The notes under the pieces are model-generated. The model saw nothing but the letters and a program-made list of their open reading frames with translations. It did not search any database and was not told the origin of the DNA. From NCBI GenBank assembly GCA_902769255.1, contig CACXOM010000002.1:62001-126000 (forward strand): a stretch of DNA of 64,000 bases, in the 5' to 3' direction. This DNA comes from Oscillospiraceae bacterium. GTDB lineage: Bacteria > Bacillota > Clostridia > Oscillospirales > Acutalibacteraceae. Positions 1 to 64,000 of the stretch are shown one piece after another. The translations under genes were made by a program, and so were the position numbers. Numbering within the stretch: position 1 is the first letter of the stretch; the number at the start of each line of letters is the position of its first letter.

Positions 1-1
1 A

Positions 2-154
2 AACCTGAGAGCAAAGAGTCTCAAAACCTATCGAGAGAGATTTGAACCTGAATTGTCTGTTCGTACTTCGATGGCTGATTATAAGAAGGAAGATTGGCTT
101 TTGAATCTGCCGCTGTACGCAATAGAACAGATTAATAAGATTAAAGATTATTAA
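2..154 (+). CDS. C-terminal fragment of an unrecognised protein, 5' end outside window
   Basis: An open frame enters from the left edge and stops at TAA 152-154, giving 50 residues that end NKIKDY. It is hydrophilic and contains no motif I recognise. It lies on the same strand as the phosphorothioation-like island and ends 61 bases before its first gene, so it may be another member of the island. Coding is inferred from the open frame and the genes that follow in the same direction. The function is unknown. Confidence 0.5.
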   Translation, partial: NLRAKSLKTYRERFEPELSVRTSMADYKKEDWLLNLPLYAIEQINKIKDY

Positions 155-163
155 CTAACCACA

Positions 164-183
164 ATGTCCGTTTTATCGGACAT
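164..183 (+). promoter_or_regulatory. Short inverted repeat upstream of the island operon
   Basis: ATGTCCG (164-170) and CGGACAT (177-183) form a perfect 7-bp stem with a 6-base loop in the gap between the partial gene and the PAPS-reductase gene. No clear T-run follows, so an operator or a weak terminator are both possible. Confidence 0.3.
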
Positions 184-215
184 AAAATGTGATATTGTTA
201 GAACGGAGGTGATTA

Positions 216-1934
216 TTGGTGTGGTGCAAGAATTGTAACCGTGAAACCGATGAAGAAGTTTGCAGTGTTTGCGGAATAAAGACCGAGGAAGATATTCCTT
301 ATGAACTGCACTGGTGTGATAAATGCAAGGTTCCGCTTATCAAAGCAGTAAACGGCGCAGACCGTGATACTTGTCCTCTTTGTGGTGGTAATACATCGTA
401 TCTAGTTGCAGACTTAAGACCTGTATTCCCGGAAGAGCGTTTGCTTTTAGAAATTCTCTTGGACAAGCCACTTGCCTATATCAAAAAAAGCGTATGGGCG
501 TCAAATAATCGATATTATATAGATGGAAAACCTATAGTTGTAACTGCTGCGTGGTATAAGAAGTATTCAGCCGCGTATATCAGAGAACAACTCGAAAAAT
601 ACAAGGAACAGAATAACTACGATTTCTTTAATAAGAACATAGCAACCTTTATCAGAGCGAACCAAGGTCGCCTTGATTACCTGAAGTATGAAGCAAATAT
701 CTTTATTCAGGAGTCGGCAGCTAAATACCCTCGTGAAAACATTGTTCTGTCCTTTTCCGGTGGTAAGGATTCCACGGTAACCGCTGATCTAGTGGTAAAA
801 GCACTTTCTGATCCTAGTCTTGTACATATCTTCGGTAATACCACCCTTGAGTTCCCGTTCACGATTGAATATGCTGAGCGATTTAAGAAGAATAATCCTA
901 AGGCTATCTTCAAGGTTGCCAAAAATAAAGAGCAGAATTTCTACGAGGTCTGTGAGGACATTGGACCTCCGGCAAGAATGCTTCGTTGGTGCTGTTTTAT
1001 GTTTAAGACAGGACCTATTTCTCGCGTTATTTCTAGCCTTTACAGAGATAAGAGTATTCTGACTTACTACGGCATCCGCAAATGCGAATCCGTAAGCAGA
1101 AGTAAATACAACCGAATAGAAGATAATGCTGAGTCTACAAAGATTCAGCAGCAGACGGTTGCAACACCTATCTTCTTCTGGAAAGATATTGATATTTGGC
1201 TTTATCTTCTCGGTGAAGAAGTTGAATTTAATGATGCATATCGTTTGGGATACGATCGTGTTGGCTGTTGGTGTTGCCCGAACAATAACATTCGTGCAGA
1301 ATTCCTTTCTCAGATATATATGCCTGAGCAGTATGAGAAGTGGCATAGTTTCCTGATTGATTTTGCAAAGCGCATCGGAAAGCCCGACCCCGAAGAGTAT
1401 ATTAACTCTGGCAAGTGGAAAGCTCGTCAGGGTGGTAACGGTGTGGCAGCAGCATCTGATGTAAAGATTAAATTTACCAACTGCACAACCGAAGAAAATG
1501 CTAAAGTATATCAACTGAAGCGACCGGTAGATGATTGCCTTATTGGTTTGTTTACACCCTTTGGAAGAATAGCCCCCGAGCTTGGTCGCAAGTTAATCAA
1601 CGAAACAATCGTTGTAGACATTAAGACTAATGTGCCGATTATTTCAATTCAACCCTTCTCACAGGACGGATTTGAATATGCGGTAAAAGTTAAAACAATG
1701 AATGTAGCAAAGCACGATGACTTGCAGAGAATGATTGGTTATCAGATCAAGAAATTTAATGCTTGCCGTAAGTGCTTAAAGTGTGAGTCCCTTTGTAGAT
1801 TCGGTGCCATCTCTATTATCGGTGATACCTATTACATCAACGATAAGAAATGCAAAAGGTGCAAGATGTGTGTTACTGCAAAGTACTTAGATGGCGGTTG
1901 CCTAATGGACCGTTACCTGAAGACTAAGGACTAA
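216..1934 (+). CDS. DndC-like PAPS-reductase-family protein with zinc-ribbon and ferredoxin-like segments
   Basis: The 572-residue protein probably activates or transfers sulfur for DNA phosphorothioation, as DndC does. The N terminus has two CxxC pairs (residues 4-19), then a second cysteine set (WCDKC and CPLCGG, about residues 33-60), both looking like zinc ribbons. A PP-loop SGGKDS at about residue 181 is the ATP-pyrophosphatase signature of the PAPS reductase/DndC family. The last 60 residues carry CRKCLKCESLC and CKRCKMC, which resemble a ferredoxin cluster-binding domain. A TTG (216) or GTG (219) start fits the GGAGG at 205-209. It heads a co-directional run with the DUF4007 gene 12 bases downstream. 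The added cysteine modules are not part of classical DndC. BrxP of type 4 BREX is the other PAPS-reductase defence protein to compare. The family call is firm and the chemistry is inferred. Confidence 0.85.
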   Translation: MVWCKNCNRETDEEVCSVCGIKTEEDIPYELHWCDKCKVPLIKAVNGADRDTCPLCGGNTSYLVADLRPVFPEERLLLEILLDKPLAYIKKSVWASNNRYYIDGKPIVVTAAWYKKYSAAYIREQLEKYKEQNNYDFFNKNIATFIRANQGRLDYLKYEANIFIQESAAKYPRENIVLSFSGGKDSTVTADLVVKALSDPSLVHIFGNTTLEFPFTIEYAERFKKNNPKAIFKVAKNKEQNFYEVCEDIGPPARMLRWCCFMFKTGPISRVISSLYRDKSILTYYGIRKCESVSRSKYNRIEDNAESTKIQQQTVATPIFFWKDIDIWLYLLGEEVEFNDAYRLGYDRVGCWCCPNNNIRAEFLSQIYMPEQYEKWHSFLIDFAKRIGKPDPEEYINSGKWKARQGGNGVAAASDVKIKFTNCTTEENAKVYQLKRPVDDCLIGLFTPFGRIAPELGRKLINETIVVDIKTNVPIISIQPFSQDGFEYAVKVKTMNVAKHDDLQRMIGYQIKKFNACRKCLKCESLCRFGAISIIGDTYYINDKKCKRCKMCVTAKYLDGGCLMDRYLKTKD

Positions 1935-1946
1935 AGGAGCAAGAAT

Positions 1947-2825
1947 ATGAAGTTTAGAGCACACGATACCTTTTTCATCCGTAAAGGATGGTTAAATAAA
2001 GGTATGCGAAATGTGAAAATAGAGCCGACAGTATTTATGGGAGCAAAAGGTAACCCTATGGATATTCTCGGAATCGGTGCAAACATGGTAAAGGCATTGA
2101 GGTATTGGCTGCAGGCAGTCAAACTTACCACGGAGCCAAATGCAGGACGTAGAGAGCAGTCATTTACACCCTTTGGAGAGATTGTTTTTAAGAACGACCC
2201 CTACATTGAGGAAATGGGTACACTTTGGTTACTGCATTACATGCTTGCATCTAATAAAGACGAAGCAACTGCCTGGTACTTCTTTTACAATGAGTTCAAG
2301 CAGAGTGAGTTTAACAAGGAGGATTTTGTAAAGCAGCTCTCTAACTACATTATGATTAACGGTGAAGAGGTATCTGAAAGATCGTTGGAAGATGATTATA
2401 ACTGCATCATCAACACATATGTACCCCGTATCAAATCTTCTCCTGAAAAAGTTCAGCCGGAGAGCAATATTGATTGTCCTCTTGGTGAACTCGGATTGAT
2501 TGATATCAGCAACCGAAAGGAAAAGCTTTATAAGAAATCTGTTCCGAAGAAAGATACTCTTCATCCTCTAGTTCTGCTTGCTGTTATTCTCGATCAGGCG
2601 AACGGCGAAGAGGAAATTAAGATTTCTGCAATTCAGAATGATGTATGTAATGCCGGTAAGATATTTAATCTTGATATAATCACATTGACAGCATTACTCT
2701 ACAAAATCGAATTGATGGGATACATCAAGGTTGTTCGTACAGCAGGACTTGATGTTATCCGCATTGCTAAGCCGATGACCTTCCTTGAGTGTGTGGAAGA
2801 GTATTATAAGGCAATCAATAAATAA
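1947..2825 (+). CDS. DUF4007-family protein
   Basis: The 292-residue soluble protein begins with FRAHDTFFIRKGWLNKG and continues LGIGANMVKALRYWL, the conserved N-terminal pattern of DUF4007, a family found beside PAPS-reductase genes in defence islands. The C-terminal third (from about residue 200) looks like a winged-helix domain with hydrophobic helices, so DNA binding is plausible. It has a good Shine-Dalgarno (AAAGGAGC, 1933-1940) before ATG 1947 and is followed 18 bases later by the large ATPase gene. The biochemical role is unknown. The constant neighbourhood suggests it is a specificity or coupling subunit of the sulfur-modification complex, which is inference. Confidence 0.8.
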   Translation: MKFRAHDTFFIRKGWLNKGMRNVKIEPTVFMGAKGNPMDILGIGANMVKALRYWLQAVKLTTEPNAGRREQSFTPFGEIVFKNDPYIEEMGTLWLLHYMLASNKDEATAWYFFYNEFKQSEFNKEDFVKQLSNYIMINGEEVSERSLEDDYNCIINTYVPRIKSSPEKVQPESNIDCPLGELGLIDISNRKEKLYKKSVPKKDTLHPLVLLAVILDQANGEEEIKISAIQNDVCNAGKIFNLDIITLTALLYKIELMGYIKVVRTAGLDVIRIAKPMTFLECVEEYYKAINK

Positions 2826-2843
2826 AGACAGGAGGCTGTTGCC

Positions 2844-5800
2844 GTGTTTAACAATAAAATAGATGTAGCAAAAGGTTTTCAGACTTCTGTAAATATCGCG
2901 TATGATCTGAATAACACGGGTAAGATTTCCGGATTTATTCCTACCATGTCCTCGTTAGACATCATTGAGGATGTTATGCTGAGTACGGCGCCGAATTCTA
3001 CTGAAAGAGCAAGAATCCTTATTGGTGCCTACGGACGTGGAAAATCTCATATTATTCTTGTTTTGCTTTCTCTTCTCTATAAGAAAGATAAGGCGCTTTT
3101 TGCTAATTTGCTCGAAAAGATGAAGAAAAGCAATCCGAAACTCTATGACTATACGAATGAGTTTATTGACAGTGGAAGAAAGCTGCTTCCCATTGTTGTC
3201 GGAGGCAGTAGCGCAAGTCTTACTCAGTCATTCCTTTTTGCTTTGCAACAGGCACTTAATGACGAAAACCTCAGCGACATTATGCCTGAAACTCATTTTA
3301 AGGCGTCTGTCAATGCGATTGAGAGTTGGAAGAAAGATTACCCTGAAACCTATAATAAGTTTTTAGAAGCCTTAAATGAACCTATTGAACAGTTCATTCT
3401 TTCCTTAAAGGAATACAATGTTGAGGCGTATGAAAAATTCGTCGAATTATATCCGAGCCTGACTTCCGGCAGTAGTTTCAATCCTTTCCTTGGTTTCGAT
3501 GTTGTGGAGCTCTACGAAAAGGTTGTAGACAAGCTATGTGAGGTCGGGTATGACGGAGTTTACATTGTTTATGATGAGTTTAGTAAATATCTTGAATCGA
3601 GCATAGGTAACGCCACAATCAGCGATATTAAGCTGTTGCAGGATTTTGCAGAGAAATGTGTACGTAGTGGTAAAAAGCAGATGCACCTTATGCTCATTTG
3701 CCATAAGGATATCTCAAACTATATCGACAACAATCTGCCTAAAGAGAAAGTAGACGGTTGGAGAGGTGTGTCCGGTCGCTTTAAGCATACAACACTTCAC
3801 AACAACTTTGCGCAGATGTATGAAATTATTTCTGCTGTTATCAAGAAGGATCCTGATTTCTGGAAGGATTTTGTATCTAAATACAAGCCACAGCTTGAGG
3901 ATCTCAAGGAACGCTATGTTGCAAACGGTTTGATCGACGGCAAGGATACGGAAGGCGTGAACTCTGCTATTTACGGTTGCTATCCTTTGCATCCGGTATC
4001 GACCTTTATTCTGCCGCGTCTTTCTGAAAAAGTTGCTCAAAACGAAAGAACCTTGTTTACTTTTTTGTCCTCTCAGGAAAAGCATACTTTGTCTTCTTTC
4101 CTTGAGAGTGCAGACGGTGAGTTCCCGTTATTGACACCTGATTATCTGTACGATTATTTTGAACCCCTTTTCCGAAAAGAGGTTTATACCAGTGAGATTC
4201 ATAAAATTTATAAACTCACTTCTAATATTCTACAGAAGCTTGACGGTGGTTCTATTCACGCGAGAATTATCAAAACTATTTCCTTAATTTACATGGTTGA
4301 GCAGTATGAGAAACTGCCTCCTGTATACGACATCATTGTTGATGCCTTTCGTGAGAGTGTTACAGATACAAAGGAAATCAGTAATGCACTTGAAGAACTT
4401 ATAAACAAGGATTGCATCGTTTATCTCAAGAGAAGCAATAATTACTTGAAGCTCAAAGAGAGCAGCGGTGTTGATATTCCCGGTGAAATCGAAAAGAGGA
4501 TAGAGAGTAATAAAGCAACTTTAAGAGTAAAGGATGTTCTCAACAACTCTTCTTTCGACAGTTATATGTATCCTACCAGATATAACGACGAGCACGAGAT
4601 TACCCGTTATTTTGATTTTCTTTTCATTGACAGTGAGGAATTTTGGTCCACAGAAGATTGGGATTTAAAAATCTCGGATACGCTGGCTGACGGTGTGATA
4701 TATGCAGTAATTCCTGAAAATAAGGAAGATATTGCGAAGATTGCAAAGAAGATTACATCCGATACATACGGGGAAAGAGTTGTATTCTGCCTGCCTAAGA
4801 AGTATACCGATATTGAGAAGGTTGCTTTTGAATACAGTGCAGTTTGTGAACTTAAAAACCTCATTGTAGACGATGAACTTTTGAAAGATGAATATGAGAT
4901 TTATATTGAGGATCTCGAAGAAGTTATCGGCTCGTTCATTTTCTCTTATGCTCGCCCCGAAACCGGTGGCGCTGACTATTACCATGCTGGCAAGAAGGTT
5001 GCTGTCTTCCGTAAGGCTCAGATGTCAGCACTTCTCTCTGAGATTTGTGAGAAGGTCTACCCACATGCTCCGATTATTAATAACGAGTCAATCAACAAAA
5101 ACATTCTGCCAACAGTGGCTATAAACAGCAGAGCAAAGCTCCTTAATGGACTGCTGAGCAATGAACTTGAGCCCAATCTTGGACTTTCCGGTACAGGTCA
5201 GGACGTTTCGATTATGAGAAGCACTCTTGTGCAGACAGGTGTTGTAAAGAATGTCGCAGAAGCACCTGAAATTGTAGTTGCACCTGAAGACGAGAATATG
5301 AAGTATATGCTCTGCGCTATTCAGACCTTCTTTGCTAATGCCGGTATTAATGGTGAGCAGAACTTCGCAACATTGTATGAACGTCTTACAAAACCTGAAT
5401 ATGGTATCGGTCTTAAGACCGGTGTTATCCCGATTTACATTGCAGCTATCATCCATCTGAACCGTAGCAACCTGGTTATTAAAAAAGGTAATTCGGAACA
5501 GAAAATAACTGCAGATTTGCTTAACGGAATCAATGACAACCCAAGCAATTATTCCGTTGTTCTTGAGGACTGGAACGAGGAAAAAACTGCATATCTGGCT
5601 CAACTCGAACAATTGTTTGAAGAGTTTATTCACGAGCAGGAAAAAGTATATAATAGCTTTGCTTATATCGTTTCTGCTATGAATCGCTGGTATATGTCTT
5701 TGCCAAAGTTCGCCAAGGAAATGACAAAGACTTATAAAGGTAAGGAAGAGTTTAAGACTATTTCCGCTAGCCACCGTAAATTTGTAAACAGTTTGAAGCA

Positions 5801-6464
5801 GCTTGATATTAACCCGAGAGAATACTTGTTTGAAAAGGTGTTTGCGCTCTTTGGATTTAAAGAGTTTAGTGCTGATGTAGTTGATAATATCGCTCAGACA
5901 AAAAAAGAGTATGACGTTGCTATTGTATCGCTGCTTAAAGCACTTGTTTCTGATCTTAAGATCCTTTTTACTCCCAAAGGCCAGGATGTAAGAGGTTCGC
6001 TTACTTCAATCATTCAGGATTGGTATTCTTCTTTGAAGGAGACAACTATACAGCATCTATTTGCGAACAGTGAGAATCAGATTCTTGATTTGATGAAGAC
6101 GATTACCAATGACGAAACAACCTTCACACAGCGCCTTGCTAAGGCAGTAACTGCTCTTAGAGTAGAGGACTGGAACGAAGGAACTATTGCAACCTTCATC
6201 AAAGACCTTACTGTTTTTAAAGAAACTATTGAGGAGTACGACTCGCAGATTATTGACGAAACTTCTGCTGCTGATTCCTATAAGTTGATTACAACTGATA
6301 GTGAGGGCAGAGAGGTAGTCAAGACCTTTAACAGAAGCGAATACAGCAACAGAGCCAAACTACTCTATAATGAAATTACCAATTCTATTGACGAAATGGG
6401 TCAGTCCATTACTGAACAGGAGAAGAGACAGATCCTTATTGAAATTCTTGAAAAGCTTTGTTGA
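2844..6464 (+). CDS. Very large P-loop ATPase, BrxC/PglY-like
   Basis: The 1,206-residue protein has an N-terminal Walker A (GAYGRGKSH, about residues 62-70) and a Walker B-like strand (IVYDEFSKYL, about residue 240). The GxxGxGKSH form followed by a long helical body is typical of the BrxC/PglY class of BREX ATPases and of DndF-like ATPases. It starts at GTG 2844 behind an AGGAGG (2830-2835). The remaining 900 residues are mostly helical with no nuclease motif that I can see. It sits between DUF4007 and the cysteine desulfurase in one operon. It probably uses ATP to scan DNA or to assemble the interference complex (inference). Assignment to BrxC rather than another STAND/ORC-like ATPase rests only on motif shape and size. 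Confidence 0.7.
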   Translation: MFNNKIDVAKGFQTSVNIAYDLNNTGKISGFIPTMSSLDIIEDVMLSTAPNSTERARILIGAYGRGKSHIILVLLSLLYKKDKALFANLLEKMKKSNPKLYDYTNEFIDSGRKLLPIVVGGSSASLTQSFLFALQQALNDENLSDIMPETHFKASVNAIESWKKDYPETYNKFLEALNEPIEQFILSLKEYNVEAYEKFVELYPSLTSGSSFNPFLGFDVVELYEKVVDKLCEVGYDGVYIVYDEFSKYLESSIGNATISDIKLLQDFAEKCVRSGKKQMHLMLICHKDISNYIDNNLPKEKVDGWRGVSGRFKHTTLHNNFAQMYEIISAVIKKDPDFWKDFVSKYKPQLEDLKERYVANGLIDGKDTEGVNSAIYGCYPLHPVSTFILPRLSEKVAQNERTLFTFLSSQEKHTLSSFLESADGEFPLLTPDYLYDYFEPLFRKEVYTSEIHKIYKLTSNILQKLDGGSIHARIIKTISLIYMVEQYEKLPPVYDIIVDAFRESVTDTKEISNALEELINKDCIVYLKRSNNYLKLKESSGVDIPGEIEKRIESNKATLRVKDVLNNSSFDSYMYPTRYNDEHEITRYFDFLFIDSEEFWSTEDWDLKISDTLADGVIYAVIPENKEDIAKIAKKITSDTYGERVVFCLPKKYTDIEKVAFEYSAVCELKNLIVDDELLKDEYEIYIEDLEEVIGSFIFSYARPETGGADYYHAGKKVAVFRKAQMSALLSEICEKVYPHAPIINNESINKNILPTVAINSRAKLLNGLLSNELEPNLGLSGTGQDVSIMRSTLVQTGVVKNVAEAPEIVVAPEDENMKYMLCAIQTFFANAGINGEQNFATLYERLTKPEYGIGLKTGVIPIYIAAIIHLNRSNLVIKKGNSEQKITADLLNGINDNPSNYSVVLEDWNEEKTAYLAQLEQLFEEFIHEQEKVYNSFAYIVSAMNRWYMSLPKFAKEMTKTYKGKEEFKTISASHRKFVNSLKQLDINPREYLFEKVFALFGFKEFSADVVDNIAQTKKEYDVAIVSLLKALVSDLKILFTPKGQDVRGSLTSIIQDWYSSLKETTIQHLFANSENQILDLMKTITNDETTFTQRLAKAVTALRVEDWNEGTIATFIKDLTVFKETIEEYDSQIIDETSAADSYKLITTDSEGREVVKTFNRSEYSNRAKLLYNEITNSIDEMGQSITEQEKRQILIEILEKLC

Positions 6465-6478
6465 AAGGGGTGAGATGC

Positions 6479-7633
6479 ATGGAAAAGGTGGCATACTTTG
6501 ATAATGCTGCAACAACATTTCCGAAACCGGAATGCGTATATAATTTTACAGATCAATTCTACCGTGAGTGCGGCGTGAATGTTGGCAGGGGTCAGCATAA
6601 GCTCGCTTCCAGAGCATCGGCACTCGTTCAGGAAACAAGAGAACTGCTTTTAGAACTGTTTCATTGTCCTGCAAAGAAGGTTGTTTTTACTCATACTGCA
6701 ACAGAGGCAATCAACCTTATTCTAAGAGGATTGCCTATTAACGATAACTACACGGTTTATATTTCTCCGTTTGAGCACAATGCAGTAACCCGTGTTCTTT
6801 ATCATTTGCAGTCGATGTATGATATTCAGGTTGAAACGCTCTGTTTTGACAAGGTGACAATGACCTATGATATTGCAAGGATTCGTAATCAGTTTGCTGA
6901 GAAAAAGCCTAATTGGATGGTAGTAAGCCATGCGAGTAATGTCTGCGGTGTGGTATCTCCGATTAAGGAGCTTTGTCACCTATCAAAAGAGTTTGGGGCT
7001 ATTAATATCGTTGATATGTGCCAAACAGCGGGCCTTGTTGATACCGACCTAAGTGGTGAGGATATAGACTTTGCCGTGTTTGCAGGACATAAGACATTAT
7101 ACTCGCCGCTTGGCGTTGCAGGTGTTGTCAGCAGTTTTGCAATAAAACCTCAACCACTTTTGTTTGGCGGTACCGGTGTGGAATCTGCTAATCAAGCGTT
7201 ACCGGAAAGTGTTCCGGAGCGATATGAGGTTGCAAGTCCTGATATTGCTGCCATTGCAGGATTAAATGCCTCTCTTAAATGGATTAAAGAAACAGGTATT
7301 CAAAATATCTATGAGAAAGAGCAGGAAAACTTTAAGCGTCTTGTTGAACTTCTTTCAAGGTATGAGAATATCAGGATTATTGATACTATCGATGCAGAGT
7401 CGATAGGTGTCGTTTCGTGTTTGTTTGATGGATATGGTAGCGATAATATAGGGCAGATTCTCAGCGAACAGAATGTTGCTGTCAGAACCGGACTTCACTG
7501 TGCACCGACTGCACATAAATTCATTGGTACTTTTCCTGCAGGAACTGTTAGATTTAGCGTAAGCTACTTTAACACTGATGAAGACTTTGATGTTTTAGAA
7601 GCTGCACTCGATTATATTGAATTGAATTCATAG
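6479..7633 (+). CDS. Cysteine desulfurase, DndA/SufS-like
   Basis: This is a 384-residue PLP enzyme that releases sulfur from cysteine as a persulfide. The start YFDNAATTFPKP, the PLP lysine in AGHKTLYSP (about residue 203) and the catalytic cysteine in RTGLHCAPTAHK (about residue 341) are all present, so it should be active. The RxGxHCA context is that of the SufS/CsdA (group II) type. ATG 6479 is preferred over the TTG at 6458 because AAAGGGGTGAG lies just upstream. The gene overlaps or abuts the ATPase gene and is followed by a small gene. In a phosphorothioation island it is the sulfur donor, replacing DndA. A housekeeping Fe-S role is less likely in this context. Confidence 0.85.
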   Translation: MEKVAYFDNAATTFPKPECVYNFTDQFYRECGVNVGRGQHKLASRASALVQETRELLLELFHCPAKKVVFTHTATEAINLILRGLPINDNYTVYISPFEHNAVTRVLYHLQSMYDIQVETLCFDKVTMTYDIARIRNQFAEKKPNWMVVSHASNVCGVVSPIKELCHLSKEFGAINIVDMCQTAGLVDTDLSGEDIDFAVFAGHKTLYSPLGVAGVVSSFAIKPQPLLFGGTGVESANQALPESVPERYEVASPDIAAIAGLNASLKWIKETGIQNIYEKEQENFKRLVELLSRYENIRIIDTIDAESIGVVSCLFDGYGSDNIGQILSEQNVAVRTGLHCAPTAHKFIGTFPAGTVRFSVSYFNTDEDFDVLEAALDYIELNS

Positions 7634-7641
7634 GTGAGTAT

Positions 7642-7932
7642 ATGAGAGAAAGAGATTTTGAAGAATACTTGCTGTCTGATGAATCAATTAAGAGCAAAAT
7701 GAAGGCCGTCAATTCAAGACTCAGTAAGGCAAGACTAATTGAAAGAGAACTTGGAGTAGACCTTGATGATGTTGTTTCCGATGACGAAAAAATGTTTCAT
7801 ACTCTTATGAGAGTAAAGCAGGAAACTAACGATCATAACGGTAACAATTCAAATGCTCTTCGCAAGTATTATGAATTTTCAAACGGAAGAAGATTTCCAA
7901 CATTAGCTGAATACAAGTATAAGGTGGTGTGA
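7642..7932 (+). CDS. Small island protein, unknown
   Basis: The 96-residue, charged, probably helical protein (RERDFEEYLL at the start, LAEYKYKVV at the end) has no cysteines or known motif. It starts 8 bases after the desulfurase stop and ends 4 bases before the GTG of the helicase gene, so it is clearly part of the operon. It does not resemble DndE, which is of similar size but has a conserved basic helix. It could be an adaptor between desulfurase and helicase. That is a guess from position only. Confidence 0.65.
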   Translation: MRERDFEEYLLSDESIKSKMKAVNSRLSKARLIERELGVDLDDVVSDDEKMFHTLMRVKQETNDHNGNNSNALRKYYEFSNGRRFPTLAEYKYKVV

Positions 7933-7936
7933 TGCT

Positions 7937-10143
7937 GTGAGTTTTCAAGAACTCGATATAAAAAAGAATATCGTTCTCTGCTTGACAGTGTCGCAAAGGA
8001 CTTTTATATTCCGTTGCTTAGCTGTGCCGTAAAATATCAAAGAGCAGTTGGCTTTTTCTCCTCTTCTTCTTTGGTAGAGATATCAAAGGGTATCTCTGAA
8101 CTTGCAAAGAATGGCGGTAAAATACAATTGGTTGCATCTCCGTATCTGTCTGATGAAGACATCGAGGCAATTAAAAGCGGATATGCAATGAGAGATCAGG
8201 TTGTTAAGGAAGCAATCCGCAGAGAAATGACAGAAGGTAAGACGCCTTTTGAAAAGGCGCGGCTCAACCTGCTGGCGAATCTTATTTCAGACGGTGTTTT
8301 GGATATTAAGATTGCCTTCACAGAGGACTCTGACCGTATGGGAATGTACCACGAAAAGATGGGCATTATCACCGATGCAGAAGGTAACAGGGTAGCCTTC
8401 GCAGGATCTATGAATGAGTCGGCTACAGCAATGACTCTCAACTATGAAACTATAGATGTTTACTGTTCTTGGAAGGACGAAGAGGATCGTGTAATCGCAA
8501 AGGAAAATGCCTTTGCATCTATTTGGAACGATACCGAGCCGAATATCAAGATAATTGATTTTCCCGAATTGAAGCAAGAAATCATTGAAAAATATAAACG
8601 CTCTGTACCGGACTTTGAGATTGATAAAAAGGAATACGCACCTGACATCGATACAGTTTTACATACAGATTTAGGTGTTTATTCTGAATATGGTCCAAAA
8701 TTTCCTGAGTGGTTTAAGCTTCATGACTATCAGGATGAAGCAATTACTGAATGGCAGAAACGCAATTACAGAGGAATTTTTGATATGGCTACCGGTACCG
8801 GTAAGACATACACGGGACTTGGCGCTCTGACAACCCTGAGCAAGAATATAGGGCATAAGCTGGCAGCAATTATCGTCTGTCCTTATCAGCACCTTGTCGA
8901 GCAATGGGTAGAGGATATTTTAAAGTTCAATATTGACCCGATAATCGGATATAGTGATTCCTCGCAAAAGGATTGGCCAAAGCGTTTGAAGGATGCAATC
9001 CGAGACCAAAAGTTAAAGGTGAGAGGAAAAGAATTCTTCTGCTTTATCTGCACTAATGCAACTTTCAGTTCCGATTATGTTCAAACCCAGTTAGCAAAGA
9101 TAAAATCAGACACACTCTTAATGGTAGACGAAGCTCATAACTTTGGCGCGCCATACTTAAGTTGTTTGCTCTATGATAATTACAAATATCGTTTGGCATT
9201 GTCAGCAACCCTCGACCGGCATAATGACGAGGAAGGTACAGCAAAGCTCTATGATTTCTTTGGCGAGAAATGTATTGAATATACTCTTGACCGAGCAATT
9301 GAAGAGAAGAAACTTACTAAGTATAAATACTATCCCATCGTTGTTACACTTACTGAAGAAGAACTTGAGGCATACGATAATCTCAGTTATGAAATCGGAA
9401 AGTGTATTATGAAGGGTAAGAACGGTAAGATGAAGCTAAGCAGCAGGGGAGAAAAACTTGCTCTTAAGCGTTCTCGAATCGTTGCCGGTGCCAAGAACAA
9501 GCTGACAATGCTTGAAGAGGTTATTCAGCCATATATTCATGATAAACACATTCTTGTTTATTGCGGTGCGACTAAGGGACTTGAGCAAAATCAAGACTGT
9601 ACTGATGTTGACAGTGAGGATATCAGACAGATTGATGCAGTGACCGACCTGCTGGGCAATAAGCTCGGTATGGAAGTGTCACAGTTTACATCAAAGGAAA
9701 GTGTTGAAGAGCGTGAGGTTCTCAAACGGGAATTCTCTGCCGGTGATACATTGAAGGTTCTTATCGCCATTAAATGTCTTGATGAAGGTGTCAACATACC
9801 GAAGATAAAAACGGCGTTCATTTTAGCAAGTACGACCAACCCTAAGGAGTATATCCAAAGACGCGGTCGTGTGCTGAGACTAGCAGAGGGTAAGGAATAT
9901 GCGGAAATTTATGATTTCATCACCTTGCCATACGATACCGAGTCGGTAACCTCGCTGACAGAGGCACAGGTCAAACGGAATTCAACACTTGTAAAAAATG
10001 AATTGAGGAGAGCTGAGGAGTTTTCCCGTATTGCTGTTAATATGGTTGAATCCGCAAGTCTCATTGATGAGATTAAGGATGCATATGGAATACAAGAATT
10101 AAATTGGAATAACGAAGAGGAGGATTATGGCTATGGCTTCTGA
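7937..10143 (+). CDS. PLD-nuclease/SF2-helicase fusion, apparently expressed by -1 frameshift
   Basis: From about residue 20 onward the frame encodes an N-terminal phospholipase-D-type nuclease domain (HEKMG and GSMNES motifs, about residues 135-165) and a C-terminal superfamily 2 helicase: FDMATGTGKTYTG (motif I), VDEAHNFG (motif II), LSATLDR (motif III) and QRRGRVLR (motif VI). The uninterrupted frame runs only from 8014 (TTG) or earlier, and has a stop at 7930. A GTG at 7937 behind AAGGTGGTG opens the neighbouring frame. This gives VSFQELDIKK, and a -1 slip on A AAA AAG (7960-7966) joins it exactly to EYRSLLDSVAKDF. The full product is about 735 residues. It probably unwinds and cuts unmodified DNA. 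The frameshift could be programmed, a mutation or a sequencing error. Confidence 0.8.
7960..7966 (+). promoter_or_regulatory. Slippery heptamer A AAA AAG for -1 frameshift
   Basis: In the frame opened by GTG 7937 the codons read ATA AAA AAG, so A AAA AAG sits in the X XXY YYZ phase used by the dnaX frameshift site. Slipping back one base continues in the long helicase frame. Without the slip the ribosome stops at TAA 8030-8032 after 31 residues. A missing A in the six-A run would look identical. Confidence 0.55.
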
Positions 10144-10309
10144 AAAAATGGAAGTGAACGGTGTTGAAATAGATGTTCAAAAGGCACAGCGTATGCTGCA
10201 ACGCATAATCGTTCGTGAAAAAACGAATATCAAGACAAAGCAGTTCAATGATACTGAGATGGCAAAGAAAATAAAAAAGATGATTGAGGAGGAAGTACAA
10301 TGCTATTAA
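10133..10309 (+). CDS. Small island protein, unknown
   Basis: The 58-residue basic protein, rich in lysine and with a helical C terminus (AKKIKKMIEEEVQCY), overlaps the helicase stop by 11 bases and the DndD-like start by 10 bases. That shows translational coupling. ATG 10133 is preferred over 10127 because the GAGGAGG Shine-Dalgarno then sits at the usual distance. No family is recognised. Its position directly before the DndD-like ATPase suggests a subunit or regulator of that protein. Confidence 0.6.
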   Translation: MASEKMEVNGVEIDVQKAQRMLQRIIVREKTNIKTKQFNDTEMAKKIKKMIEEEVQCY

Positions 10310-12285
10310 AATCGTTAAAGCTGAAGGACTTCCGCCAATTCAAAGGTGAACAGGAGATTACCTTCTCAACCGATCCGGTTCGTAATGTAACCGTAATTAT
10401 GGGTGAAAACGGCTCCGGTAAAACTACTCTTGCTCAAGCATTTACCTGGTGCCTTTATGGGGACACTGACTTCGATGACAAGTCTATGCTATGCAAGGCA
10501 ACTGCACAATCGATGCTACCGGGAAACGAGGAGAAGGTCCGTGTAGAGTTGGCACTTCAACACAATAATATCGAATATCTTTGTATCCGTGAGCAGCTTT
10601 ATTCAAAGGATAATTCCGGTTCTATCAGAAGACATAACCAGACCACCTTCAAGATTGCTTACAAGAACGCTGACGGTCAACGTGAGTATGTTCCCGATGG
10701 GGAAACGGAACTACGTATGAAGGAAATTCTTCCTAAAGAACTTTCAAAGTATTTCTTCTTTGACGGTGAGCGAATAGGCAATATGAGTAAGGAAATCCGT
10801 AAAGGCAAGAGTGCTGAATTTGCCCAAGCAGTTCGCAGTCTTCTCGGTCTTAGTGCGTTTCAATCTGCGCTTGACCATCTTGGTGGCCGTAACTCGGTTA
10901 TCAAGATGTACAACGAGAGTTATGACACTAAGAGTGACAGTAAGATAGCTCAGTATACCAAGGAAATTGAAGAGTACGAAGAAAAACTTCGTGCCATTGA
11001 AGAAAGACTTGCTGCTATTGACGGCGAAGAAGCTATTGCTACAGATAAGAAGGCAGAGCTTGAGGAAGAAATTCGTCTAAACAAGGATAGTGAGATTCTT
11101 GCAAAAGAACGTGACGAGCTTGTTCGAAAGATAAAAGAACTGGTTGCAAAAAAAGCTTCCAGTGAGGATTCACTGCTAAAAGTGTTTAACAATAATGCGC
11201 ATTCTTATTTTGCCAAGAAGATGATGAGCGACGCTCTTTCTCAACTTGCTGCTGCAGATAAGATTGACACAGGTATTCCTTATATCCATGCCAAGACTAT
11301 TGAATTTCTTATTAAGCGTAAAAAGTGCATTTGCGGTGCCGATATTGAATTCGGTAATGAAGCATACAAGGAATTAAATGACCTGCTTGAGTTTATTCCG
11401 CCGCAGTCTATCGGCACATCAATCGGTCAGTTTGTTCGTGAGTGCGAATTAAGGTGCAAGAGTTCTGATACACTCTTTGAGGATATTTCTACTAAGTTTG
11501 GCTTCATCAGAGAGTTTGATAATACATACACCGGATACCAGAATCAAATCAACATTATTCGAGAGAAACTCGAAAAGATGAAAAATGTTGGCGAGTTACA
11601 GGCGCGTTTAAGCACCTATGAAAGAGCACTTCGCAATCTTTCTGTTGAAAGACGAGACCTTGACCGTAATCAGGCTCTGCTTGAAAGAGATAAAGAACGC
11701 AGAGAAACTGAGCGTAAGGAACTCTCATTGAAGGATGAGAACAATCGAAAGATTGAAGTTTATAAGGCATATGCTCAGTATATGTACGCTACGCTGCTTT
11801 CTCTCTATCAGGAAAAGGAAACCGAAACCAGGCAGCAACTTGAGCAAACTGTCAATGAAATCTTCAAGAGCATTTATAACGGTGGTTTTTCTCTCAGTAT
11901 TGATGAGAAGTACAACATTCAGGTTATTGTCAATGAGTTTGAAGGTATTAATGAGGATGTTGAGACCTCTACAGCTCAGAGTATTTCGGTTATCTTTGCA
12001 TTTATTGCCGGTGTTATCAAAATGGCTCGTCAGAGTCAGAATCCCGAAAATGAAATGCTTGTGTCCGAGCCTTATCCACTTGTGATGGATGCTCCGCTTT
12101 CTGCATTCGATAAGACCCGTATCCGTACTGTTTGTGATGCGCTTCCCAAGGTTGCAGAGCAGGTTATCATTTTCATTAAGGATACTGACGGTGAACTAGC
12201 AGAAACCTATATGGGCGATAAGGTTGGTAGCCGTTTTGAATTTGACAAGAAAAACGAATTTGAAACTAATTTGGTTACGAGGTGA
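10300..12285 (+). CDS. DndD-like SMC/Rad50-type ATPase
   Basis: The 661-residue ABC-type ATPase has an N-terminal Walker A (GENGSGKTT, about residues 35-43) and the DndD-typical FFFDGERI segment (about residue 151). A coiled coil from about 205 to 280 leads to a CxC hook (KKCICGAD, about residue 345), followed by a second coil. The C-terminal Walker B is MDAPLSAFD (about residue 595). The family is thought to provide conformational change or DNA nicking activity for sulfur insertion next to DndC. Its start overlaps the preceding small gene and its stop overlaps the next gene. The length is close to that of DndD proteins. I regard the family call as firm. The CxC hook replacing the Rad50 CxxC is worth noting. 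Confidence 0.85.
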   Translation: MLLKSLKLKDFRQFKGEQEITFSTDPVRNVTVIMGENGSGKTTLAQAFTWCLYGDTDFDDKSMLCKATAQSMLPGNEEKVRVELALQHNNIEYLCIREQLYSKDNSGSIRRHNQTTFKIAYKNADGQREYVPDGETELRMKEILPKELSKYFFFDGERIGNMSKEIRKGKSAEFAQAVRSLLGLSAFQSALDHLGGRNSVIKMYNESYDTKSDSKIAQYTKEIEEYEEKLRAIEERLAAIDGEEAIATDKKAELEEEIRLNKDSEILAKERDELVRKIKELVAKKASSEDSLLKVFNNNAHSYFAKKMMSDALSQLAAADKIDTGIPYIHAKTIEFLIKRKKCICGADIEFGNEAYKELNDLLEFIPPQSIGTSIGQFVRECELRCKSSDTLFEDISTKFGFIREFDNTYTGYQNQINIIREKLEKMKNVGELQARLSTYERALRNLSVERRDLDRNQALLERDKERRETERKELSLKDENNRKIEVYKAYAQYMYATLLSLYQEKETETRQQLEQTVNEIFKSIYNGGFSLSIDEKYNIQVIVNEFEGINEDVETSTAQSISVIFAFIAGVIKMARQSQNPENEMLVSEPYPLVMDAPLSAFDKTRIRTVCDALPKVAEQVIIFIKDTDGELAETYMGDKVGSRFEFDKKNEFETNLVTR

Positions 12286-12290
12286 GAATG

Positions 12291-12815
12291 ATGTTTGATA
12301 AAGAATATTCTTTTAGAGGAAAACACGCTGAATATGTTGTGAAACTTACGGCGGAATATGACGATAAGCATCATAAGCTCTTCAATACCAACTATGATGT
12401 TTACGCTATTGCTCCTATTATCGGCTTTTTATATCAGAGAAAAGCAGAGCTTGATAAAACCGGAGATGCAACTAAGATATTCCCGGACAAGCTTATAAAA
12501 GAGCAGCAGAACCTACTTTTTAACTATCGATTGATTATGTTGCTTGATGAAAAGCACGAGGCTGACTTTAACGAGAGAATCAACAAAGCTTTCCGTTATT
12601 ACGGACAAGAAAAGGCAGCACCGGACGAAGAACTCTACGAAAACTATGTTAGAGGCGGTGTTGAGGTGCTTTTTGAAAAATTGATTGAACCTGCAAGAAG
12701 TGCTGAAGATTATTTGACAAATCTCTACGACTTTATGGAAGAGTTTGATGAGAGGTACAACGAGTCGGTTACAACCGAGAGCATTGTTGATCTGTGCCAG
12801 TTAGCAAAGAATTAA
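12291..12815 (+). CDS. Uncharacterised island protein following the DndD-like ATPase
   Basis: The protein is about 174 residues, acidic, with predicted helices and no signal or membrane segment. GTG 12282, ATG 12288 and ATG 12291 are possible starts. GAGGTGA at 12279-12285 favours 12291. The gene overlaps or abuts the DndD-like gene, the position that DndE holds in classical operons, but I do not see the DndE sequence pattern. It may be a functional analogue acting with the ATPase. The function is unknown. Confidence 0.65.
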   Translation: MFDKEYSFRGKHAEYVVKLTAEYDDKHHKLFNTNYDVYAIAPIIGFLYQRKAELDKTGDATKIFPDKLIKEQQNLLFNYRLIMLLDEKHEADFNERINKAFRYYGQEKAAPDEELYENYVRGGVEVLFEKLIEPARSAEDYLTNLYDFMEEFDERYNESVTTESIVDLCQLAKN

Positions 12816-12844
12816 TCACATGAGGTACAAAAGGGGGTGAAACC

Positions 12845-13909
12845 GTGCACGAGGGAATCATTGAAAAATTATATCAGGAATATACCGTGCACGGTTTTAT
12901 CTCCGAAGATCATATCTTTGATGTACTTGAAGAGAATGGAATTTCGTTATTCGATGTAGAGTATATCTGTGATCATCTTTTGTCGAAAGGTGTCATTATT
13001 CGCGATGATGCCTTGACCGATGATGAAGAGGATGAGTACGACAGAAGCAATGTTGATTACGAAGAAGTATTTTCAGAGGTTTTGAAGATAGATGATACCT
13101 TCTCGGACTTCATTGAATACATTCGTGGAATAAAGCCGCCACAGCACAGAGAGTGGATGAATCTGATGCCGCAGGTGAAACTCAAAAATGCATATGCTCG
13201 GAACCGTATTTTTGAGATGTATATGAAGGTGGCTGTGAGAATCGCGTTAGTACACGCAAAAAGATATCATCTTCCCTTGGACGAAACCATTCAGAACGCA
13301 ATGATGGGTCTCCATGTATCAATAGATAAATACGAAACTGCCCGTCAGGAAAACTTCGCATCGTACTTTCCATTATGGGTTAGACAGTTCATAATGAGAG
13401 ATGCTCCAACGCTTAATCCGTCAGTATATTTTCCGTTTCATATCAAAGACAAGCTTTTCGCTATCTATGATAATATGGAGGATTATTTTGGAGATATTGA
13501 AGACAGAACAGAGCCGGGAATTGAACTATTGCAGAGTATTGCAACCGAGCTTGAATGTACTTTAGTTGAGGCGAGGCGGTTGTTTGACTATCTTGCTCCT
13601 TATGAAAGCATTGAAGAATTGTCGGAAAATGAAGAGAATGAGTTGTTGTTCTCAGATGATGGTATCGGGTATGAAAATATGATTTCGTTAGTTGAAAGGA
13701 ATTTTGACACAGATGACCTCCAAATAAAACTATCAAAACTTACATACCGTGAACAAGAGGTGCTTCGTCTTCACTATGGTATTGGTTATGACCATGAATA
13801 TACGCTTGACGAAATCGGTCAAAAATTCTGTGTTACAAGAGAGCGTGTTCGTCAGATTGAAGCTAAGGCACTTCGCAAACTTCGACATAGATATGGTATT
13901 GATGATTGA
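12845..13909 (+). CDS. Sigma-70-family factor inside the defence island
   Basis: The 354-residue protein has an acidic N-terminal region (DDEEDEYDRS). It continues with a region 2-like helical block ending in FASYFPLWVRQFI, and a C-terminal region 4 helix-turn-helix of the form LTYREQEVLRLHYGIGYDHEYTLDEIGQKFCVTRERVRQIEAKALRKLRH. That last pattern is the hallmark of primary-type sigma region 4.2 (the long string here spans residues of one domain near 300-350). GTG 12845 lies behind AAGGGGGTG. It follows the DndD cluster by 29 bases on the same strand. It may direct transcription of the island or of the element when needed. A purely DNA-binding regulator that lost core-polymerase contacts is the alternative. 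Confidence 0.75.
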   Translation: MHEGIIEKLYQEYTVHGFISEDHIFDVLEENGISLFDVEYICDHLLSKGVIIRDDALTDDEEDEYDRSNVDYEEVFSEVLKIDDTFSDFIEYIRGIKPPQHREWMNLMPQVKLKNAYARNRIFEMYMKVAVRIALVHAKRYHLPLDETIQNAMMGLHVSIDKYETARQENFASYFPLWVRQFIMRDAPTLNPSVYFPFHIKDKLFAIYDNMEDYFGDIEDRTEPGIELLQSIATELECTLVEARRLFDYLAPYESIEELSENEENELLFSDDGIGYENMISLVERNFDTDDLQIKLSKLTYREQEVLRLHYGIGYDHEYTLDEIGQKFCVTRERVRQIEAKALRKLRHRYGIDD

Positions 13910-13955
13910 AAAAATGCAGAACGACTGTAATTCTAGCAATATATGAAAAGGTATG

Positions 13956-13961
13956 TATAAT
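13956..13961 (+). promoter_or_regulatory. Candidate -10 element before the GIY-YIG/DGQHR pair
   Basis: TATAAT preceded by TG lies 25 bases before the chosen start. No good -35 box is seen 17 bases upstream, so activator help, an extended -10 or a different sigma factor would be needed. Confidence 0.3.
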
Positions 13962-13986
13962 TATTTAATTTATGGTGGTAATCGCT

Positions 13987-14496
13987 ATGCCTCAAAATGT
14001 AGATATATTTGAAGAGTCGATATTGTTCCAAGTCGACTTTGAATTAAATATTGATAAATGGGATACTATGGATGAAGGAATAAAAGCAGTTGTATCATCT
14101 GGTTGGAAATATATAAAATATTTAAACGAAGATGGAACAGCGGTAAACGATAGTATATGCGAACTTCCCAACGATTGTGGCGGCATATACATATTCATGC
14201 TAAAACCAGATATAATACAGAAAAATCATAGATATATTATGTATATAGGGAGAGCTCACCGTGCAACAAACTATAGCCTTCGTAAGAGATGTGCCACATA
14301 TATAAATGATACACGTCCTAAGGTTGCTCGTATGATAAGTCGTTGGGGTAGAGGCCTATATTTATATTATTTGCCTATCAATGGCACAGATGATTTTATC
14401 GACAAGGTTGAACGGGAATTGCTAAGAGTGATTATACCTCCAATGAATTCACAGATACCAGATCACTATACTTTACCCGAACAAAATCTGTTTTAA
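13987..14496 (+). CDS. GIY-YIG nuclease-domain protein
   Basis: The 169-residue protein contains GGIYIFM and YIMYIGRA (the GIY and YIG strands, about residues 60-85), a downstream arginine-rich helix (SLRKRCATYI) and a glutamate in VERELLRVI, the expected metal ligand. This supports a small GIY-YIG endonuclease. ATG 13987 is chosen over 13972 because GGTGGT then lies 7 bases upstream. It is 11 bases from the DGQHR gene and probably co-transcribed. Both genes are visibly more AT-rich than the preceding island genes, suggesting separate acquisition. It could cut modified or unmodified DNA. The target is unknown. Confidence 0.7.
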   Translation: MPQNVDIFEESILFQVDFELNIDKWDTMDEGIKAVVSSGWKYIKYLNEDGTAVNDSICELPNDCGGIYIFMLKPDIIQKNHRYIMYIGRAHRATNYSLRKRCATYINDTRPKVARMISRWGRGLYLYYLPINGTDDFIDKVERELLRVIIPPMNSQIPDHYTLPEQNLF

Positions 14497-14507
14497 GGAG
14501 AATTATT

Positions 14508-15779
14508 ATGTCACTGAAAATACCAGCAATTCGTTCAAAAATGGGAATATGGTTTTACTATGTAAGTTCCCTTAGTTTTAAAGAAGTATCGCGTTATGTA
14601 CGTCCGATTGATGATGAACTTCATCATTCCGATTTATTAAGCGGGATGATTCAAAGAAGCATTACTTCAAACTATAAAAGTATTGCTAATTATTTAGAAA
14701 CTCAGAGTGAAAGATTTTTCAACTCGTTAATACTCGCAGTATATGACGGGCAGCCTAAATGGAATGAAATCAGGATCGAAGACGAACAAGGAGAAGATAA
14801 CTATAACTTAGGGGTTATCACCTTAACTGATGATGTCAAAATATTTCCTGTAGATGGTCAGCATCGCGTTGCGGGCATTAAAAAAGCAATTGAAGATAAT
14901 CCGACAATGGAAGAAGAACGAGTTCCAGTCATTTTTATTGGCCATTCAAAAGATGAAACGGGTATGCAGAGAACAAGAAGGATGTTTAGCACATTAAATC
15001 GCTACGCAAAGCCTGTTTCATTAAGAGATATTATTGCGTTAGATGAAGACGATGTTGTTGCAATCGCCTCTAGAAATTTGTTAGATAATACAGATTTGTT
15101 CGTTGACGGCAGAATTTTAGATTCAAAAAACAAATCCATACCAGAAACTAACGATATGGCACTTACAACAATTATAACTTATTACGAATGCAACAAAGAA
15201 TTACTATGGTTATATGTTAAGGATATAGATGTTATTGGTCTTGAAGAAAAAATTGTTAGAGGACGAGCGAAAATTAATGAGTATATTAGGCATAGGCCAT
15301 CTAACAATATTATTGCAGCGTTCACCGAAGAATGCAAATGCTTTTGGAAAGCTATATTAGATCATTGTTCTGAGATAAAGAATCCTAATGTAAAAGTGGG
15401 AGAATATAGAAATTCTGACGGAGGTTGCATTTTCTTTAGACCTATTGCATTGTATCCTTTTGCTAGAGCTGCGGTGAGAATAAAAGAAAATTATCAAACA
15501 TCATATTCAGAAATAATACACTCAATTCCAAATGATTTGTTATGGATACAAAATCGTTTATGGAAAAAGATTATTTGGGACGATGTTGCTAAGAAAATGG
15601 TTATGGGCAACGCTACATTAATTGAATTAATATTACTTTACATTGCTGCTCCTGAGCTTTTGTCGGATAAAGAAAATAAAAAGATCATAGACAATCTTAA
15701 AAGCATTTGGGATGAAGCGGATGGCACTATTGTTCAGGAACGATTAGATAGTATTATCCGTGGTGATATGTATATTTGA
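14508..15779 (+). CDS. DGQHR-domain protein, DndB-like
   Basis: The 423-residue protein carries the exact motif VDGQHRVAGI (about residues 123-132), the signature of the DGQHR/DndB family. DndB is a regulator of phosphorothioation operons, and DGQHR proteins recur in such islands. The following block (SKDETGMQRTRRMFSTLNRYAKP) is also typical of the family. AAGGAG lies before ATG 14508. Here it is at the 3' end of the island and paired with a GIY-YIG gene instead of preceding dndC. It may repress the modification genes, or act with the nuclease as a separate DGQHR-plus-nuclease unit. Confidence 0.8.
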   Translation: MSLKIPAIRSKMGIWFYYVSSLSFKEVSRYVRPIDDELHHSDLLSGMIQRSITSNYKSIANYLETQSERFFNSLILAVYDGQPKWNEIRIEDEQGEDNYNLGVITLTDDVKIFPVDGQHRVAGIKKAIEDNPTMEEERVPVIFIGHSKDETGMQRTRRMFSTLNRYAKPVSLRDIIALDEDDVVAIASRNLLDNTDLFVDGRILDSKNKSIPETNDMALTTIITYYECNKELLWLYVKDIDVIGLEEKIVRGRAKINEYIRHRPSNNIIAAFTEECKCFWKAILDHCSEIKNPNVKVGEYRNSDGGCIFFRPIALYPFARAAVRIKENYQTSYSEIIHSIPNDLLWIQNRLWKKIIWDDVAKKMVMGNATLIELILLYIAAPELLSDKENKKIIDNLKSIWDEADGTIVQERLDSIIRGDMYI

Positions 15780-15945
15780 TGAACTTTTGATAAGCTGCAT
15801 TTTCTTATGCATCGCAACAGTTTTATGCTTTTTCCGCCGATGTGTTATGGTTTGTATTGAGTCCGATAAAAATAGTATATGATCTTTTATCAACATAGCG
15901 TGAACGTCATAAAATCCTAGATGATTTCAGCTGAGATTTACAAAT
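15780..15945. other. Junction between defence island and element backbone
   Basis: This 166-base convergent gap lies between the DGQHR gene and the DUF6076 gene. I see no RNA gene, strong terminator or repeat in it. It may be a joint between cargo and element backbone because base composition changes on either side. Confidence 0.4.
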
Positions 15946-17373
15946 TTAGGCCTTACGTTTCTTCTGCCTATTCGGAAAACTACCCTCAAGCCATTCTTCA
16001 AACTCTGCAAGGGTGATTTTGCCGTCGGAGCATTCGTCGCGCTTTGTCATCGCCTGATATTTCCACTTTTTGAAATCAGGCTCTTTAATCTGTCTTACAC
16101 GCACACGGGCGGCATAGCGCTTATAATACTTTTGATACAAGGGAATGGCGGCATTGTCTGCCATTTTCTTTTTATAGTTTTCTTGTGCGGCTAAGTCCTG
16201 GCAGTTGCGGGTTTCACCCTCGGCAATGCGGTCGCAGTAATTGGTGTCGTAGTTGCCCTTCATAATGAAATACTTACCGCAGCGTTTGCATTTACGCATT
16301 CCGATGTCGGACTTCAACAACTGTATCAGTTCAAACTCAATTTGCTGTTCAATGCTTTCACAAATACAGGTTTCGTACTCGTCGGCTTGCATTGCAGACA
16401 GGGCAATCATTTCCGGCATAGTAAAGCCGAGTTTATCCAAATTCTTTTGAACGCTCGGAGAAACTTCCGAAGCGGCAGCCATTTTTATATCCAAATCAAA
16501 ATCACTTCCGATATAGCCGTCAAGCACATTTTCTATCTGATGTTCTGCGTCAACAATGCTGATGCTATGCACAATCGTTCGCTTTTGCTCTGTCGGCAAT
16601 CCGTGCTTACGGTAGTAGCCTGCGAATCTCGTTTTGTGGGTTAGGCGATTGAAAAATCCGTCGCAAAAATTCTCGTCAAATGTCGCTTCAATTAAATAAA
16701 CAAGATTATTTTGCATTTTTTTAAGGTACTGGTAATAGTCCGTCAACTCCTGCTTTGAGCAATGAAGCAGAATCGGCGGAAATTCCGCTGTAAACAGCGA
16801 AGCTTCTATCAATGGCTTAAAGCGTTTTTGTGTTTCGGTTAAAGCCAAATAATAATACAATTTCTTTTCTTTTTCGGTCAGTAAAGAAATATCAAGACTT
16901 GTCTCATCAGGCAAGTCTTTTTTTGTGCGATTCAGGCATTCATTATACGCCAAATCAAAATCAGCATAGAGAAAATTCAAAATTCCTTCGCCCGGTGAAA
17001 AAAAGACAGAAGCGGTGTTCATCGGTGAGATATAAGCTCTGCTGTCGCCCATAGGAAGAAAGTCAAATGTAGAGTTTATTTTTTGCGTAACAGCGCGCAA
17101 ACGAGCAAGCGTGTCGGCAGTATCCTGCTTAATTTGAGCAAGTTCACCGTCCGATAAAGAAAATTCTTTTTTGCCGGTAACAGCCAAAGTAATGGCTTCT
17201 CGCTTATCGACCTCGATAGCGTTATACAACTCAAGAAGTTTTGAATAGTTGTATTCGTCGTTTACGGAAAGTACGCAAGATTTTTCGTCGTTCGTTACGT
17301 GCCATCTGTTTGGAGCAAATCCAAAGGACACGGCACTGTATTTATCTTCTGTTTTGAGTATGTTTTCGCTCAT
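15946..17373 (-). CDS. DUF6076-like protein of mobile elements
   Basis: The 475-residue soluble protein has a C-terminal zinc-binding segment (MRKCKRCGKYFIMKG, then CDRI and CQDL, about residues 355-390). That segment resembles the CxxC-x(n)-C-C ribbon of DUF6076 proteins frequent in Clostridia mobile elements. The start MSENILK at 17373 has GGAGG just upstream, and there is a consensus promoter (-35 at 17466-17471). It is divergent from the excisionase gene. The C-terminal tail is strongly basic (NRQKKRKA). The function is unknown. A role in element regulation or defence is possible. Confidence 0.65.
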   Translation of the reverse strand: MSENILKTEDKYSAVSFGFAPNRWHVTNDEKSCVLSVNDEYNYSKLLELYNAIEVDKREAITLAVTGKKEFSLSDGELAQIKQDTADTLARLRAVTQKINSTFDFLPMGDSRAYISPMNTASVFFSPGEGILNFLYADFDLAYNECLNRTKKDLPDETSLDISLLTEKEKKLYYYLALTETQKRFKPLIEASLFTAEFPPILLHCSKQELTDYYQYLKKMQNNLVYLIEATFDENFCDGFFNRLTHKTRFAGYYRKHGLPTEQKRTIVHSISIVDAEHQIENVLDGYIGSDFDLDIKMAAASEVSPSVQKNLDKLGFTMPEMIALSAMQADEYETCICESIEQQIEFELIQLLKSDIGMRKCKRCGKYFIMKGNYDTNYCDRIAEGETRNCQDLAAQENYKKKMADNAAIPLYQKYYKRYAARVRVRQIKEPDFKKWKYQAMTKRDECSDGKITLAEFEEWLEGSFPNRQKKRKA

Positions 17374-17442
17374 TGCTAAGACCTCCGTTTTAGAAAATGA
17401 GAATTTATAAATAATTAGCAAATCCATATCACTACAAACAAC

Positions 17443-17471
17443 ATTATACAAAAGTATTGCCTTCGTGTCAA
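17443..17471 (-). promoter_or_regulatory. Consensus sigma-A promoter for the DUF6076 gene
   Basis: On the minus strand TTGACA (17471-17466) is followed after exactly 17 bases by TATAAT (17448-17443), a perfect match to both boxes. It points at the DUF6076 gene 70 bases away. Confidence 0.8.
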
Positions 17472-17738
17472 TACACAGCTATAATAAATTTGCAAATCAA
17501 GATTGTGTGATGTTTGATTTTCTAAAATTTAATGACCGTCCGAATGGGATATGACTTTGCGATGACAGTCGGAGACGACGAAAGCGAAGCAACGCCGCTG
17601 AGATGGGGGCAGGGATAACAAAAACGACATTCGGGCAGAACGGCAAAAGGCGACAGAAAGAAACCTCCATTCTATCTGTTGTCTCGTACATAGCTGTACA
17701 TACCGTGCAGCTTTTTTCTCACAAAGGAGGTTAAGAAG
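17472..17738. other. Divergent intergenic region before the excisionase gene
   Basis: The stretch holds no gene I can support. Near its right end lie TACATAGCTGTACATA and GCAGCTTTTTTC, followed by the AAAGGAGG ribosome site (17723-17730) of the excisionase-like gene. It probably contains the promoter and regulatory sites of the excision/replication module. Confidence 0.4.
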
Positions 17739-17966
17739 ATGAGAAAAACAGAATTGAAAGAGCTTTACAAGATGATGTTCCCGGACTATCCGGACATTGT
17801 TACAGTAGCTCAGCTTCAACAAATGCTCGGCGTGAGCCGACACTTGGCATACGACCTGATTAACAACGGATATATCTCCGGCGTTAAAATCGGAAACGCT
17901 TTTAAGATTCCGAAAGTCAATGTCATCAATTATGTTATGGAAGAAGGTGTGAAGAATGCAAGTTGA
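17739..17966 (+). CDS. Excisionase-like helix-turn-helix protein
   Basis: The 75-residue protein has the MerR/Xis-type fold pattern (VAQLQQMLGVSRHLAYDLINNG, then VKIGNAFKIPKVNVINYV), which is usual for DNA-binding excisionases of integrative elements. A strong AAAGGAGG precedes ATG 17739. It overlaps the start of the next gene by 11 bases, indicating coupling. It probably bends DNA at the attachment sites and helps the integrase excise the element, or regulates the replication module. Confidence 0.75.
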   Translation: MRKTELKELYKMMFPDYPDIVTVAQLQQMLGVSRHLAYDLINNGYISGVKIGNAFKIPKVNVINYVMEEGVKNAS

Positions 17967-18981
17967 AAAGCTGAAAACAATCGATGCGGACACGCTGCTG
18001 TCAACGCCGATGAGAAAAACCTTATTTGTGGTGGACGGCTTGATACCGCAAGGACTCAGTGTGCTTTCGGGTTCAAGTAAAATCGGCAAGAGCTGGCTTA
18101 TGCTTTGGCTCGGTATTCAAGTGGCGAGAGGACAGCTCGTGTGGGAATTTGAAACCCACAAGAGCGATGTGCTTTATCTTTGCTTGGAAGATACTTACGC
18201 AAGAATACAAAGCCGCCTGTATCAAATCACAGACGAAGCACCGCCCGAACTTCGTATTGCCACAACAAGCTTTCAAATCGGCAACGGCTTGGAACAGCAA
18301 ATCGAACAGTATCTTTCCGACTTTCCGAAAACAAAACTTGTCATTATCGACACCTTTCAAAAGGTTCGAGATTCAAAAAGCACCGGTGGGAAAAGCGGAA
18401 TGTATGCAGACGACTACGATGATATTTCGGCGCTGAAAAATATTTCGGACAAGTACGGCATTGCTGTTGTAGTTGTTCACCATGTTAGGAAGCTGAAAGA
18501 TGTCAGCGACCCATTCAACGAGGTGTCAGGCTCCACCGGTATCACAGGTGCGGCAGATACAAATTTTGTTTTGAAGCGCAGCCGTGCCAATGAAACCGGA
18601 ACCCTGCTTGCCACCGGTCGAGATATTGCATATCGGGAGCTGACCTTGAAGTTTGACAACCGCAGTCACTTGTGGGAATTAGTCGAGCGAAAGGATATGG
18701 AGGATATTCATCGTGAAGAAATTCCAAAGTTTGTTTTCCGGCTGGTTGATTATATTTCGGAAGTAAAAGAATGGCGAGGCACTGCAACGCAACTTATAAC
18801 GCAGGTGAACGAAACCGAGGTTACACCGAATGTCGTGACCAAAATACTTGCCCGATTTTCTTCGGAAGTTTTTCAGCCGCAAGGCATCGAATACAAAACA
18901 AAACGCACCGGCACGAGCCGACTGATTTACTTAAAAAAGAATGACGGCAATGACGGCGATGACAATGAATACGCCATATAG
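17956..18981 (+). CDS. RepA-like RecA-fold ATPase (replicative helicase of the element)
   Basis: The 341-residue protein has Walker A GSSKIGKSW (about residues 37-45), Walker B LVIIDTFQKV (about residue 127) and the VVVVHHVRK strand of hexameric RepA-type helicases, followed by a C-terminal winged-helix region. Such proteins follow an excisionase-like gene in many Firmicutes integrative elements and are thought to help extrachromosomal replication after excision. Translationally coupled to the upstream gene. The call to the AAA_25/RepA class is good, while the exact role in this element is inferred. Confidence 0.8.
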   Translation: MQVEKLKTIDADTLLSTPMRKTLFVVDGLIPQGLSVLSGSSKIGKSWLMLWLGIQVARGQLVWEFETHKSDVLYLCLEDTYARIQSRLYQITDEAPPELRIATTSFQIGNGLEQQIEQYLSDFPKTKLVIIDTFQKVRDSKSTGGKSGMYADDYDDISALKNISDKYGIAVVVVHHVRKLKDVSDPFNEVSGSTGITGAADTNFVLKRSRANETGTLLATGRDIAYRELTLKFDNRSHLWELVERKDMEDIHREEIPKFVFRLVDYISEVKEWRGTATQLITQVNETEVTPNVVTKILARFSSEVFQPQGIEYKTKRTGTSRLIYLKKNDGNDGDDNEYAI

Positions 18982-19037
18982 GAAAAAGCCGTCACAGCCG
19001 TCACTATCGTCACAAACAGCAGAAAGGATTTGATTAT

Positions 19038-19298
19038 ATGAGAAACAGAACACAAGGAATTAATGTCAGATTAACACCTGACGAGAAAGAAAAGCTCAGC
19101 GAAAACGCATTTTATTGCGGACTTTCTCTGTCGGAATATCTTAGAAGATTGGGGCTTGGAAAAAATGTAAAAGCCACAACCGATGAGAAAATCTACAAGG
19201 CTTTTCGGCTGGTTAGGCAACTGAAAAAGGATTTTGATTCACTTGAAAGAAATGAAATTCTTTCTCGGCTCAGCACCATAGAAGAATTATTGAAGTAA
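19038..19298 (+). CDS. Small ribbon-helix-helix mobilisation-type protein
   Basis: The 86-residue protein begins RTQGINVRLTPDEKEKL and continues GLSLSEYLRRL, a ribbon-helix-helix pattern of plasmid mobilisation and relaxosome accessory proteins. AGAAAGGA precedes ATG 19038. It lies immediately before the repeat-rich oriT-like zone and the MobC-like gene, supporting a role in relaxosome assembly. It may also be a transcriptional regulator of the module. Confidence 0.65.
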   Translation: MRNRTQGINVRLTPDEKEKLSENAFYCGLSLSEYLRRLGLGKNVKATTDEKIYKAFRLVRQLKKDFDSLERNEILSRLSTIEELLK

Positions 19299-19312
19299 TG
19301 GTATGGAGAAAT

Positions 19313-19560
19313 TCGGGGTCCCCAAAAAGTCACTTTGACTTTTTGGGGAGAGGAGGAACAGCGTAGTGATTGAGATTTACCGCTTGCGGTGAAACGAAAG
19401 ATACGGAGCTTGTGACGACGAAGCGAGCAGACCATTTATACTCCCAAAGTCGTAAAACGGTAGAACTGCCACGCCTTAGCGAGCAGTGTATTTGTACTCC
19501 CAAAGCACAAATACCTCCGTTAGGGTTCGCCCCTAAAACCCGAAACCGAAAGGACCGGTT
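19313..19560 (+). other. Putative origin of transfer (oriT-like)
   Basis: This non-coding stretch between two relaxosome-type genes has the 13-bp inverted repeat at 19320-19348 and, further on, two copies of ACTCCCAAAG (one in TATACTCCCAAAGTCG, one in GTACTCCCAAAGCACA). The second copy is flanked by GTATTTGT and ACAAATAC. Hairpins and repeats beside mobC-like genes are characteristic of oriT. No nick site can be assigned from sequence alone. Confidence 0.45.
19320..19348 (+). repeat. Perfect 13-bp inverted repeat at the oriT-like zone
   Basis: CCCCAAAAAGTCA and TGACTTTTTGGGG flank a three-base centre. There is no T-run after the stem, so it is more likely a protein-binding or transfer-origin hairpin than a terminator. 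Confidence 0.6.
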
Positions 19561-19899
19561 ATGAATAAAAGAATTAAGAAACAGTTTTGGCTGTCTCCCG
19601 AAGATGCCAAAGAATTAAAACGCAAGGCAGAGCTTGCAGAACTTACGGAAACGGCAGTTATCCGAATACTGATAAGAGGTTATGAGCCGAGAGAAAAACC
19701 AGACGGGCGTTTTTATGACGCTATGCGGAATTTGTCCGCCATCGGCAATAACATCAATCAGCTTGCCGTTAAAGCGAATACGCTGGGATTTGTCGATGTG
19801 CCTATGCTGCGGAGAGAAGCAGAACGATGGCATAAATTTCAGGCGGATATTGAGTCCACATTTTTACGCCCTGCCGAAAGCAAACTCAAATGGAAATAA
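19561..19899 (+). CDS. mobC: MobC-like relaxosome protein
   Basis: The 112-residue protein opens with KQFWLSPEDAKELKRKAE and has the MobC-type segment FYDAMRNLSAIGNNINQLAVKAN, common to Firmicutes and proteobacterial MobC proteins. MobC opens DNA at oriT for the relaxase. Normally a relaxase gene follows at once; here a ParB-like gene follows instead. The element therefore seems to lack its own relaxase and would have to borrow one. Confidence 0.75.
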   Translation: MNKRIKKQFWLSPEDAKELKRKAELAELTETAVIRILIRGYEPREKPDGRFYDAMRNLSAIGNNINQLAVKANTLGFVDVPMLRREAERWHKFQADIESTFLRPAESKLKWK

Positions 19900-19919
19900 C
19901 GAAAGAGAGGAAAACAACA

Positions 19920-20831
19920 ATGAGAAAATCCAATTTCAATTTACAAACATTAGATGACCTTTTCAGTACGCAGGCGGAGCGTGACGACGCAAAGCTTGAA
20001 CGTGTGAAGAATATACCGCTTGACGAACTTCACCCTTTTAAGAATCACCCATTTAAGATATTGAATAACGAAGAAATGGAGCGAATGATTGAGAGTATAC
20101 GCAAGGTCGGAACGATAACTCCGGCACTTGCCAGACCTCTGCCCGACGGCGGATACGAGCTTATTTCGGGGCACAGAAGGCTTGCGGCGTGTCAGGTGCT
20201 GGGGATTGAAACAATGCCTGTAATCGTCCGTGAGATGTCCGACGACGAAGCGGTGATTGCAATGGTAGATGCTAATTTGCAAAGGGAAACAATACTGCCA
20301 AGCGAAAAAGCCTTTGCGTATAAGATGAAACTGGAGGCGATAAAACATCAGGGCGTTACTTCTCGCCAAGTTGGCGAGAAGTTGTTGAGTGTAACACAAG
20401 TGAGCAAAGACAGCGATGATAGTGAGCGACAAATCCAACGCTATATCCGCTTAACTTACTTAATTCCCGAACTGCTTTCAATGGTAGACGAAAATAAAAT
20501 CGCTTTCAACCCCGCGGTAGAAATCTCCTACCTTGACCGAGAAGAACAGCTCACTTTGCTTGACGCAATCAATATGAATGACTGCACACCGTCCCACGCA
20601 CAGAGTATCAGGCTGAAGAAAATGTCACAGGACGGCTTGCTTACCGCCGACGCTATTTACGCTATTTTGTCGGAAGAAAAACCAAATCAAAAGGAACAAA
20701 TCAAACTGCCTCGTGATGAGCTTCGCAAATACTTTCCGCAAAATTACAGCGATGAGCAAATTAAGCGAGATATTCTGAAAGGATTGGAGCTTCTGAAACG
20801 CCAACGAGAGCGCAACAAAGACGCCCGTTAA
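19920..20831 (+). CDS. ParB-like partition/nuclease-fold protein of the element
   Basis: The 303-residue protein has the ParB N-terminal domain: IPLDELHPFKNHPF, the GHRRLAA motif in ELISGHRRLAACQVLG, and DANLQRE. A central helix-turn-helix region follows. ATG 19920 is preferred over 19890 because the earlier start would lie inside mobC and AGAGAGG sits before 19920. Such proteins act in segregation or regulation of integrative elements, possibly as CTP-dependent DNA-binding clamps. No ParA partner is next to it. Confidence 0.8.
   Translation: MRKSNFNLQTLDDLFSTQAERDDAKLERVKNIPLDELHPFKNHPFKILNNEEMERMIESIRKVGTITPALARPLPDGGYELISGHRRLAACQVLGIETMPVIVREMSDDEAVIAMVDANLQRETILPSEKAFAYKMKLEAIKHQGVTSRQVGEKLLSVTQVSKDSDDSERQIQRYIRLTYLIPELLSMVDENKIAFNPAVEISYLDREEQLTLLDAINMNDCTPSHAQSIRLKKMSQDGLLTADAIYAILSEEKPNQKEQIKLPRDELRKYFPQNYSDEQIKRDILKGLELLKRQRERNKDAR
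20358..20382 (+). repeat. 12-bp perfect palindrome inside the parB-like gene
   Basis: ACTTCTCGCCAA, a central G, and TTGGCGAGAAGT form a perfect 12+12 inverted repeat within the coding sequence. It could be a parS-like site for the encoded protein or an mRNA hairpin. Confidence 0.5.
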
Positions 20832-20951
20832 TTCGAACCAAAGTGTACAGCGAGTGACTTTTGCAGAATGGAAAGAACTATGCCGGCAAGCTATAATAGG
20901 CTTGTCGGTGTAGGTCTTTCCTGTGATGTACAATGAAAGGAGTTAAAAATA

Positions 20952-22166
20952 ATGGTATCAGGACACCTACAAGTTAAAAAAGGTTTTTATTATGTAGTGC
21001 TAAGCTACTATAACAACAACGGAAAACGCCGTGTGAAATACTTTTCCACGGGACTGCCCGAAAAGGGCAACAAGCGAAAAGCCGAAGCCGAGCTTGTGCG
21101 AATCAGAAGTGAATTTGTACCGCCGCAGGAAGTCGGCGAGCTTGCTTCTGATATGCCGTTTGCAGACTATCTGCTTGAATGGTTAGAAATCGTCAAGGTG
21201 CGTGTAAAGGCAACCACATTCAGCTCTTACGAGCAAATGGTGAAATCGGTGATTGAACCGTATTTCCGAAAGAAAGCGGTAACGCTTCAGGGATTGGAGG
21301 CAAGACACATTCAGCAATTCTATTCCGAAAAGCTGAAAACGGTCAAGCCAAACTCGGTAATTCACTATCACGCTGTTATTCATCAGGCGCTGAAATACGC
21401 AATGAAAACCGACCTTGTTACGCAGAATGTGGCAATGAAAGTAGACCGCCCGAAAAAGAACGATTATCAGCCTGTATTCCTTGATGCGGAAGAACTGCAA
21501 CACTTATTTGAAGTAGTCAAAGGGACAAAGCTGGAACTTCCTGTTTTAGTCGCCGCTTTCTACGGCTTGCGTCGTGGCGAAGTTTGCGGACTGAAATGGG
21601 ACGCCATCGACTTTGAGCGTGGCACAATCACTATTAGGCACACGGTCACATCGCTGCAAGTGGACGGAAAAACAAAAATGTACGCACAGGACTCTGCAAA
21701 AACAAAATCCAGTATGCGTACACTTCCGCTTGTCGGCAGCTTTGCGGAGTACTTCAAAGAAGTAAAAGCGGCACAAGAAGTCAACAAGAAGGTCTGCGGA
21801 AACTGCTACAACTACGAATATGACGGTTATGTCTTTGTAGACGAACTGGGAGATTTAATGCGACCGGAATATTTGACAAGCTATTTTCCGCAGTATATTC
21901 AAAAGCACGGTTGTAAAAGAATGCGTTTTCACGATTTAAGACACAGTTGTGCAAGTCTGCTTCTTGCGAACGGCGTACCGCTGAAACAAATTCAGGAATG
22001 GCTGGGGCACAGTGATTTTTCCACAACCGCTAACATCTATGCCCACCTTGACTACACTTCAAAACTGTCGTCGGCAAAGGCTATGGTCAGCGGAATGGCA
22101 CTTCCCGAATCGGTGAATTTTAGTAGCAAATGGACCGAAATTTCAAACGATGGCGGAAAGAACTGA
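20952..22166 (+). CDS. int: Tyrosine site-specific integrase of the element
   Basis: The 404-residue integrase has a SAM-like core-binding domain (about residues 75-160) and a catalytic domain with the arginine in FYGLRRGEVCGLKW, the HxLR box in FHDLRHSCASLL, the histidine in WLGHSDF and the tyrosine in TANIYAHLDY. All catalytic residues are visible. Its gene ends 145 bases before the 3' end of tRNA-Ser, the usual place for an integrase that recombines at a tRNA 3' end. It resembles Tn916-type and phage-like integrases of Firmicutes. A 9-bp hairpin (CCGGCAAGC/GCTTGTCGG) lies between parB and int. Confidence 0.9.
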   Translation: MVSGHLQVKKGFYYVVLSYYNNNGKRRVKYFSTGLPEKGNKRKAEAELVRIRSEFVPPQEVGELASDMPFADYLLEWLEIVKVRVKATTFSSYEQMVKSVIEPYFRKKAVTLQGLEARHIQQFYSEKLKTVKPNSVIHYHAVIHQALKYAMKTDLVTQNVAMKVDRPKKNDYQPVFLDAEELQHLFEVVKGTKLELPVLVAAFYGLRRGEVCGLKWDAIDFERGTITIRHTVTSLQVDGKTKMYAQDSAKTKSSMRTLPLVGSFAEYFKEVKAAQEVNKKVCGNCYNYEYDGYVFVDELGDLMRPEYLTSYFPQYIQKHGCKRMRFHDLRHSCASLLLANGVPLKQIQEWLGHSDFSTTANIYAHLDYTSKLSSAKAMVSGMALPESVNFSSKWTEISNDGGKN

Positions 22167-22310
22167 TTTTTACGGTTCGAATACGACAAAATGCCCGAAA
22201 TCGCCTTGTTCTTTCCAAAAAACGAGCTGTTCTTTCCATAGTTTTGAGCCGATTTTGAGCAAAAGGGCAAAAAAGAAAAGCCCAAAAAACCTTGATTTTT
22301 CGGACTTTTT

Positions 22311-22399
22311 TGGCGGAGAGTTAGGGATTCGAACCCTAGGTTCCTTTTGGGAACACAGCATTTCGAGTGCTGCACCTTCGACCACTCGGACAACTCTCC
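22311..22399 (-). tRNA. tRNA-Ser (anticodon CGA), probable integration target
   Basis: Reading the minus strand, GGAGAGT at the 5' end (22399) pairs with ACTCTCC near 22315. The discriminator is G and CCA is encoded (22313-22311). The anticodon loop CTCGAAA gives CGA, and a long variable arm (TGTTCCCAAAAGGAACC) confirms a serine tRNA. The T-loop is GGTTCGAATCC. Its 3' end faces the integrase gene, so the 3' part is the probable attB/attR core. Confidence 0.95.
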
Positions 22400-22512
22400 G
22401 TGTATGTGATTCCGCATTTCTTCCAAAAACTTTTGGAAAGAACTGACGGAAAGAACAACAAAATATTCAATTTTCGAACCGGAGAAAACCCTGTATTTAT
22501 GGGCTTTTTTAG

Positions 22513-22580
22513 CGGAGCAAACGGCCAACTCTTCAAAAAATTTCGAGTCAGCCCCGTTATGACCACTTCGATACGTCTCC
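22513..22580 (-). pseudogene. Truncated tRNA-Ser(CGA) remnant
   Basis: The 5' half on the minus strand (from 22580) has the serine tRNA start GGAGACG, the D-arm and the anticodon region ending ACTCGAAA, but no variable arm or T-arm follows. The segment ends in GCTCCGCTAAAAAAG, close to the CTCCGCCAAAAAAG after the intact tRNA-Ser, so it looks like an internal deletion. The remaining bases can fold GGCTGACTC with GAGTTGGCC. Confidence 0.7.
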
Positions 22581-22648
22581 GTATTTTTTTACGACTTTAT
22601 TATTATACAGTAAATCAGTTAAAATTTCAACTGTTTTTTAAAAAAAAT

Positions 22649-22674
22649 GAGCAGAAACTTTAAAAGTTTCTGCT
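22649..22674 (-). terminator. Intrinsic terminator after the zinc-ribbon membrane protein
   Basis: GCAGAAACTTT and AAAGTTTCTGC form the stem. In the minus direction a run of eight T follows (complement of the A-run at about 22640-22647). Confidence 0.8.
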
Positions 22675-22682
22675 TAAAATTA

Positions 22683-23642
22683 TTATTGAACAACCGATGT
22701 TTCGAATCCGGTGATTTTTTTGTTAGCATCAAAGCTAAATTTAACATATTGGTTTGAACCTGAATCAAGTAAATAGGTGAGGGAAGTATCATCTGAAGAT
22801 GTTAATTTAAAGTTTGTCATTGCGCTTTGAACGGTATCTTGATTTGTACAATAAGAAATGTTTTCAGTAAACCAATAAGACGATTTATTCTCAGCCGAAT
22901 TATAATCGCAAACAATTTTCTTTATAACACCGGCAGAGTCGGTCGAAACTTTTAACCCGTCAAAGTTGTAAACGCTTCCGCCATATTCCGAATCAGCAGA
23001 CGCTTCGCCTGTTTGGTCGCCAAAATCAGAAGAAACGCTGTTGAAATTAACATTCAAATAGCCGTAAACATCTGTGCTTGAAGAACTAAAAGCGATAGTT
23101 TCTTCGGTAGTGGTTTCGGTAGTTTCTTCAGTTGTAGGCTCGGTAGTAGTTGTTTGTGTTATTGTTTTTGAAGTAATAATTTCGGCAGGTTTTTGCTCAT
23201 CATCTTTACCGCCAAACGCCGCAATAATTATTATTAAAAGCACAATTGCAGCAGCAATGCCGATAATTATAAATTTTTGATTATTATTTTTCTTCTTTTT
23301 TCTTTGATAACGCTGTTTTGAAGGCAATCTGTCACGCTGATGACGATATTGTTCGTTTTGCGCTATGCGCTCTTCCTCATCATAAACAACATCTTTTTTC
23401 TCATATCTTTTTTCGATTTCTTCTTGAGATACGCTGTAAATGTTAGAATCAAAATAGTTTTCTGCAATTTTTGTATCAGAATTGTCTGTGTATTTTGAAA
23501 CATCTAACCTTCCTCTTTCGGAAGCGGTATCTTGTTTGTTAAACGAAAAAACATTGCTGTTAAACGCTTTGTTGCAATAAGGACATATTTTAGAATTTGC
23601 GGGTATTGGTTTACCGCAAAACTCACATAATTTTGTATTCAT
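22683..23642 (-). CDS. Zinc-ribbon single-pass membrane protein
   Basis: The 319-residue protein begins with CEFCGKPIPANSKICPYC, a zinc ribbon. It continues with a charged linker, one transmembrane helix (IIIGIAAAIVLLIIIIAAF, about residues 127-145), a threonine/glutamate-rich spacer and a C-terminal extracytoplasmic domain of about 120 residues. The architecture is common in Clostridia and may sense the environment or help assemble surface proteins. No enzyme motif is visible. It is monocistronic with a terminator behind it. The function is unknown. Confidence 0.75.
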   Translation of the reverse strand: MNTKLCEFCGKPIPANSKICPYCNKAFNSNVFSFNKQDTASERGRLDVSKYTDNSDTKIAENYFDSNIYSVSQEEIEKRYEKKDVVYDEEERIAQNEQYRHQRDRLPSKQRYQRKKKKNNNQKFIIIGIAAAIVLLIIIIAAFGGKDDEQKPAEIITSKTITQTTTTEPTTEETTETTTEETIAFSSSSTDVYGYLNVNFNSVSSDFGDQTGEASADSEYGGSVYNFDGLKVSTDSAGVIKKIVCDYNSAENKSSYWFTENISYCTNQDTVQSAMTNFKLTSSDDTSLTYLLDSGSNQYVKFSFDANKKITGFETSVVQ

Positions 23643-23754
23643 ATTTTTTCATACTCTCTTAATTTTATTATTATTTAATTTTACAGCAAAATAAAGCAAA
23701 AATCAACAATATAATTCAAATTTTTTTAAAAATAGCGAATTATACAAAACCTTG

Positions 23755-26820
<3,066 letters not shown>

Positions 26821-26832
26821 TCAATAAAAACA

Positions 26833-26861
26833 TTGAAAATAAAAGCAAAATATGCTATATT
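26833..26861 (+). promoter_or_regulatory. Sigma-A promoter for the trmB operon
   Basis: TTGAAA (26833-26838), a 17-base spacer and TATATT (26856-26861) match the vegetative consensus and lie 20 bases before the trmB start. Confidence 0.65.
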
Positions 26862-26879
26862 ATTTTTGGTGATTTTAAA

Positions 26880-27560
26880 TTGAGAATGAGAAGAAAAAAG
26901 AATATTGATATTCGTATAGAAAATTGTGGAAAATGGTACAATTCTTTTAACAGCGAGCAAAAAGATGCAAGAGTTGTTGAAAAAGAATTGATTGATTTTA
27001 AAGACTTTTTTGGTAATGAAAACGATGTTGTTCTTGAAATAGGTTGCGGTAAAGGAAAATTTGCTATTGAATTGGCAAAGCAAAACCCTAATATTAATGT
27101 TTTGGCGGTTGAAAAGTGCGATAATGTTTTGGTTGCCGCTGCCGAAAAAGCAAGAGATGAAAAACAAGAAAATTTACGATTTTTATGTTGCGGAGCAGAA
27201 TATTTGCAAAGATATATTGATGAAAATTCAATTTCAGCGCTTTATCTTAATTTTTCTTGCCCTTATCCTAAAAAGAGGTACAGCAACAACCGATTAACTC
27301 ATAAAAAGTTTTTAGAAATTTACAAAAAAATACTTAAAAAAGACGCTTTTATTTATCAAAAAACCGATAATTTGCACTTTTTTGAATATTCGCTTGCAAG
27401 TTTTTCTAATAACGATTTTTATATAAACGATATTTCGCTTGACTTGCACAACAGCAAAATTCAGGGTAATATTATGACAGAATATGAAGAAAAGTTTTCT
27501 TCGCAAGGTTTTGCGATTTACTATTTAAAAACAAGTTTGAACAAAAAGGAGGAACAATAA
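26880..27560 (+). CDS. trmB: tRNA (guanine-N7-)-methyltransferase
   Basis: This 226-residue class I methyltransferase makes m7G46 in tRNA using S-adenosylmethionine. The SAM motif VLEIGCGKGKFAIELA (about residues 44-60), LAVEKCDNVL, and the family signature LNFSCPYPKKRYSNNRLTHKKF (around residue 125-145) are typical of TrmB. In most relatives the second motif is LNFSDPWPK; here the aspartate-proline-tryptophan part reads CPY, a variant. TTG 26880 or ATG 26886 may be the start. It overlaps the deacetylase start (TAATG). Confidence 0.85.
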   Translation: MRMRRKKNIDIRIENCGKWYNSFNSEQKDARVVEKELIDFKDFFGNENDVVLEIGCGKGKFAIELAKQNPNINVLAVEKCDNVLVAAAEKARDEKQENLRFLCCGAEYLQRYIDENSISALYLNFSCPYPKKRYSNNRLTHKKFLEIYKKILKKDAFIYQKTDNLHFFEYSLASFSNNDFYINDISLDLHNSKIQGNIMTEYEEKFSSQGFAIYYLKTSLNKKEEQ

Positions 27561-28201
27561 TGCCTAAAAAATATCTCTCACTTACTTTTGATGACGGACC
27601 GAACACAGTTGTAACTCCAGTTGTTTTAGATAAACTTGAAAAATACGGCATTACCGCTACATTTTTTGTAAACGGAAAATATATGTGCGATGAAACAAAA
27701 CCTGTTATTGACAGAGCATTAGCGCTCGGATGTGAATATCAAAATCATTCTTTAACGCACGCAGTTATGCCCGAACTTGAAAAAGAAGAAATTGAACATG
27801 AAGTTTACGGCAACGATAAAATCATTGAAAAATATACAAAAACTGTGCCAAAATTTTTCAGACCGCCTGCAATTAGGGTAAATAAGCTGTTTTTTGATAC
27901 TATTACAGATAAATTTTTTATTTGCGGGGTTTGTTCATCTGATTGGTCGAAAGATGAAACTAAAGAAGAAACGGCAAGCATTATTTTACCGCAAATTCAA
28001 AACGGCGATGTGGTTTTGCTACACGACTCTGCGCATAATATGAAATCAGCCGAAGCGCTTGATTTAATAATTCCGCCGTTATTAGAACAAGGCTATGAAT
28101 TTGTTAATATTTCAAAACTTTTTGAAATATTTGATGTTAAAAACAGAAAATATGTTATTTTCTCGGGTGTAAACAAAGAGCATAATTACAACATGGAGTA
28201 A
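27560..28201 (+). CDS. Polysaccharide deacetylase, NodB fold
   Basis: The 213-residue protein carries LSLTFDDGPN (metal-binding aspartate motif, near residue 6), NHSLTH (zinc-binding HxxxH motif, about residue 72), FFRPPAIR and VLLHDSAHN, all motifs of carbohydrate esterase family 4. No signal peptide is present. It would remove N-acetyl groups from peptidoglycan or chitooligosaccharides if exported, or act on an intracellular substrate. It has GGAGG before ATG 27560 and overlaps the trmB stop. Confidence 0.85.
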   Translation: MPKKYLSLTFDDGPNTVVTPVVLDKLEKYGITATFFVNGKYMCDETKPVIDRALALGCEYQNHSLTHAVMPELEKEEIEHEVYGNDKIIEKYTKTVPKFFRPPAIRVNKLFFDTITDKFFICGVCSSDWSKDETKEETASIILPQIQNGDVVLLHDSAHNMKSAEALDLIIPPLLEQGYEFVNISKLFEIFDVKNRKYVIFSGVNKEHNYNME

Positions 28202-28206
28202 TTTTT

Positions 28207-29241
28207 ATGAAGATAATACATACCGGCGATATTCATTTAAATTCGCCGCTTCAAAGCAGTTTTTCGCTTGAAAAAGCAAAAATTCGCAACAATGAAATAA
28301 TGCAAACATTTAAAAAAATGGTTGAGTTTGCAAAAAACAACGATATAGAAGTTGTTATTATTGCAGGCGATTTTTTCGATTGCAACAACATTTCAAAGAA
28401 AACTGAACAATTTGTTTTTGATGTCATTTCATCAGCCGAAAAAACAAAATTTTTGTATTTAGCGGGTAATCATGATGAAAAAGTAGAATTTAGAGAAAAA
28501 TTGCCTGATAATTTAATAGTTTTAAAAGACGGCGAAAAGCATTTTTATGAAAATGTATGTATTTGCGGTATTGAAAGTTATAACAGCATTGATTTTTCAA
28601 AAGAAAACTATAATATCGCAGTTATGCACGGTGAAATTGTAAACGGCTTTGACAAATATCAAATAAATTTAAAAGAGCTTCAAAACAAAAATATCGATTA
28701 TCTTGCGCTCGGTCATATTCACAAAGGCGGGGAGGGCAAAATTGATGAGCGAGGCGAATACGCTTATTGCGGTGTGCTTGACAGCAGAGGTTACGGCGAA
28801 TACGGCGAACACGGCTTTATTTTGCTTGATACTGATTTAAAACAGCGCAAGTTTGTTTGTATGTCATCTCGAATTGCTGTAAAACAAGAGGTTGATATTT
28901 CAAATTTAAAATCAAATGTCGAAATTTTAAATGCTATTGCAAAAGCAGTTGAGACTATTGATAATTCATCAATAGTAAAAGTCGTTTTAACAGGCGGTTA
29001 TGATGAAAACTTGTTAAAAGATATTAATTATTTACAACAAAGTTTTGAAGAAAAGTTTTTTAATTTTAAAATTGAAGATAATTCGGTTATTAAGATTGAT
29101 TATGATTCTTATAAAAACGATATTTCGCTTAAAGGCGAATTTGTAAGACAGGTTCAAAATGGCGATTATTCGTCAAATTTGCTTAATAAAATCCTAATTT
29201 CAGGTTTTAGCGCGCTTTGTGATGAGGGAATTGACTTATGA
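28207..29241 (+). CDS. Mre11/SbcD-type DNA exonuclease (YhaO-like)
   Basis: The 344-residue metallophosphoesterase has the ordered motifs HTGDIHLN, GDFFD, AGNHDE, MHGE and LGHIHKGG, as in SbcD and Mre11. It overlaps the next gene, an SbcC/Rad50-like ATPase, by 4 bases, the usual nuclease-ATPase pairing. The closest known pair in Firmicutes is YhaO-YhaN. The role is probably double-strand break or hairpin processing. Confidence 0.85.
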   Translation: MKIIHTGDIHLNSPLQSSFSLEKAKIRNNEIMQTFKKMVEFAKNNDIEVVIIAGDFFDCNNISKKTEQFVFDVISSAEKTKFLYLAGNHDEKVEFREKLPDNLIVLKDGEKHFYENVCICGIESYNSIDFSKENYNIAVMHGEIVNGFDKYQINLKELQNKNIDYLALGHIHKGGEGKIDERGEYAYCGVLDSRGYGEYGEHGFILLDTDLKQRKFVCMSSRIAVKQEVDISNLKSNVEILNAIAKAVETIDNSSIVKVVLTGGYDENLLKDINYLQQSFEEKFFNFKIEDNSVIKIDYDSYKNDISLKGEFVRQVQNGDYSSNLLNKILISGFSALCDEGIDL

Positions 29242-31148
29242 GATTAGAAAAATGTTATATTGAAAATTTCGGAAAATTGAGCGATTTTTCTTATGATTTT
29301 GATTCCAAAATTAACATAATCGAAGAAAAAAACGGCTACGGCAAAAGTACGCTTTGCGCATTTATTAAGGCGATGTTTTACGGGCTTCAGGGCGTTAGAA
29401 TAAAGAGTTTAGAAGAAAACGAAAGAAAAATGTTTTTGCCTTGGCAAGGCGGTAATTTTGGCGGTTATTTAGATTTTTGCGCTAATGAAAAGCGTTATCG
29501 AATTGAGCGAAAATTTGGTGAAACCGCAAAAGGCGATAAGTTTTCTTTAATTGACTTGCTCTCAGGCGAGCAAAGTGCAGATTTTTCTGAAAACATCGGC
29601 GAAGAACTTTTTGGAATTGATGTAAACGGGTTTGAAAAATGCACTTATTACACCTCTTCAAGTGCCGAAAAGGCTGTTCCTGCTTCAATTCTTGCAAAAC
29701 TTTTTGATAATTCTGATAATATTAATGCTTTTGAAAATGCATTAAAAAGGCTCGAAAAGAAAGAAAAATATTATCAAACTGCTCGAAACACAGGCATTAT
29801 TCCGACAATGCAAGCAAAACTTAGCCACTTGCAAACCCAAACATTTGAGTTAGAAGAAAAAATTAAAAGCGCTGATGAAATTAAAGCAAATTTAAACTTG
29901 CTAAATAAACAAAAAAGCGATTTAGAAAAGCAACTTGAAAGTGTTAGAAAAGAAATAAGCGATACTTCAAAAAGTGACGCACAACTTGAAGTTGCAAAAG
30001 AAAAAATAAAGTATTATAACTCGCTTGTTCAAAAGAAAAATCAAGCAAAGGAAAATATTGATTTAATTTCTAAAAGATATAAAAATGACCTGCCGAGTGA
30101 AGAAAAAATCAACGAGATTTCATCGCTTGTTGAAAAAAACAGACAGTTAAATGCAGTAAAACATAAGAAATTTAGTTTTATTTTGCCTATTGCTATCGCT
30201 GTTTTAAGTGTACTGTTTTTAGTTTTTTCTTTTGTTTTTACAAAATTATTTATTCCGTTTATTATCTGTTTTGGCGTTGCGTTTTTCACTTCTGTTGCAG
30301 GATTATTTATAGTAATTTCTGCCAATAAAAAGGAAGAAAAATCGAAAATAGAAAAAGAAAATCTAAATAACAGCATTAAAACTGCTTTTTCTGAAATTCT
30401 TGTTTTGCCTGATGATGATTTTGACGACAACATAAAATTATTAAATAAAGATTTTTATGAAATAAGGCAAGAAAAAAAGAATTATGAAGAATATTTAAAT
30501 CAGGCGAAAGATTACTATAATAAAATGAATTTAGGTGAATTTAAAGACGGTGTAAAATCGACTTCGTCAACTGAATTAGAATCAAAAGAAAAGCAGATTT
30601 TAAGTAAAATTAACGATATTTCTTATCAAACAATCAATTTAAATAACTCGCTTGAAAAAATTGAATTTTTTGAAGATGAATTGCTTGAAATAAGGCGCGA
30701 ATTTGACAAAATGAGCGAAGAACTAAAAATTTCTCAAGAAAACTATCAGGCAATTGTTATCGCAAAAGATTTAATTTTAAAATCAAATGACAATTTGACA
30801 CTAAAATATAAAGAAAAAATCAGCAACAATTTTGTTGAAAATTTAAAATTGGCTTTTGATAATTGCGAGGCGGTTTTAAGCAATAATTTTGATGTAAAAA
30901 TCAGCGAAGCAGGGGAGTTTAGAGAAATTCATAGTTTCTCTTCGGGTCAAAAAACCGCTATTGAACTTGCTTTAAGACTTTCGATTATTGATTCAATTTT
31001 TGAAAACGAAAAACCTTTCATTATTTTAGATGATTCTTTTAACAATTTAGATGATGATGCGTTTAAATCGATAACCCAAAAATTGCGTGAAATAAGCCAA
31101 AATATACAAATAATCTATTTTACCTGTTCAAAAAGTAGGATTTTTTAA
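29238..31148 (+). CDS. Rad50/SbcC-like ATPase with membrane hairpin (YhaN-like)
   Basis: The 636-residue protein starts with an ABC-type head (Walker A EKNGYGKST, about residues 32-40). It has coiled coils, two adjacent hydrophobic segments (about residues 316-355) and a C-terminal signature SSGQKTAIELAL with Walker B FIILDDSFNNLD. The central membrane hairpin replaces the zinc hook of SbcC and is typical of YhaN-like proteins. It pairs with the upstream nuclease. A terminator overlaps its last codons. Confidence 0.8.
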   Translation: MRLEKCYIENFGKLSDFSYDFDSKINIIEEKNGYGKSTLCAFIKAMFYGLQGVRIKSLEENERKMFLPWQGGNFGGYLDFCANEKRYRIERKFGETAKGDKFSLIDLLSGEQSADFSENIGEELFGIDVNGFEKCTYYTSSSAEKAVPASILAKLFDNSDNINAFENALKRLEKKEKYYQTARNTGIIPTMQAKLSHLQTQTFELEEKIKSADEIKANLNLLNKQKSDLEKQLESVRKEISDTSKSDAQLEVAKEKIKYYNSLVQKKNQAKENIDLISKRYKNDLPSEEKINEISSLVEKNRQLNAVKHKKFSFILPIAIAVLSVLFLVFSFVFTKLFIPFIICFGVAFFTSVAGLFIVISANKKEEKSKIEKENLNNSIKTAFSEILVLPDDDFDDNIKLLNKDFYEIRQEKKNYEEYLNQAKDYYNKMNLGEFKDGVKSTSSTELESKEKQILSKINDISYQTINLNNSLEKIEFFEDELLEIRREFDKMSEELKISQENYQAIVIAKDLILKSNDNLTLKYKEKISNNFVENLKLAFDNCEAVLSNNFDVKISEAGEFREIHSFSSGQKTAIELALRLSIIDSIFENEKPFIILDDSFNNLDDDAFKSITQKLREISQNIQIIYFTCSKSRIF

Positions 31149-31163
31149 AAAAATCCTACTTTT
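31131..31163 (+). terminator. Intrinsic terminator after the YhaO/YhaN-like pair
   Basis: AAAGTAGGATTTTT pairs with AAAAATCCTACTTT, ending in T-rich sequence. The stem overlaps the stop codon of the ATPase gene and works in both directions. Confidence 0.75.
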
Positions 31164-31177
31164 GTTGTATATTTCCC

Positions 31178-31206
31178 TTTTCAAATCGAGAAATTTATGG
31201 TAAAAT
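31178..31206 (+). promoter_or_regulatory. Candidate promoter of the rnf operon
   Basis: TTTTCA (31178-31183), 17 bases, then TAAAAT (31201-31206) lie 34 bases before rnfC. The -35 box is weak. Confidence 0.45.
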
Positions 31207-31239
31207 AATATAGATAATTTTTGAAAGCGAGATTTTTAA

Positions 31240-32568
31240 ATGAAACTTAAATCATTTAAGAGAGGTATTCACCCTAAAGGCAATAAACAGTTTACCTGTG
31301 ATAAGTCTATTTTAGAGTTTATTTCAAATGAAAATGCGGTTTATCCTTTGTCGCAGCATATCGGTGCACCGTGTGAGCCTGTTGTAGCTGTCGGTGACGA
31401 GGTTAAAAAAGGTCAATTAATTGCAAAAGCAACTTCTTTTGTTTCTTGCAATATTTTTTCTGCCGTTTCGGGCAAAGTTATTGATATTAAACCTGTTGCA
31501 ACAACAAGCGGTGAAACCGCTCAAAGCATAATTATTGAAAATGACGGCAAATTTGAAGAAATTGAAAATTTCGGCAAAAAGGAAGATTATTCTAAATTTG
31601 ACAGAGAAAAAATTCTTGAAAAAATTCAATATGCCGGTATTGTAGGTCTTGGCGGTGCAGGTTTTCCGACTCATGTGAAACTGTCGCCGAAAGAGCCTGA
31701 AAAAATTGATTATTTAATTATAAATGCCGCAGAATGTGAGCCTTATTTGACATCTGATTATAGACTTATGCTCGAAAAGGGCGAAAAGTTAGTCGAAGGC
31801 ATTAAAATTTTGCTTAAACTTTTTGACAATGCAAAATGCGTTATCGGTATTGAAAACAATAAAACAGATGCTTACAAGCATTTAAAAAGCATTATTGACG
31901 ATGAAAAAATTGAATGTCAACTTTTAAAAGCAAAATATCCGCAAGGCGGCGAAAGAATGCTTATAAAAGCGATTACAGGTAGAGAAATTAACTCGAAAAT
32001 GCTTCCGGCAGATGCTGGTTGTGTAGTGGTTAATGTTGCTACAACAATCGCGTGTTTTGACGCTGTTGCAAACAACATTCCGCTTATTAGGCGTGTTGTT
32101 ACCATTACAGGTGACGCTATTAAAGAGCCTTGCAATTTGCTCGTAAATATCGGCAGTTCGCACAAAGAACTTTTAGAGGTTGCAGGCGGTTTTTTAACTC
32201 AACCAGAAAAAATGGTTTCGGGCGGTCCTATGATGGGTACTGCACTTTTTGAGATTGACTTACCTGTTACAAAAACATCATCTTCTATTTTGGCTTTTCA
32301 AAAAGACGAAGTCGCCAAAATACCTACTTCTGCTTGTATTCATTGCGGAAGATGTCTTGGCGCATGTCCTGAAAAATTAGTTCCTCAACTTATGATGGCA
32401 GCGAGCGATAATTCTCAATTTGATGAATTTGAAAAACTTCACGGAATGGAATGTATTGAATGCGGTTCTTGTACATATGTCTGTCCGGCAAAGCGTCCAC
32501 TTACACAGAGTTTTAAATATGCTAAGCGAGAAGTTATTAAGAAAAGAAAGAAAGGGGAGAAAAAATAA
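31240..32568 (+). CDS. rnfC: Rnf complex subunit C
   Basis: The 442-residue peripheral subunit takes part in electron transfer between ferredoxin and NAD+. It has the NADH/FMN-binding GLGGAGFPTHVKL (around residue 135) and two ferredoxin-like clusters (CIHCGRCLGACPEK and CIECGSCTYVCPAK, about residues 367-420). It is the first gene of C-D-G-E-A-B, the clostridial order, preceded by AGCGAG. The stop overlaps the rnfD start by one base (TAATG). The complex couples electron flow to sodium or proton export. Confidence 0.95.
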   Translation: MKLKSFKRGIHPKGNKQFTCDKSILEFISNENAVYPLSQHIGAPCEPVVAVGDEVKKGQLIAKATSFVSCNIFSAVSGKVIDIKPVATTSGETAQSIIIENDGKFEEIENFGKKEDYSKFDREKILEKIQYAGIVGLGGAGFPTHVKLSPKEPEKIDYLIINAAECEPYLTSDYRLMLEKGEKLVEGIKILLKLFDNAKCVIGIENNKTDAYKHLKSIIDDEKIECQLLKAKYPQGGERMLIKAITGREINSKMLPADAGCVVVNVATTIACFDAVANNIPLIRRVVTITGDAIKEPCNLLVNIGSSHKELLEVAGGFLTQPEKMVSGGPMMGTALFEIDLPVTKTSSSILAFQKDEVAKIPTSACIHCGRCLGACPEKLVPQLMMAASDNSQFDEFEKLHGMECIECGSCTYVCPAKRPLTQSFKYAKREVIKKRKKGEKK

Positions 32569-33539
32569 TGTTTAGAAATATTAATGTAAGCGTTTCACCG
32601 CATATTCGTGATAAACGCACTACACAAAATATTATGCTCGATGTTTGCATAGCGTTGTTTTTTCCTCTTTTGGCAGGCGTTTACGCTTATGGTTTAAGTG
32701 CTTTAATAACAATCGTTTTGTGCGTTATTTCTTGTGTAGGTTTTGAGTTATTATTTCAATTAGGAATGAAGAAAAAGGTTACTATAAGCGACTTAAGCGC
32801 ATTGGTAACAGGTATGATTTTAGCGGTCAATATGCCCGCAAGCGTGCCTTGGTTTATTCCTGTTTTAGGCGGATTTTTTGCAATAATAATTGTTAAGCAA
32901 CTTTTTGGCGGTTTAGGTCAAAACTTTATGAACCCAGCCCTTGGCGCAAGATGTTTTTTAGTTATTTCATTTGCAAGTATAATGACAAATTTTTCAACAG
33001 ATATTAATTATTTGTTTTCAAAACCTGATGTTGTAACTTCTGCTACTCCTATGGCTATGGTTAAATCAGGCGTTGTTACAAATTGGTTTGATATGCTTGT
33101 TAATACTCATGCAGGCTGTATTGGTGAAGTTTCGGCAATTGCTATTTTAATCGGCGCGGCTTATATGATTATTCGCAGAGTAATTGATGTAAAAATTCCT
33201 TTTATTTACATAATTTCAACTTTATGCTTTGTTGCATTAATTCAAACAATTAAGGGCGAGACAATAACATTTGATTATATGATGGTTCAACTTTGCGGCG
33301 GCGGTCTTTTAATTGGTTCATTCTTTATGGCTACTGATTATGTTACTTCGCCTATTACCAACAAAGGCAAAGTTATTTATGCTTTGATTTTAGGACTTAT
33401 GACTTCGCTTATTAGAACAGTTAGTCCTTCAAACGAGGGTGTTTCTTATTCGATTATCATCGGCAATATGTTAACGCCTTTAATCGAAAAATTCACAGTT
33501 CCTAAACCATTTGGTTACAAGAAAGGAGCAGTGAAATGA
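32568..33539 (+). CDS. rnfD: Rnf complex subunit D
   Basis: The 323-residue integral membrane protein has about nine hydrophobic segments. The SATPMAMV stretch (about residue 164) is the covalent FMN attachment site of RnfD/NqrB (the threonine receives FMN through ApbE). FMNPALGARCF and TDYVTSPIT are further family motifs. It overlaps rnfG by 4 bases. Confidence 0.95.
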   Translation: MFRNINVSVSPHIRDKRTTQNIMLDVCIALFFPLLAGVYAYGLSALITIVLCVISCVGFELLFQLGMKKKVTISDLSALVTGMILAVNMPASVPWFIPVLGGFFAIIIVKQLFGGLGQNFMNPALGARCFLVISFASIMTNFSTDINYLFSKPDVVTSATPMAMVKSGVVTNWFDMLVNTHAGCIGEVSAIAILIGAAYMIIRRVIDVKIPFIYIISTLCFVALIQTIKGETITFDYMMVQLCGGGLLIGSFFMATDYVTSPITNKGKVIYALILGLMTSLIRTVSPSNEGVSYSIIIGNMLTPLIEKFTVPKPFGYKKGAVK

Positions 33540-34084
33540 AAACAATAATTAAAAACGCTTTAATTCTAACTTTAATTACATTAGTCGCAGGTACTGCTTT
33601 GGCTTTTGTTTATTCTGTAACAAAAGAGCCTATTGAACTTTCAGACAAAAAAGCGACTATGGATGCTTATTCGGTTGTTTTCGAAAACGCCGAATTTGAA
33701 GAATTAAATATAAAAGATTATTCCGATGAGAATAATTCTACCGTATCGGCGGTATCAAAAGCCAAAAAGGAAGGCAAACTTGCAGGTTATGTTTTTACTT
33801 GCGCTTCAAAGGGCTACGGCGGTGATATAAAACTTGCTGTCGGGGTTGATTTAAGCGGAAATATAACAGGAATTTCTGTTTTAGACGCTTCAAACGAGAC
33901 ACCCGGTCTTGGTGCAAGAGTAAAAGAAGACAAGTTTACCGCAAAATTTAAAAATGTAAATTCCGATACTTTAAGCGATGTTGACGCAATTTCAGGCGCA
34001 ACTTATTCGAGCAAAGGCGTTAAAAACGCTGTTTTTGCGAGTTTGAAGTATTTTAACGACAATTTAAAAGGGGAGGGCAAATAA
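33536..34084 (+). CDS. rnfG: Rnf complex subunit G
   Basis: The 182-residue protein has one N-terminal membrane helix (residues 7-27) and an extracytoplasmic FMN-binding domain. ISGATYSSKGV (about residues 153-163) contains the threonine that is flavinylated by ApbE. Adjacent rnfD and rnfE confirm the identity. Confidence 0.95.
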   Translation: MKTIIKNALILTLITLVAGTALAFVYSVTKEPIELSDKKATMDAYSVVFENAEFEELNIKDYSDENNSTVSAVSKAKKEGKLAGYVFTCASKGYGGDIKLAVGVDLSGNITGISVLDASNETPGLGARVKEDKFTAKFKNVNSDTLSDVDAISGATYSSKGVKNAVFASLKYFNDNLKGEGK

Positions 34085-34085
34085 G

Positions 34086-34874
34086 ATGAAAAGATGTATT
34101 GAAAGACTTTTCAACGGTCTTATTAAAGAAAACCCGACCTTTGTGTTAATGCTTGGTATGTGTCCGACTTTGGCGGTTACAACATCTGCTTTTAACGGCT
34201 TTGGTATGGGACTTTCGACTACCGCCGTGTTAATTATGTCAAACTTAATGATTTCGGCACTAAGAAAAGTTATACCTAACGGCGTGAGAATGCCTGCATT
34301 TATCGTTATTGTTGCATCTTTCGTAACAATAGTTCAACTTGTTTTAAAGGCTTATGTGCCTTCGCTTGATAAATCGCTCGGCGTGTTTATTCCTTTGATA
34401 GTTGTAAACTGCATTATTTTGGGTAGAGCAGAGGCTTATGCTTCTAAAAACCCTGTTTTACCTTCGATTTTTGACGGTATCGGTATGGGTCTTGGTTTTA
34501 CCGGTGCATTAACAATAATCGGCGCTGTTCGTGAAATTTTGGGTTCTGGCGCAGTATTTGGCTATCAAATTTTATCTGAAAAAGTATTTACCCCTATTTC
34601 AATATTTATTTTAGCTCCCGGTGCATTTTTTGTACTCGCTTGTCTTACAGCGTTGCAAAATAAATTTAAAGCACCTTCGGCAACTAACATTGAGGGTGAA
34701 AAATTGGCTTGCAACAGCCATTGCGCAACTTGCGTTGGCAAACAAAGTTGCATTAACCACCAATTAGTTGAAAAACAAAAAATAGAAATTGCCGAAAAAG
34801 AAAAACAGGAAAAACTAAAAAAAGCTGAAGAGTTAAAAAGAAAAATGGCTGAAAATAAAGGAGGTAATGAATAA
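34086..34874 (+). CDS. rnfE: Rnf complex subunit E with a cysteine-rich C-terminal tail
   Basis: The 262-residue membrane protein carries the RnfE core (NPTFVLMLGMCPTLAVT, GRAEAYASKNP, IGMGLGFTGAL; about residues 1-200). The C-terminal extension of about 55 residues is unusual: CNSHCATCVGKQSC (about residues 210-224) and then a lysine/glutamate-rich helix. RnfE proteins usually end near residue 200, so the four cysteines may bind a metal or cluster. The rnfA start follows at once. Confidence 0.9.
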   Translation: MKRCIERLFNGLIKENPTFVLMLGMCPTLAVTTSAFNGFGMGLSTTAVLIMSNLMISALRKVIPNGVRMPAFIVIVASFVTIVQLVLKAYVPSLDKSLGVFIPLIVVNCIILGRAEAYASKNPVLPSIFDGIGMGLGFTGALTIIGAVREILGSGAVFGYQILSEKVFTPISIFILAPGAFFVLACLTALQNKFKAPSATNIEGEKLACNSHCATCVGKQSCINHQLVEKQKIEIAEKEKQEKLKKAEELKRKMAENKGGNE

Positions 34875-35482
34875 TGGAAATTTTAAAAACTGTATTTATT
34901 ACCTTAATTTCAACAACGCTTATTAACAATGTTGTTTTATCGCAATTTTTAGGTTTATGTCCGTTTTTAGGCGTTTCAAAGTCAACAAAATCCGCCGGCG
35001 GTATGGGCGGAGCGGTAATATTTGTTATTACTGTTTCTTCACTTTTAGCATCACTTGCTTATACTTTTATTTTAAAACCGCTTGGTCTTGAATATTTGCA
35101 AACAATTGCGTTTATCGTAATTATTGCGGCACTTGTTCAGTTTGTTGAAATGTTTTTGAAAAAGAAAATACCTTCGCTTTACAATGCGCTCGGCGTTTAT
35201 TTACCGCTTATTACTACTAACTGTGCGGTTTTAGGTGTTGCAATCAACAATGTAACTAATTTCAACAACGGCGATTTTTCAGCGCTTCAAACTGTTTTGA
35301 TGAGCGTTTTAACAGGATTTGGCACCGCAGTCGGCTTTGCAATTTCAATTTTAATTTTAGCCGGTATTCGTGAGAAAATACAATTTAACGATATTCCGAA
35401 ATCTTTTAAGGGTATGCCTATTACTTTGATAACAGCAGGCCTTATGGCTATTGCCTTTTTCGGATTTCAAGGTTTAATTTAA
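34874..35482 (+). CDS. rnfA: Rnf complex subunit A
   Basis: The 202-residue integral membrane protein has six hydrophobic segments and conserved NNVVLSQFLGLCPFLGVS and PLITTNCAVLGVAI motifs, whose cysteines bind a [2Fe-2S] cluster shared with RnfE in the membrane. The gene overlaps the rnfE stop by one base and is followed by rnfB. Confidence 0.95.
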   Translation: MEILKTVFITLISTTLINNVVLSQFLGLCPFLGVSKSTKSAGGMGGAVIFVITVSSLLASLAYTFILKPLGLEYLQTIAFIVIIAALVQFVEMFLKKKIPSLYNALGVYLPLITTNCAVLGVAINNVTNFNNGDFSALQTVLMSVLTGFGTAVGFAISILILAGIREKIQFNDIPKSFKGMPITLITAGLMAIAFFGFQGLI

Positions 35483-35498
35483 GAAAGGCGGTTTTAAA

Positions 35499-36302
35499 AT
35501 GGATTATACTTTTATAATTATTTCAGCCGCCGTAATTGGTGCAATAGCGCTTTTAATCGGTTTGTTTTTAGGCTTTTCTGAAAAGAAATTTCATGTTGAA
35601 GTTGACCAAAAAGAAGTCGATGTCAGAGAATGTTTACCCGGCAACAACTGCGGCGGTTGCGGATTTGCCTCTTGCGATGATTTAGCATCAAAAATCGCAA
35701 AAGGGGAGGCTAAACCTAATTCTTGTCCTGTCGGCGGTCAGGTTGTTGCTGAAAAGATTGCAAAAATAATGGGTGTTAGCGCTGAAAAAAGTGTTCGTAA
35801 AGTTGCAGTTGTAAAATGTATGGGCGCTTGCGATAAGTCGGAATTTATTTATAATTACTACGGTGCGCTCGACTGCAACAGAGTTTCGGTAACTCCGGGC
35901 AGGGGAGCAAAAGCCTGCGCTTATGGTTGTTTGGGACTTGGCACTTGCGCTTCGGTCTGTAAATTCGGCGCTATTAAAAATATTAACGGTCGTTCTTTTG
36001 TTTCTCGTGAGGATTGCAAAGGTTGCGGAATGTGCGTTGAAGCCTGTCCTAACAATTTAATTGAACTTGTGCCTTATGATGCAAAATTTGTTGTACAATG
36101 CTTTTCACAAGAAAAGGGTAAGGCTGTTAAAGATATGTGTAAAGCAGGCTGTATCGGTTGCGGACTTTGTCAAAAACTATGTCCTGTCGGTGCAATTACG
36201 CTTGAAAACAACATTGCTCATATTGATTATGAAAAATGCACTTCGTGCGGACTTTGCGCTTCTAAATGTCCTTCTAAAATTATTATTAAACAGCATGATT
36301 AA
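35499..36302 (+). CDS. rnfB: Rnf complex subunit B
   Basis: The 267-residue iron-sulfur protein has an N-terminal membrane anchor (residues 4-27), then the cluster motif CLPGNNCGGCGFASC (about residue 45) and several ferredoxin CxxCxxCxxxC motifs (CKGCGMCVEACP, CIGCGLCQKLCP, CTSCGLCASKCP). It is the ferredoxin-facing subunit. AAGGCGG precedes the ATG. Its stop overlaps the apbE start. Confidence 0.95.
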   Translation: MDYTFIIISAAVIGAIALLIGLFLGFSEKKFHVEVDQKEVDVRECLPGNNCGGCGFASCDDLASKIAKGEAKPNSCPVGGQVVAEKIAKIMGVSAEKSVRKVAVVKCMGACDKSEFIYNYYGALDCNRVSVTPGRGAKACAYGCLGLGTCASVCKFGAIKNINGRSFVSREDCKGCGMCVEACPNNLIELVPYDAKFVVQCFSQEKGKAVKDMCKAGCIGCGLCQKLCPVGAITLENNIAHIDYEKCTSCGLCASKCPSKIIIKQHD

Positions 36303-37314
36303 AAGAGTTATTTCTTTGTTTTTGATTATATCTTTTGTCTTGTTTTCGGCTTCTTGCGAAAATAAAAACGATAAATTGCTAACAAAAACATATTATCAAT
36401 ATTTTGATACAGTTACTACCGTGAAAATTTATAATTCTAATAAAGATTTTAACAAAATTTGCAATTCTTTTGAAAGTAATGTTTTAAAAAAATATAATCA
36501 GCTTTTTGATATTTATAAAACCTATAAAGGCATAAGTAGTATTAAAACAATAAATGATAACGCTGGAATTAAGAAAATAAAAATTGATAGCGAATTGACT
36601 GATTTTTTGCTTTGTTGCAAAAAAATGTATCAAAAAACAAACGGCAATGTGAATGTTTGTTTGGGACCTGTTTTGAAAATTTGGCAAAAATTTAGAAATG
36701 AAGGCAAAAAAGTGCCAAGTTTAAACGATTTAAAAAATGCAAACAGGTATTCAAGTATTGAAAATCTTAAAGTTAACAAAGAAAAAAATACTGCATATTT
36801 AGCAAAAAAAGGCTGTTCAATTGATGTCGGCGCAATTGCAAAAGGTTATGTTGCTGACAAGATTTATTCATTTTTGCTTTCTAAAAATGTAAAAAATGCT
36901 ATTGTTGATTTTGGCGGAAATATTATTACAGTCGGCAAAAAAACGAACGGCGAAAATTTTTCGGTAGGAATAACAAATCCTGATAATAAGAGTGAAAATA
37001 TTGTTACTTTAAAATGTAAAAACGGTTTAATTATTTCTACTTCGGGTGATTATGAGCGGTTTTATGAGGTTAATGGTAAAAAATATTCTCATATTATTTC
37101 GCCTAAAACTTTGTTTCCGACTGAAAAAAATAAATCTGTAACTGTAATAAGCAAAAGCGGTTATTTAGCTGACACTTTATCGACTGCATTGTTTATTTTG
37201 AATTATAAAGAAGGGCTTGAACTTGTTAATAAATATAATGATTGTTATGCCTTAATTATTGACAGTTCAACAAAACTTCATTATTCTAACGGTTTTAAAA
37301 AATTCTTAAAATAA
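36295..37314 (+). CDS. apbE: ApbE-type FAD:protein FMN transferase, lipoprotein
   Basis: The 339-residue protein starts MIKRVISLFLIISFVLFSASC, a lipobox with cysteine 21, so it is anchored outside the membrane. It contains the ApbE patterns SIDVGAIAKGYVADKI and VDFGGNI, STSGDYERF, and the HIISPKT metal/FAD-binding motif. It attaches FMN to the threonines of RnfG and RnfD encoded just upstream. ATG 36295 is chosen because the lipoprotein signal starts there and the gene overlaps the rnfB stop. A longer frame upstream is unlikely. Confidence 0.9.
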   Translation: MIKRVISLFLIISFVLFSASCENKNDKLLTKTYYQYFDTVTTVKIYNSNKDFNKICNSFESNVLKKYNQLFDIYKTYKGISSIKTINDNAGIKKIKIDSELTDFLLCCKKMYQKTNGNVNVCLGPVLKIWQKFRNEGKKVPSLNDLKNANRYSSIENLKVNKEKNTAYLAKKGCSIDVGAIAKGYVADKIYSFLLSKNVKNAIVDFGGNIITVGKKTNGENFSVGITNPDNKSENIVTLKCKNGLIISTSGDYERFYEVNGKKYSHIISPKTLFPTEKNKSVTVISKSGYLADTLSTALFILNYKEGLELVNKYNDCYALIIDSSTKLHYSNGFKKFLK

Positions 37315-37325
37315 AGGAGCATATT

Positions 37326-37709
37326 ATGAGAAAAAGAAAGTTTTCGGTAATTGACATTATTATTGTTGTTGTAGTACTCGCTACTGCACTTTCAGCGTTA
37401 ATTTTTATTAACGCTATGGGCAATGACGGTAATAAAGTTGAAATCATAGTAAATGGTGTGGTATTCTCAACAGTTAATTTGAAAACTGATGAGAAAAAAG
37501 AAATTGAAATTAAAGACAGCAAAGGAAAAGTTACAAATATTCTTGTGCTTGAAAATGATACTGCTTATGTTGAATGGGCAACTTGTAAAAATCAGGATTG
37601 TGTTCATCATAACCGCATTTCAAAAGTAGGAGAGTCAATTGTTTGCTTGCCTAACAATGTTGAAATTAATATAATTGAAAATACCGGTGTTGAAGATGCG
37701 GCTTGGTAA
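37326..37709 (+). CDS. NusG domain II-like membrane-anchored protein
   Basis: The 127-residue protein has one N-terminal helix (residues 9-31), then a small beta domain with CKNQDCVHH (about residues 84-92) and CLPN near the end. The architecture is that of NusG-II proteins found next to apbE and rnf genes in Clostridia, often called RnfH-like in annotations. The cysteines may form a redox pair outside the membrane. AAAGGAGC precedes ATG 37326. The biochemical role is unknown. Confidence 0.75.
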   Translation: MRKRKFSVIDIIIVVVVLATALSALIFINAMGNDGNKVEIIVNGVVFSTVNLKTDEKKEIEIKDSKGKVTNILVLENDTAYVEWATCKNQDCVHHNRISKVGESIVCLPNNVEINIIENTGVEDAAW

Positions 37710-38187
37710 TTTTTCAGTAAAAAGGCTTACAGTTTGCGCTCTTTTGGTGTCGCTTTGTTTTGTGTTTTCTTTTATCGAAAGACTAATACCTATAAGCTTA
37801 TCGCCATTTGGATTTAAACTCGGATTAGCGAATATAGTTATTGTTTTTGCACTATACAAGTGTCAAATTTTTGATACTTTAATTGTGTTAATTGCGAAAA
37901 TATTGATTTCTGGTATTTGTTTTGGCGGACCTGTATATTTGTTTTATAGCCTTTTAGGCGGTGTTTTTTCATTTTTAATTATGCTTGTTTTAAAAAACAA
38001 ACTTCATATAGTTACCGTGTCTATTTTTGGTGCTATATTCTTTAATATAGGGCAAGTTTTGTGTGCTTGCATTATTATGTCGTGGAATATTGTTTATTAT
38101 TTACCGATAATGGTAATTGCAGGAGTTTTTACAGGATTTATCATTGGAATTTTGACCGATATAGCCGAAAGCAGAATAAAAATATAA
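37696..38187 (+). CDS. Gx transporter family membrane protein
   Basis: The 163-residue protein has five or six hydrophobic segments and the PFGFKLGLANIVIVFAL and FGGPVYLFYSLLGG patterns of the Gx transporter family (heptaprenyl diphosphate synthase component I in older annotation). It overlaps the preceding gene by 14 bases. A TTG start at 37675 is possible, but ATG 37696 (MRLGNFSVKR) has the better N terminus. In Clostridia it commonly follows apbE and the NusG-II gene. The substrate is unknown. Confidence 0.75.
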   Translation: MRLGNFSVKRLTVCALLVSLCFVFSFIERLIPISLSPFGFKLGLANIVIVFALYKCQIFDTLIVLIAKILISGICFGGPVYLFYSLLGGVFSFLIMLVLKNKLHIVTVSIFGAIFFNIGQVLCACIIMSWNIVYYLPIMVIAGVFTGFIIGILTDIAESRIKI

Positions 38188-38195
38188 GCTATAAA

Positions 38196-38225
38196 TGAGC
38201 TTGGTTTTTCTAAGCTCATTTTTTG
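38196..38225 (+). terminator. Intrinsic terminator of the rnf operon
   Basis: AATGAGCTT and AAGCTCATT form the stem and TTTTTT follows. Confidence 0.85.
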
Positions 38226-38242
38226 TTGAAAATTGAAATTGA

Positions 38243-38271
38243 TTGACAAATTGTAACTTTTGATGTATAAT
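38243..38271 (+). promoter_or_regulatory. Consensus promoter of the secreted transglutaminase-like gene
   Basis: TTGACA (38243-38248), 17 bases, TATAAT (38266-38271): a perfect vegetative promoter 36 bases before the ATG. Confidence 0.85.
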
Positions 38272-38307
38272 TGTAATATATTTGTAACAAATAAAGGTGA
38301 ATAAAAA

Positions 38308-39507
38308 ATGAAGTTGAATAAAATTATTTCTTTTTCAATGGCTTTAATATTTGTTATTTGTTGCGCTTTTTCTGCAAATGCTGAAAGTAAGGTTACTGTT
38401 AACGCTCCAACTGTTAAAAGTATTAAAGAAAAACTAAACAGCGTAACTTTGAAATGGAAAAAATTAAAAGAAGTTGACGGTTATGCGTTATATAAAAGCT
38501 CTGATAAAAAGGATTGGGCAAAAGTTTTAACCACAACCGAAAATTCTACAACAAAATTTGTTGATAAAGATTTAGAAGAAGATAACATTTATTATTATTC
38601 ATTAAAAGCCTATAAAAACGTTAAAAAGAAGAAAGTTTATAGTGAAAGAGTCTGTTTTTCACCGATTTTTTTCGGGCCGAATTTTTACATTTCTACTTAT
38701 GAAACTTATGTTAAGCTAAAATGGGCTGTAATAAACGAAGCGTCAGGCTATGAAGTTTATTATTCAGAAAATAAAGAAAATTTTAAAAAGATTAAGAATA
38801 TTAAGGAAAACACAAAACATTCATACACTAAAAAGAATATTTCGCCATTTAAAAAAGGCAACGTATACGCTTTTTACATAAAAGCCTATAAAAAAGTTAA
38901 TAAAAAGAAAAGTTACATTTACACTTCACAGACTTTTTATTCAAATAGCAAAATGGCGATTATGAACGGCAACAAGAGTGATGCAAAAACATCGTTTAAA
39001 TGCGTTAATACTCAAGGTAAAAAAGCAAAAACGGCTTATAAAGTTGTGGTTAGCGACGCTGACAAGACAATTTTCAAAAACTTCTCTAAAGAGTATTTAA
39101 CAAGTGAAATGTCACCTTATTACAAAATTCAAACTGCATTTTTCTTTATACATAAAAATGTAACTTATGCTACGGGCGATTCCTATTCTAAAATTGATAA
39201 TTGCTCTTACGCAAAAGCAATTTTTACTTACAAATTAGGTCAATGTGCGCAATATAACGGCGCAATGGCGGAATATCTTGCTTACTTTGGTATTAACTCT
39301 AAACTTATTTGGGGTTATAGAGGAACAACAAGTGGTCGAAAATGGCAACATTTTTGGTGTGAGGCAAAACTTACAAACGGTAAAACCTATGTTGTTGAAA
39401 CGGGAAATTACGGACAAGACGGTAGTTGGAATTACTTTTTTGAGCGATATTCCAATACAAAAAAATACCTAAAATGCGGTAAATATGTTAGCGGAATAAT
39501 TGTATAG
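38308..39507 (+). CDS. Secreted FN3-repeat/transglutaminase-like protein
   Basis: The 399-residue protein has a signal peptide (KIISFSMALIFVICCAFSANA) and two fibronectin type III-like repeats (about residues 30-120 and 125-215; repeated KLKWAVINEASGYEVYYS-type strands). A C-terminal transglutaminase-like fold carries the cysteine in LGQCAQYNGAMAEYL (about residue 313) and the histidine in WQHFWCEAKL (about 349). The third catalytic residue should be aspartate in a D-x-T context, but the corresponding strand reads VVETGNYGQDG. It is likely a cell-surface cross-linking or protease-like enzyme, or an inactive binding version. Confidence 0.75.
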   Translation: MKLNKIISFSMALIFVICCAFSANAESKVTVNAPTVKSIKEKLNSVTLKWKKLKEVDGYALYKSSDKKDWAKVLTTTENSTTKFVDKDLEEDNIYYYSLKAYKNVKKKKVYSERVCFSPIFFGPNFYISTYETYVKLKWAVINEASGYEVYYSENKENFKKIKNIKENTKHSYTKKNISPFKKGNVYAFYIKAYKKVNKKKSYIYTSQTFYSNSKMAIMNGNKSDAKTSFKCVNTQGKKAKTAYKVVVSDADKTIFKNFSKEYLTSEMSPYYKIQTAFFFIHKNVTYATGDSYSKIDNCSYAKAIFTYKLGQCAQYNGAMAEYLAYFGINSKLIWGYRGTTSGRKWQHFWCEAKLTNGKTYVVETGNYGQDGSWNYFFERYSNTKKYLKCGKYVSGIIV

Positions 39508-39510
39508 TTA

Positions 39511-40894
<1,384 letters not shown>

Positions 40895-40899
40895 TAAAT

Positions 40900-41283
40900 A
40901 TGATAGAATTACAACAAAATTTTGATATTAAAACCGCAACAACCGACCAATTAAGTTTTATGGGCGATGCGGTGTATTCTTTGCTTGTGCGTGAAAGGCT
41001 TTGTTTAATTGGAAAAAGCCGTTCAAATGATTTACATACATCTTCGGCAAAGTTAGTAAAAGCAAGCGCTCAGGCGAACGCTTATTTGAAAATTAAAGAT
41101 ATTTTAACTGAAAAAGAAACTTCTATATATAAAAAGGGTAGAAATGCGCATAATAATCATACACCGAAAAATGCGAGCGAGGGCGATTATCACAGCGCAA
41201 CGGGTATTGAAACGCTTTTTGGCTATCTTTATTTAACAAAGCAAAACGAGCGAATTTATCAACTTTTTGACATAATTTTTTAA
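40900..41283 (+). CDS. mrnC: Mini-ribonuclease III
   Basis: The 127-residue protein carries FMGDAVYSLLVRERL (RNase III catalytic helix with the aspartate) and KKGRNAHNNHTPKNAS and YHSATGIETLFGYLYL, all MrnC hallmarks. There is no dsRNA-binding domain. It matures 23S rRNA. ATG 40900 (or TTG 40891) lies near the obgE stop. Confidence 0.9.
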   Translation: MIELQQNFDIKTATTDQLSFMGDAVYSLLVRERLCLIGKSRSNDLHTSSAKLVKASAQANAYLKIKDILTEKETSIYKKGRNAHNNHTPKNASEGDYHSATGIETLFGYLYLTKQNERIYQLFDIIF

Positions 41284-41318
41284 AAAACATTACATAAATC
41301 TTTAAGGGAAGATATGTA

Positions 41319-42152
41319 ATGACGCTGAAATCAAAAAGGCTTGATATTGTTTTTATAATAATCGGAAATATTTTTATTGCAGTAGGCGTTTCTTCGTTTA
41401 CCGCTCCAAACGGAATTGCCGCAGGCGGTCTTACAGGCGTTGCGACAATTCTTTATTATATTTTCGGGTTTCAAGTCGGCACGGTGGTATTACTGCTTAA
41501 TATACCGATTTTTATTATCGCATCAAACAAATTTGGCGTTAAATTTTTATATTATTCGATAATTTCAACCGTAATTATGACGGTTTTTATTGATTTATCG
41601 CCAAAAATTATTCCTGTTTACAACGGCGATAAGATTTTGAGTGCTGTTTTTGGCGGAATTTTAACGGGAACAGGGTTGGCTTTAATATTCTTGCGTGGTG
41701 CCACAACTGGTGGCGTTGATATTTTAGCAAAACTTATGCAAAGTGTTTTACCACAATTTTCAATCGGTAATCTTATAATGCTTTTAGATGCGGTTGTGAT
41801 TATTTCCTCGGCAATAGTTTATAAAAGCATTGAAAATGCGCTTTTTGCGATAATTGCGATATTTTTTCAGTCGAAAACTATTGATTATATTATTTATGGT
41901 TTTGATAAAGGCAGGCTGATTATTGTAAAATCAGACTGTTGTGGCGAAATTTTGCAAAGCGTTTCAAATCATTTGCACAGCGTTTATATAATTAATAATA
42001 GCGAAAAGGAAATTGTTTGCGCAACGCATAGATATGAGGCGGCAAAGTTTCATAAAATCGTTAAAAATACTGATAAAAATGCTTTTATTGTTACATTAGA
42101 AGCAGGCGAAATTTTAGGAGAGGGGTTTAATAATTTCAATGAATCTTCCTGA
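41319..42152 (+). CDS. YitT-family membrane protein
   Basis: The 277-residue protein has five hydrophobic helices and the family patterns SSFTAPNGIAAGGLTGVATIL and RGATTGGVDILAKL, followed by a cytoplasmic DUF2179 domain (from about residue 215). GGGAAG precedes the ATG. Its stop overlaps the rsmF start. YitT proteins are widespread in Firmicutes and their substrate is unknown. Confidence 0.9.
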   Translation: MTLKSKRLDIVFIIIGNIFIAVGVSSFTAPNGIAAGGLTGVATILYYIFGFQVGTVVLLLNIPIFIIASNKFGVKFLYYSIISTVIMTVFIDLSPKIIPVYNGDKILSAVFGGILTGTGLALIFLRGATTGGVDILAKLMQSVLPQFSIGNLIMLLDAVVIISSAIVYKSIENALFAIIAIFFQSKTIDYIIYGFDKGRLIIVKSDCCGEILQSVSNHLHSVYIINNSEKEIVCATHRYEAAKFHKIVKNTDKNAFIVTLEAGEILGEGFNNFNESS

Positions 42153-43479
42153 CGGCTTTTTAGATTGCATGAAAGAAACTTTAAAAAAAGATTTTGATGA
42201 ATATTTAAAATATCTCGAACAACCTGCTTTTCGTGGGTTGCGAGTAAACACTTTAAAAGCAGATTTAAAAAGTGTTTTAGAAAAATTACCTTTTAAAACA
42301 AAAGAAACCCCATTTTGCAAAGAAGGATTTTATATTGATAATGATATAAAAGGGCTTGGAAATCACCCTTTTCATCACGCCGGAGCATTTTATTTGCAAG
42401 AGCCTTCGGCAATGAGTGCTGTTGAGGCTTTATGCGTTGAAAAAGGCGATAAGGTGCTTGACCTTTGCGCTGCACCCGGCGGAAAATCAACGCAAATTGC
42501 GACAAAACTGCAAAACACAGGGCTTTTGTGGGCAAATGAATATGTTGCAAGCAGAGCAAAAATTTTAGCGTCAAACATCGAGCGTTGCTCGGTTAAAAAT
42601 GCGGTAGTTTCAAATGCCGACACCGGCTTAATAGCCGAAAATTTAAAAGGTTATTTTGATAAAGTTTTGGTTGATGCACCATGTTCAGGCGAGGGAATGG
42701 TTCGCAGAGAGCCGAATATTTATACCGAATGGAAAAGGGAAAACAGAGAATTTTGCGCAAAAAGACAGATAGAAATTCTTGATAACGCCTCGGTTTGTTT
42801 AAAACAAAACGGTGTTTTAGTTTATTCAACCTGCACATTATCATTAGAGGAAAATGAGAAAACAGTTGAAGCGTTTTTAAGCCGACACCCCGATTTTGAA
42901 TTAGTTGAAATTGAGCAAAAATTCGGAAGAGACGGCTATACATATCATACTGATAACAAAGAATTTGCAAAAACGAGAAGAATTTTGTTTGCTGACGGTG
43001 GTGAGGGACATTTTGTAGCAAAATTTATTAAAAATTATGATGAAATATGCAATGTAAAAGAGTTTGATTTTGATTTTAAGAGATTAGATGTAGTTGATGA
43101 TTTTTTCAAAGAAAACTTTAATTATTCGCCCGAAAAATACTATTTTAATCAAAATTGTGTATATATTTTGCCGAAAATTTATCCGAAAACAAATAAAATT
43201 AGAATTGTAAAAGCAGGAATTAAAGTAGGGGAGATTAAAGGAAAAAGATTTGTACCAAGCCACGATTTGTATATTTCAAGCGACAAGTCGCAAGCAAAAC
43301 AAGTGCTTGATTTAACGCTTGATGACAAGCGAGTTTATGACTTTTTACACGGTGCTGAAATTGATTGCGATTTAAATGGTTATGTTTTAGTCCTTGTTGA
43401 GGGAATTGCGCTCGGGTTTGGAAAAGCCTCAAACAAAAAATTAAAAAATCATTACCCGAAAGGACTTCGTATATTTTAG
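42139..43479 (+). CDS. rsmF: 16S rRNA (cytosine-C5)-methyltransferase, NOL1/Nop2/Sun family
   Basis: This 446-residue SAM-dependent enzyme has LCAAPGGKST (SAM motif, about residues 111-120) and two catalytic cysteines: DAPCSGEGMVR (about residue 180) and YSTCTLSLEENE (about 230). The C-terminal RNA-binding (RsmF_B/PUA-like) part suggests RsmF rather than RsmB. It overlaps the YitT gene by 14 bases. Confidence 0.85.
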   Translation: MNLPDGFLDCMKETLKKDFDEYLKYLEQPAFRGLRVNTLKADLKSVLEKLPFKTKETPFCKEGFYIDNDIKGLGNHPFHHAGAFYLQEPSAMSAVEALCVEKGDKVLDLCAAPGGKSTQIATKLQNTGLLWANEYVASRAKILASNIERCSVKNAVVSNADTGLIAENLKGYFDKVLVDAPCSGEGMVRREPNIYTEWKRENREFCAKRQIEILDNASVCLKQNGVLVYSTCTLSLEENEKTVEAFLSRHPDFELVEIEQKFGRDGYTYHTDNKEFAKTRRILFADGGEGHFVAKFIKNYDEICNVKEFDFDFKRLDVVDDFFKENFNYSPEKYYFNQNCVYILPKIYPKTNKIRIVKAGIKVGEIKGKRFVPSHDLYISSDKSQAKQVLDLTLDDKRVYDFLHGAEIDCDLNGYVLVLVEGIALGFGKASNKKLKNHYPKGLRIF

Positions 43480-43519
43480 AAAAGTTTAGCCATAATAAAC
43501 TACAAAAGGAGTGATTATT

Positions 43520-43948
43520 ATGGCACAAGACAACGAACTTTTGAGCGATATTTACAGGGCGACAAGAGTCGGGGCTGAAACACTTGATAATCTTATTTCA
43601 AAAACTAAAAATAGCGAAATTCAAGAAGAATTAAAGCGTGAGAAAAAGGTTTATAGAGATTTTCAAGATAAAACTTTTAAAGAAATAAGAAGTAGAAACG
43701 AATACCCGAAACCTGTTAGCAAAGCACAAATTAAAATGTCAAAAATGGGCATTGAGTTTAACACAATGTTTGACAAAAGCCAAAGCCATATTGCCGATAT
43801 TGTTATTCAAGGCAATAATATGGGTATTATTGGTATGACAAAATCTATTAACAACAATAAAAATGCCGATAAAAATACAAGTTCACTTGCAAATGAACTT
43901 GTTTGTATTCAAAAAGAAAATATTGATAATCTTTTAAAATATTTGTAA
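43520..43948 (+). CDS. Helical protein of unknown function
   Basis: The 142-residue protein has long amphipathic helices (KTKNSEIQEELKREKKVYRDFQDKTFKEI) and looks like a four-helix bundle of the DUF2383/ferritin-like kind, though metal ligands are not evident. AAAGGAGTG precedes ATG 43520. It stands alone between rsmF and a bidirectional terminator. Unknown function. Confidence 0.6.
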   Translation: MAQDNELLSDIYRATRVGAETLDNLISKTKNSEIQEELKREKKVYRDFQDKTFKEIRSRNEYPKPVSKAQIKMSKMGIEFNTMFDKSQSHIADIVIQGNNMGIIGMTKSINNNKNADKNTSSLANELVCIQKENIDNLLKYL

Positions 43949-43950
43949 AC

Positions 43951-43986
43951 AAAAAAATCTGAAAGCGAAATGCTTTCAGATTTTTT
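43951..43986. terminator. Bidirectional intrinsic terminator
   Basis: ATCTGAAAGC and GCTTTCAGAT with loop GAAAT, flanked by A-run and T-run, serve both the helical-protein gene (+) and upp (-). Confidence 0.9.
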
Positions 43987-43996
43987 AAATTATTAA

Positions 43997-44626
43997 TTAT
44001 TTTGTGCCGAAAATTCTGTCGCCGGCATCGCCAAGACCAGGAACAATATAGCCGTTTTCGTTTAATTTTTCATCAACATTAGCGCAATAAATTTCAACAT
44101 CGGGGTGCGCCTCTTGTAATGCTTTAATACCTTCAGGTGCGGCAATCATGCACAAGAATTTAATGTGTTTTCCGCCGTAACCTTTTATTTGGCGAATAGC
44201 GTCAATAGCAGAACCGCCTGTTGCGAGCATTGGGTCAACTACAACAATAAGTCTTTCCTCAATATCTGCAGGCAATTTGCAATAATATTCATGAGGCTCT
44301 AAAGTTTCTTCATCACGATACATTCCGATATGTCCAACTTTAGCAGAAGGAACTAACTGTAAAAGACCGTTTACCATACCGAGTCCAGCACGAAGAATAG
44401 GAACAACAGCGAGTTTTTTACCTTTAATCATTTTTTGAGTAGTTTTTGTAATAGGTGTTTCGATTTCAACTTCCTCTAAAGGTAAATCACGAAGTGCCTC
44501 AAAGCACATAAGCATTGTAATTTCTTCAACCAACTCTCTAAACTCTTTGTTAGAAGTCTTTGTTTGACGAAGAATTGTAGTTTTGTGTTGAATAAGCGGG
44601 TGGTCGAAAATTTTTAAATTATTCAT
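43997..44626 (-). CDS. upp: Uracil phosphoribosyltransferase
   Basis: This 209-residue enzyme converts uracil and PRPP to UMP. The PRPP-binding motif [12 protein letters not shown] (about residues 128-139) and [11 protein letters not shown], and the C-terminal [12 protein letters not shown], are exact family patterns. Start [11 protein letters not shown] at 44626 has GGGAG upstream. It follows uraA, the uracil importer, so imported uracil is salvaged by this enzyme. Confidence 0.95.
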
Positions 44627-44650
44627 AATTATCTCCCTTGTTTTTACAAA

Positions 44651-44684
44651 ATAATAGTACAAGTTTTTACACTTGTACTATTAT
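44651..44684 (-). other. 14-bp perfect hairpin between uraA and upp
   Basis: ATAATAGTACAAGT and ACTTGTACTATTAT with a six-base loop lie 25 bases before upp. Only a short T-tract follows in the minus direction, so it may be a partial terminator or an mRNA processing/stability hairpin giving different levels of the two proteins. Confidence 0.6.
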
Positions 44685-44714
44685 ACAATATTTTTAACTA
44701 AAAATCAATATCAA

Positions 44715-46073
44715 TTAGTCTTCTTTTGCATTTTTGCAAATGAGATTAACAATGATACCGAGAATTAAAGCGCAAGCAACTTCAGTAATTGTGATTTTAC
44801 CGAATGAAAGGGTTAAACCACCGATACCTGCGATAAGAATTGTTGAAACAACAAACAAGTTTTTGTTTTGGTTAAGGTCAACACCTTGTACCATTTTAAG
44901 ACCTGATACAGCGATAAATCCGTAAAGTGCCATGCAAACACCGCCCATTACGCAAGACGGGATTGTGTTTACAAATGCGATAAACGGAGCAATAAACGAT
45001 ACTACGATTGCTGATACAGCAGCAGTAATAATTGTATAAACAGAAGCGTTTTTAGTAATAGCAACGCAACCGATTGATTCGCCGTATGTTGTGTTAGGAC
45101 AACCGCCGAATAAAGCGCCGAACATTGAGCCTACGCCGTCACCAAGTAATGTTCTGTGAAGACCTGGTTCAACAAGCAAATCTTTTTCGATGATTGAAGA
45201 AATGTTTTTGTGGTCTGCAATATGCTCTGCAAATACAACAAAAGCAACAGGAATGTAAGCGACAGCAATTGTGCCGATATAAGAAACAGAAATACTATTG
45301 AAACCGTCTTTAGCGGTTAAGAAAGTAAAGTCAGGCAATTGCAAGAATGTGTTTAAGTTAACGCCGTCTTTAACCAAATTTGAAAAAGCAGAATAATTAA
45401 CTACTTTGAGTGCGTCAACACCAGTTTGATTACCGATTACTGTGAAAATTGATGCAACTGCATAACCTGCTAAAATACCGTAGATAAACGGAATAAGTTT
45501 GCCTGATTTTTTGCCGTAAGTTGAGCAAATAATTGTTACAATAAGAGTAATAAGTCCGCAAAGAACGGTAATTAACGGTGAAGCAAGTGCAACATCGTCA
45601 ACTTTAACACTACCTGTTGTTAAGTCACCGATTGCGTTGCCTGCGAGCGAAAGACCGATAATAGCAACTGTAGGACCGATAACTACTGCAGGCATTAATT
45701 TGTTAATCCACTCAACGCCTACAAATTTAACAATAATTGCGATAAGTACATAAACAAGACCTGCAAAAGCCGCACCGATAATAAGACCTAAATAACCGAG
45801 TGCCATTGAAACGCCACCGGCAAATGCTGCGGTCATAGAACCGATAAATGCGAATGAAGAGCCTAAAAATACAGGACTTTTCTTTTTAGTGAATGCCACA
45901 TAAATCAAAGTACCGATACCTGCGCCGAAAAGAGCGGCCGCCGGGCTCATGTTATGACCTATAATAACAGGTACTACTAATGTTGCAGTCATAATTGCAA
46001 GTAACTGCTGGATTGCGAAAACTAAAAGTTTTCCGAATTTTGGTTTGTCATTAACATCATAAATTAACTTCAT
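44715..46073 (-). CDS. uraA: Uracil permease, NCS2 family
   Basis: The 452-residue membrane protein has about 14 hydrophobic segments and the NCS2 motifs QQLLAIMTATLVVPVIIG, FAFIGSMTAAFA, VFAEHIADHKN and GDGVGSMFGALFGGCPNTTYGESIG, which fit UraA. It imports uracil with protons. ATG 46073 is chosen (TTG 46079 also possible). The gene is preceded by a leader with a short peptide and an intrinsic terminator (see below) and by a consensus promoter, and upp follows. Confidence 0.92.
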   Translation of the reverse strand: MKLIYDVNDKPKFGKLLVFAIQQLLAIMTATLVVPVIIGHNMSPAAALFGAGIGTLIYVAFTKKKSPVFLGSSFAFIGSMTAAFAGGVSMALGYLGLIIGAAFAGLVYVLIAIIVKFVGVEWINKLMPAVVIGPTVAIIGLSLAGNAIGDLTTGSVKVDDVALASPLITVLCGLITLIVTIICSTYGKKSGKLIPFIYGILAGYAVASIFTVIGNQTGVDALKVVNYSAFSNLVKDGVNLNTFLQLPDFTFLTAKDGFNSISVSYIGTIAVAYIPVAFVVFAEHIADHKNISSIIEKDLLVEPGLHRTLLGDGVGSMFGALFGGCPNTTYGESIGCVAITKNASVYTIITAAVSAIVVSFIAPFIAFVNTIPSCVMGGVCMALYGFIAVSGLKMVQGVDLNQNKNLFVVSTILIAGIGGLTLSFGKITITEVACALILGIIVNLICKNAKED

Positions 46074-46134
46074 TGCCAAAATACCCCTTTACTTTAAATT
46101 TTATTTATTTGATAAAGGCGAAGTGCCGAATATC

Positions 46135-46171
46135 CAAAAAAATACTGACTTTTAAAGAATAAAAGTCAGTA
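46135..46171 (-). terminator. Leader terminator (attenuator) before uraA
   Basis: On the minus strand ACTGACTTTT (46170-46161) pairs with AAAAGTCAGT (46153-46144), and seven T follow. It lies after the promoter and leader peptide but before uraA, so it can only control uraA by attenuation. Confidence 0.8.
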
Positions 46172-46177
46172 ATAAAG

Positions 46178-46261
46178 TCAAAAAATTGAATGAAAACCTA
46201 AATCAAATGATTTAAGCGATTTTTGTAAATATATTGTGTTTTGAAATTCTGCAAAACTCAT
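46178..46261 (-). CDS. uraA leader peptide (27 residues)
   Basis: ATG at 46261 has GAGG upstream and the frame stops at TGA (46180-46178), seven bases before the terminator stem. The peptide reads MSFAEFQNTIYLQKSLKSFD and ends GFHSIF. Its last codons are encoded by a U-rich stretch (AUUCAAUUUUUUGA). A ribosome at its end would cover the 5' arm of the terminator. Too short for routine gene calling, but the promoter, ribosome site and terminator all frame it. Confidence 0.6.
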   Translation of the reverse strand: MSFAEFQNTIYLQKSLKSFDLGFHSIF

Positions 46262-46294
46262 TATATTGTACCTCAAAATGATTTATCTTTATTA

Positions 46295-46323
46295 AATATA
46301 ACAAAATTCAACAAATTTGTCAA
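46295..46323 (-). promoter_or_regulatory. Promoter of the uraA leader
   Basis: TTGACA (46323-46318), 17 bases, TATATT (46300-46295). The start would be near 46288, giving a leader of about 215 bases. Confidence 0.8.
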
Positions 46324-46358
46324 TAGTAAAATTATATTTTTTTAAAATAATTTTTAGG

Positions 46359-46387
46359 TTGACTAAACTGCATAAAAGTATTATAAT
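46359..46387 (+). promoter_or_regulatory. Promoter of the tRNA-Arg region
   Basis: TTGACT (46359-46364), 17 bases, TATAAT (46382-46387). It reads into the truncated tRNA-Arg and then the intact tRNA-Arg. Confidence 0.8.
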
Positions 46388-46401
46388 ATTTAAGTAAATT
46401 T

Positions 46402-46446
46402 GCCCCTATAGTTAAATGGATATAATAAGATCCTCCTAAGAATATG
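46402..46446 (+). pseudogene. 5' half of a broken tRNA-Arg (CCT)
   Basis: GCCCCTATAGTTAAATGGAT starts like Firmicutes tRNA-Arg and continues through the anticodon loop (TCCTCCTAAG), then departs. No T-arm or acceptor end follows. It sits directly behind a good promoter, so it was probably the original host gene. Confidence 0.7.
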
Positions 46447-46523
46447 TTATAACGACCGCCTTTTGAAGAAAAGTGATTGACAATGAGTTAATCTAAGCCT
46501 AAAATTGAATAGATTTCAAAGAT

Positions 46524-46600
46524 GTTTCCGTAGCTCAGCTGGATAGAGCGACCGCCTCCTAAGCGGTAGGTCGGGTGTTCGAATCACCTCGGGAACGCCA
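46524..46600 (+). tRNA. tRNA-Arg (anticodon CCT)
   Basis: A complete cloverleaf: acceptor GTTTCCG/CGGGAAC, D-arm GCTC/GAGC, anticodon loop CTCCTAA (anticodon CCT), T-loop GTTCGAATC, discriminator G and encoded CCA. It differs strongly from the broken tRNA-Arg 80 bases upstream, which has the same anticodon. Confidence 0.95.
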
Positions 46601-46606
46601 AAAACT

Positions 46607-46648
46607 CCGCCGGAAAACCCAGTAAAATCAAGGGTTTCCGGCGTTTTT
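46607..46648 (+). terminator. Intrinsic terminator after tRNA-Arg
   Basis: CGCCGGAAAACCC pairs with GGGTTTCCGGCG around a loop and ends in TTTTTTC. Confidence 0.85.
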
Positions 46649-46690
46649 TCATTTTTGCTCAGAGACGAAAAAAATGAGAAAATCGAAGAT

Positions 46691-46860
46691 TTTCATTAGC
46701 AAATCTTCCGTCAGCTAATGGAAATTAGGACTAATGTCGTCCGCCTTTCAGGTGGACGGCTTGCTAATAAAAATTAGCAAAAAAATCGCCGTTTTGCTAA
46801 TGAAAATGTCCTCTCTGCTAATGGCAGAAAAAATCGAGAAAAATTTCTGCTAATGGAAAA
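46691..46860. repeat. Cluster of iteron-like GCTAATG repeats
   Basis: About seven copies of a short unit close to GCTAATGGAAA occur in 170 bases on both strands: near 46691 (reverse), 46713, 46762, 46774 (reverse), 46795, 46816 and 46849. A hairpin (GTCCGCC/GGTGGAC, near 46739-46757) lies among them. No gene is seen. The pattern resembles protein-binding iterons at element ends or replication origins. Confidence 0.5.
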
Positions 46861-46970
46861 GGCGGTCGTTACCCTGTTAATTCGTTCATTTAGGAATGGG
46901 TAAGCGACAATCGCACACTACCCCTATGCCCTTTCTTATTATATAATTGCGGTAACAGGAGGTGGTTGTT

Positions 46971-47150
46971 TTGAAAGAACAGAAATATCATTTATACCTT
47001 TCCAAGGACGAATACAACGAAGTAATACAATCACTTATCCGTTTGAAGAACAGCCTGATAGCACAAGGCAGATACACCGATGGTGTTGACGATGTTCTCT
47101 GCAAGGTGCTTTCAGCCAAGAAAAGAAAGCTCAAAATCAAATATATCTAA
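46971..47150 (+). CDS. Small conserved mobile-element protein
   Basis: The 59-residue basic protein (KEQKYHLYLSKDEYNEVIQ...) resembles short proteins common in Firmicutes integrative elements. CAGGAGGTGG lies at the right distance before the TTG at 46971, and a TTG or GTG further upstream is possible. A hairpin terminator follows. Its function is unknown, but it marks this stretch as element-derived. Confidence 0.65.
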   Translation: MKEQKYHLYLSKDEYNEVIQSLIRLKNSLIAQGRYTDGVDDVLCKVLSAKKRKLKIKYI

Positions 47151-47157
47151 ACACGAA

Positions 47158-47191
47158 AAGAGACCGCCTACACGATGTAAGCGGTCTTTGC
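47158..47191 (+). terminator. Intrinsic terminator after the small element gene
   Basis: AGACCGCCTA and TAAGCGGTCT form the stem, followed by TTGCT. The T-run is short. Confidence 0.6.
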
Positions 47192-47272
47192 TAATTTTAG
47201 AGTAAATCCGACAAACTGGAATTTGAGTCTCTGTAAAGCTGGAATTAACCCATACAATTATTTTAATTTAGA

Positions 47273-47347
47273 GGTTCTTACGCAATTATCCGTATTTTGT
47301 AATTTTTCATTTTATTAAAGCGAAAAACGTAAAATTGCGGAAGAACC
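47273..47347. repeat. 75-bp imperfect palindrome, possible IS ends
   Basis: GGTTCTTACGCAATT and AATTGCGGAAGAACC are inverted repeats enclosing an AT-rich core. The ends resemble terminal repeats of ISL3-type insertion sequences, but no transposase is present. It lies just behind the ABC-F stop codon and could also act as its terminator. Confidence 0.4.
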
Positions 47348-47350
47348 AAT

Positions 47351-48811
47351 TTAGATATTCACAATTTTACTTGCCACAGTATCTCGAAAAACACTGTCAT
47401 GTTCTACCAGGAGCATGGTCGGGGCAAACTCCGTTATGAGTTGTTCAATCTGCATACGTGAGTACACATCAATAAAGTTGAGCGGTTCATCCCATACATA
47501 CAAGTGTGCCTTTTCACAAAGGCTTTTCGCAATTAGGACTTTCTTCTTTTGCCCGCCAGAAAAGTCTTTAATATCCTTTTCAAACTGTACACGCTCAAAG
47601 TCCATTTTCCTAAGAATTGCCTTGAACAAACTTTCATCAAGGTTGTTTTCTTCTGCAAACTCGGAAAGGGTTCCACATAAATACGATGTATCCTGTGGCA
47701 CATAAGAAATTACAAGCCCAGAGCCAAGTGTTACTGTACCCGTATAATCTATGGACTGCCCGACTACCAACTTTAACAGGCTACTTTTGCCACTGCCGTT
47801 CTTTCCATCAAGCACAATGCGTTCTCCCTGTCTTATTTCAAACGAAACGGGTTCACAAACTGAAATGCCATCATAATAAACTACTACATTCGATAATGAT
47901 GCAAGCAAATCTGTATGGTAATTAAGCGGTTGTATCTTGAGTGCTTCTGCGGTTTCCACATTTTTCAGCAATGCTGATTTTTGTTCGATTGTCTGTTGTT
48001 GTCTCGCTTCTATAGATTTTGAACGCTTCATCATTTTGGCGGCTTTATGACCGACATAACCTTTATCTGCTGCCCCAATTTTGGAAGCTTCTACACGTTC
48101 AGACCATACTGCAGAGCGTTTTGCCGACTGCTGTAATCGTCTGATGTCCTTTTGCAAACGTTCGTTCTGAGCCAGTTCAAATTCTTGCTGTTGCTCAAAA
48201 TTTGACATCCATGATGAAAAGTTTCCTCTTTGCACTTCGATATTCGCTCGGTTAATCGATAGAATATGGTCAACACAATCGTCAAGAAAGCGACGATCGT
48301 GAGAAACTAAGATGAATCCCTTTTTCTTTTTCAGATATGTCGCCACACTTTTTCTCGCTTTGGCATCCAAATGGTTGGTAGGTTCATCAATCAGTAGGAA
48401 ATGCCCTTCATTAAGAAAAAGAGCGGCAAGCAAAACCTTTGTCTGCTCTCCGTTGGAAAGTGTTTCAAAAGGTCGCCAAAGCACATCGACATCAACATCA
48501 AGATAAGAAAGTTCTCGCATAAGTTCCCATTCTTCCGCAAGTGGGCAAACCTCCTGCAATATATCCTCTGTAATACGATTCTTATCTGAAACGGGATAAG
48601 GAAAATAATCAAACTGTACGGATGATAGGATTTTTCCGCTATACTCATATTTCCCAAGCAGAAGATTCAGAAAGGTTGTTTTACCTCGTCCGTTTCTGCC
48701 CACAAAACCAAGCTTCCAATCGGTATCAACCTGGAAACTGACATTTTCAAAAACATTATCATAACTTGTCGGATATGAAAACGTAAGGTTTTCAATTTTA
48801 ATCATTGACAT
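47351..48811 (-). CDS. ABC-F ribosomal protection protein, Lsa/CplR-like
   Basis: The 486-residue protein has two ABC domains without membrane segments: GRNGRGKTT with LSNGEQTK and LIDEPTNHLD, a central linker (about 185-280), then GKNGSGKSS with FSGGQKKK and VWDEPLNFIDVYS. The last motif is typical of the Lsa/CplR group, which displaces lincosamides, pleuromutilins and streptogramin A from the ribosome. AGGAGG precedes ATG 48811 (two ATGs are close together). The leader carries attenuation signals (next entries). Its G+C is visibly higher than the core chromosome, and it lies in an inserted patch. Confidence 0.85.
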   Translation of the reverse strand: MSMIKIENLTFSYPTSYDNVFENVSFQVDTDWKLGFVGRNGRGKTTFLNLLLGKYEYSGKILSSVQFDYFPYPVSDKNRITEDILQEVCPLAEEWELMRELSYLDVDVDVLWRPFETLSNGEQTKVLLAALFLNEGHFLLIDEPTNHLDAKARKSVATYLKKKKGFILVSHDRRFLDDCVDHILSINRANIEVQRGNFSSWMSNFEQQQEFELAQNERLQKDIRRLQQSAKRSAVWSERVEASKIGAADKGYVGHKAAKMMKRSKSIEARQQQTIEQKSALLKNVETAEALKIQPLNYHTDLLASLSNVVVYYDGISVCEPVSFEIRQGERIVLDGKNGSGKSSLLKLVVGQSIDYTGTVTLGSGLVISYVPQDTSYLCGTLSEFAEENNLDESLFKAILRKMDFERVQFEKDIKDFSGGQKKKVLIAKSLCEKAHLYVWDEPLNFIDVYSRMQIEQLITEFAPTMLLVEHDSVFRDTVASKIVNI

Positions 48812-48864
48812 AAATATTATCCTCCTTTGCGTGTCATACGATACAAAGTCAGTTCGGTGAATGT

Positions 48865-48945
48865 TTACTCCGTATAGATTTCACCAAAAGGAACCGACAC
48901 TATACGGAGTGAATCATGTGTAACTATCTGTTCTGCACTATTCAT
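48865..48945 (-). CDS. Second leader peptide of the ABC-F gene (26 residues)
   Basis: GGAGG at the correct spacing precedes ATG 48945. The frame encodes MNSAEQIVTHDSLRIVSVPF and ends EIYTE before TAA at 48867-48865. The 3' half contains one arm of an 11-bp inverted repeat (48867-48877 with 48900-48910). A second pairing GGTGAA/TTCACC is an alternative. The arrangement suggests ribosome stalling on antibiotic exposes the ABC-F ribosome site. Confidence 0.6.
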   Translation of the reverse strand: MNSAEQIVTHDSLRIVSVPFGEIYTE

Positions 48946-48968
48946 AAAGCACCTCCAAAACAAAATAA

Positions 48969-48998
48969 GAGCCGCAAGAAAGTTAATCCTTGCAGCTC
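48969..48998 (-). terminator. Attenuator hairpin of the ABC-F leader
   Basis: In the minus-strand RNA GAGCUGCAAG pairs with CUUGCGGCUC (a ten-base stem with one U-G pair) and UUAUUUUGUUUU follows. The loop and 3' arm can instead pair with an upstream segment (49061-49077). Confidence 0.7.
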
Positions 48999-49060
48999 GT
49001 CATAGCATAATAACACCACTAAGCAAAAGTGGCAACAGCACTATATTGAGTAAGATAGAC

Positions 49061-49078
49061 ATATAACTTTCTTGCAAT
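49061..49078 (-). promoter_or_regulatory. Central pairing segment of the ABC-F attenuator
   Basis: TTGCAAGAAAGTT on the minus strand is complementary to the first leader ORF (AACTTTTCTTGCAA, about 49142-49129) and to the terminator region (AACTTTCTTGC). It can therefore choose between the two. Confidence 0.55.
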
Positions 49079-49122
49079 AGACACAATAATGCCAAAGTAT
49101 AGCACTACCGCATATTTTGATT

Positions 49123-49146
49123 TTATTTGCAAGAAAAGTTAATCAT
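49123..49146 (-). CDS. First leader peptide of the ABC-F gene (7 residues)
   Basis: A strong ribosome site (AAAGAGGTGG) precedes ATG 49146. The frame MINFSCK ends at TAA. Its codons contain the first arm of the attenuator. Short leader peptides with this layout are known in antibiotic-inducible resistance genes. A stalled ribosome would free the central segment to disrupt the terminator. Confidence 0.6.
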   Translation of the reverse strand: MINFSCK

Positions 49147-49227
49147 CTTTCCACCTCTTTCTAAATTTATAACTTTACTCATTCCTTACTGACCGTAAAA
49201 TTCAAATTTTTCTTTTGATTAACTCTT

Positions 49228-49256
49228 ATTATACACCAAAAATATGAATATTTCTA
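49228..49256 (-). promoter_or_regulatory. Candidate promoter of the ABC-F leader
   Basis: TATAAT (49233-49228) is perfect. The -35 at the standard spacing (TAGAAA) is weak. Confidence 0.5.
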
Positions 49257-49259
49257 CCC

Positions 49260-49306
49260 GCCGTCTATTGACCTCAATTACGAGGGAAATAGGCGGCTTT
49301 TTTGTT
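49260..49306 (+). terminator. Intrinsic terminator on the plus strand, apparently orphan
   Basis: GCCGTCTATT and AATAGGCGGC (one U-G pair in RNA) are followed by TTTTTT. No plus-strand gene lies directly upstream, so it is probably a relic of an element gene. Confidence 0.6.
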
Positions 49307-49489
49307 TCTAAAAAATATTTTCAAGAAATTTTTGAAAAATGGGTGATTTTGGGTGTGCATTTTGACCCCCTTTGTCCAAATGAGTGAAGGGGTTAATTCC
49401 GAACCACAAAAAGGTCAGCCCTTTCACTTGTATTTTGACAACTGAATAAATCATTCACTAAGACTTTAATTCTGATGATTTTAGCCACC
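49307..49489. other. Non-coding stretch of the inserted patch
   Basis: I see no gene, RNA or long repeat here. The stretch includes TTTGACCCCCTTTG and GAAGGGG fragments and ends at the junction with the truncated response-regulator gene. Confidence 0.35.
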
Positions 49490-49621
49490 TTATCGGGTAC
49501 GCCGTGACTTCTGCATTGCAGATTCAAATTGACCTACTATATTTATATCGGAGATGCCTTCGCTTAATCTTGTAAACTTTTTAAGCATTAAAGTCTCGTC
49601 ATCAACTATAATTGCTCTCAT
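49490..49621 (-). pseudogene. Truncated response regulator (first 35 residues)
   Basis: ATG 49621 overlaps the kinase stop (ATGA). The frame MRAIIVDDETLMLKKFTRLS and onwards to QFESA is the start of a CheY-like receiver of the LytR/YesN class, with the acidic DD pair, then diverges after about residue 35 and stops at TAA (49492-49490). The phosphoacceptor aspartate and output domain are missing. The break near 49516 is the edge of the inserted patch. Confidence 0.8.
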
Positions 49622-51114
49622 CCTAATTTCTCCTTTGGAATTGTTATTGTTACAGTTGTTCCAATGTCTTTTTTGCTGTCAATATTAACAGAGGCGTTCA
49701 TCATTTTATCAAGTCTAAAAGTAATGTTTTTTAAGCCTGTTGAATCTCTTTGTCCTAAAAAAACTTCTGTTTCAAACTGCTTAACATCAAAACCTAAGCC
49801 GTTGTCTTTGATTAAATTATTCCAAGAATTTGCGCTTTCTGATGTGCTTATTAAAACAGTTCCGCCTTTTTCGCCTTTTTGATATATTCCGTGACGAATT
49901 GCATTTTCAACTATCGGCTGAACGCTAAGCGGTAAAATAGAAAAATCATTCGCTTTAATGTCGTAAACTACTTTTAACTTATCGCCAAAACGCATTTTTT
50001 CTATGTTGATATACGCTTTTATGTTTTCTAATTCCTGATTGAAGGGAATAGGTGCATCATTTGACATTGCACGAATACAACTGCGAAGGTGAGTTGTAAA
50101 ATCACCGATTAATTCAGAAGCGTAAATCGGGTCATCTAAAATAATTTCTTGAATTGAGCCTAAAGAATTATACAAAAAATGAGGTTGCATTTGGCTGGTA
50201 AAATTGCGAAGCCTGCTCATTTGTAATTCTTGCTCTAAATCTTGAATTTCTTTTTCTTTTCGCTGTTGTTCCGTAAGGTCATACAAAACACAAAAAGAAA
50301 GAATATCTTTTGATGCATTGTCTTGATATAAATAAAATACTTCTTTGCAAGGTCTTATTTGTTGCGAGTTATTCCTTTTCATTGAAAATGAAACAGAGGC
50401 TCGCTTTTCGCCGTTTTTAAAGCAATTTATTAAATACTTTCTGTCGCTTATTTCTATATATTTGTTTTTGTTATTGGTAATATAATTGTCAATTCGCCAT
50501 TTTTCAAACTCGCTGTAAGAAAGTGAATTTGGCTTTTTTAGTTTTTTAGAAATTTCTTTGGGAAATTCAAAATGTGATATTTCAATTATACTGTTTTTTG
50601 ATAAATTCGCTTCCAAATAACCTTCGGAGCTTGCTAAAATCGCTTCAAGATGAGTTATTTCTTTGCTGTGCATTGACGAAAGCTTTTCGGCTTGCGCTTT
50701 ATCTTGTCTGAACGCTTTATCAACATTTCTAATTCCAATAAGATAGTGGGGGTGTCCGTTTGCTTTGTCAATTGTTGCTCTGAATTTATGATACAAAGGT
50801 TTGCAGTCAATTACCAATCTATAAACAAATGAATAAAATTTTTCTTTTTTCAATCCGTTAATCAAAGCTTTTTTTGATATCATTTTGCGAACATATTCTT
50901 GGTCATCAATATATATTGTTCTCAAAATGTTATTTTCAATATCATCAAAAAAATTTGTACCCTGATTTTCAAGTCGCAACAAACTGTAGGAATCGCTTTG
51001 ATAAAAACACCTGTATGAAAAGGTTTCAGCGTCAACCGCATAAACACATTCATAATTTTCAAATAAAGCTTTTGCAATTGTATCGAGATATAGTTTTTTG
51101 TACCTTTTGTTCAT
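49618..51114 (-). CDS. LytS-type sensor histidine kinase, soluble, partner broken
   Basis: The 498-residue protein has no membrane segments. PAS-like sensor regions occupy about residues 15-280, a coiled segment follows, then the phosphoacceptor region SQMQPHFLYNSLGSIQEI (about residue 312) and the ATPase with LPLSVQPIVENAIRHGI, DNGLGFD and STGLKNITFRL. It is of the His_kinase/LytS class that partners LytR-like regulators. AAGAGG precedes the ATG. The partner gene downstream is truncated, so the kinase is probably orphaned. Confidence 0.85.
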   Translation of the reverse strand: MNKRYKKLYLDTIAKALFENYECVYAVDAETFSYRCFYQSDSYSLLRLENQGTNFFDDIENNILRTIYIDDQEYVRKMISKKALINGLKKEKFYSFVYRLVIDCKPLYHKFRATIDKANGHPHYLIGIRNVDKAFRQDKAQAEKLSSMHSKEITHLEAILASSEGYLEANLSKNSIIEISHFEFPKEISKKLKKPNSLSYSEFEKWRIDNYITNNKNKYIEISDRKYLINCFKNGEKRASVSFSMKRNNSQQIRPCKEVFYLYQDNASKDILSFCVLYDLTEQQRKEKEIQDLEQELQMSRLRNFTSQMQPHFLYNSLGSIQEIILDDPIYASELIGDFTTHLRSCIRAMSNDAPIPFNQELENIKAYINIEKMRFGDKLKVVYDIKANDFSILPLSVQPIVENAIRHGIYQKGEKGGTVLISTSESANSWNNLIKDNGLGFDVKQFETEVFLGQRDSTGLKNITFRLDKMMNASVNIDSKKDIGTTVTITIPKEKLG

Positions 51115-51269
51115 ATTTTTGCCTCTTCTTTCATTAAATAAACCATTTACTAATCAAATAATAACAGTATAACCCTAACATATAACTAACATAATAATTA
51201 TAACAAAATTTTTAATTTATATCAATTAAAAAAACAATAAAAACTTTTAAATAAAAATTAAACAGATGC

Positions 51270-51298
51270 TTGACAAATTTAGTTTGTTGTGGTAAAAT
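51270..51298 (+). promoter_or_regulatory. Promoter of the infC operon
   Basis: TTGACA (51270-51275), 17 bases, TAAAAT (51293-51298). Confidence 0.8.
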
Positions 51299-51304
51299 AC
51301 ATTT

Positions 51305-51417
51305 ACAACAAAGAAGAGCCGTCCGGTTCTCGCCTTGTGGCTTTATCTTAACAAGGCCAATTTTTTACAGTATTTTACTGTGATTTTGTCGGACGGATAT
51401 TATTCCGTCTTTTTTTG
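51305..51417 (+). promoter_or_regulatory. L20-type leader of infC-rpmI-rplT
   Basis: CCGTCCG (51319-51325) can pair with CGGACGG (51390-51396), which competes with the terminator stem GACGGA/TCCGTC (51392-51397 with 51404-51409) followed by seven T. Ribosomal protein L20 is known to bind such leaders and promote termination. Conserved position before infC supports the call. Confidence 0.75.
51392..51417 (+). terminator. Leader terminator of the infC operon
   Basis: GACGGA, loop, TCCGTC and TTTTTTT form an intrinsic terminator within the leader. Confidence 0.8.
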
Positions 51418-51444
51418 TTGCAAAATTTATCGGAGGTGTTTGCC

Positions 51445-51960
51445 ATCAGTAAACAAGAACATTCCATCAACGAAGAAATCAGAGACGAAAAAGTTAGACT
51501 TATCGGTGCTGACGGGGCTCAACTTGGTATTGTTTCATCACAAGAAGCGTTGAAACAAGCTGAAAAAGCCAACCTTGACCTTGTAAAAATTGCGCCGCAA
51601 GCCGTTCCGCCTGTTTGTAAAATTATGGACTACGGTAAGTACAAATTTGACCAAGCAAAAAGGGAAAAAGAGGCAAGGAAGAGTCAAAAAATCGTTGAAA
51701 CAAAAGAAATTCGACTCGGTCTTAACATTGATGTTCACGATTTCAACACAAAGTTAAAACATGCGCAACGCTTTATCAAAAATGGTGATAAGGTGAAGGT
51801 ATCTATTCGCTTTAAAGGCAGAGCAATCGGTCATACCGAACTCGGTCTTGACACTATGAACAGATTTGCTGACGCTTGTACTGAATTTGCGGTTATTGAA
51901 AAACCTGCGAAGATGGAAGGCAGAAATATGCTGATGTTTTTAGCACCCAAAAAGAATTAA
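51445..51960 (+). CDS. infC: Translation initiation factor IF-3
   Basis: This 171-residue protein prevents 50S joining and helps initiator selection. HSINEEIRDEKVRLIGADG and the C-terminal DKVKVSIRFKGRAIGHTELG are classic. The start is probably ATC 51445, because GGAGGTG (51432-51438) lies 7 bases before it and a TTG upstream (51415) would add odd residues. Non-AUG starts such as ATT or ATC are known for infC and allow IF-3 to limit its own synthesis. Confidence 0.9.
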   Translation: MSKQEHSINEEIRDEKVRLIGADGAQLGIVSSQEALKQAEKANLDLVKIAPQAVPPVCKIMDYGKYKFDQAKREKEARKSQKIVETKEIRLGLNIDVHDFNTKLKHAQRFIKNGDKVKVSIRFKGRAIGHTELGLDTMNRFADACTEFAVIEKPAKMEGRNMLMFLAPKKN

Positions 51961-51984
51961 TATTATTTGAGGAGGATACAAGTT

Positions 51985-52182
51985 ATGCCTAAAATTAAGA
52001 CACATTCCGGTGCAAAAAAGAGATTTAATCTCACTAAAAACGGAAAAGTAAAGAGAGCTCACGCTTTCAAATCACACATTCTTAACAAAAAAACAACAAA
52101 GAGAAAAAGAAATCTTAGAAAAACAACTATTGCTGATAAAACTAATACAGCAGCAATTAAAAAACTTATTCCGTATAAATAA
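51985..52182 (+). CDS. rpmI: Ribosomal protein bL35
   Basis: The 65-residue basic protein starts [14 protein letters not shown] with [15 protein letters not shown], the bL35 pattern. Start ATG 51985 follows GAGGAGG at good distance. It lies 25 bases after infC and 42 bases before rplT. Confidence 0.95.
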
Positions 52183-52223
52183 GATTAATTCTCTATAAAA
52201 ATCATTGAAAGGAAAGATTAATA

Positions 52224-52580
52224 ATGGCAAGAGTTAAAGGCGCGATGATGACTCGCAAAAGAAGAAATAAAACTTTAAAATTAGCCAAAGGTTATTTTGG
52301 TTCTAAACATAAACTTTTTAAAACAGCAAAAGAGGCTGTTATGAAATCAGGTCAATATGCTTATATCGGCCGTAAACAAAGAAAAAGAGATTTCAGAAGA
52401 ATTTGGATTACTCGTATTTCTGCCGCTTGCAAAATTAACGGTATGAATTATTCAACATTTATCAACGGTCTTAAAAAAGCAGGCGTTGGTATGAATAGAA
52501 AAATGCTCGCTGAAATTGCAGTTTCTGATGCAGAGGGTTTTGCTAAACTTTGCGAAACCGCTAAAGAGGCTTTACAATAA
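52224..52580 (+). CDS. rplT: Ribosomal protein bL20
   Basis: The 118-residue protein ([14 protein letters not shown]..., [15 protein letters not shown]) is bL20, which assembles early in the 50S subunit and autoregulates the operon through the leader. GAAAGG precedes the ATG and an intrinsic terminator follows. Confidence 0.95.
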
Positions 52581-52590
52581 ATATTTAAGT

Positions 52591-52627
52591 ACCCGAAGTG
52601 ATTTTAACTTCGGGTGCATTTTGTTTA
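52591..52627 (+). terminator. Intrinsic terminator of the infC-rpmI-rplT operon
   Basis: ACCCGAAGT and ACTTCGGGT form the stem and T-rich sequence follows. Confidence 0.85.
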
Positions 52628-52662
52628 ATTTTTAAAATTTTTTGTGAAATCGGTGCATAAAA

Positions 52663-53442
52663 GTGAATTTGATTTCAAGCAAAAGCAACCCTAAAATTAA
52701 AGAAACCTCAAAGCTGTTTAACTCTTCAAAAGAAAGGAGTAAAAACGGCTTATTTGTGATTGAAGGGTTGCGCCTTTGCGCTGATGGCATGCGTTCAGGT
52801 GTTAAAATCAAAACCGCTTTTTTAACCGAAAACTGCTATAATAAGTTTGAAGATGCAAGAAAAACTGCTGAATATGCTGAAGAATTTTTCATTGTAACAG
52901 ATGATGTTATAAAGCATATTTCCGACACAGTATCACCGCAGGGAATTGTTTGTGTTTGCGAAAAGTTTTGTAATGAATTTGCTGATAAAAACAGTTTAAA
53001 GGCGGTAGTTTTGTGTAGCGTTGCAGACCCTTCAAATTTAGGCACAATTTCAAGAACTGCCGAAGCGTTTGCGGTTGATTTTCTTATTGTAAGTGGCGGG
53101 TGTGATATTTATAATCCTAAAGCCTTGCGTGCTTCTATGGGTGCATTGTTTAGGCTTCCTGTTTTAGAAATTAAACAAGATGATTTATTTGAATTTTTTG
53201 AAAAGCACAAAATAAAATCTTATGCAACTGTTGTGAAAAATGCTGATTATAATCTAAACCAAATTTCATTTGACAAAAAATCGGCTTTGATTATAGGTAA
53301 CGAAGCAAACGGTATTCCTTTGGATGTTATTGATAAAAGCGATTATAAAATAACTATTCCTATGAACGGTAAAGCGGAGTCACTTAATGCCGCTTCCGCC
53401 GCATCAATATCAATTTATGAAATGGTGCGTGAGAGTTTATGA
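52663..53442 (+). CDS. SpoU-family (TrmH/RlmB-like) RNA 2'-O-methyltransferase
   Basis: The 259-residue protein has an L30e-like N-terminal domain (about 1-100) and a SPOUT catalytic domain with DPSNLGTISRTAEAF (motif 1), IIGNEANGIP (motif 2) and IPMNGKAESLNAASAASI (motif 3). It modifies rRNA or tRNA; the exact site cannot be assigned. The stop overlaps the dprA start by 4 bases. GTG start. Confidence 0.85.
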   Translation: MNLISSKSNPKIKETSKLFNSSKERSKNGLFVIEGLRLCADGMRSGVKIKTAFLTENCYNKFEDARKTAEYAEEFFIVTDDVIKHISDTVSPQGIVCVCEKFCNEFADKNSLKAVVLCSVADPSNLGTISRTAEAFAVDFLIVSGGCDIYNPKALRASMGALFRLPVLEIKQDDLFEFFEKHKIKSYATVVKNADYNLNQISFDKKSALIIGNEANGIPLDVIDKSDYKITIPMNGKAESLNAASAASISIYEMVRESL

Positions 53443-54689
53443 AAAATGCGGTTTATTGGATTGCTTTGCAATCCGCTTTGGGATACGGTTGCAGACAAAT
53501 ATCACAAATACTTGAAAATTTTGATAATGTTGAAGATTTGTTTGATAAAAATTTAAGCCGAAGTGCTGTAAAATTTTTGTCAGACAAGCAATATAAAAGT
53601 GTAAAATCCGCTGACTTAAAGAAAGCGCAGGGAATTATTGATTATTGCGAAAGAAAAGATATTGAAATTGTAACACTTGATGATGATAAATACCCTGTAA
53701 TTCTTCGCAGAATTATAAATCCGCCTTGTGTGCTTTATGTAAGAGGAACATTACCTGATTTTGACGATGAAGTCGGCATTGGAATGGTAGGCACAAGAAA
53801 TTGCTCAATGAACGGTATGATAGCTGCTTCAACGCTCGCTTACAGAATGGCGCAGGCAGGCGCTATAGTAATAAGTGGCGGTGCGCTCGGTATAGATACA
53901 AAATGTTCGCAAGGTGCAATTTTTGCTAAAAAGCCTTCTATAATTATTCGCCCTTGCGGAGTTGATTATAATTATTTAAGCGATTTAAAAGATATTCGCA
54001 AGCAGGTTGAAAGCTGTGGTGCAGTAATCAGCGAGGTACAGCCTCTTGGCAAAGTTGAAAGAAACGCTTTTCAAATTAGAAACAGGTTGATTTCAGCGTT
54101 GTCGCTTGGTCTTGTTGTAATTGAAGCACCACTCAAAAGCGGCACTATGATTACAGTTGCTTATTCGCTTGAATACGGTAAAGATATTTACGCTTTGCCG
54201 GGTGATATTTCAGATGAAAACTATTCGGGTTCTAATAAGCTCTTGCAAGAAGGTGCAACACCCGTTTATACGCCTGCCGATGTGCTTAATGAATATTTAA
54301 GTGCATTTCCGCACAGGCTTAATTTGAATAAAGCCGGAATATCTTTAAATGAAGACGATATTTATATGCGTTTGCAAAGAAAATATAGCAAACCGGCAAA
54401 TAAGTCTTTGCAAAAACCTAAAAAGAAATCAATAGTAAAAAAGGTAAAAGAAAAATTTGAAAAAAGCGAAGAAGAAGTTAAAATAAAACATAAATTATCG
54501 CAATTACCTTTTGATGCTGATGATATAACAAAATCGGTTTACGACTGTTTTTCTAATAATCCGATTTCAACAGATGAGATTATTGATAAAACGGGGTATG
54601 ATGCTTCAGATGTTATGTTTGCGCTGACCGATTTAGAGATAAACGGTGTTATAAAACAACTTCCCGGTGGAAGATTTGAATTAAAATAA
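53439..54689 (+). CDS. dprA: DNA processing protein DprA
   Basis: This 416-residue protein binds incoming single-stranded DNA and loads RecA during transformation. It has a SAM-like N terminus, the Rossmann fold with MVGTRNCSMNG, ISGGALGIDTKCSQGAI, GLVVIEAPLKSGTMITVAYSLEYGKDIYALPG and ASNKLLQEGA-like block, a lysine-rich linker (about 330-350) and a C-terminal winged-helix domain (about 355-416). Followed by topA 13 bases later, a common pairing. Confidence 0.92.
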   Translation: MKNAVYWIALQSALGYGCRQISQILENFDNVEDLFDKNLSRSAVKFLSDKQYKSVKSADLKKAQGIIDYCERKDIEIVTLDDDKYPVILRRIINPPCVLYVRGTLPDFDDEVGIGMVGTRNCSMNGMIAASTLAYRMAQAGAIVISGGALGIDTKCSQGAIFAKKPSIIIRPCGVDYNYLSDLKDIRKQVESCGAVISEVQPLGKVERNAFQIRNRLISALSLGLVVIEAPLKSGTMITVAYSLEYGKDIYALPGDISDENYSGSNKLLQEGATPVYTPADVLNEYLSAFPHRLNLNKAGISLNEDDIYMRLQRKYSKPANKSLQKPKKKSIVKKVKEKFEKSEEEVKIKHKLSQLPFDADDITKSVYDCFSNNPISTDEIIDKTGYDASDVMFALTDLEINGVIKQLPGGRFELK

Positions 54690-54702
54690 GTAGGAGAAAA
54701 TT

Positions 54703-56988
54703 ATGTCAAAACTTGTTATTTTAGAGTCGCCTGCAAAGGCAAAAACAGTTAAAAAATATTTAGGTTCAGAATATGAAGTTATGGCTTGTATGGGACATAT
54801 AAGAGATTTACCTAAATCAACTATGGGCGTTGATATTGAAAAAGATTTTGAGCCAAAATATATTGAAATGAGAGATAAAAAAGAAGTTATTAAAAAGCTT
54901 AAAGGTGCGGCTCAAAAAGCCGACAGCGTTTATCTCGCAGGGGACCCTGATAGAGAGGGAGAGGCTATTTCGTGGCATTTATGCTATATTTTAGGTCTTG
55001 ATATTAATGATAAAAATAGAGTAACATTTAATGAAATCACTAAAAAAGGCGTTGAAGAGGGAATTAATAATCCTCGTAAAATCGACCTTGATTTAGTTGA
55101 TGCACAACAAGCAAGAAGAGTACTTGACAGAATTGTGGGTTATAAATTAAGCCCGTTTTTATGGAAAAAAGTAAAAAGCGGTCTTTCTGCCGGAAGATGT
55201 CAGTCGGCAGCACTCAAAATTGTTGTTGACAGAGAAAAAGAAATAAGAGCGTTTGTTCCTGAAGAATATTGGAGCGTTGACGCTGTTTTGAATAAAAGCA
55301 GATATAAAATTGAAGCACACCTTGAAAAAGATAAAAACGACAAGAAAATTAAAATTTCTAATGAAAGTGAAGCTGAAAGCGTTTTAGAAGACTTAAATAA
55401 CGCTGAATATACCGTTAAACAGGTTAAAAAAGGTACAAGAAAAAAACAACCTGCACCGCCTTTTATTACCTCAACTTTGCAACAAGAGGCTTCGAGAAAA
55501 TTAAATTTCAACTCGCAAAAAACAATGCGTGTTGCGCAAATGCTTTATGAAGGCGTTGAGTTGCAAAATGTCGGCGCAACAGGTTTGATTACTTATATGA
55601 GAACCGACTCTTTAAGAATTTCTGAAGAGGCGAGAGCGGCAGGAAATGAATTTATTCTCAAAAATTTCGGTGAAAAATATATGCCTGAAAAACCGAGATA
55701 TTTTAAAACAAAAAAAGGCGCTCAAGACGGTCACGAGGCTATAAGACCTACTAATCCTGCGCTTACTCCTGCACAAGTTAGAGAATCGCTGACATCTGAC
55801 CAATATAAACTTTATAAGCTTATTTGGGAGCGTTTTATCGCTTCGTTAATGGCGGTATGCGTTCAAAATACCGTTAGTGTTGATATCGACGCAAATGGCT
55901 ATACTTTTAAAGCAAGTGGTTATTCGGTAAAATTTGACGGTTTTACAAAACTTTATGTAGAGGGTAAAGATGAAACCGAAGAATCTGCAAAATCACTTCC
56001 TGATTTAGAAGTTGGCGAAGTTTTAAAATTGAAAGAATTAACTCCAAATCAGCATTTTACTCAACCGCCTGCAAGATTTACAGAGGCTTCGCTTATTAAA
56101 GCGCTTGAAGAAAGCGGAATCGGCAGACCGAGTACATTTGCTACTACGGTTACTACAATAGTTAAGCGAAACTATGTTGAAAGAGAAAAGAAAACGCTTA
56201 TTCCAACAAGTTTAGGTGAAGTAATTACCGATTTATTATCAGAACTTTTCCCTGAAATAGTTGACCAAAAATTCACCGCAAAAGTTGAAACTGAACTTGA
56301 TAATGTTGAAAGCGGTGATGAGCAATGGAAACATATGCTCGCAAAATTCTACAAAGGTTTTGATAAAACTTTAAAATCGGCTGAGCAAAAAACAGACGGC
56401 ACAAAGGTAAAAATTCCTGTTGTAGAAACAGATGTTGTTTGTGATAAATGTGGCAGAAAAATGGTTATTAAAATGGGCAAATTCGGCAAATTCTTGGCTT
56501 GCCCGGGATTCCCGGAATGTAAAAATACCAAGCCTATTGAAGAAGAAAAAGCTAAAGCAGATGACACAAAGCAAAACGAAACACAAAAAGCAGAAGAAAC
56601 TAACGAAATTTGTGATAAATGCGGTGCAAAAATGGTTGTTAAAATGGGCAGATACGGCAAATTCTTGGCTTGCTCGAATTACCCTGATTGCAAGAATATT
56701 AAGCCGATTACAGTTGAAACACCGGGTATTTGTCCAAAATGCTCTTCAAAAATAATTCAGTTAAAATCAAAAAGAGGTTATAAATATTTTGCTTGCGAAA
56801 AGGGTAAAGAATGCGGATTTATGACTTGGGACACACCTTTAGCCGATAAATGCGAAAAATGCGGAAACACCCTTTACAAACGCAGAGGCGGAAAAATAGT
56901 TTGCAACAATGAAAAATGTGAAAATTATGTTGAACCACCTGTAAAAGAGAAAAAAACAAGCAAAAAAACTAAAAAGAATGAAAAATAA
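54703..56988 (+). CDS. topA: DNA topoisomerase I
   Basis: This 761-residue type IA enzyme has the Toprim start KLVILESPAKAKTVKKYLG, the metal site DPDREGEAI, the catalytic tyrosine in LITYMRTDSLRIS and RPSTFATTV, and C-terminal zinc fingers with four-cysteine sets (CDKCGRKMVIKMG..., repeated three times, and a fourth variant). It relaxes negative supercoils. The stop overlaps the trmFO start by 11 bases. Confidence 0.95.
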   Translation: MSKLVILESPAKAKTVKKYLGSEYEVMACMGHIRDLPKSTMGVDIEKDFEPKYIEMRDKKEVIKKLKGAAQKADSVYLAGDPDREGEAISWHLCYILGLDINDKNRVTFNEITKKGVEEGINNPRKIDLDLVDAQQARRVLDRIVGYKLSPFLWKKVKSGLSAGRCQSAALKIVVDREKEIRAFVPEEYWSVDAVLNKSRYKIEAHLEKDKNDKKIKISNESEAESVLEDLNNAEYTVKQVKKGTRKKQPAPPFITSTLQQEASRKLNFNSQKTMRVAQMLYEGVELQNVGATGLITYMRTDSLRISEEARAAGNEFILKNFGEKYMPEKPRYFKTKKGAQDGHEAIRPTNPALTPAQVRESLTSDQYKLYKLIWERFIASLMAVCVQNTVSVDIDANGYTFKASGYSVKFDGFTKLYVEGKDETEESAKSLPDLEVGEVLKLKELTPNQHFTQPPARFTEASLIKALEESGIGRPSTFATTVTTIVKRNYVEREKKTLIPTSLGEVITDLLSELFPEIVDQKFTAKVETELDNVESGDEQWKHMLAKFYKGFDKTLKSAEQKTDGTKVKIPVVETDVVCDKCGRKMVIKMGKFGKFLACPGFPECKNTKPIEEEKAKADDTKQNETQKAEETNEICDKCGAKMVVKMGRYGKFLACSNYPDCKNIKPITVETPGICPKCSSKIIQLKSKRGYKYFACEKGKECGFMTWDTPLADKCEKCGNTLYKRRGGKIVCNNEKCENYVEPPVKEKKTSKKTKKNEK

Positions 56989-58282
56989 AGTTACGGTTAT
57001 CGGTGCAGGTCTTGCAGGTTGCGAAGCGGCATATTATCTTGCACAAAAAGGAATAGAAGTTACGCTTTTTGAGCAAAAACCTGTAAAAAAATCGCCTGCT
57101 CATCATATTGACTCCTTTGCGGAACTTGTTTGCTCTAATTCATTAAAGGCAAAGAGAATAAACAGCGCAGGCGGTCTTTTAAAAGCCGAAATGCGACTTT
57201 TAGGCTCTATTTGTTTAGAATCGGCAGATAAATGCGAGGTTCCTGCAGGCGGTGCATTAGCGGTAAACAGATATGATTTTTCTGAATATATTACCGAAAA
57301 AATCAAAAATCATAAAAACATTACGGTAATAAACAAAGAGGTTACTCAAATTCCTGATAACGAGCCTGTAGTAATTGCAACAGGACCGTTGACTGAAGGC
57401 GAATTTGCAAAAAGTATTTCTAATTTAACAGGCGATTATTTATCGTTTTTTGATGCCGCAGCGCCTATTGTTACAGCTGAAAGCATTGATATGGATTCTG
57501 CTTTTTTGCAATCTCGCTATGACAGAGGAGATTCTGACGATTATATTAATTGTCCTATGAACAAAGAAGAATACGAATTGTTTTACAACAATTTGGTTGA
57601 AGCACAAAGTGCCGAGATTCATTCTTTTGATAAACCGACCGTTTATGAGGGTTGTATGCCGATTGAAATAATGGCAAAACGAGGCGCTGATACTATGCGG
57701 TTCGGACCTTTAAAACCTGTCGGGCTGACTAACCCGAAAACAGGACATAGGCCTTGGGCAAATTTGCAACTTAGAAAAGAAAACAAAGAAGCATCTTTAT
57801 ATAACTTGGTAGGTTTTCAAACAAATTTAAAATTTGGTGAGCAAAAACGTGTGTTTTCGCTTATTCCTGCGCTTAAAAATGCTGAATTTGTACGCTATGG
57901 TGTTATGCACAGAAACTCTTTTATCAATTCGCCAAAACTGCTTGATAACCATTTTAAACTAAAATCAAAGGAAAATATTTGGTTTGCAGGGCAAATTACA
58001 GGCGTTGAGGGCTATATGGAATCTGCAATGTCGGGTATAATAGCCGCAATTTCTGTTTACAGATTGTTAAAAGGCGAAAAACAACTTGAATTGCCTAATA
58101 CTACAATGTGCGGCGCTTTGACAACTTATATCAGTACAGATGATAAAAAAGATTTTCAGCCTATGGGCGCAAATTTTGGAATTATTCCGCATGAAGATGT
58201 TAAAATTAAAAATAAACAAGAAAGATATTCGAAAATTGCCGAAAAGGCAATTAAAGATTTAAAATCAGTTATCGGAGGGTAA
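56978..58282 (+). CDS. trmFO: Methylenetetrahydrofolate-tRNA-(uracil-5-)-methyltransferase
   Basis: The 434-residue flavoprotein makes m5U54 in tRNA using folate. It has FAD motif VIGAGLAGCEAAYYLAQKGIEVTLFE, FAELVCSNSLKA, KPVGLTNPKTG and WFAGQITGVEGYMESA, as in TrmFO. It overlaps topA and is followed 4 bases later by plsX. The topA-trmFO order is usual in Firmicutes. Confidence 0.95.
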   Translation: MKNKVTVIGAGLAGCEAAYYLAQKGIEVTLFEQKPVKKSPAHHIDSFAELVCSNSLKAKRINSAGGLLKAEMRLLGSICLESADKCEVPAGGALAVNRYDFSEYITEKIKNHKNITVINKEVTQIPDNEPVVIATGPLTEGEFAKSISNLTGDYLSFFDAAAPIVTAESIDMDSAFLQSRYDRGDSDDYINCPMNKEEYELFYNNLVEAQSAEIHSFDKPTVYEGCMPIEIMAKRGADTMRFGPLKPVGLTNPKTGHRPWANLQLRKENKEASLYNLVGFQTNLKFGEQKRVFSLIPALKNAEFVRYGVMHRNSFINSPKLLDNHFKLKSKENIWFAGQITGVEGYMESAMSGIIAAISVYRLLKGEKQLELPNTTMCGALTTYISTDDKKDFQPMGANFGIIPHEDVKIKNKQERYSKIAEKAIKDLKSVIGG

Positions 58283-58286
58283 ATAA

Positions 58287-59285
58287 ATGAGAATTATTAT
58301 TGACGCATTCGGCGGCGATAATGCACCGCTTTCTAATATCGAGGGTGCATATCTTGCAACAAAAGAATATGACGCTGATATTTTGCTTTGCGGAAATAAA
58401 GAAAAAATTGAAAAATGCGCAAAGGAAAACAATATTCCTCTTGATAATATTGAAATTGTGCATGCCGATGATATTTTTGATATTCACGACGACCCTAATT
58501 TGTTGTTAAAATCAAAGAAAAACACGTCGCTTGCTGTTGCTTTTTCTGCTGTGAAAGAGGGAAAAGCTGATGCAGTTGTAAGTGCTGGCTCTTCGGGAGC
58601 AGTTTTAATGGGCGGTACTTTTATTGTTAAAAGAATTAAAGGAATTAAAAGACCAGCTTTTGCTGCTGTTATTCCGACTGCTTCGGGAAATCCTTATATG
58701 TTGCTTGATTCAGGCGCAAATATTGATTGCAGAGCAGATGTTTTAGAACAATTTGGGCTTGTAGGCAGCGTTTATATGAAAAATGTTATGGGCGTTGAAA
58801 ATCCAAAAGTCGGACTTTTAAATATCGGTGCTGAGGAGACAAAAGGCGGAGAAACACTTGTTGAAGCTTATCAAAAGCTTAAAAATTCTTCGTTGAACTT
58901 TATCGGTAATGTTGAGCCGAGAGATGTGCCGGCAGGCGCTTGCGATGTTGTAGTTTGCGACGGTTTTTCGGGCAATATTGTTTTAAAACTTACCGAAGGC
59001 GTTGCGCTTTCATTTATGAAAATGTTTAAAGCAATTTTGCTTAAAAATATTGTTTCAAAAATTGCCGCTTTGCTTATTAAAAGCGGACTTAAAGATTTAA
59101 AGAAAAAATTTGATTATAAAGAGCTTGGCGGTGCGCCGTTAATTGGTGTTCGCAAACCTGTTATTAAAGCGCATGGCAGTTCTGACTCAAAGGCAATAAA
59201 ATCTGCTGTTAAACAAGCTATTTTATTTGCCGAAACAGGCGTTACAGCCGAAATTGAAAATGCAATTAAAGGTGTTGAAGATTAA
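58287..59285 (+). CDS. plsX: Phosphate acyltransferase PlsX
   Basis: This 332-residue soluble enzyme makes acyl-phosphate from acyl-ACP for phospholipid synthesis. It has MRIIIDAFGGDNAP, VSAGSSGAVLMGG, LDSGANIDCRADVL, NIGAEETKGGE and CDGFSGNIVLKLTEG. GGAGGG precedes the ATG. The usual acpP gene that follows plsX is absent and rnc overlaps its stop. Confidence 0.95.
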   Translation: MRIIIDAFGGDNAPLSNIEGAYLATKEYDADILLCGNKEKIEKCAKENNIPLDNIEIVHADDIFDIHDDPNLLLKSKKNTSLAVAFSAVKEGKADAVVSAGSSGAVLMGGTFIVKRIKGIKRPAFAAVIPTASGNPYMLLDSGANIDCRADVLEQFGLVGSVYMKNVMGVENPKVGLLNIGAEETKGGETLVEAYQKLKNSSLNFIGNVEPRDVPAGACDVVVCDGFSGNIVLKLTEGVALSFMKMFKAILLKNIVSKIAALLIKSGLKDLKKKFDYKELGGAPLIGVRKPVIKAHGSSDSKAIKSAVKQAILFAETGVTAEIENAIKGVED

Positions 59286-59956
59286 TGAATAATCTTGAAA
59301 AAGAAATAGGTTACGAGTTTAAAGATAAAAAATTATTAGAACTTGCGCTTACTCACTCTTCTTATGCTAATGAAACTGGCGAACAGTCTAACTGTAATGA
59401 GCGACTTGAGTTTTTGGGCGACTCTGTTCTTTCGGTAATTGTTTCTGATTATATTTATAAAAAATTTGATACGCCTGAAGGCGAACTTACTAAACTTCGA
59501 GCGTCACTTGTATGTGAAGAGGCTTTGTTTGATTTTGCAAAAGAAATTAATTTGGGTGATTTTATTAAACTTGGCAAGGGCGAGCAAAACAACGGCGGAA
59601 ACAAACGCCCCTCTATTTTGTCAGACGCTTTTGAGGCGCTGTTGGCGGCTATGTATTTAGATGGCGGAATTGAGCCTGCAAGAAAATTCGTTTTACGTTT
59701 TGTTAAAGAAGATTTAATTGATAGAAAAAGAATTTCTTTTAAAGACTATAAAACGCAGTTACAAGAGGTTATTCAAAAAAATCCTGAAGAAAAAATCGAA
59801 TATGTTTTGGTTGATGAACAAGGCCCAGACCATAACAAATCTTTTACTGTTTCGATTGAACTAAATTCGCTTTCAATCGCAAAAGGAACAGGCAAAAGCA
59901 AAAAAGCCGCTGAACAGGCAGCCGCTCACGAAGCGCTTAAATTAATGGGACTATGA
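59285..59956 (+). CDS. rnc: Ribonuclease III
   Basis: This 223-residue enzyme cuts double-stranded RNA, including rRNA precursors. The signature NERLEFLGDSVLSV (about residue 38), the second acidic box DAFEALLAAMYLDGG (about 115) and a C-terminal dsRNA-binding domain (KKAAEQAAAHEALKLMG) are present. It shares one base with plsX and its stop overlaps the next start by 4 bases. Confidence 0.95.
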   Translation: MNNLEKEIGYEFKDKKLLELALTHSSYANETGEQSNCNERLEFLGDSVLSVIVSDYIYKKFDTPEGELTKLRASLVCEEALFDFAKEINLGDFIKLGKGEQNNGGNKRPSILSDAFEALLAAMYLDGGIEPARKFVLRFVKEDLIDRKRISFKDYKTQLQEVIQKNPEEKIEYVLVDEQGPDHNKSFTVSIELNSLSIAKGTGKSKKAAEQAAAHEALKLMGL

Positions 59957-60936
59957 GTCATTCTAATATTTCAATTTTTATTCCGCATAACGGGTGTAAT
60001 CATAGGTGCAGTTTTTGTAATCAAATTTATATTACTGGTCAGCAAAAAATGCCTGATGAAATAGACATTGAAAATGCGGTAAATGTGGCAATAAAAAGCA
60101 AAAATTATGATAAAAACAACACGCAATTAGCCTTTTTTGGCGGTAGTTTTACCGCAATTGACAGAGATTTAATGCTAAAATATCTTGAAACAGGCTATAA
60201 ATTTGTTAAAGATAATTATATTGAAAGCATTAGAATTTCAACTCGCCCCGACGCAATTGACAAAGAGATTTTAGATATTTTGAAAGAATATAAAGTAAAA
60301 TCAATTGAACTCGGCGCACAAAGTATGGCTGATGATGTACTTTTGGCGAATAATAGGGGACACGGTGCAAAAGATGTTGAAAACGCATCTATGCTTATTC
60401 GTGAAAACGGCTTTGAATTAGGGCTTCAAATGATGACAGGGCTATACAAAAGCGATTTTGAGAAAGATTATTATACTGCCAAAAAAATCGCATCGCTAAA
60501 ACCCGATACTGTCAGAATTTACCCTACAGTTGTTCTTAAAAACACACAGCTTGAAAAGCTTTATAAAAGCGGGGAATATGAACCGATTTCTGTTGAAAAA
60601 GCATGTAGTGACGGTGCAAAAATATTAAAACTTTTTTATGATAAAGGTATTAGAGTTATTCGTTTCGGGCTTCATTCAATTGATGAGAAAAGTTTTGTAG
60701 CAGGTGCTTTTCACCCTGCTTTAAGCGAGATGGCGCAAAGTTATATTTACAGAGATTTAATTGAAAATGAAATAAAGAAAAAAGGCTTTTATAAGGTTTT
60801 GGTAAATATAAACGAGATTTCAAAAGCAATTGGCAACAAAAAGAGTAATATTGATTATTTTAAGAATAAAGGTGTTATTTTAGAAATAATCGGTGATGAA
60901 AATATAAGTAGATTTCAAATAAAAATCGAAAAATAA
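59953..60936 (+). CDS. Radical SAM protein, Elp3-like
   Basis: The 327-residue protein has the radical SAM cluster CNHRCSFCNQ (about residues 14-23), FFGGSFTAI and the elongator-protein-3-like block RISTRPDAI and ELGAQSMADDVLL. It lacks the Elp3 acetyltransferase domain. It is typically found between rnc and smc in Clostridia. It probably modifies tRNA or another macromolecule; the substrate is unknown. Confidence 0.85.
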   Translation: MSHSNISIFIPHNGCNHRCSFCNQIYITGQQKMPDEIDIENAVNVAIKSKNYDKNNTQLAFFGGSFTAIDRDLMLKYLETGYKFVKDNYIESIRISTRPDAIDKEILDILKEYKVKSIELGAQSMADDVLLANNRGHGAKDVENASMLIRENGFELGLQMMTGLYKSDFEKDYYTAKKIASLKPDTVRIYPTVVLKNTQLEKLYKSGEYEPISVEKACSDGAKILKLFYDKGIRVIRFGLHSIDEKSFVAGAFHPALSEMAQSYIYRDLIENEIKKKGFYKVLVNINEISKAIGNKKSNIDYFKNKGVILEIIGDENISRFQIKIEK

Positions 60937-60950
60937 GGACGGTGAAATTC

Positions 60951-63900
60951 TTGAGATTAAAACTTATTGAAATTCAAGGTTTTAAATCTTTTCCAGATAA
61001 AACAAAACTCACATTCGACCAAGATATTACTGCAGTAATCGGTCCTAACGGAAGTGGTAAAAGTAATATTTCTGACGCTATTCGCTGGGTTTTGGGCGAA
61101 CAGTCTAATAAGCAACTTCGCGGTAAATCTATGGAAGATGTTATCTTTACGGGTACTGCGAAAAGAAAAGCGTTAGGCTTTGCAGAAGTCGCTATTACAA
61201 TCGATAATTCTGACAGAAAAATGCAGTTTGATAAAGACTTGGTAACAGTAACTCGAAGATATTTTCGCTCGGGTGAGAGTGAATATTTAATCAACGGAAA
61301 CACCGTAAGACTTAAAGATATTCACGAGTTGTTTATGGATACGGGTCTTGGTCGTGACGGCTATTCTATGATTGGTCAAGGCAGAATCGACGAAATTGTA
61401 GGCTCAAAATCTGATGAACGCAGGGATATTTTTGAAGAGGCTGCGGGAATTTCAAAATACCGTTACAGAAGACTTGAAGCTGAAAGAAAATTGCTTCACG
61501 CCGAAGATAATCTTGTAAGACTTAAAGACATTATGGCGGAACTTGAAGTCAGAGTAAAACCGCTTAAAATTCAAAGCGAAAAAGCGAAAGAGTTTTTATC
61601 GGTTTCAGGCGAGAAAAAGCAACTTGAAATTGGCTTGTGGCTTAACACTTTAAACAAATCTGACGAGCAGTTGAAAACGCAAGAAGAAAAAATTACTGTT
61701 GCAAAAGCGCAGTATGAGCGTTTAGAGCGTGAACTTACCGAAATTATCGCTAAATCTGATATTGCCGCAATTGAAATTAATAAAGTTTCTTCGCAAATTG
61801 ATGCTATTCGTCGTGAAAGCGCAAAAAATGACGAAGAAAACTCTGATATTAAAGGAAAAATTGCGGTTTTAAACAACAATATTTTGCATAATAACGAGAA
61901 TATTGTTCGTTTGAAAAATGAAATATTGAACGCAAATACCGATGATGAAACTCTTGATAAAAATATTGAACAAAAACTTGCTCAAATAAAAGAAATTGAG
62001 GAAAAATCAGCTCAAAAGAACGAAGAACTTGAAAAAGAATTAGAAAAGTTAGATTCTGTTTCGGGCGATTCTGGCGATTTTTCTGAAAAAATTTCTGATA
62101 AAAACAAAACAGTAAACGAATTAAACGAAAAAATTTCAAAATGCAAAATTGATTTAACTGCTTCTAAAACTGCGATAGGTGAAATTGACTCTTCTTTTGA
62201 AAATTACGAAGACACCGTTAAAAAGATTAAAGAATATCTTGAAGATATTGAAATTGAAATTGAAGATTGCAAGGCTGATATTGATGATTGCGACAAAACA
62301 ATTTCAGAATGTAACAATGTTATAGGCGGCTACAAATTAAAAGTAGAAAAACGAGAAGAAAAAATTAAAGCGTTGACTGATGAAATATATTCAAAAACGC
62401 TTGATTGCGCCGAATTTTCAAGAAGAATTAAGATTTTAGAAGAACTTGAGCGAAATCTTGACGGATTTAATTATGCCGTAAAACAAGTTTATAACGCTTC
62501 TAAAAAGGGTGAAATTAAAGGTGTTCACGGACCTGTTTCTAAATTAATTGAAGTATTAGATGAATATTCAACCGCAATTGAAACTGCGCTTGGCGCTTCT
62601 ATGCAAAACATTGTAGTTTCTAATGAGGAATACGCTAAAAAGGCGATTGAATTTTTGAAAAGAAATAAAGCGGGAAGAGCAACATTTTTACCGCTTACTT
62701 CTATTCACCCTAATCCGCTAAAAGATAAAGCGGTAGAAAACAGTTTTGGCTTTGTCGGCTTTGCTGATGAACTTGTAACTACCAAAAAAGAGTATAAAGA
62801 TATTATAAGTTGGTTGCTTGGCAGAACAGTTGTTGCGGAAGATATTGACTGCGCAGTAACAATGGCTAAAAAGTTTAATTATAAGTTTAAAATAGTTACA
62901 CTTGACGGTCAGGTAGTAAATCCGGGCGGCTCGCTCACAGGTGGTTCTGTTGCTAAAAACGCAGGACTTATTAACAGAACAAAACAAATTGAAACTTTAA
63001 AAGAAAAGATTAAAACAACCGAAAAAGAGGTAAATTCTCTTAAATTACAACTTGAATCTTTGCAAAAAGAAAGTGAAGAATATAATTTTTCTAACGCCGA
63101 AAGAGAGCAAAATTTAAAAACGGCAAATGAAGATAAAATAAGATTGTTGGGTGAATTGAAACTTTTAGAAGAACAATATAACACTAATAAAGTGAATCTT
63201 GACAATTTAGTTTTATCAAAAGAGAATTCTTCTGTAAGAATAAAAGAGTTAAACGATAACATTTTAAAACTCGAAAAACTTTTAACTGATTTGGATGAAG
63301 AAAAAGAAAAAGAAGAAAAATCTATTGATTTGTTGCTTTCAAATAAAGATAAACTCTCAAATTCAAAATCGGAAATTTCTGAAAAAGTTTCTAATATTAG
63401 ATTTGAAATTATTTCATTTTCAAAAGATATTGTTAATTTGCAAGATGCAATTAACCAAATAAAAGAAACAAAAAACAACAGACAAGGCAGAATTAACGAC
63501 CTTAACTCCGAAATAATTGAACTTGAACAGAAAAATAAATCGGAGCAAGAAGAAATCGACAGGCTCACTCAAGTTTCAAAAGGTTTCTTTGAAAAGTCGG
63601 AATCAATTGAAGAAGAAATTAAAAAATTGACCGAAAAAAGAAATCAACTTGAACAAGCTAATCTTAATTCGAGAAATGTTGAGCGTGAAAAATCGCAAGA
63701 TAAAGAGCGTTTGTCTGGCGAACTTGCAAGACTTACCGAGCGAAAAGAGTCGCTTGAAAAGCACTATTCCGACATTATTTCAAAACTTTATGATGAGTAT
63801 GAACTTACAAAAACACAAGCAGAAGAAATAGGATTTCATATTGATGATGTTTCGGCGGCGACTAAACGCTTAAATGAAATTAAAGCAAAAATTCGCTCGT

Positions 63901-64000
63901 TAGGCGCAGTAAATGTTTCGGCGATTGAGGAATACAAGGAAGTTTCAGAGCGCTATGAATATATGCTTGCTCAAATTAACGATGTTGAAAAATCTTCTGC
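60951..64000 (+). CDS. smc: Chromosome condensation protein SMC, 3' end outside window
   Basis: The frame from TTG 60951 stays open to the right edge (about 1,016 residues; SMC is usually near 1,190). It has the N-terminal head [23 protein letters not shown], a first coiled coil, the hinge (HGPVSKL..., [19 protein letters not shown], about residues 520-665) and the second coil. The missing part is the C-terminal Walker B head. It condenses and segregates the chromosome with ScpA/ScpB. TTG start after GGACGGTG fits. Confidence 0.92.
   Translation, partial: [1016 protein letters not shown]

Follow-up and report, generated by a model that had tools for sequence, protein, structure and literature searches.

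A putative SspABCD-PbeABCD restriction-modification island in an Oscillospiraceae bacterium

PbeABCD is known as a restriction partner of Dnd modification, and in the archaeal Dnd-Pbe system full protection required all four pbe genes (available portions of PMC6459918). In the portions of the literature at hand, Pbe is reported together with Dnd or with methylases, and Ssp together with SspE or SspFGH. Both families leave a remainder: 2,211 of 2,678 sspBCD loci, printed as 83.9%, carry neither SspE nor SspFGH (PMC8092258, section 9), and PbeAC occurs without dndCD in 320 of 553 cases, with methylase genes nearby in 155 of these 320 (PMC6459918). The mark left by SspABCD is single-stranded in characterised Ssp systems, and the Dnd mark is double-stranded.

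Gene content of the island

The window analysed here is a stretch of 64,000 nt from an Oscillospiraceae bacterium (GCA_902769255.1, contig CACXOM010000002.1, positions 62,001-126,000). Between positions 216 and 15779 it holds twelve genes, all on the + strand, with short overlaps or no more than 62 bp between neighbours, which bears out the co-directional island described at about these coordinates in an earlier, sequence-only reading.

216..1934, +, sspD: 572 aa, BrxP-like sulfurtransferase of the PAPS-reductase/PP-loop type, N-terminus rich in cysteine, C-terminus ferredoxin-type
1947..2825, +, sspB: DUF4007 DNA-recognition/nickase subunit (292 aa)
2844..6464, +, sspC: 1206-aa AAA+ ATPase, SspC/BrxC group
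6476..7633, +, sspA: cysteine desulfurase (profiles, conserved residues)
7642..7932, +, x96: small all-helical protein, optional (own profile, structure model)
7940..10143, +, pbeA: HKD (PLD-type) nuclease-SF2 helicase, frame interrupted near its start (profiles, motifs)
about 10132..10300, +, pbeB: 54-aa protein whose gene overlaps the 3' end of pbeA (own profile, short BLASTP match)
10300..12285, +, pbeC: CxC-type ABC ATPase (profiles, motif)
12288..12815, +, pbeD: DndE-like putative DNA-binding subunit, about 175-177 aa (weak profile match)
12845..13909, +, sigma-70-like accessory protein, Pbe half (profiles)
13972..14496, +, GIY-YIG-like small protein (motif only)
14508..15779, +, DGQHR protein, DndB family (profiles)

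Eight of the twelve genes are assigned to Ssp, Pbe or DndB families by library profiles, PbeD weakly so, and judged by these matches all four SspABCD components are present. For SspA, SspB, SspC, PbeA, PbeC and the DGQHR protein the scores lie well outside what chance would give. The first gene matches PADLOC BrxP with 255 bits, SspD with 49 and DndC with 40, and PF01507 with 104 bits; the cysteine extensions that had been noted on this PAPS reductase are present, SGGKDS and the seven ferredoxin-region cysteines are kept in 37 of 37 long SspD proteins, and by its matches the protein belongs to the long BrxP-like subset of SspD (available part of PMC12839542, section 34). SspB scores 211 bits against PADLOC SspB and 292 against PF13182 (cut-off 27), and aligns with the solved SspB structure 6juf at E 1.2e-24. 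SspC scores 431 bits against its PADLOC model versus 162 for BrxC, with Walker A GxGKS and Walker B DE kept in 44 of 44 sequences. The desulfurase, read earlier as DndA-type, is indeed a desulfurase, but SspA (117 bits) outscores DndA (106); TIGR01977 matches with 390 bits (cut-off 377), and the PLP lysine and catalytic cysteine are kept in 37 of 37. Its start is probably the ATG at 6476, not 6458.

In the restriction half, the proteins previously described as a PLD-helicase and a DndD-like ATPase correspond to the known PbeA (801 bits in PADLOC; 503 bits with TIGR04095, under the cut-off of 600) and PbeC (372 bits, versus 114 for DndD). PbeA keeps HxK..D, GSxN, Walker A GxGKT and DExH in 31 of 31 sequences, and PbeC keeps CxC in 28 of 28. 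Homology to pbeA reaches to about 7940, upstream of the listed TTG (8014), and the frame is broken there within an A-run. Because the start frame is uninterrupted in all eleven other loci whose starts were read, an indel or an assembly error is likelier, and programmed frameshifting as the normal state, suggested by the slippery-looking run, was rejected. Unless the break is an assembly error, this copy may therefore be off. PbeA is also broken in one other genome (G631). The pbeB gene was absent from the earlier gene list; its own profile matches 30 of 32 loci with the same kind of PbeA, a single-pair BLASTP comparison gives a short match with PbeB from Dnd-linked systems at E 5e-4, and no match was found among the available library profiles. 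The 177-aa protein that follows pbeC is weakly recognised as PbeD, the counterpart of DndE, from a PADLOC match of 17 bits (E 9e-4) and a TIGR04062 score of 19 bits, far below the cut-off of 74; among its homologues at E 0.01, TIGR04062 matches 8 of 15 and PADLOC PbeD 5 of 15. PbeD as known is a DndE cognate carrying two ribbon-helix-helix units; the structure model here (pLDDT 85.5) has two strand-helix-helix units, and Foldseek returned no significant match for it (DndE 5wtu at E 3.3-3.9, TM 0.49-0.56 on the target), so that a DndE fold was dropped as a Foldseek result.

Four genes remain. Profile matches to x96 occur in 9 loci, with weaker pieces elsewhere, and the gene always adjoins sspA and/or pbeA; its helical model (pLDDT 90.9) found nothing significant in a fold search, the weak, non-significant likeness being to tyrosine recombinase core-binding domains. 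The sigma-70-like protein matches Sigma70_r4 with 63 bits, and RpoD_Cterm (E 6e-29) and MzaA (E 1e-33) below their cut-offs; its gene lies 3' of pbeD in 14 of 32 loci with the same PbeA kind and before sspD in one more. For the predicted GIY-YIG nuclease, the residues GIY, YxGR, LRxR, E and N are invariant in 7 of 7 homologues, but the nuclease assignment finds no Pfam or NCBIfam model within the limits set, and the sole solved-structure row is an unrelated protein (E 0.52). The DGQHR protein is upheld by PF14072 (99 bits, cut-off 29.1) and PADLOC DndB (70 bits), and wherever its gene or the GIY-like gene occurs, the two stand as a pair (7 of 7 loci). The idea that the GIY-like gene is common to Dnd-Pbe loci was discarded: the 174-aa neighbour in locus L080, similar in size, does not match the GIY-like protein and looks membrane-like by eye. 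Beyond the island, a tyrosine integrase (20952-22166) adjoins a tRNA-Ser (22311-22399), which suggests an integrated element; a search of five related genomes for an empty site never placed both flanks at corresponding positions of a single contig.

Since these genes match Ssp and Pbe parts, we read the island as an SspABCD-PbeABCD system, a known modification module newly paired with a known restriction module, rather than as BREX or as new chemistry. The sequence-only reading had proposed a distinct sulfur-based system that both modifies and restricts. Genes for PT-type modification and for restriction do stand together in one operon, while the distinct chemistry falls away: its BrxC/PglY-like ATPase of 1,206 residues and its DUF4007 protein belong to the families named, yet as the known SspC and SspB they are not novel, an outcome which that reading had itself counted against its proposal and which holds in part. 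The BREX-like impression arose because SspB, SspC and SspD are truly homologous to type 4 BREX proteins (available part of PMC12839542, section 34).

Recurrence of the Ssp-Pbe pairing

The distribution of the two halves was followed in a phylum sample of 398 genomes drawn evenly, the genome studied here included. Full-length PbeA was found in 22 genomes and a DUF4007 match in 31, and the two co-occur in 13 genomes versus 1.7 expected (P 8e-11). SspB lies within 10 kb of 11 of the 22 full-length PbeA genes. The other 11 have no SspB within that distance, and in 20 of the 31 DUF4007 genomes no full-length PbeA lies within 10 kb of the DUF4007 gene; hence, there is no general dependence of one half on the other. 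In a separate order sample of 394 genomes, DUF4007 was present in 8, with PbeA adjoining in 4 of them. A search by PbeA similarity gave 17 loci; 16 of these have SspA upstream of PbeA at a distance of no more than 2.6 kb, and in the seventeenth just 1.1 kb of contig precedes pbeA. Gene order is largely kept and spacing tight across deep divergence, with five exceptions (L040, L019, L020, L028, L029). Other arrangements also occur: both parts are present and far apart in genome G665, the halves lie about 31 kb apart in G478, Pbe adjoins the other Ssp subtype (short SspD, order B-C-D) in locus L042, and on a Rhizobium plasmid Pbe is convergent to SspA-B-C-D, a pairing that probably arose separately.

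In the PbeA tree of the phylum sample, Ssp-linked (30 rows) and unlinked (10 rows) sequences are separated by one change (support 100/96), a value as low as which was reached in none of 500 shuffles; when seven plasmid loci are added, two changes are needed rather than one. The SspC tree requires ten partner changes, and other effectors, too, are found beside Ssp modules of the island's subtype. Both halves are present as open reading frames in Pseudobacteroides cellulosolvens ATCC 35603 (= DSM 2933; L024) and in Faecalibacterium prausnitzii ATCC 27768 (L034), and DNA sulfur is therefore directly measurable in named strains.

Proposed mechanism and competing readings

With a probability of roughly 0.77, the island constitutes one operon-like restriction-modification system whose putative self mark is sulfur in the DNA backbone. 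By analogy with characterised Ssp systems, SspA would remove sulfur from cysteine, SspD would activate it and hand it on, SspB would locate and nick a short DNA site, and the SspC ring ATPase would power an assembly that leaves a phosphorothioate in host DNA. PbeC and PbeD, a CxC ABC ATPase and a DndE-like protein, may then survey DNA for the same type of site and its PT state; where the mark is missing they would license PbeA, with its helicase and HKD nuclease site, and replication of the invader would be stopped, this PT-dependent antiphage effect being one that we infer. Among the small proteins, PbeB could act as an adaptor or brake, and the sigma-like, GIY-like and DGQHR proteins could be optional regulators or auxiliary effectors.

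It is unlikely that two independent defence systems merely share the island, Ssp being a solitary modification system and Pbe acting separately, by suicide or restriction. The PbeA genes without nearby SspB, the same-subtype Ssp modules beside other effectors and the unlinked halves of G478 and G665 all point that way, and earlier work has suggested that CxC-DndE systems operate on their own or through suicide (available part of PMC10853773, section 16). Against this stand the largely constant gene order and tight spacing (the five exceptions apart), the excess of co-occurrence, the dedicated PbeA clade, and the Dnd-linked Pbe loci that carry similar accessories (sigma-like region 4, DGQHR) beside a PT module. 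Decidedly less probable is a main role of PbeC and PbeD in modification, as a second scanning pair directing SspD to extra sites and thus producing two PT marks. The match of PbeC to DndD models and the weak match of PbeD to a Dnd-associated family would fit such a role, with SspA and SspD at hand as sulfur donors, but all four pbe genes were required for full archaeal Dnd-Pbe protection, and the conserved HKD site of PbeA argues for an effector. Least probable of all, by a little, is a relative of type 4 BREX in which Pbe replaces PglZ and BrxL and an SspC/BrxC ring drives restriction: SspD matches BrxP best and SspC does match BrxC, and in locus L061 an SspD-B-C core adjoins a second SspB-like protein, a second SspC-like protein, a PglZ-like protein (35 bits) and BrxL (337 bits), yet at the present locus the SspC model outscores BrxC, DUF4007 and the reductase are separate proteins, and neither PglZ nor BrxL is among the matches listed or above cut-off in the genome.

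There is an even chance, in our estimate, that PbeABCD is a portable reader-effector whose Ssp-linked PbeC-PbeD pair reads the SspABCD mark and not the Dnd mark, and that the Ssp core is a hub for exchangeable effectors (Pbe, SspFGH, BREX-like sets and an apparently undescribed helicase-GHKL-PLD triad). Such a hub would account for a large share of the SspBCD recorded as orphan and of the Pbe recorded as solitary in the literature. The recurrent pairing would itself cover part of both leftovers, sspBCD without an effector and PbeAC without dndCD, and it makes testable how one effector type could obey two different PT marks and whether specificity resides in PbeC-PbeD.

Comparison with known systems

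Both halves are known, and their recurrent pairing seems to be undescribed: it was not found in the available portions of the literature on Ssp, Dnd and Pbe, whose supplementary tables may hold it. Type 4 BREX shares with this locus DUF4007, a BrxP-type reductase, a BrxC-like ATPase and a desulfurase, and differs in that DUF4007 is here separate from the reductase and PglZ and BrxL are lacking; neither is among the locus matches listed, BrxL has no match in the whole genome, and PglZ has one sub-cut-off match there, on another contig (21.5 versus 25 bits), so that this identity was ruled out. A Dnd-DndFGH identity was likewise rejected, DndH having no match in the whole genome and, at the locus, the DndC and DndD models being heavily outscored by BrxP and PbeC. 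Of the components that the sequence-only reading did not recognise, DndFGH, PglZ and BrxL are indeed not among the locus matches listed, whereas DndE has a weakly matching counterpart in PbeD. The sigma-like domain of MzaA in the MZA system resembles the sigma-like protein here, and other Mza models are not among the matches listed for the locus (for PbeC, the best 25 of 88).

With SspABCD-SspE and SspABCD-SspFGH (available portions of PMC8092258) the island shares homologous SspA, SspB and SspC and an SspD alike in function, here in the long BrxP-like form; its restriction genes are Pbe instead. Neither SspE nor SspFGH is among the matches listed at the locus, and SspE, a DUF262-DUF1524 protein, has no row for eleven of the twelve genes (all but the 54-aa pbeB) or for two downstream genes. 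A 375-aa DUF262 frame lies on another contig of the genome. In DndCDEA-PbeABCD of Haloterrigena jeotgali (Xiong 2019; available portions of PMC6459918) the same four restriction proteins (PbeD being weakly recognised in the island) follow a PT module in the same order, and two Dnd-linked bacterial plasmid Pbe loci likewise carry sigma-like (region 4) and DGQHR proteins. Compared with these two plasmid sets, PbeA is 36-37% and PbeC 25% identical, and PbeD is barely alignable; the modification module is DndCDEA in the haloarchaeal system and SspDBCA in the island described here.

Gene content of the locus

The locus at 216-15779 comprises twelve genes on a single strand, none more than 62 bp from the next and some overlapping, and is co-directional as the sequence-only reading had described it. 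Profiles from PADLOC, Pfam and NCBIfam resolve it into two known modules, the SspABCD phosphorothioation (PT) module (genes 1-4) and the PbeABCD restriction module (genes 6-9), plus accessory genes:

Gene 1, sspD: PAPS reductase, long BrxP-like form (BrxP 255 bits, SspD 49)
Gene 2, sspB: DUF4007 protein (211 bits; solved SspB 6juf, E 1.2e-24)
Gene 3, sspC: 1,206-aa ATPase (431 bits versus 162 for BrxC)
Gene 4, sspA: desulfurase (117 bits)
Gene 5, x96: 96-aa protein, between the two modules
Gene 6, pbeA (801 bits)
Gene 7, pbeB: 54 aa, recognised from position and a profile built in this analysis
Gene 8, pbeC (372 bits)
Gene 9, pbeD (weak match, 17 bits, E 9e-4)
3' of pbeD: sigma-70-like protein
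Next: GIY-YIG-like protein, assigned by motif alone
Next: DGQHR protein, DndB family (PF14072, 99 bits)

The large ATPase and the DUF4007 protein, previously read as parts of a distinct system, are therefore known SspC and SspB. The genes listed in that reading are present, with the short pbeB overlooked; its GIY-YIG nuclease is supported by the motif. A long, BrxP-like architecture is described for a subset of SspD proteins in section 34 of PMC12839542.

Co-occurrence of Ssp and Pbe

A PbeA scan using one genome per species returned 17 loci, in 16 of which SspA lies 5' of PbeA within 2.6 kb, mostly adjacent or with x96 between; in the 17th, the contig reaches just 1.1 kb 5' of pbeA. These loci are biased because they were selected by similarity to the window's PbeA. 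A less biased test was provided by 398 genomes drawn evenly across the phylum, the window's own (G000) among them, with full-length PbeA defined by a match of 475 bits or more. DUF4007 matched in 31 genomes and full-length PbeA in 22, and both were present in 13, against 1.7 expected (P 8e-11). The two lie less than 10 kb apart in 11 genomes (G000, G485, G536, G569, G611, G627, G713, G716, G744, G770 and G775), that is, in 11/22 with PbeA and 11/31 with DUF4007; the Ssp-Pbe adjacency is recurrent. The remaining two genomes with both are G665, where they are encoded far apart, and G478; a broken PbeA adjoins Ssp in a further genome, G631. In G478 some 31 kb separates the halves, either of which retains one end of x96 (pieces at L041:9690-9848 and L076:9756-9995), and the same 442-aa frame occurs once at each inner end; the repeated frame and split x96 therefore indicate an insertion or an assembly join. 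The intervening stretch, judged by eye, holds metabolic genes. Within the order (n=394), DUF4007 was found in 8 genomes, with PbeA adjoining in four (the window's own, G139, G360 and G136).

The Ssp core also has other partners: SspF, SspG and an SspH/DndH-like protein in locus L014, and PglZ-like and BrxL proteins plus a second SspB-like/SspC-like pair in locus L061, which is perhaps an Ssp/type 4 BREX intermediate (SspD-B-C and these genes span L061:8492-17897). Locus L013 carries an SF2 helicase, a GHKL-type ATPase (MzaB-like, 40 bits) and a PLD-type protein (DrmC-like, 35 bits). This set stands directly 3' of SspA, in the place of Pbe, at L013:7935-12421 and L051:4023-8503, the profiles covering L013 and the L051 assignment resting on sizes and one weak PbeA-like match. 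On a Treponema saccharophilum plasmid (L078:16892-21324), genes annotated as DUF4007, SspC-like and desulfurase precede those for a helicase, an ATP-binding protein and a PLD protein, arranged as in L013. The triad is a possible further Ssp effector.

Partner exchange and a proposed Dnd-linked counterpart

On a PbeA tree of 41 rows, of which 30 are Ssp-linked, 10 are unlinked and one could not be assigned (near-copies of the window were retained), Ssp linkage requires one change (support 100/96), and 0/500 label shuffles were as low. On an SspC tree of 44 rows (27 Pbe-linked, 17 not), built by a quick method with no bootstrap, after dropping rows below 900 aa or 660 bits and with loci L041 and L044 set as linked by hand, Pbe linkage requires 10 changes, with well supported branches dictating at least 9. 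Random label shuffles averaged 13.8 changes, with 9/500 as low as observed, and hence some clustering is left. The contrast between the trees indicates that the Ssp core often swaps partners, whereas the window's PbeA clade keeps Ssp. An enlarged PbeA tree of 46 rows (minus two near-copies, plus seven plasmid loci) needed two changes; it includes a Rhizobium indigoferae plasmid on which PbeC-PbeD-PbeA is convergent to SspA-B-C-D and whose PbeA has a long branch of uncertain placement.

In two of the 10 PbeA loci without Ssp, a PAPS-reductase gene lies ~10 kb (L066) or ~8 kb (L072) away. Large proteins (~960-1330 aa) containing a sigma region 4-like segment are seen immediately 5' of PbeA in no-Ssp systems, at L067:6474-9986, L068:7126-10002 (a match under the Pfam cut-off), L069:9641-13066, L075:6022-10002 and L080:6897-9950; the 1128-aa protein at this site in L070 had no profile match. 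It appears that the sigma-like domain moves together with Pbe. Two Rhodobacterales plasmids, taken as the Dnd-linked counterpart of the window locus, carry DndBCDE, a desulfurase, a sigma-like protein (region 4 match, E 6e-10), PbeA, a small gene, a PbeC-like ATPase, then PbeD, annotated 'DNA phosphorothioation-associated protein 4', and a DGQHR protein (E 1e-5).

Integrity, putative mechanism and relation to known systems

Set against relatives whose PbeA is 95-98% identical, the window's pbeA frame is broken near its start at a homopolymer A-run (7940-7970); the start is uninterrupted in 11/11 other loci read there. Intact copies exist. An assembly error, an off-state or a genuine loss could each explain the interruption. 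The A-run resembles a slippery site. The GIY-like and DGQHR cassette (window 13959-15790) is absent at the corresponding place (L021:16016-16017) in the 98%-identical relative L021; its two genes occur together in 7/7 loci, among them L013 and L051, where Ssp is present and Pbe is not. The locus probably belongs to an integrated element with putative ends, as seen from window 17956-22399 and L002:15117-16031. On the right stand an AAA_25 (RepA-like) gene, a tyrosine integrase and tRNA-Ser, along with mobilisation- and ParB-like genes judged by eye; on the left, a 13-bp repeat adjoins a partial tRNA-like stretch.

Extrapolating from Ssp and Dnd-Pbe systems that have been characterised (PMC8092258, section 5 part 1 and section 9; PMC6459918; PMC10853773, including section 16), SspABCD would write the PT mark and PbeABCD would halt DNA lacking it, and this is probably how the pairing operates. 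In alignments restricted to rows above set bit scores and lengths, the HKD nuclease HxK, D and GSxN, Walker A lysine and DExH of PbeA are kept in 31/31 sequences, CxC of PbeC in 28/28, SGGKDS and seven ferredoxin-region cysteines of long SspD in 37/37, the PLP lysine and cysteine of SspA in 37/37, and the Walker GK(S) and DE residues of SspC in 44/44. Viral DNA cleavage was not seen with the archaeal Dnd-Pbe system (PMC6459918), whereas cleavage through the HKD site is argued for in PMC10853773; the conserved HKD residues favour cleavage by PbeA without settling the question. Identity to two Dnd-linked sets is 36-37% for PbeA and 25% for PbeC, and PbeD can hardly be aligned. Judged from these sequences, the pattern would fit PbeC-PbeD as mark readers without showing it, because both diverge faster inside the Ssp-linked set as well (identity to L036: PbeA 54%, PbeC 32%, PbeD 34%).

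To the extent of the text available, published work places Pbe beside Dnd or methylases and gives Ssp either SspE or SspFGH as its partner; PMC7464106 tallies both kinds of PT genes along with pbeA-D, Ssp not being singled out there, and PADLOC includes a catch-all 'PT_other' model (PMC9252829). No statement of an SspABCD-PbeABCD pairing was found in these published texts, supplements aside. Ssp and Pbe are thus filed here as known modules, and their pairing as the new variant.
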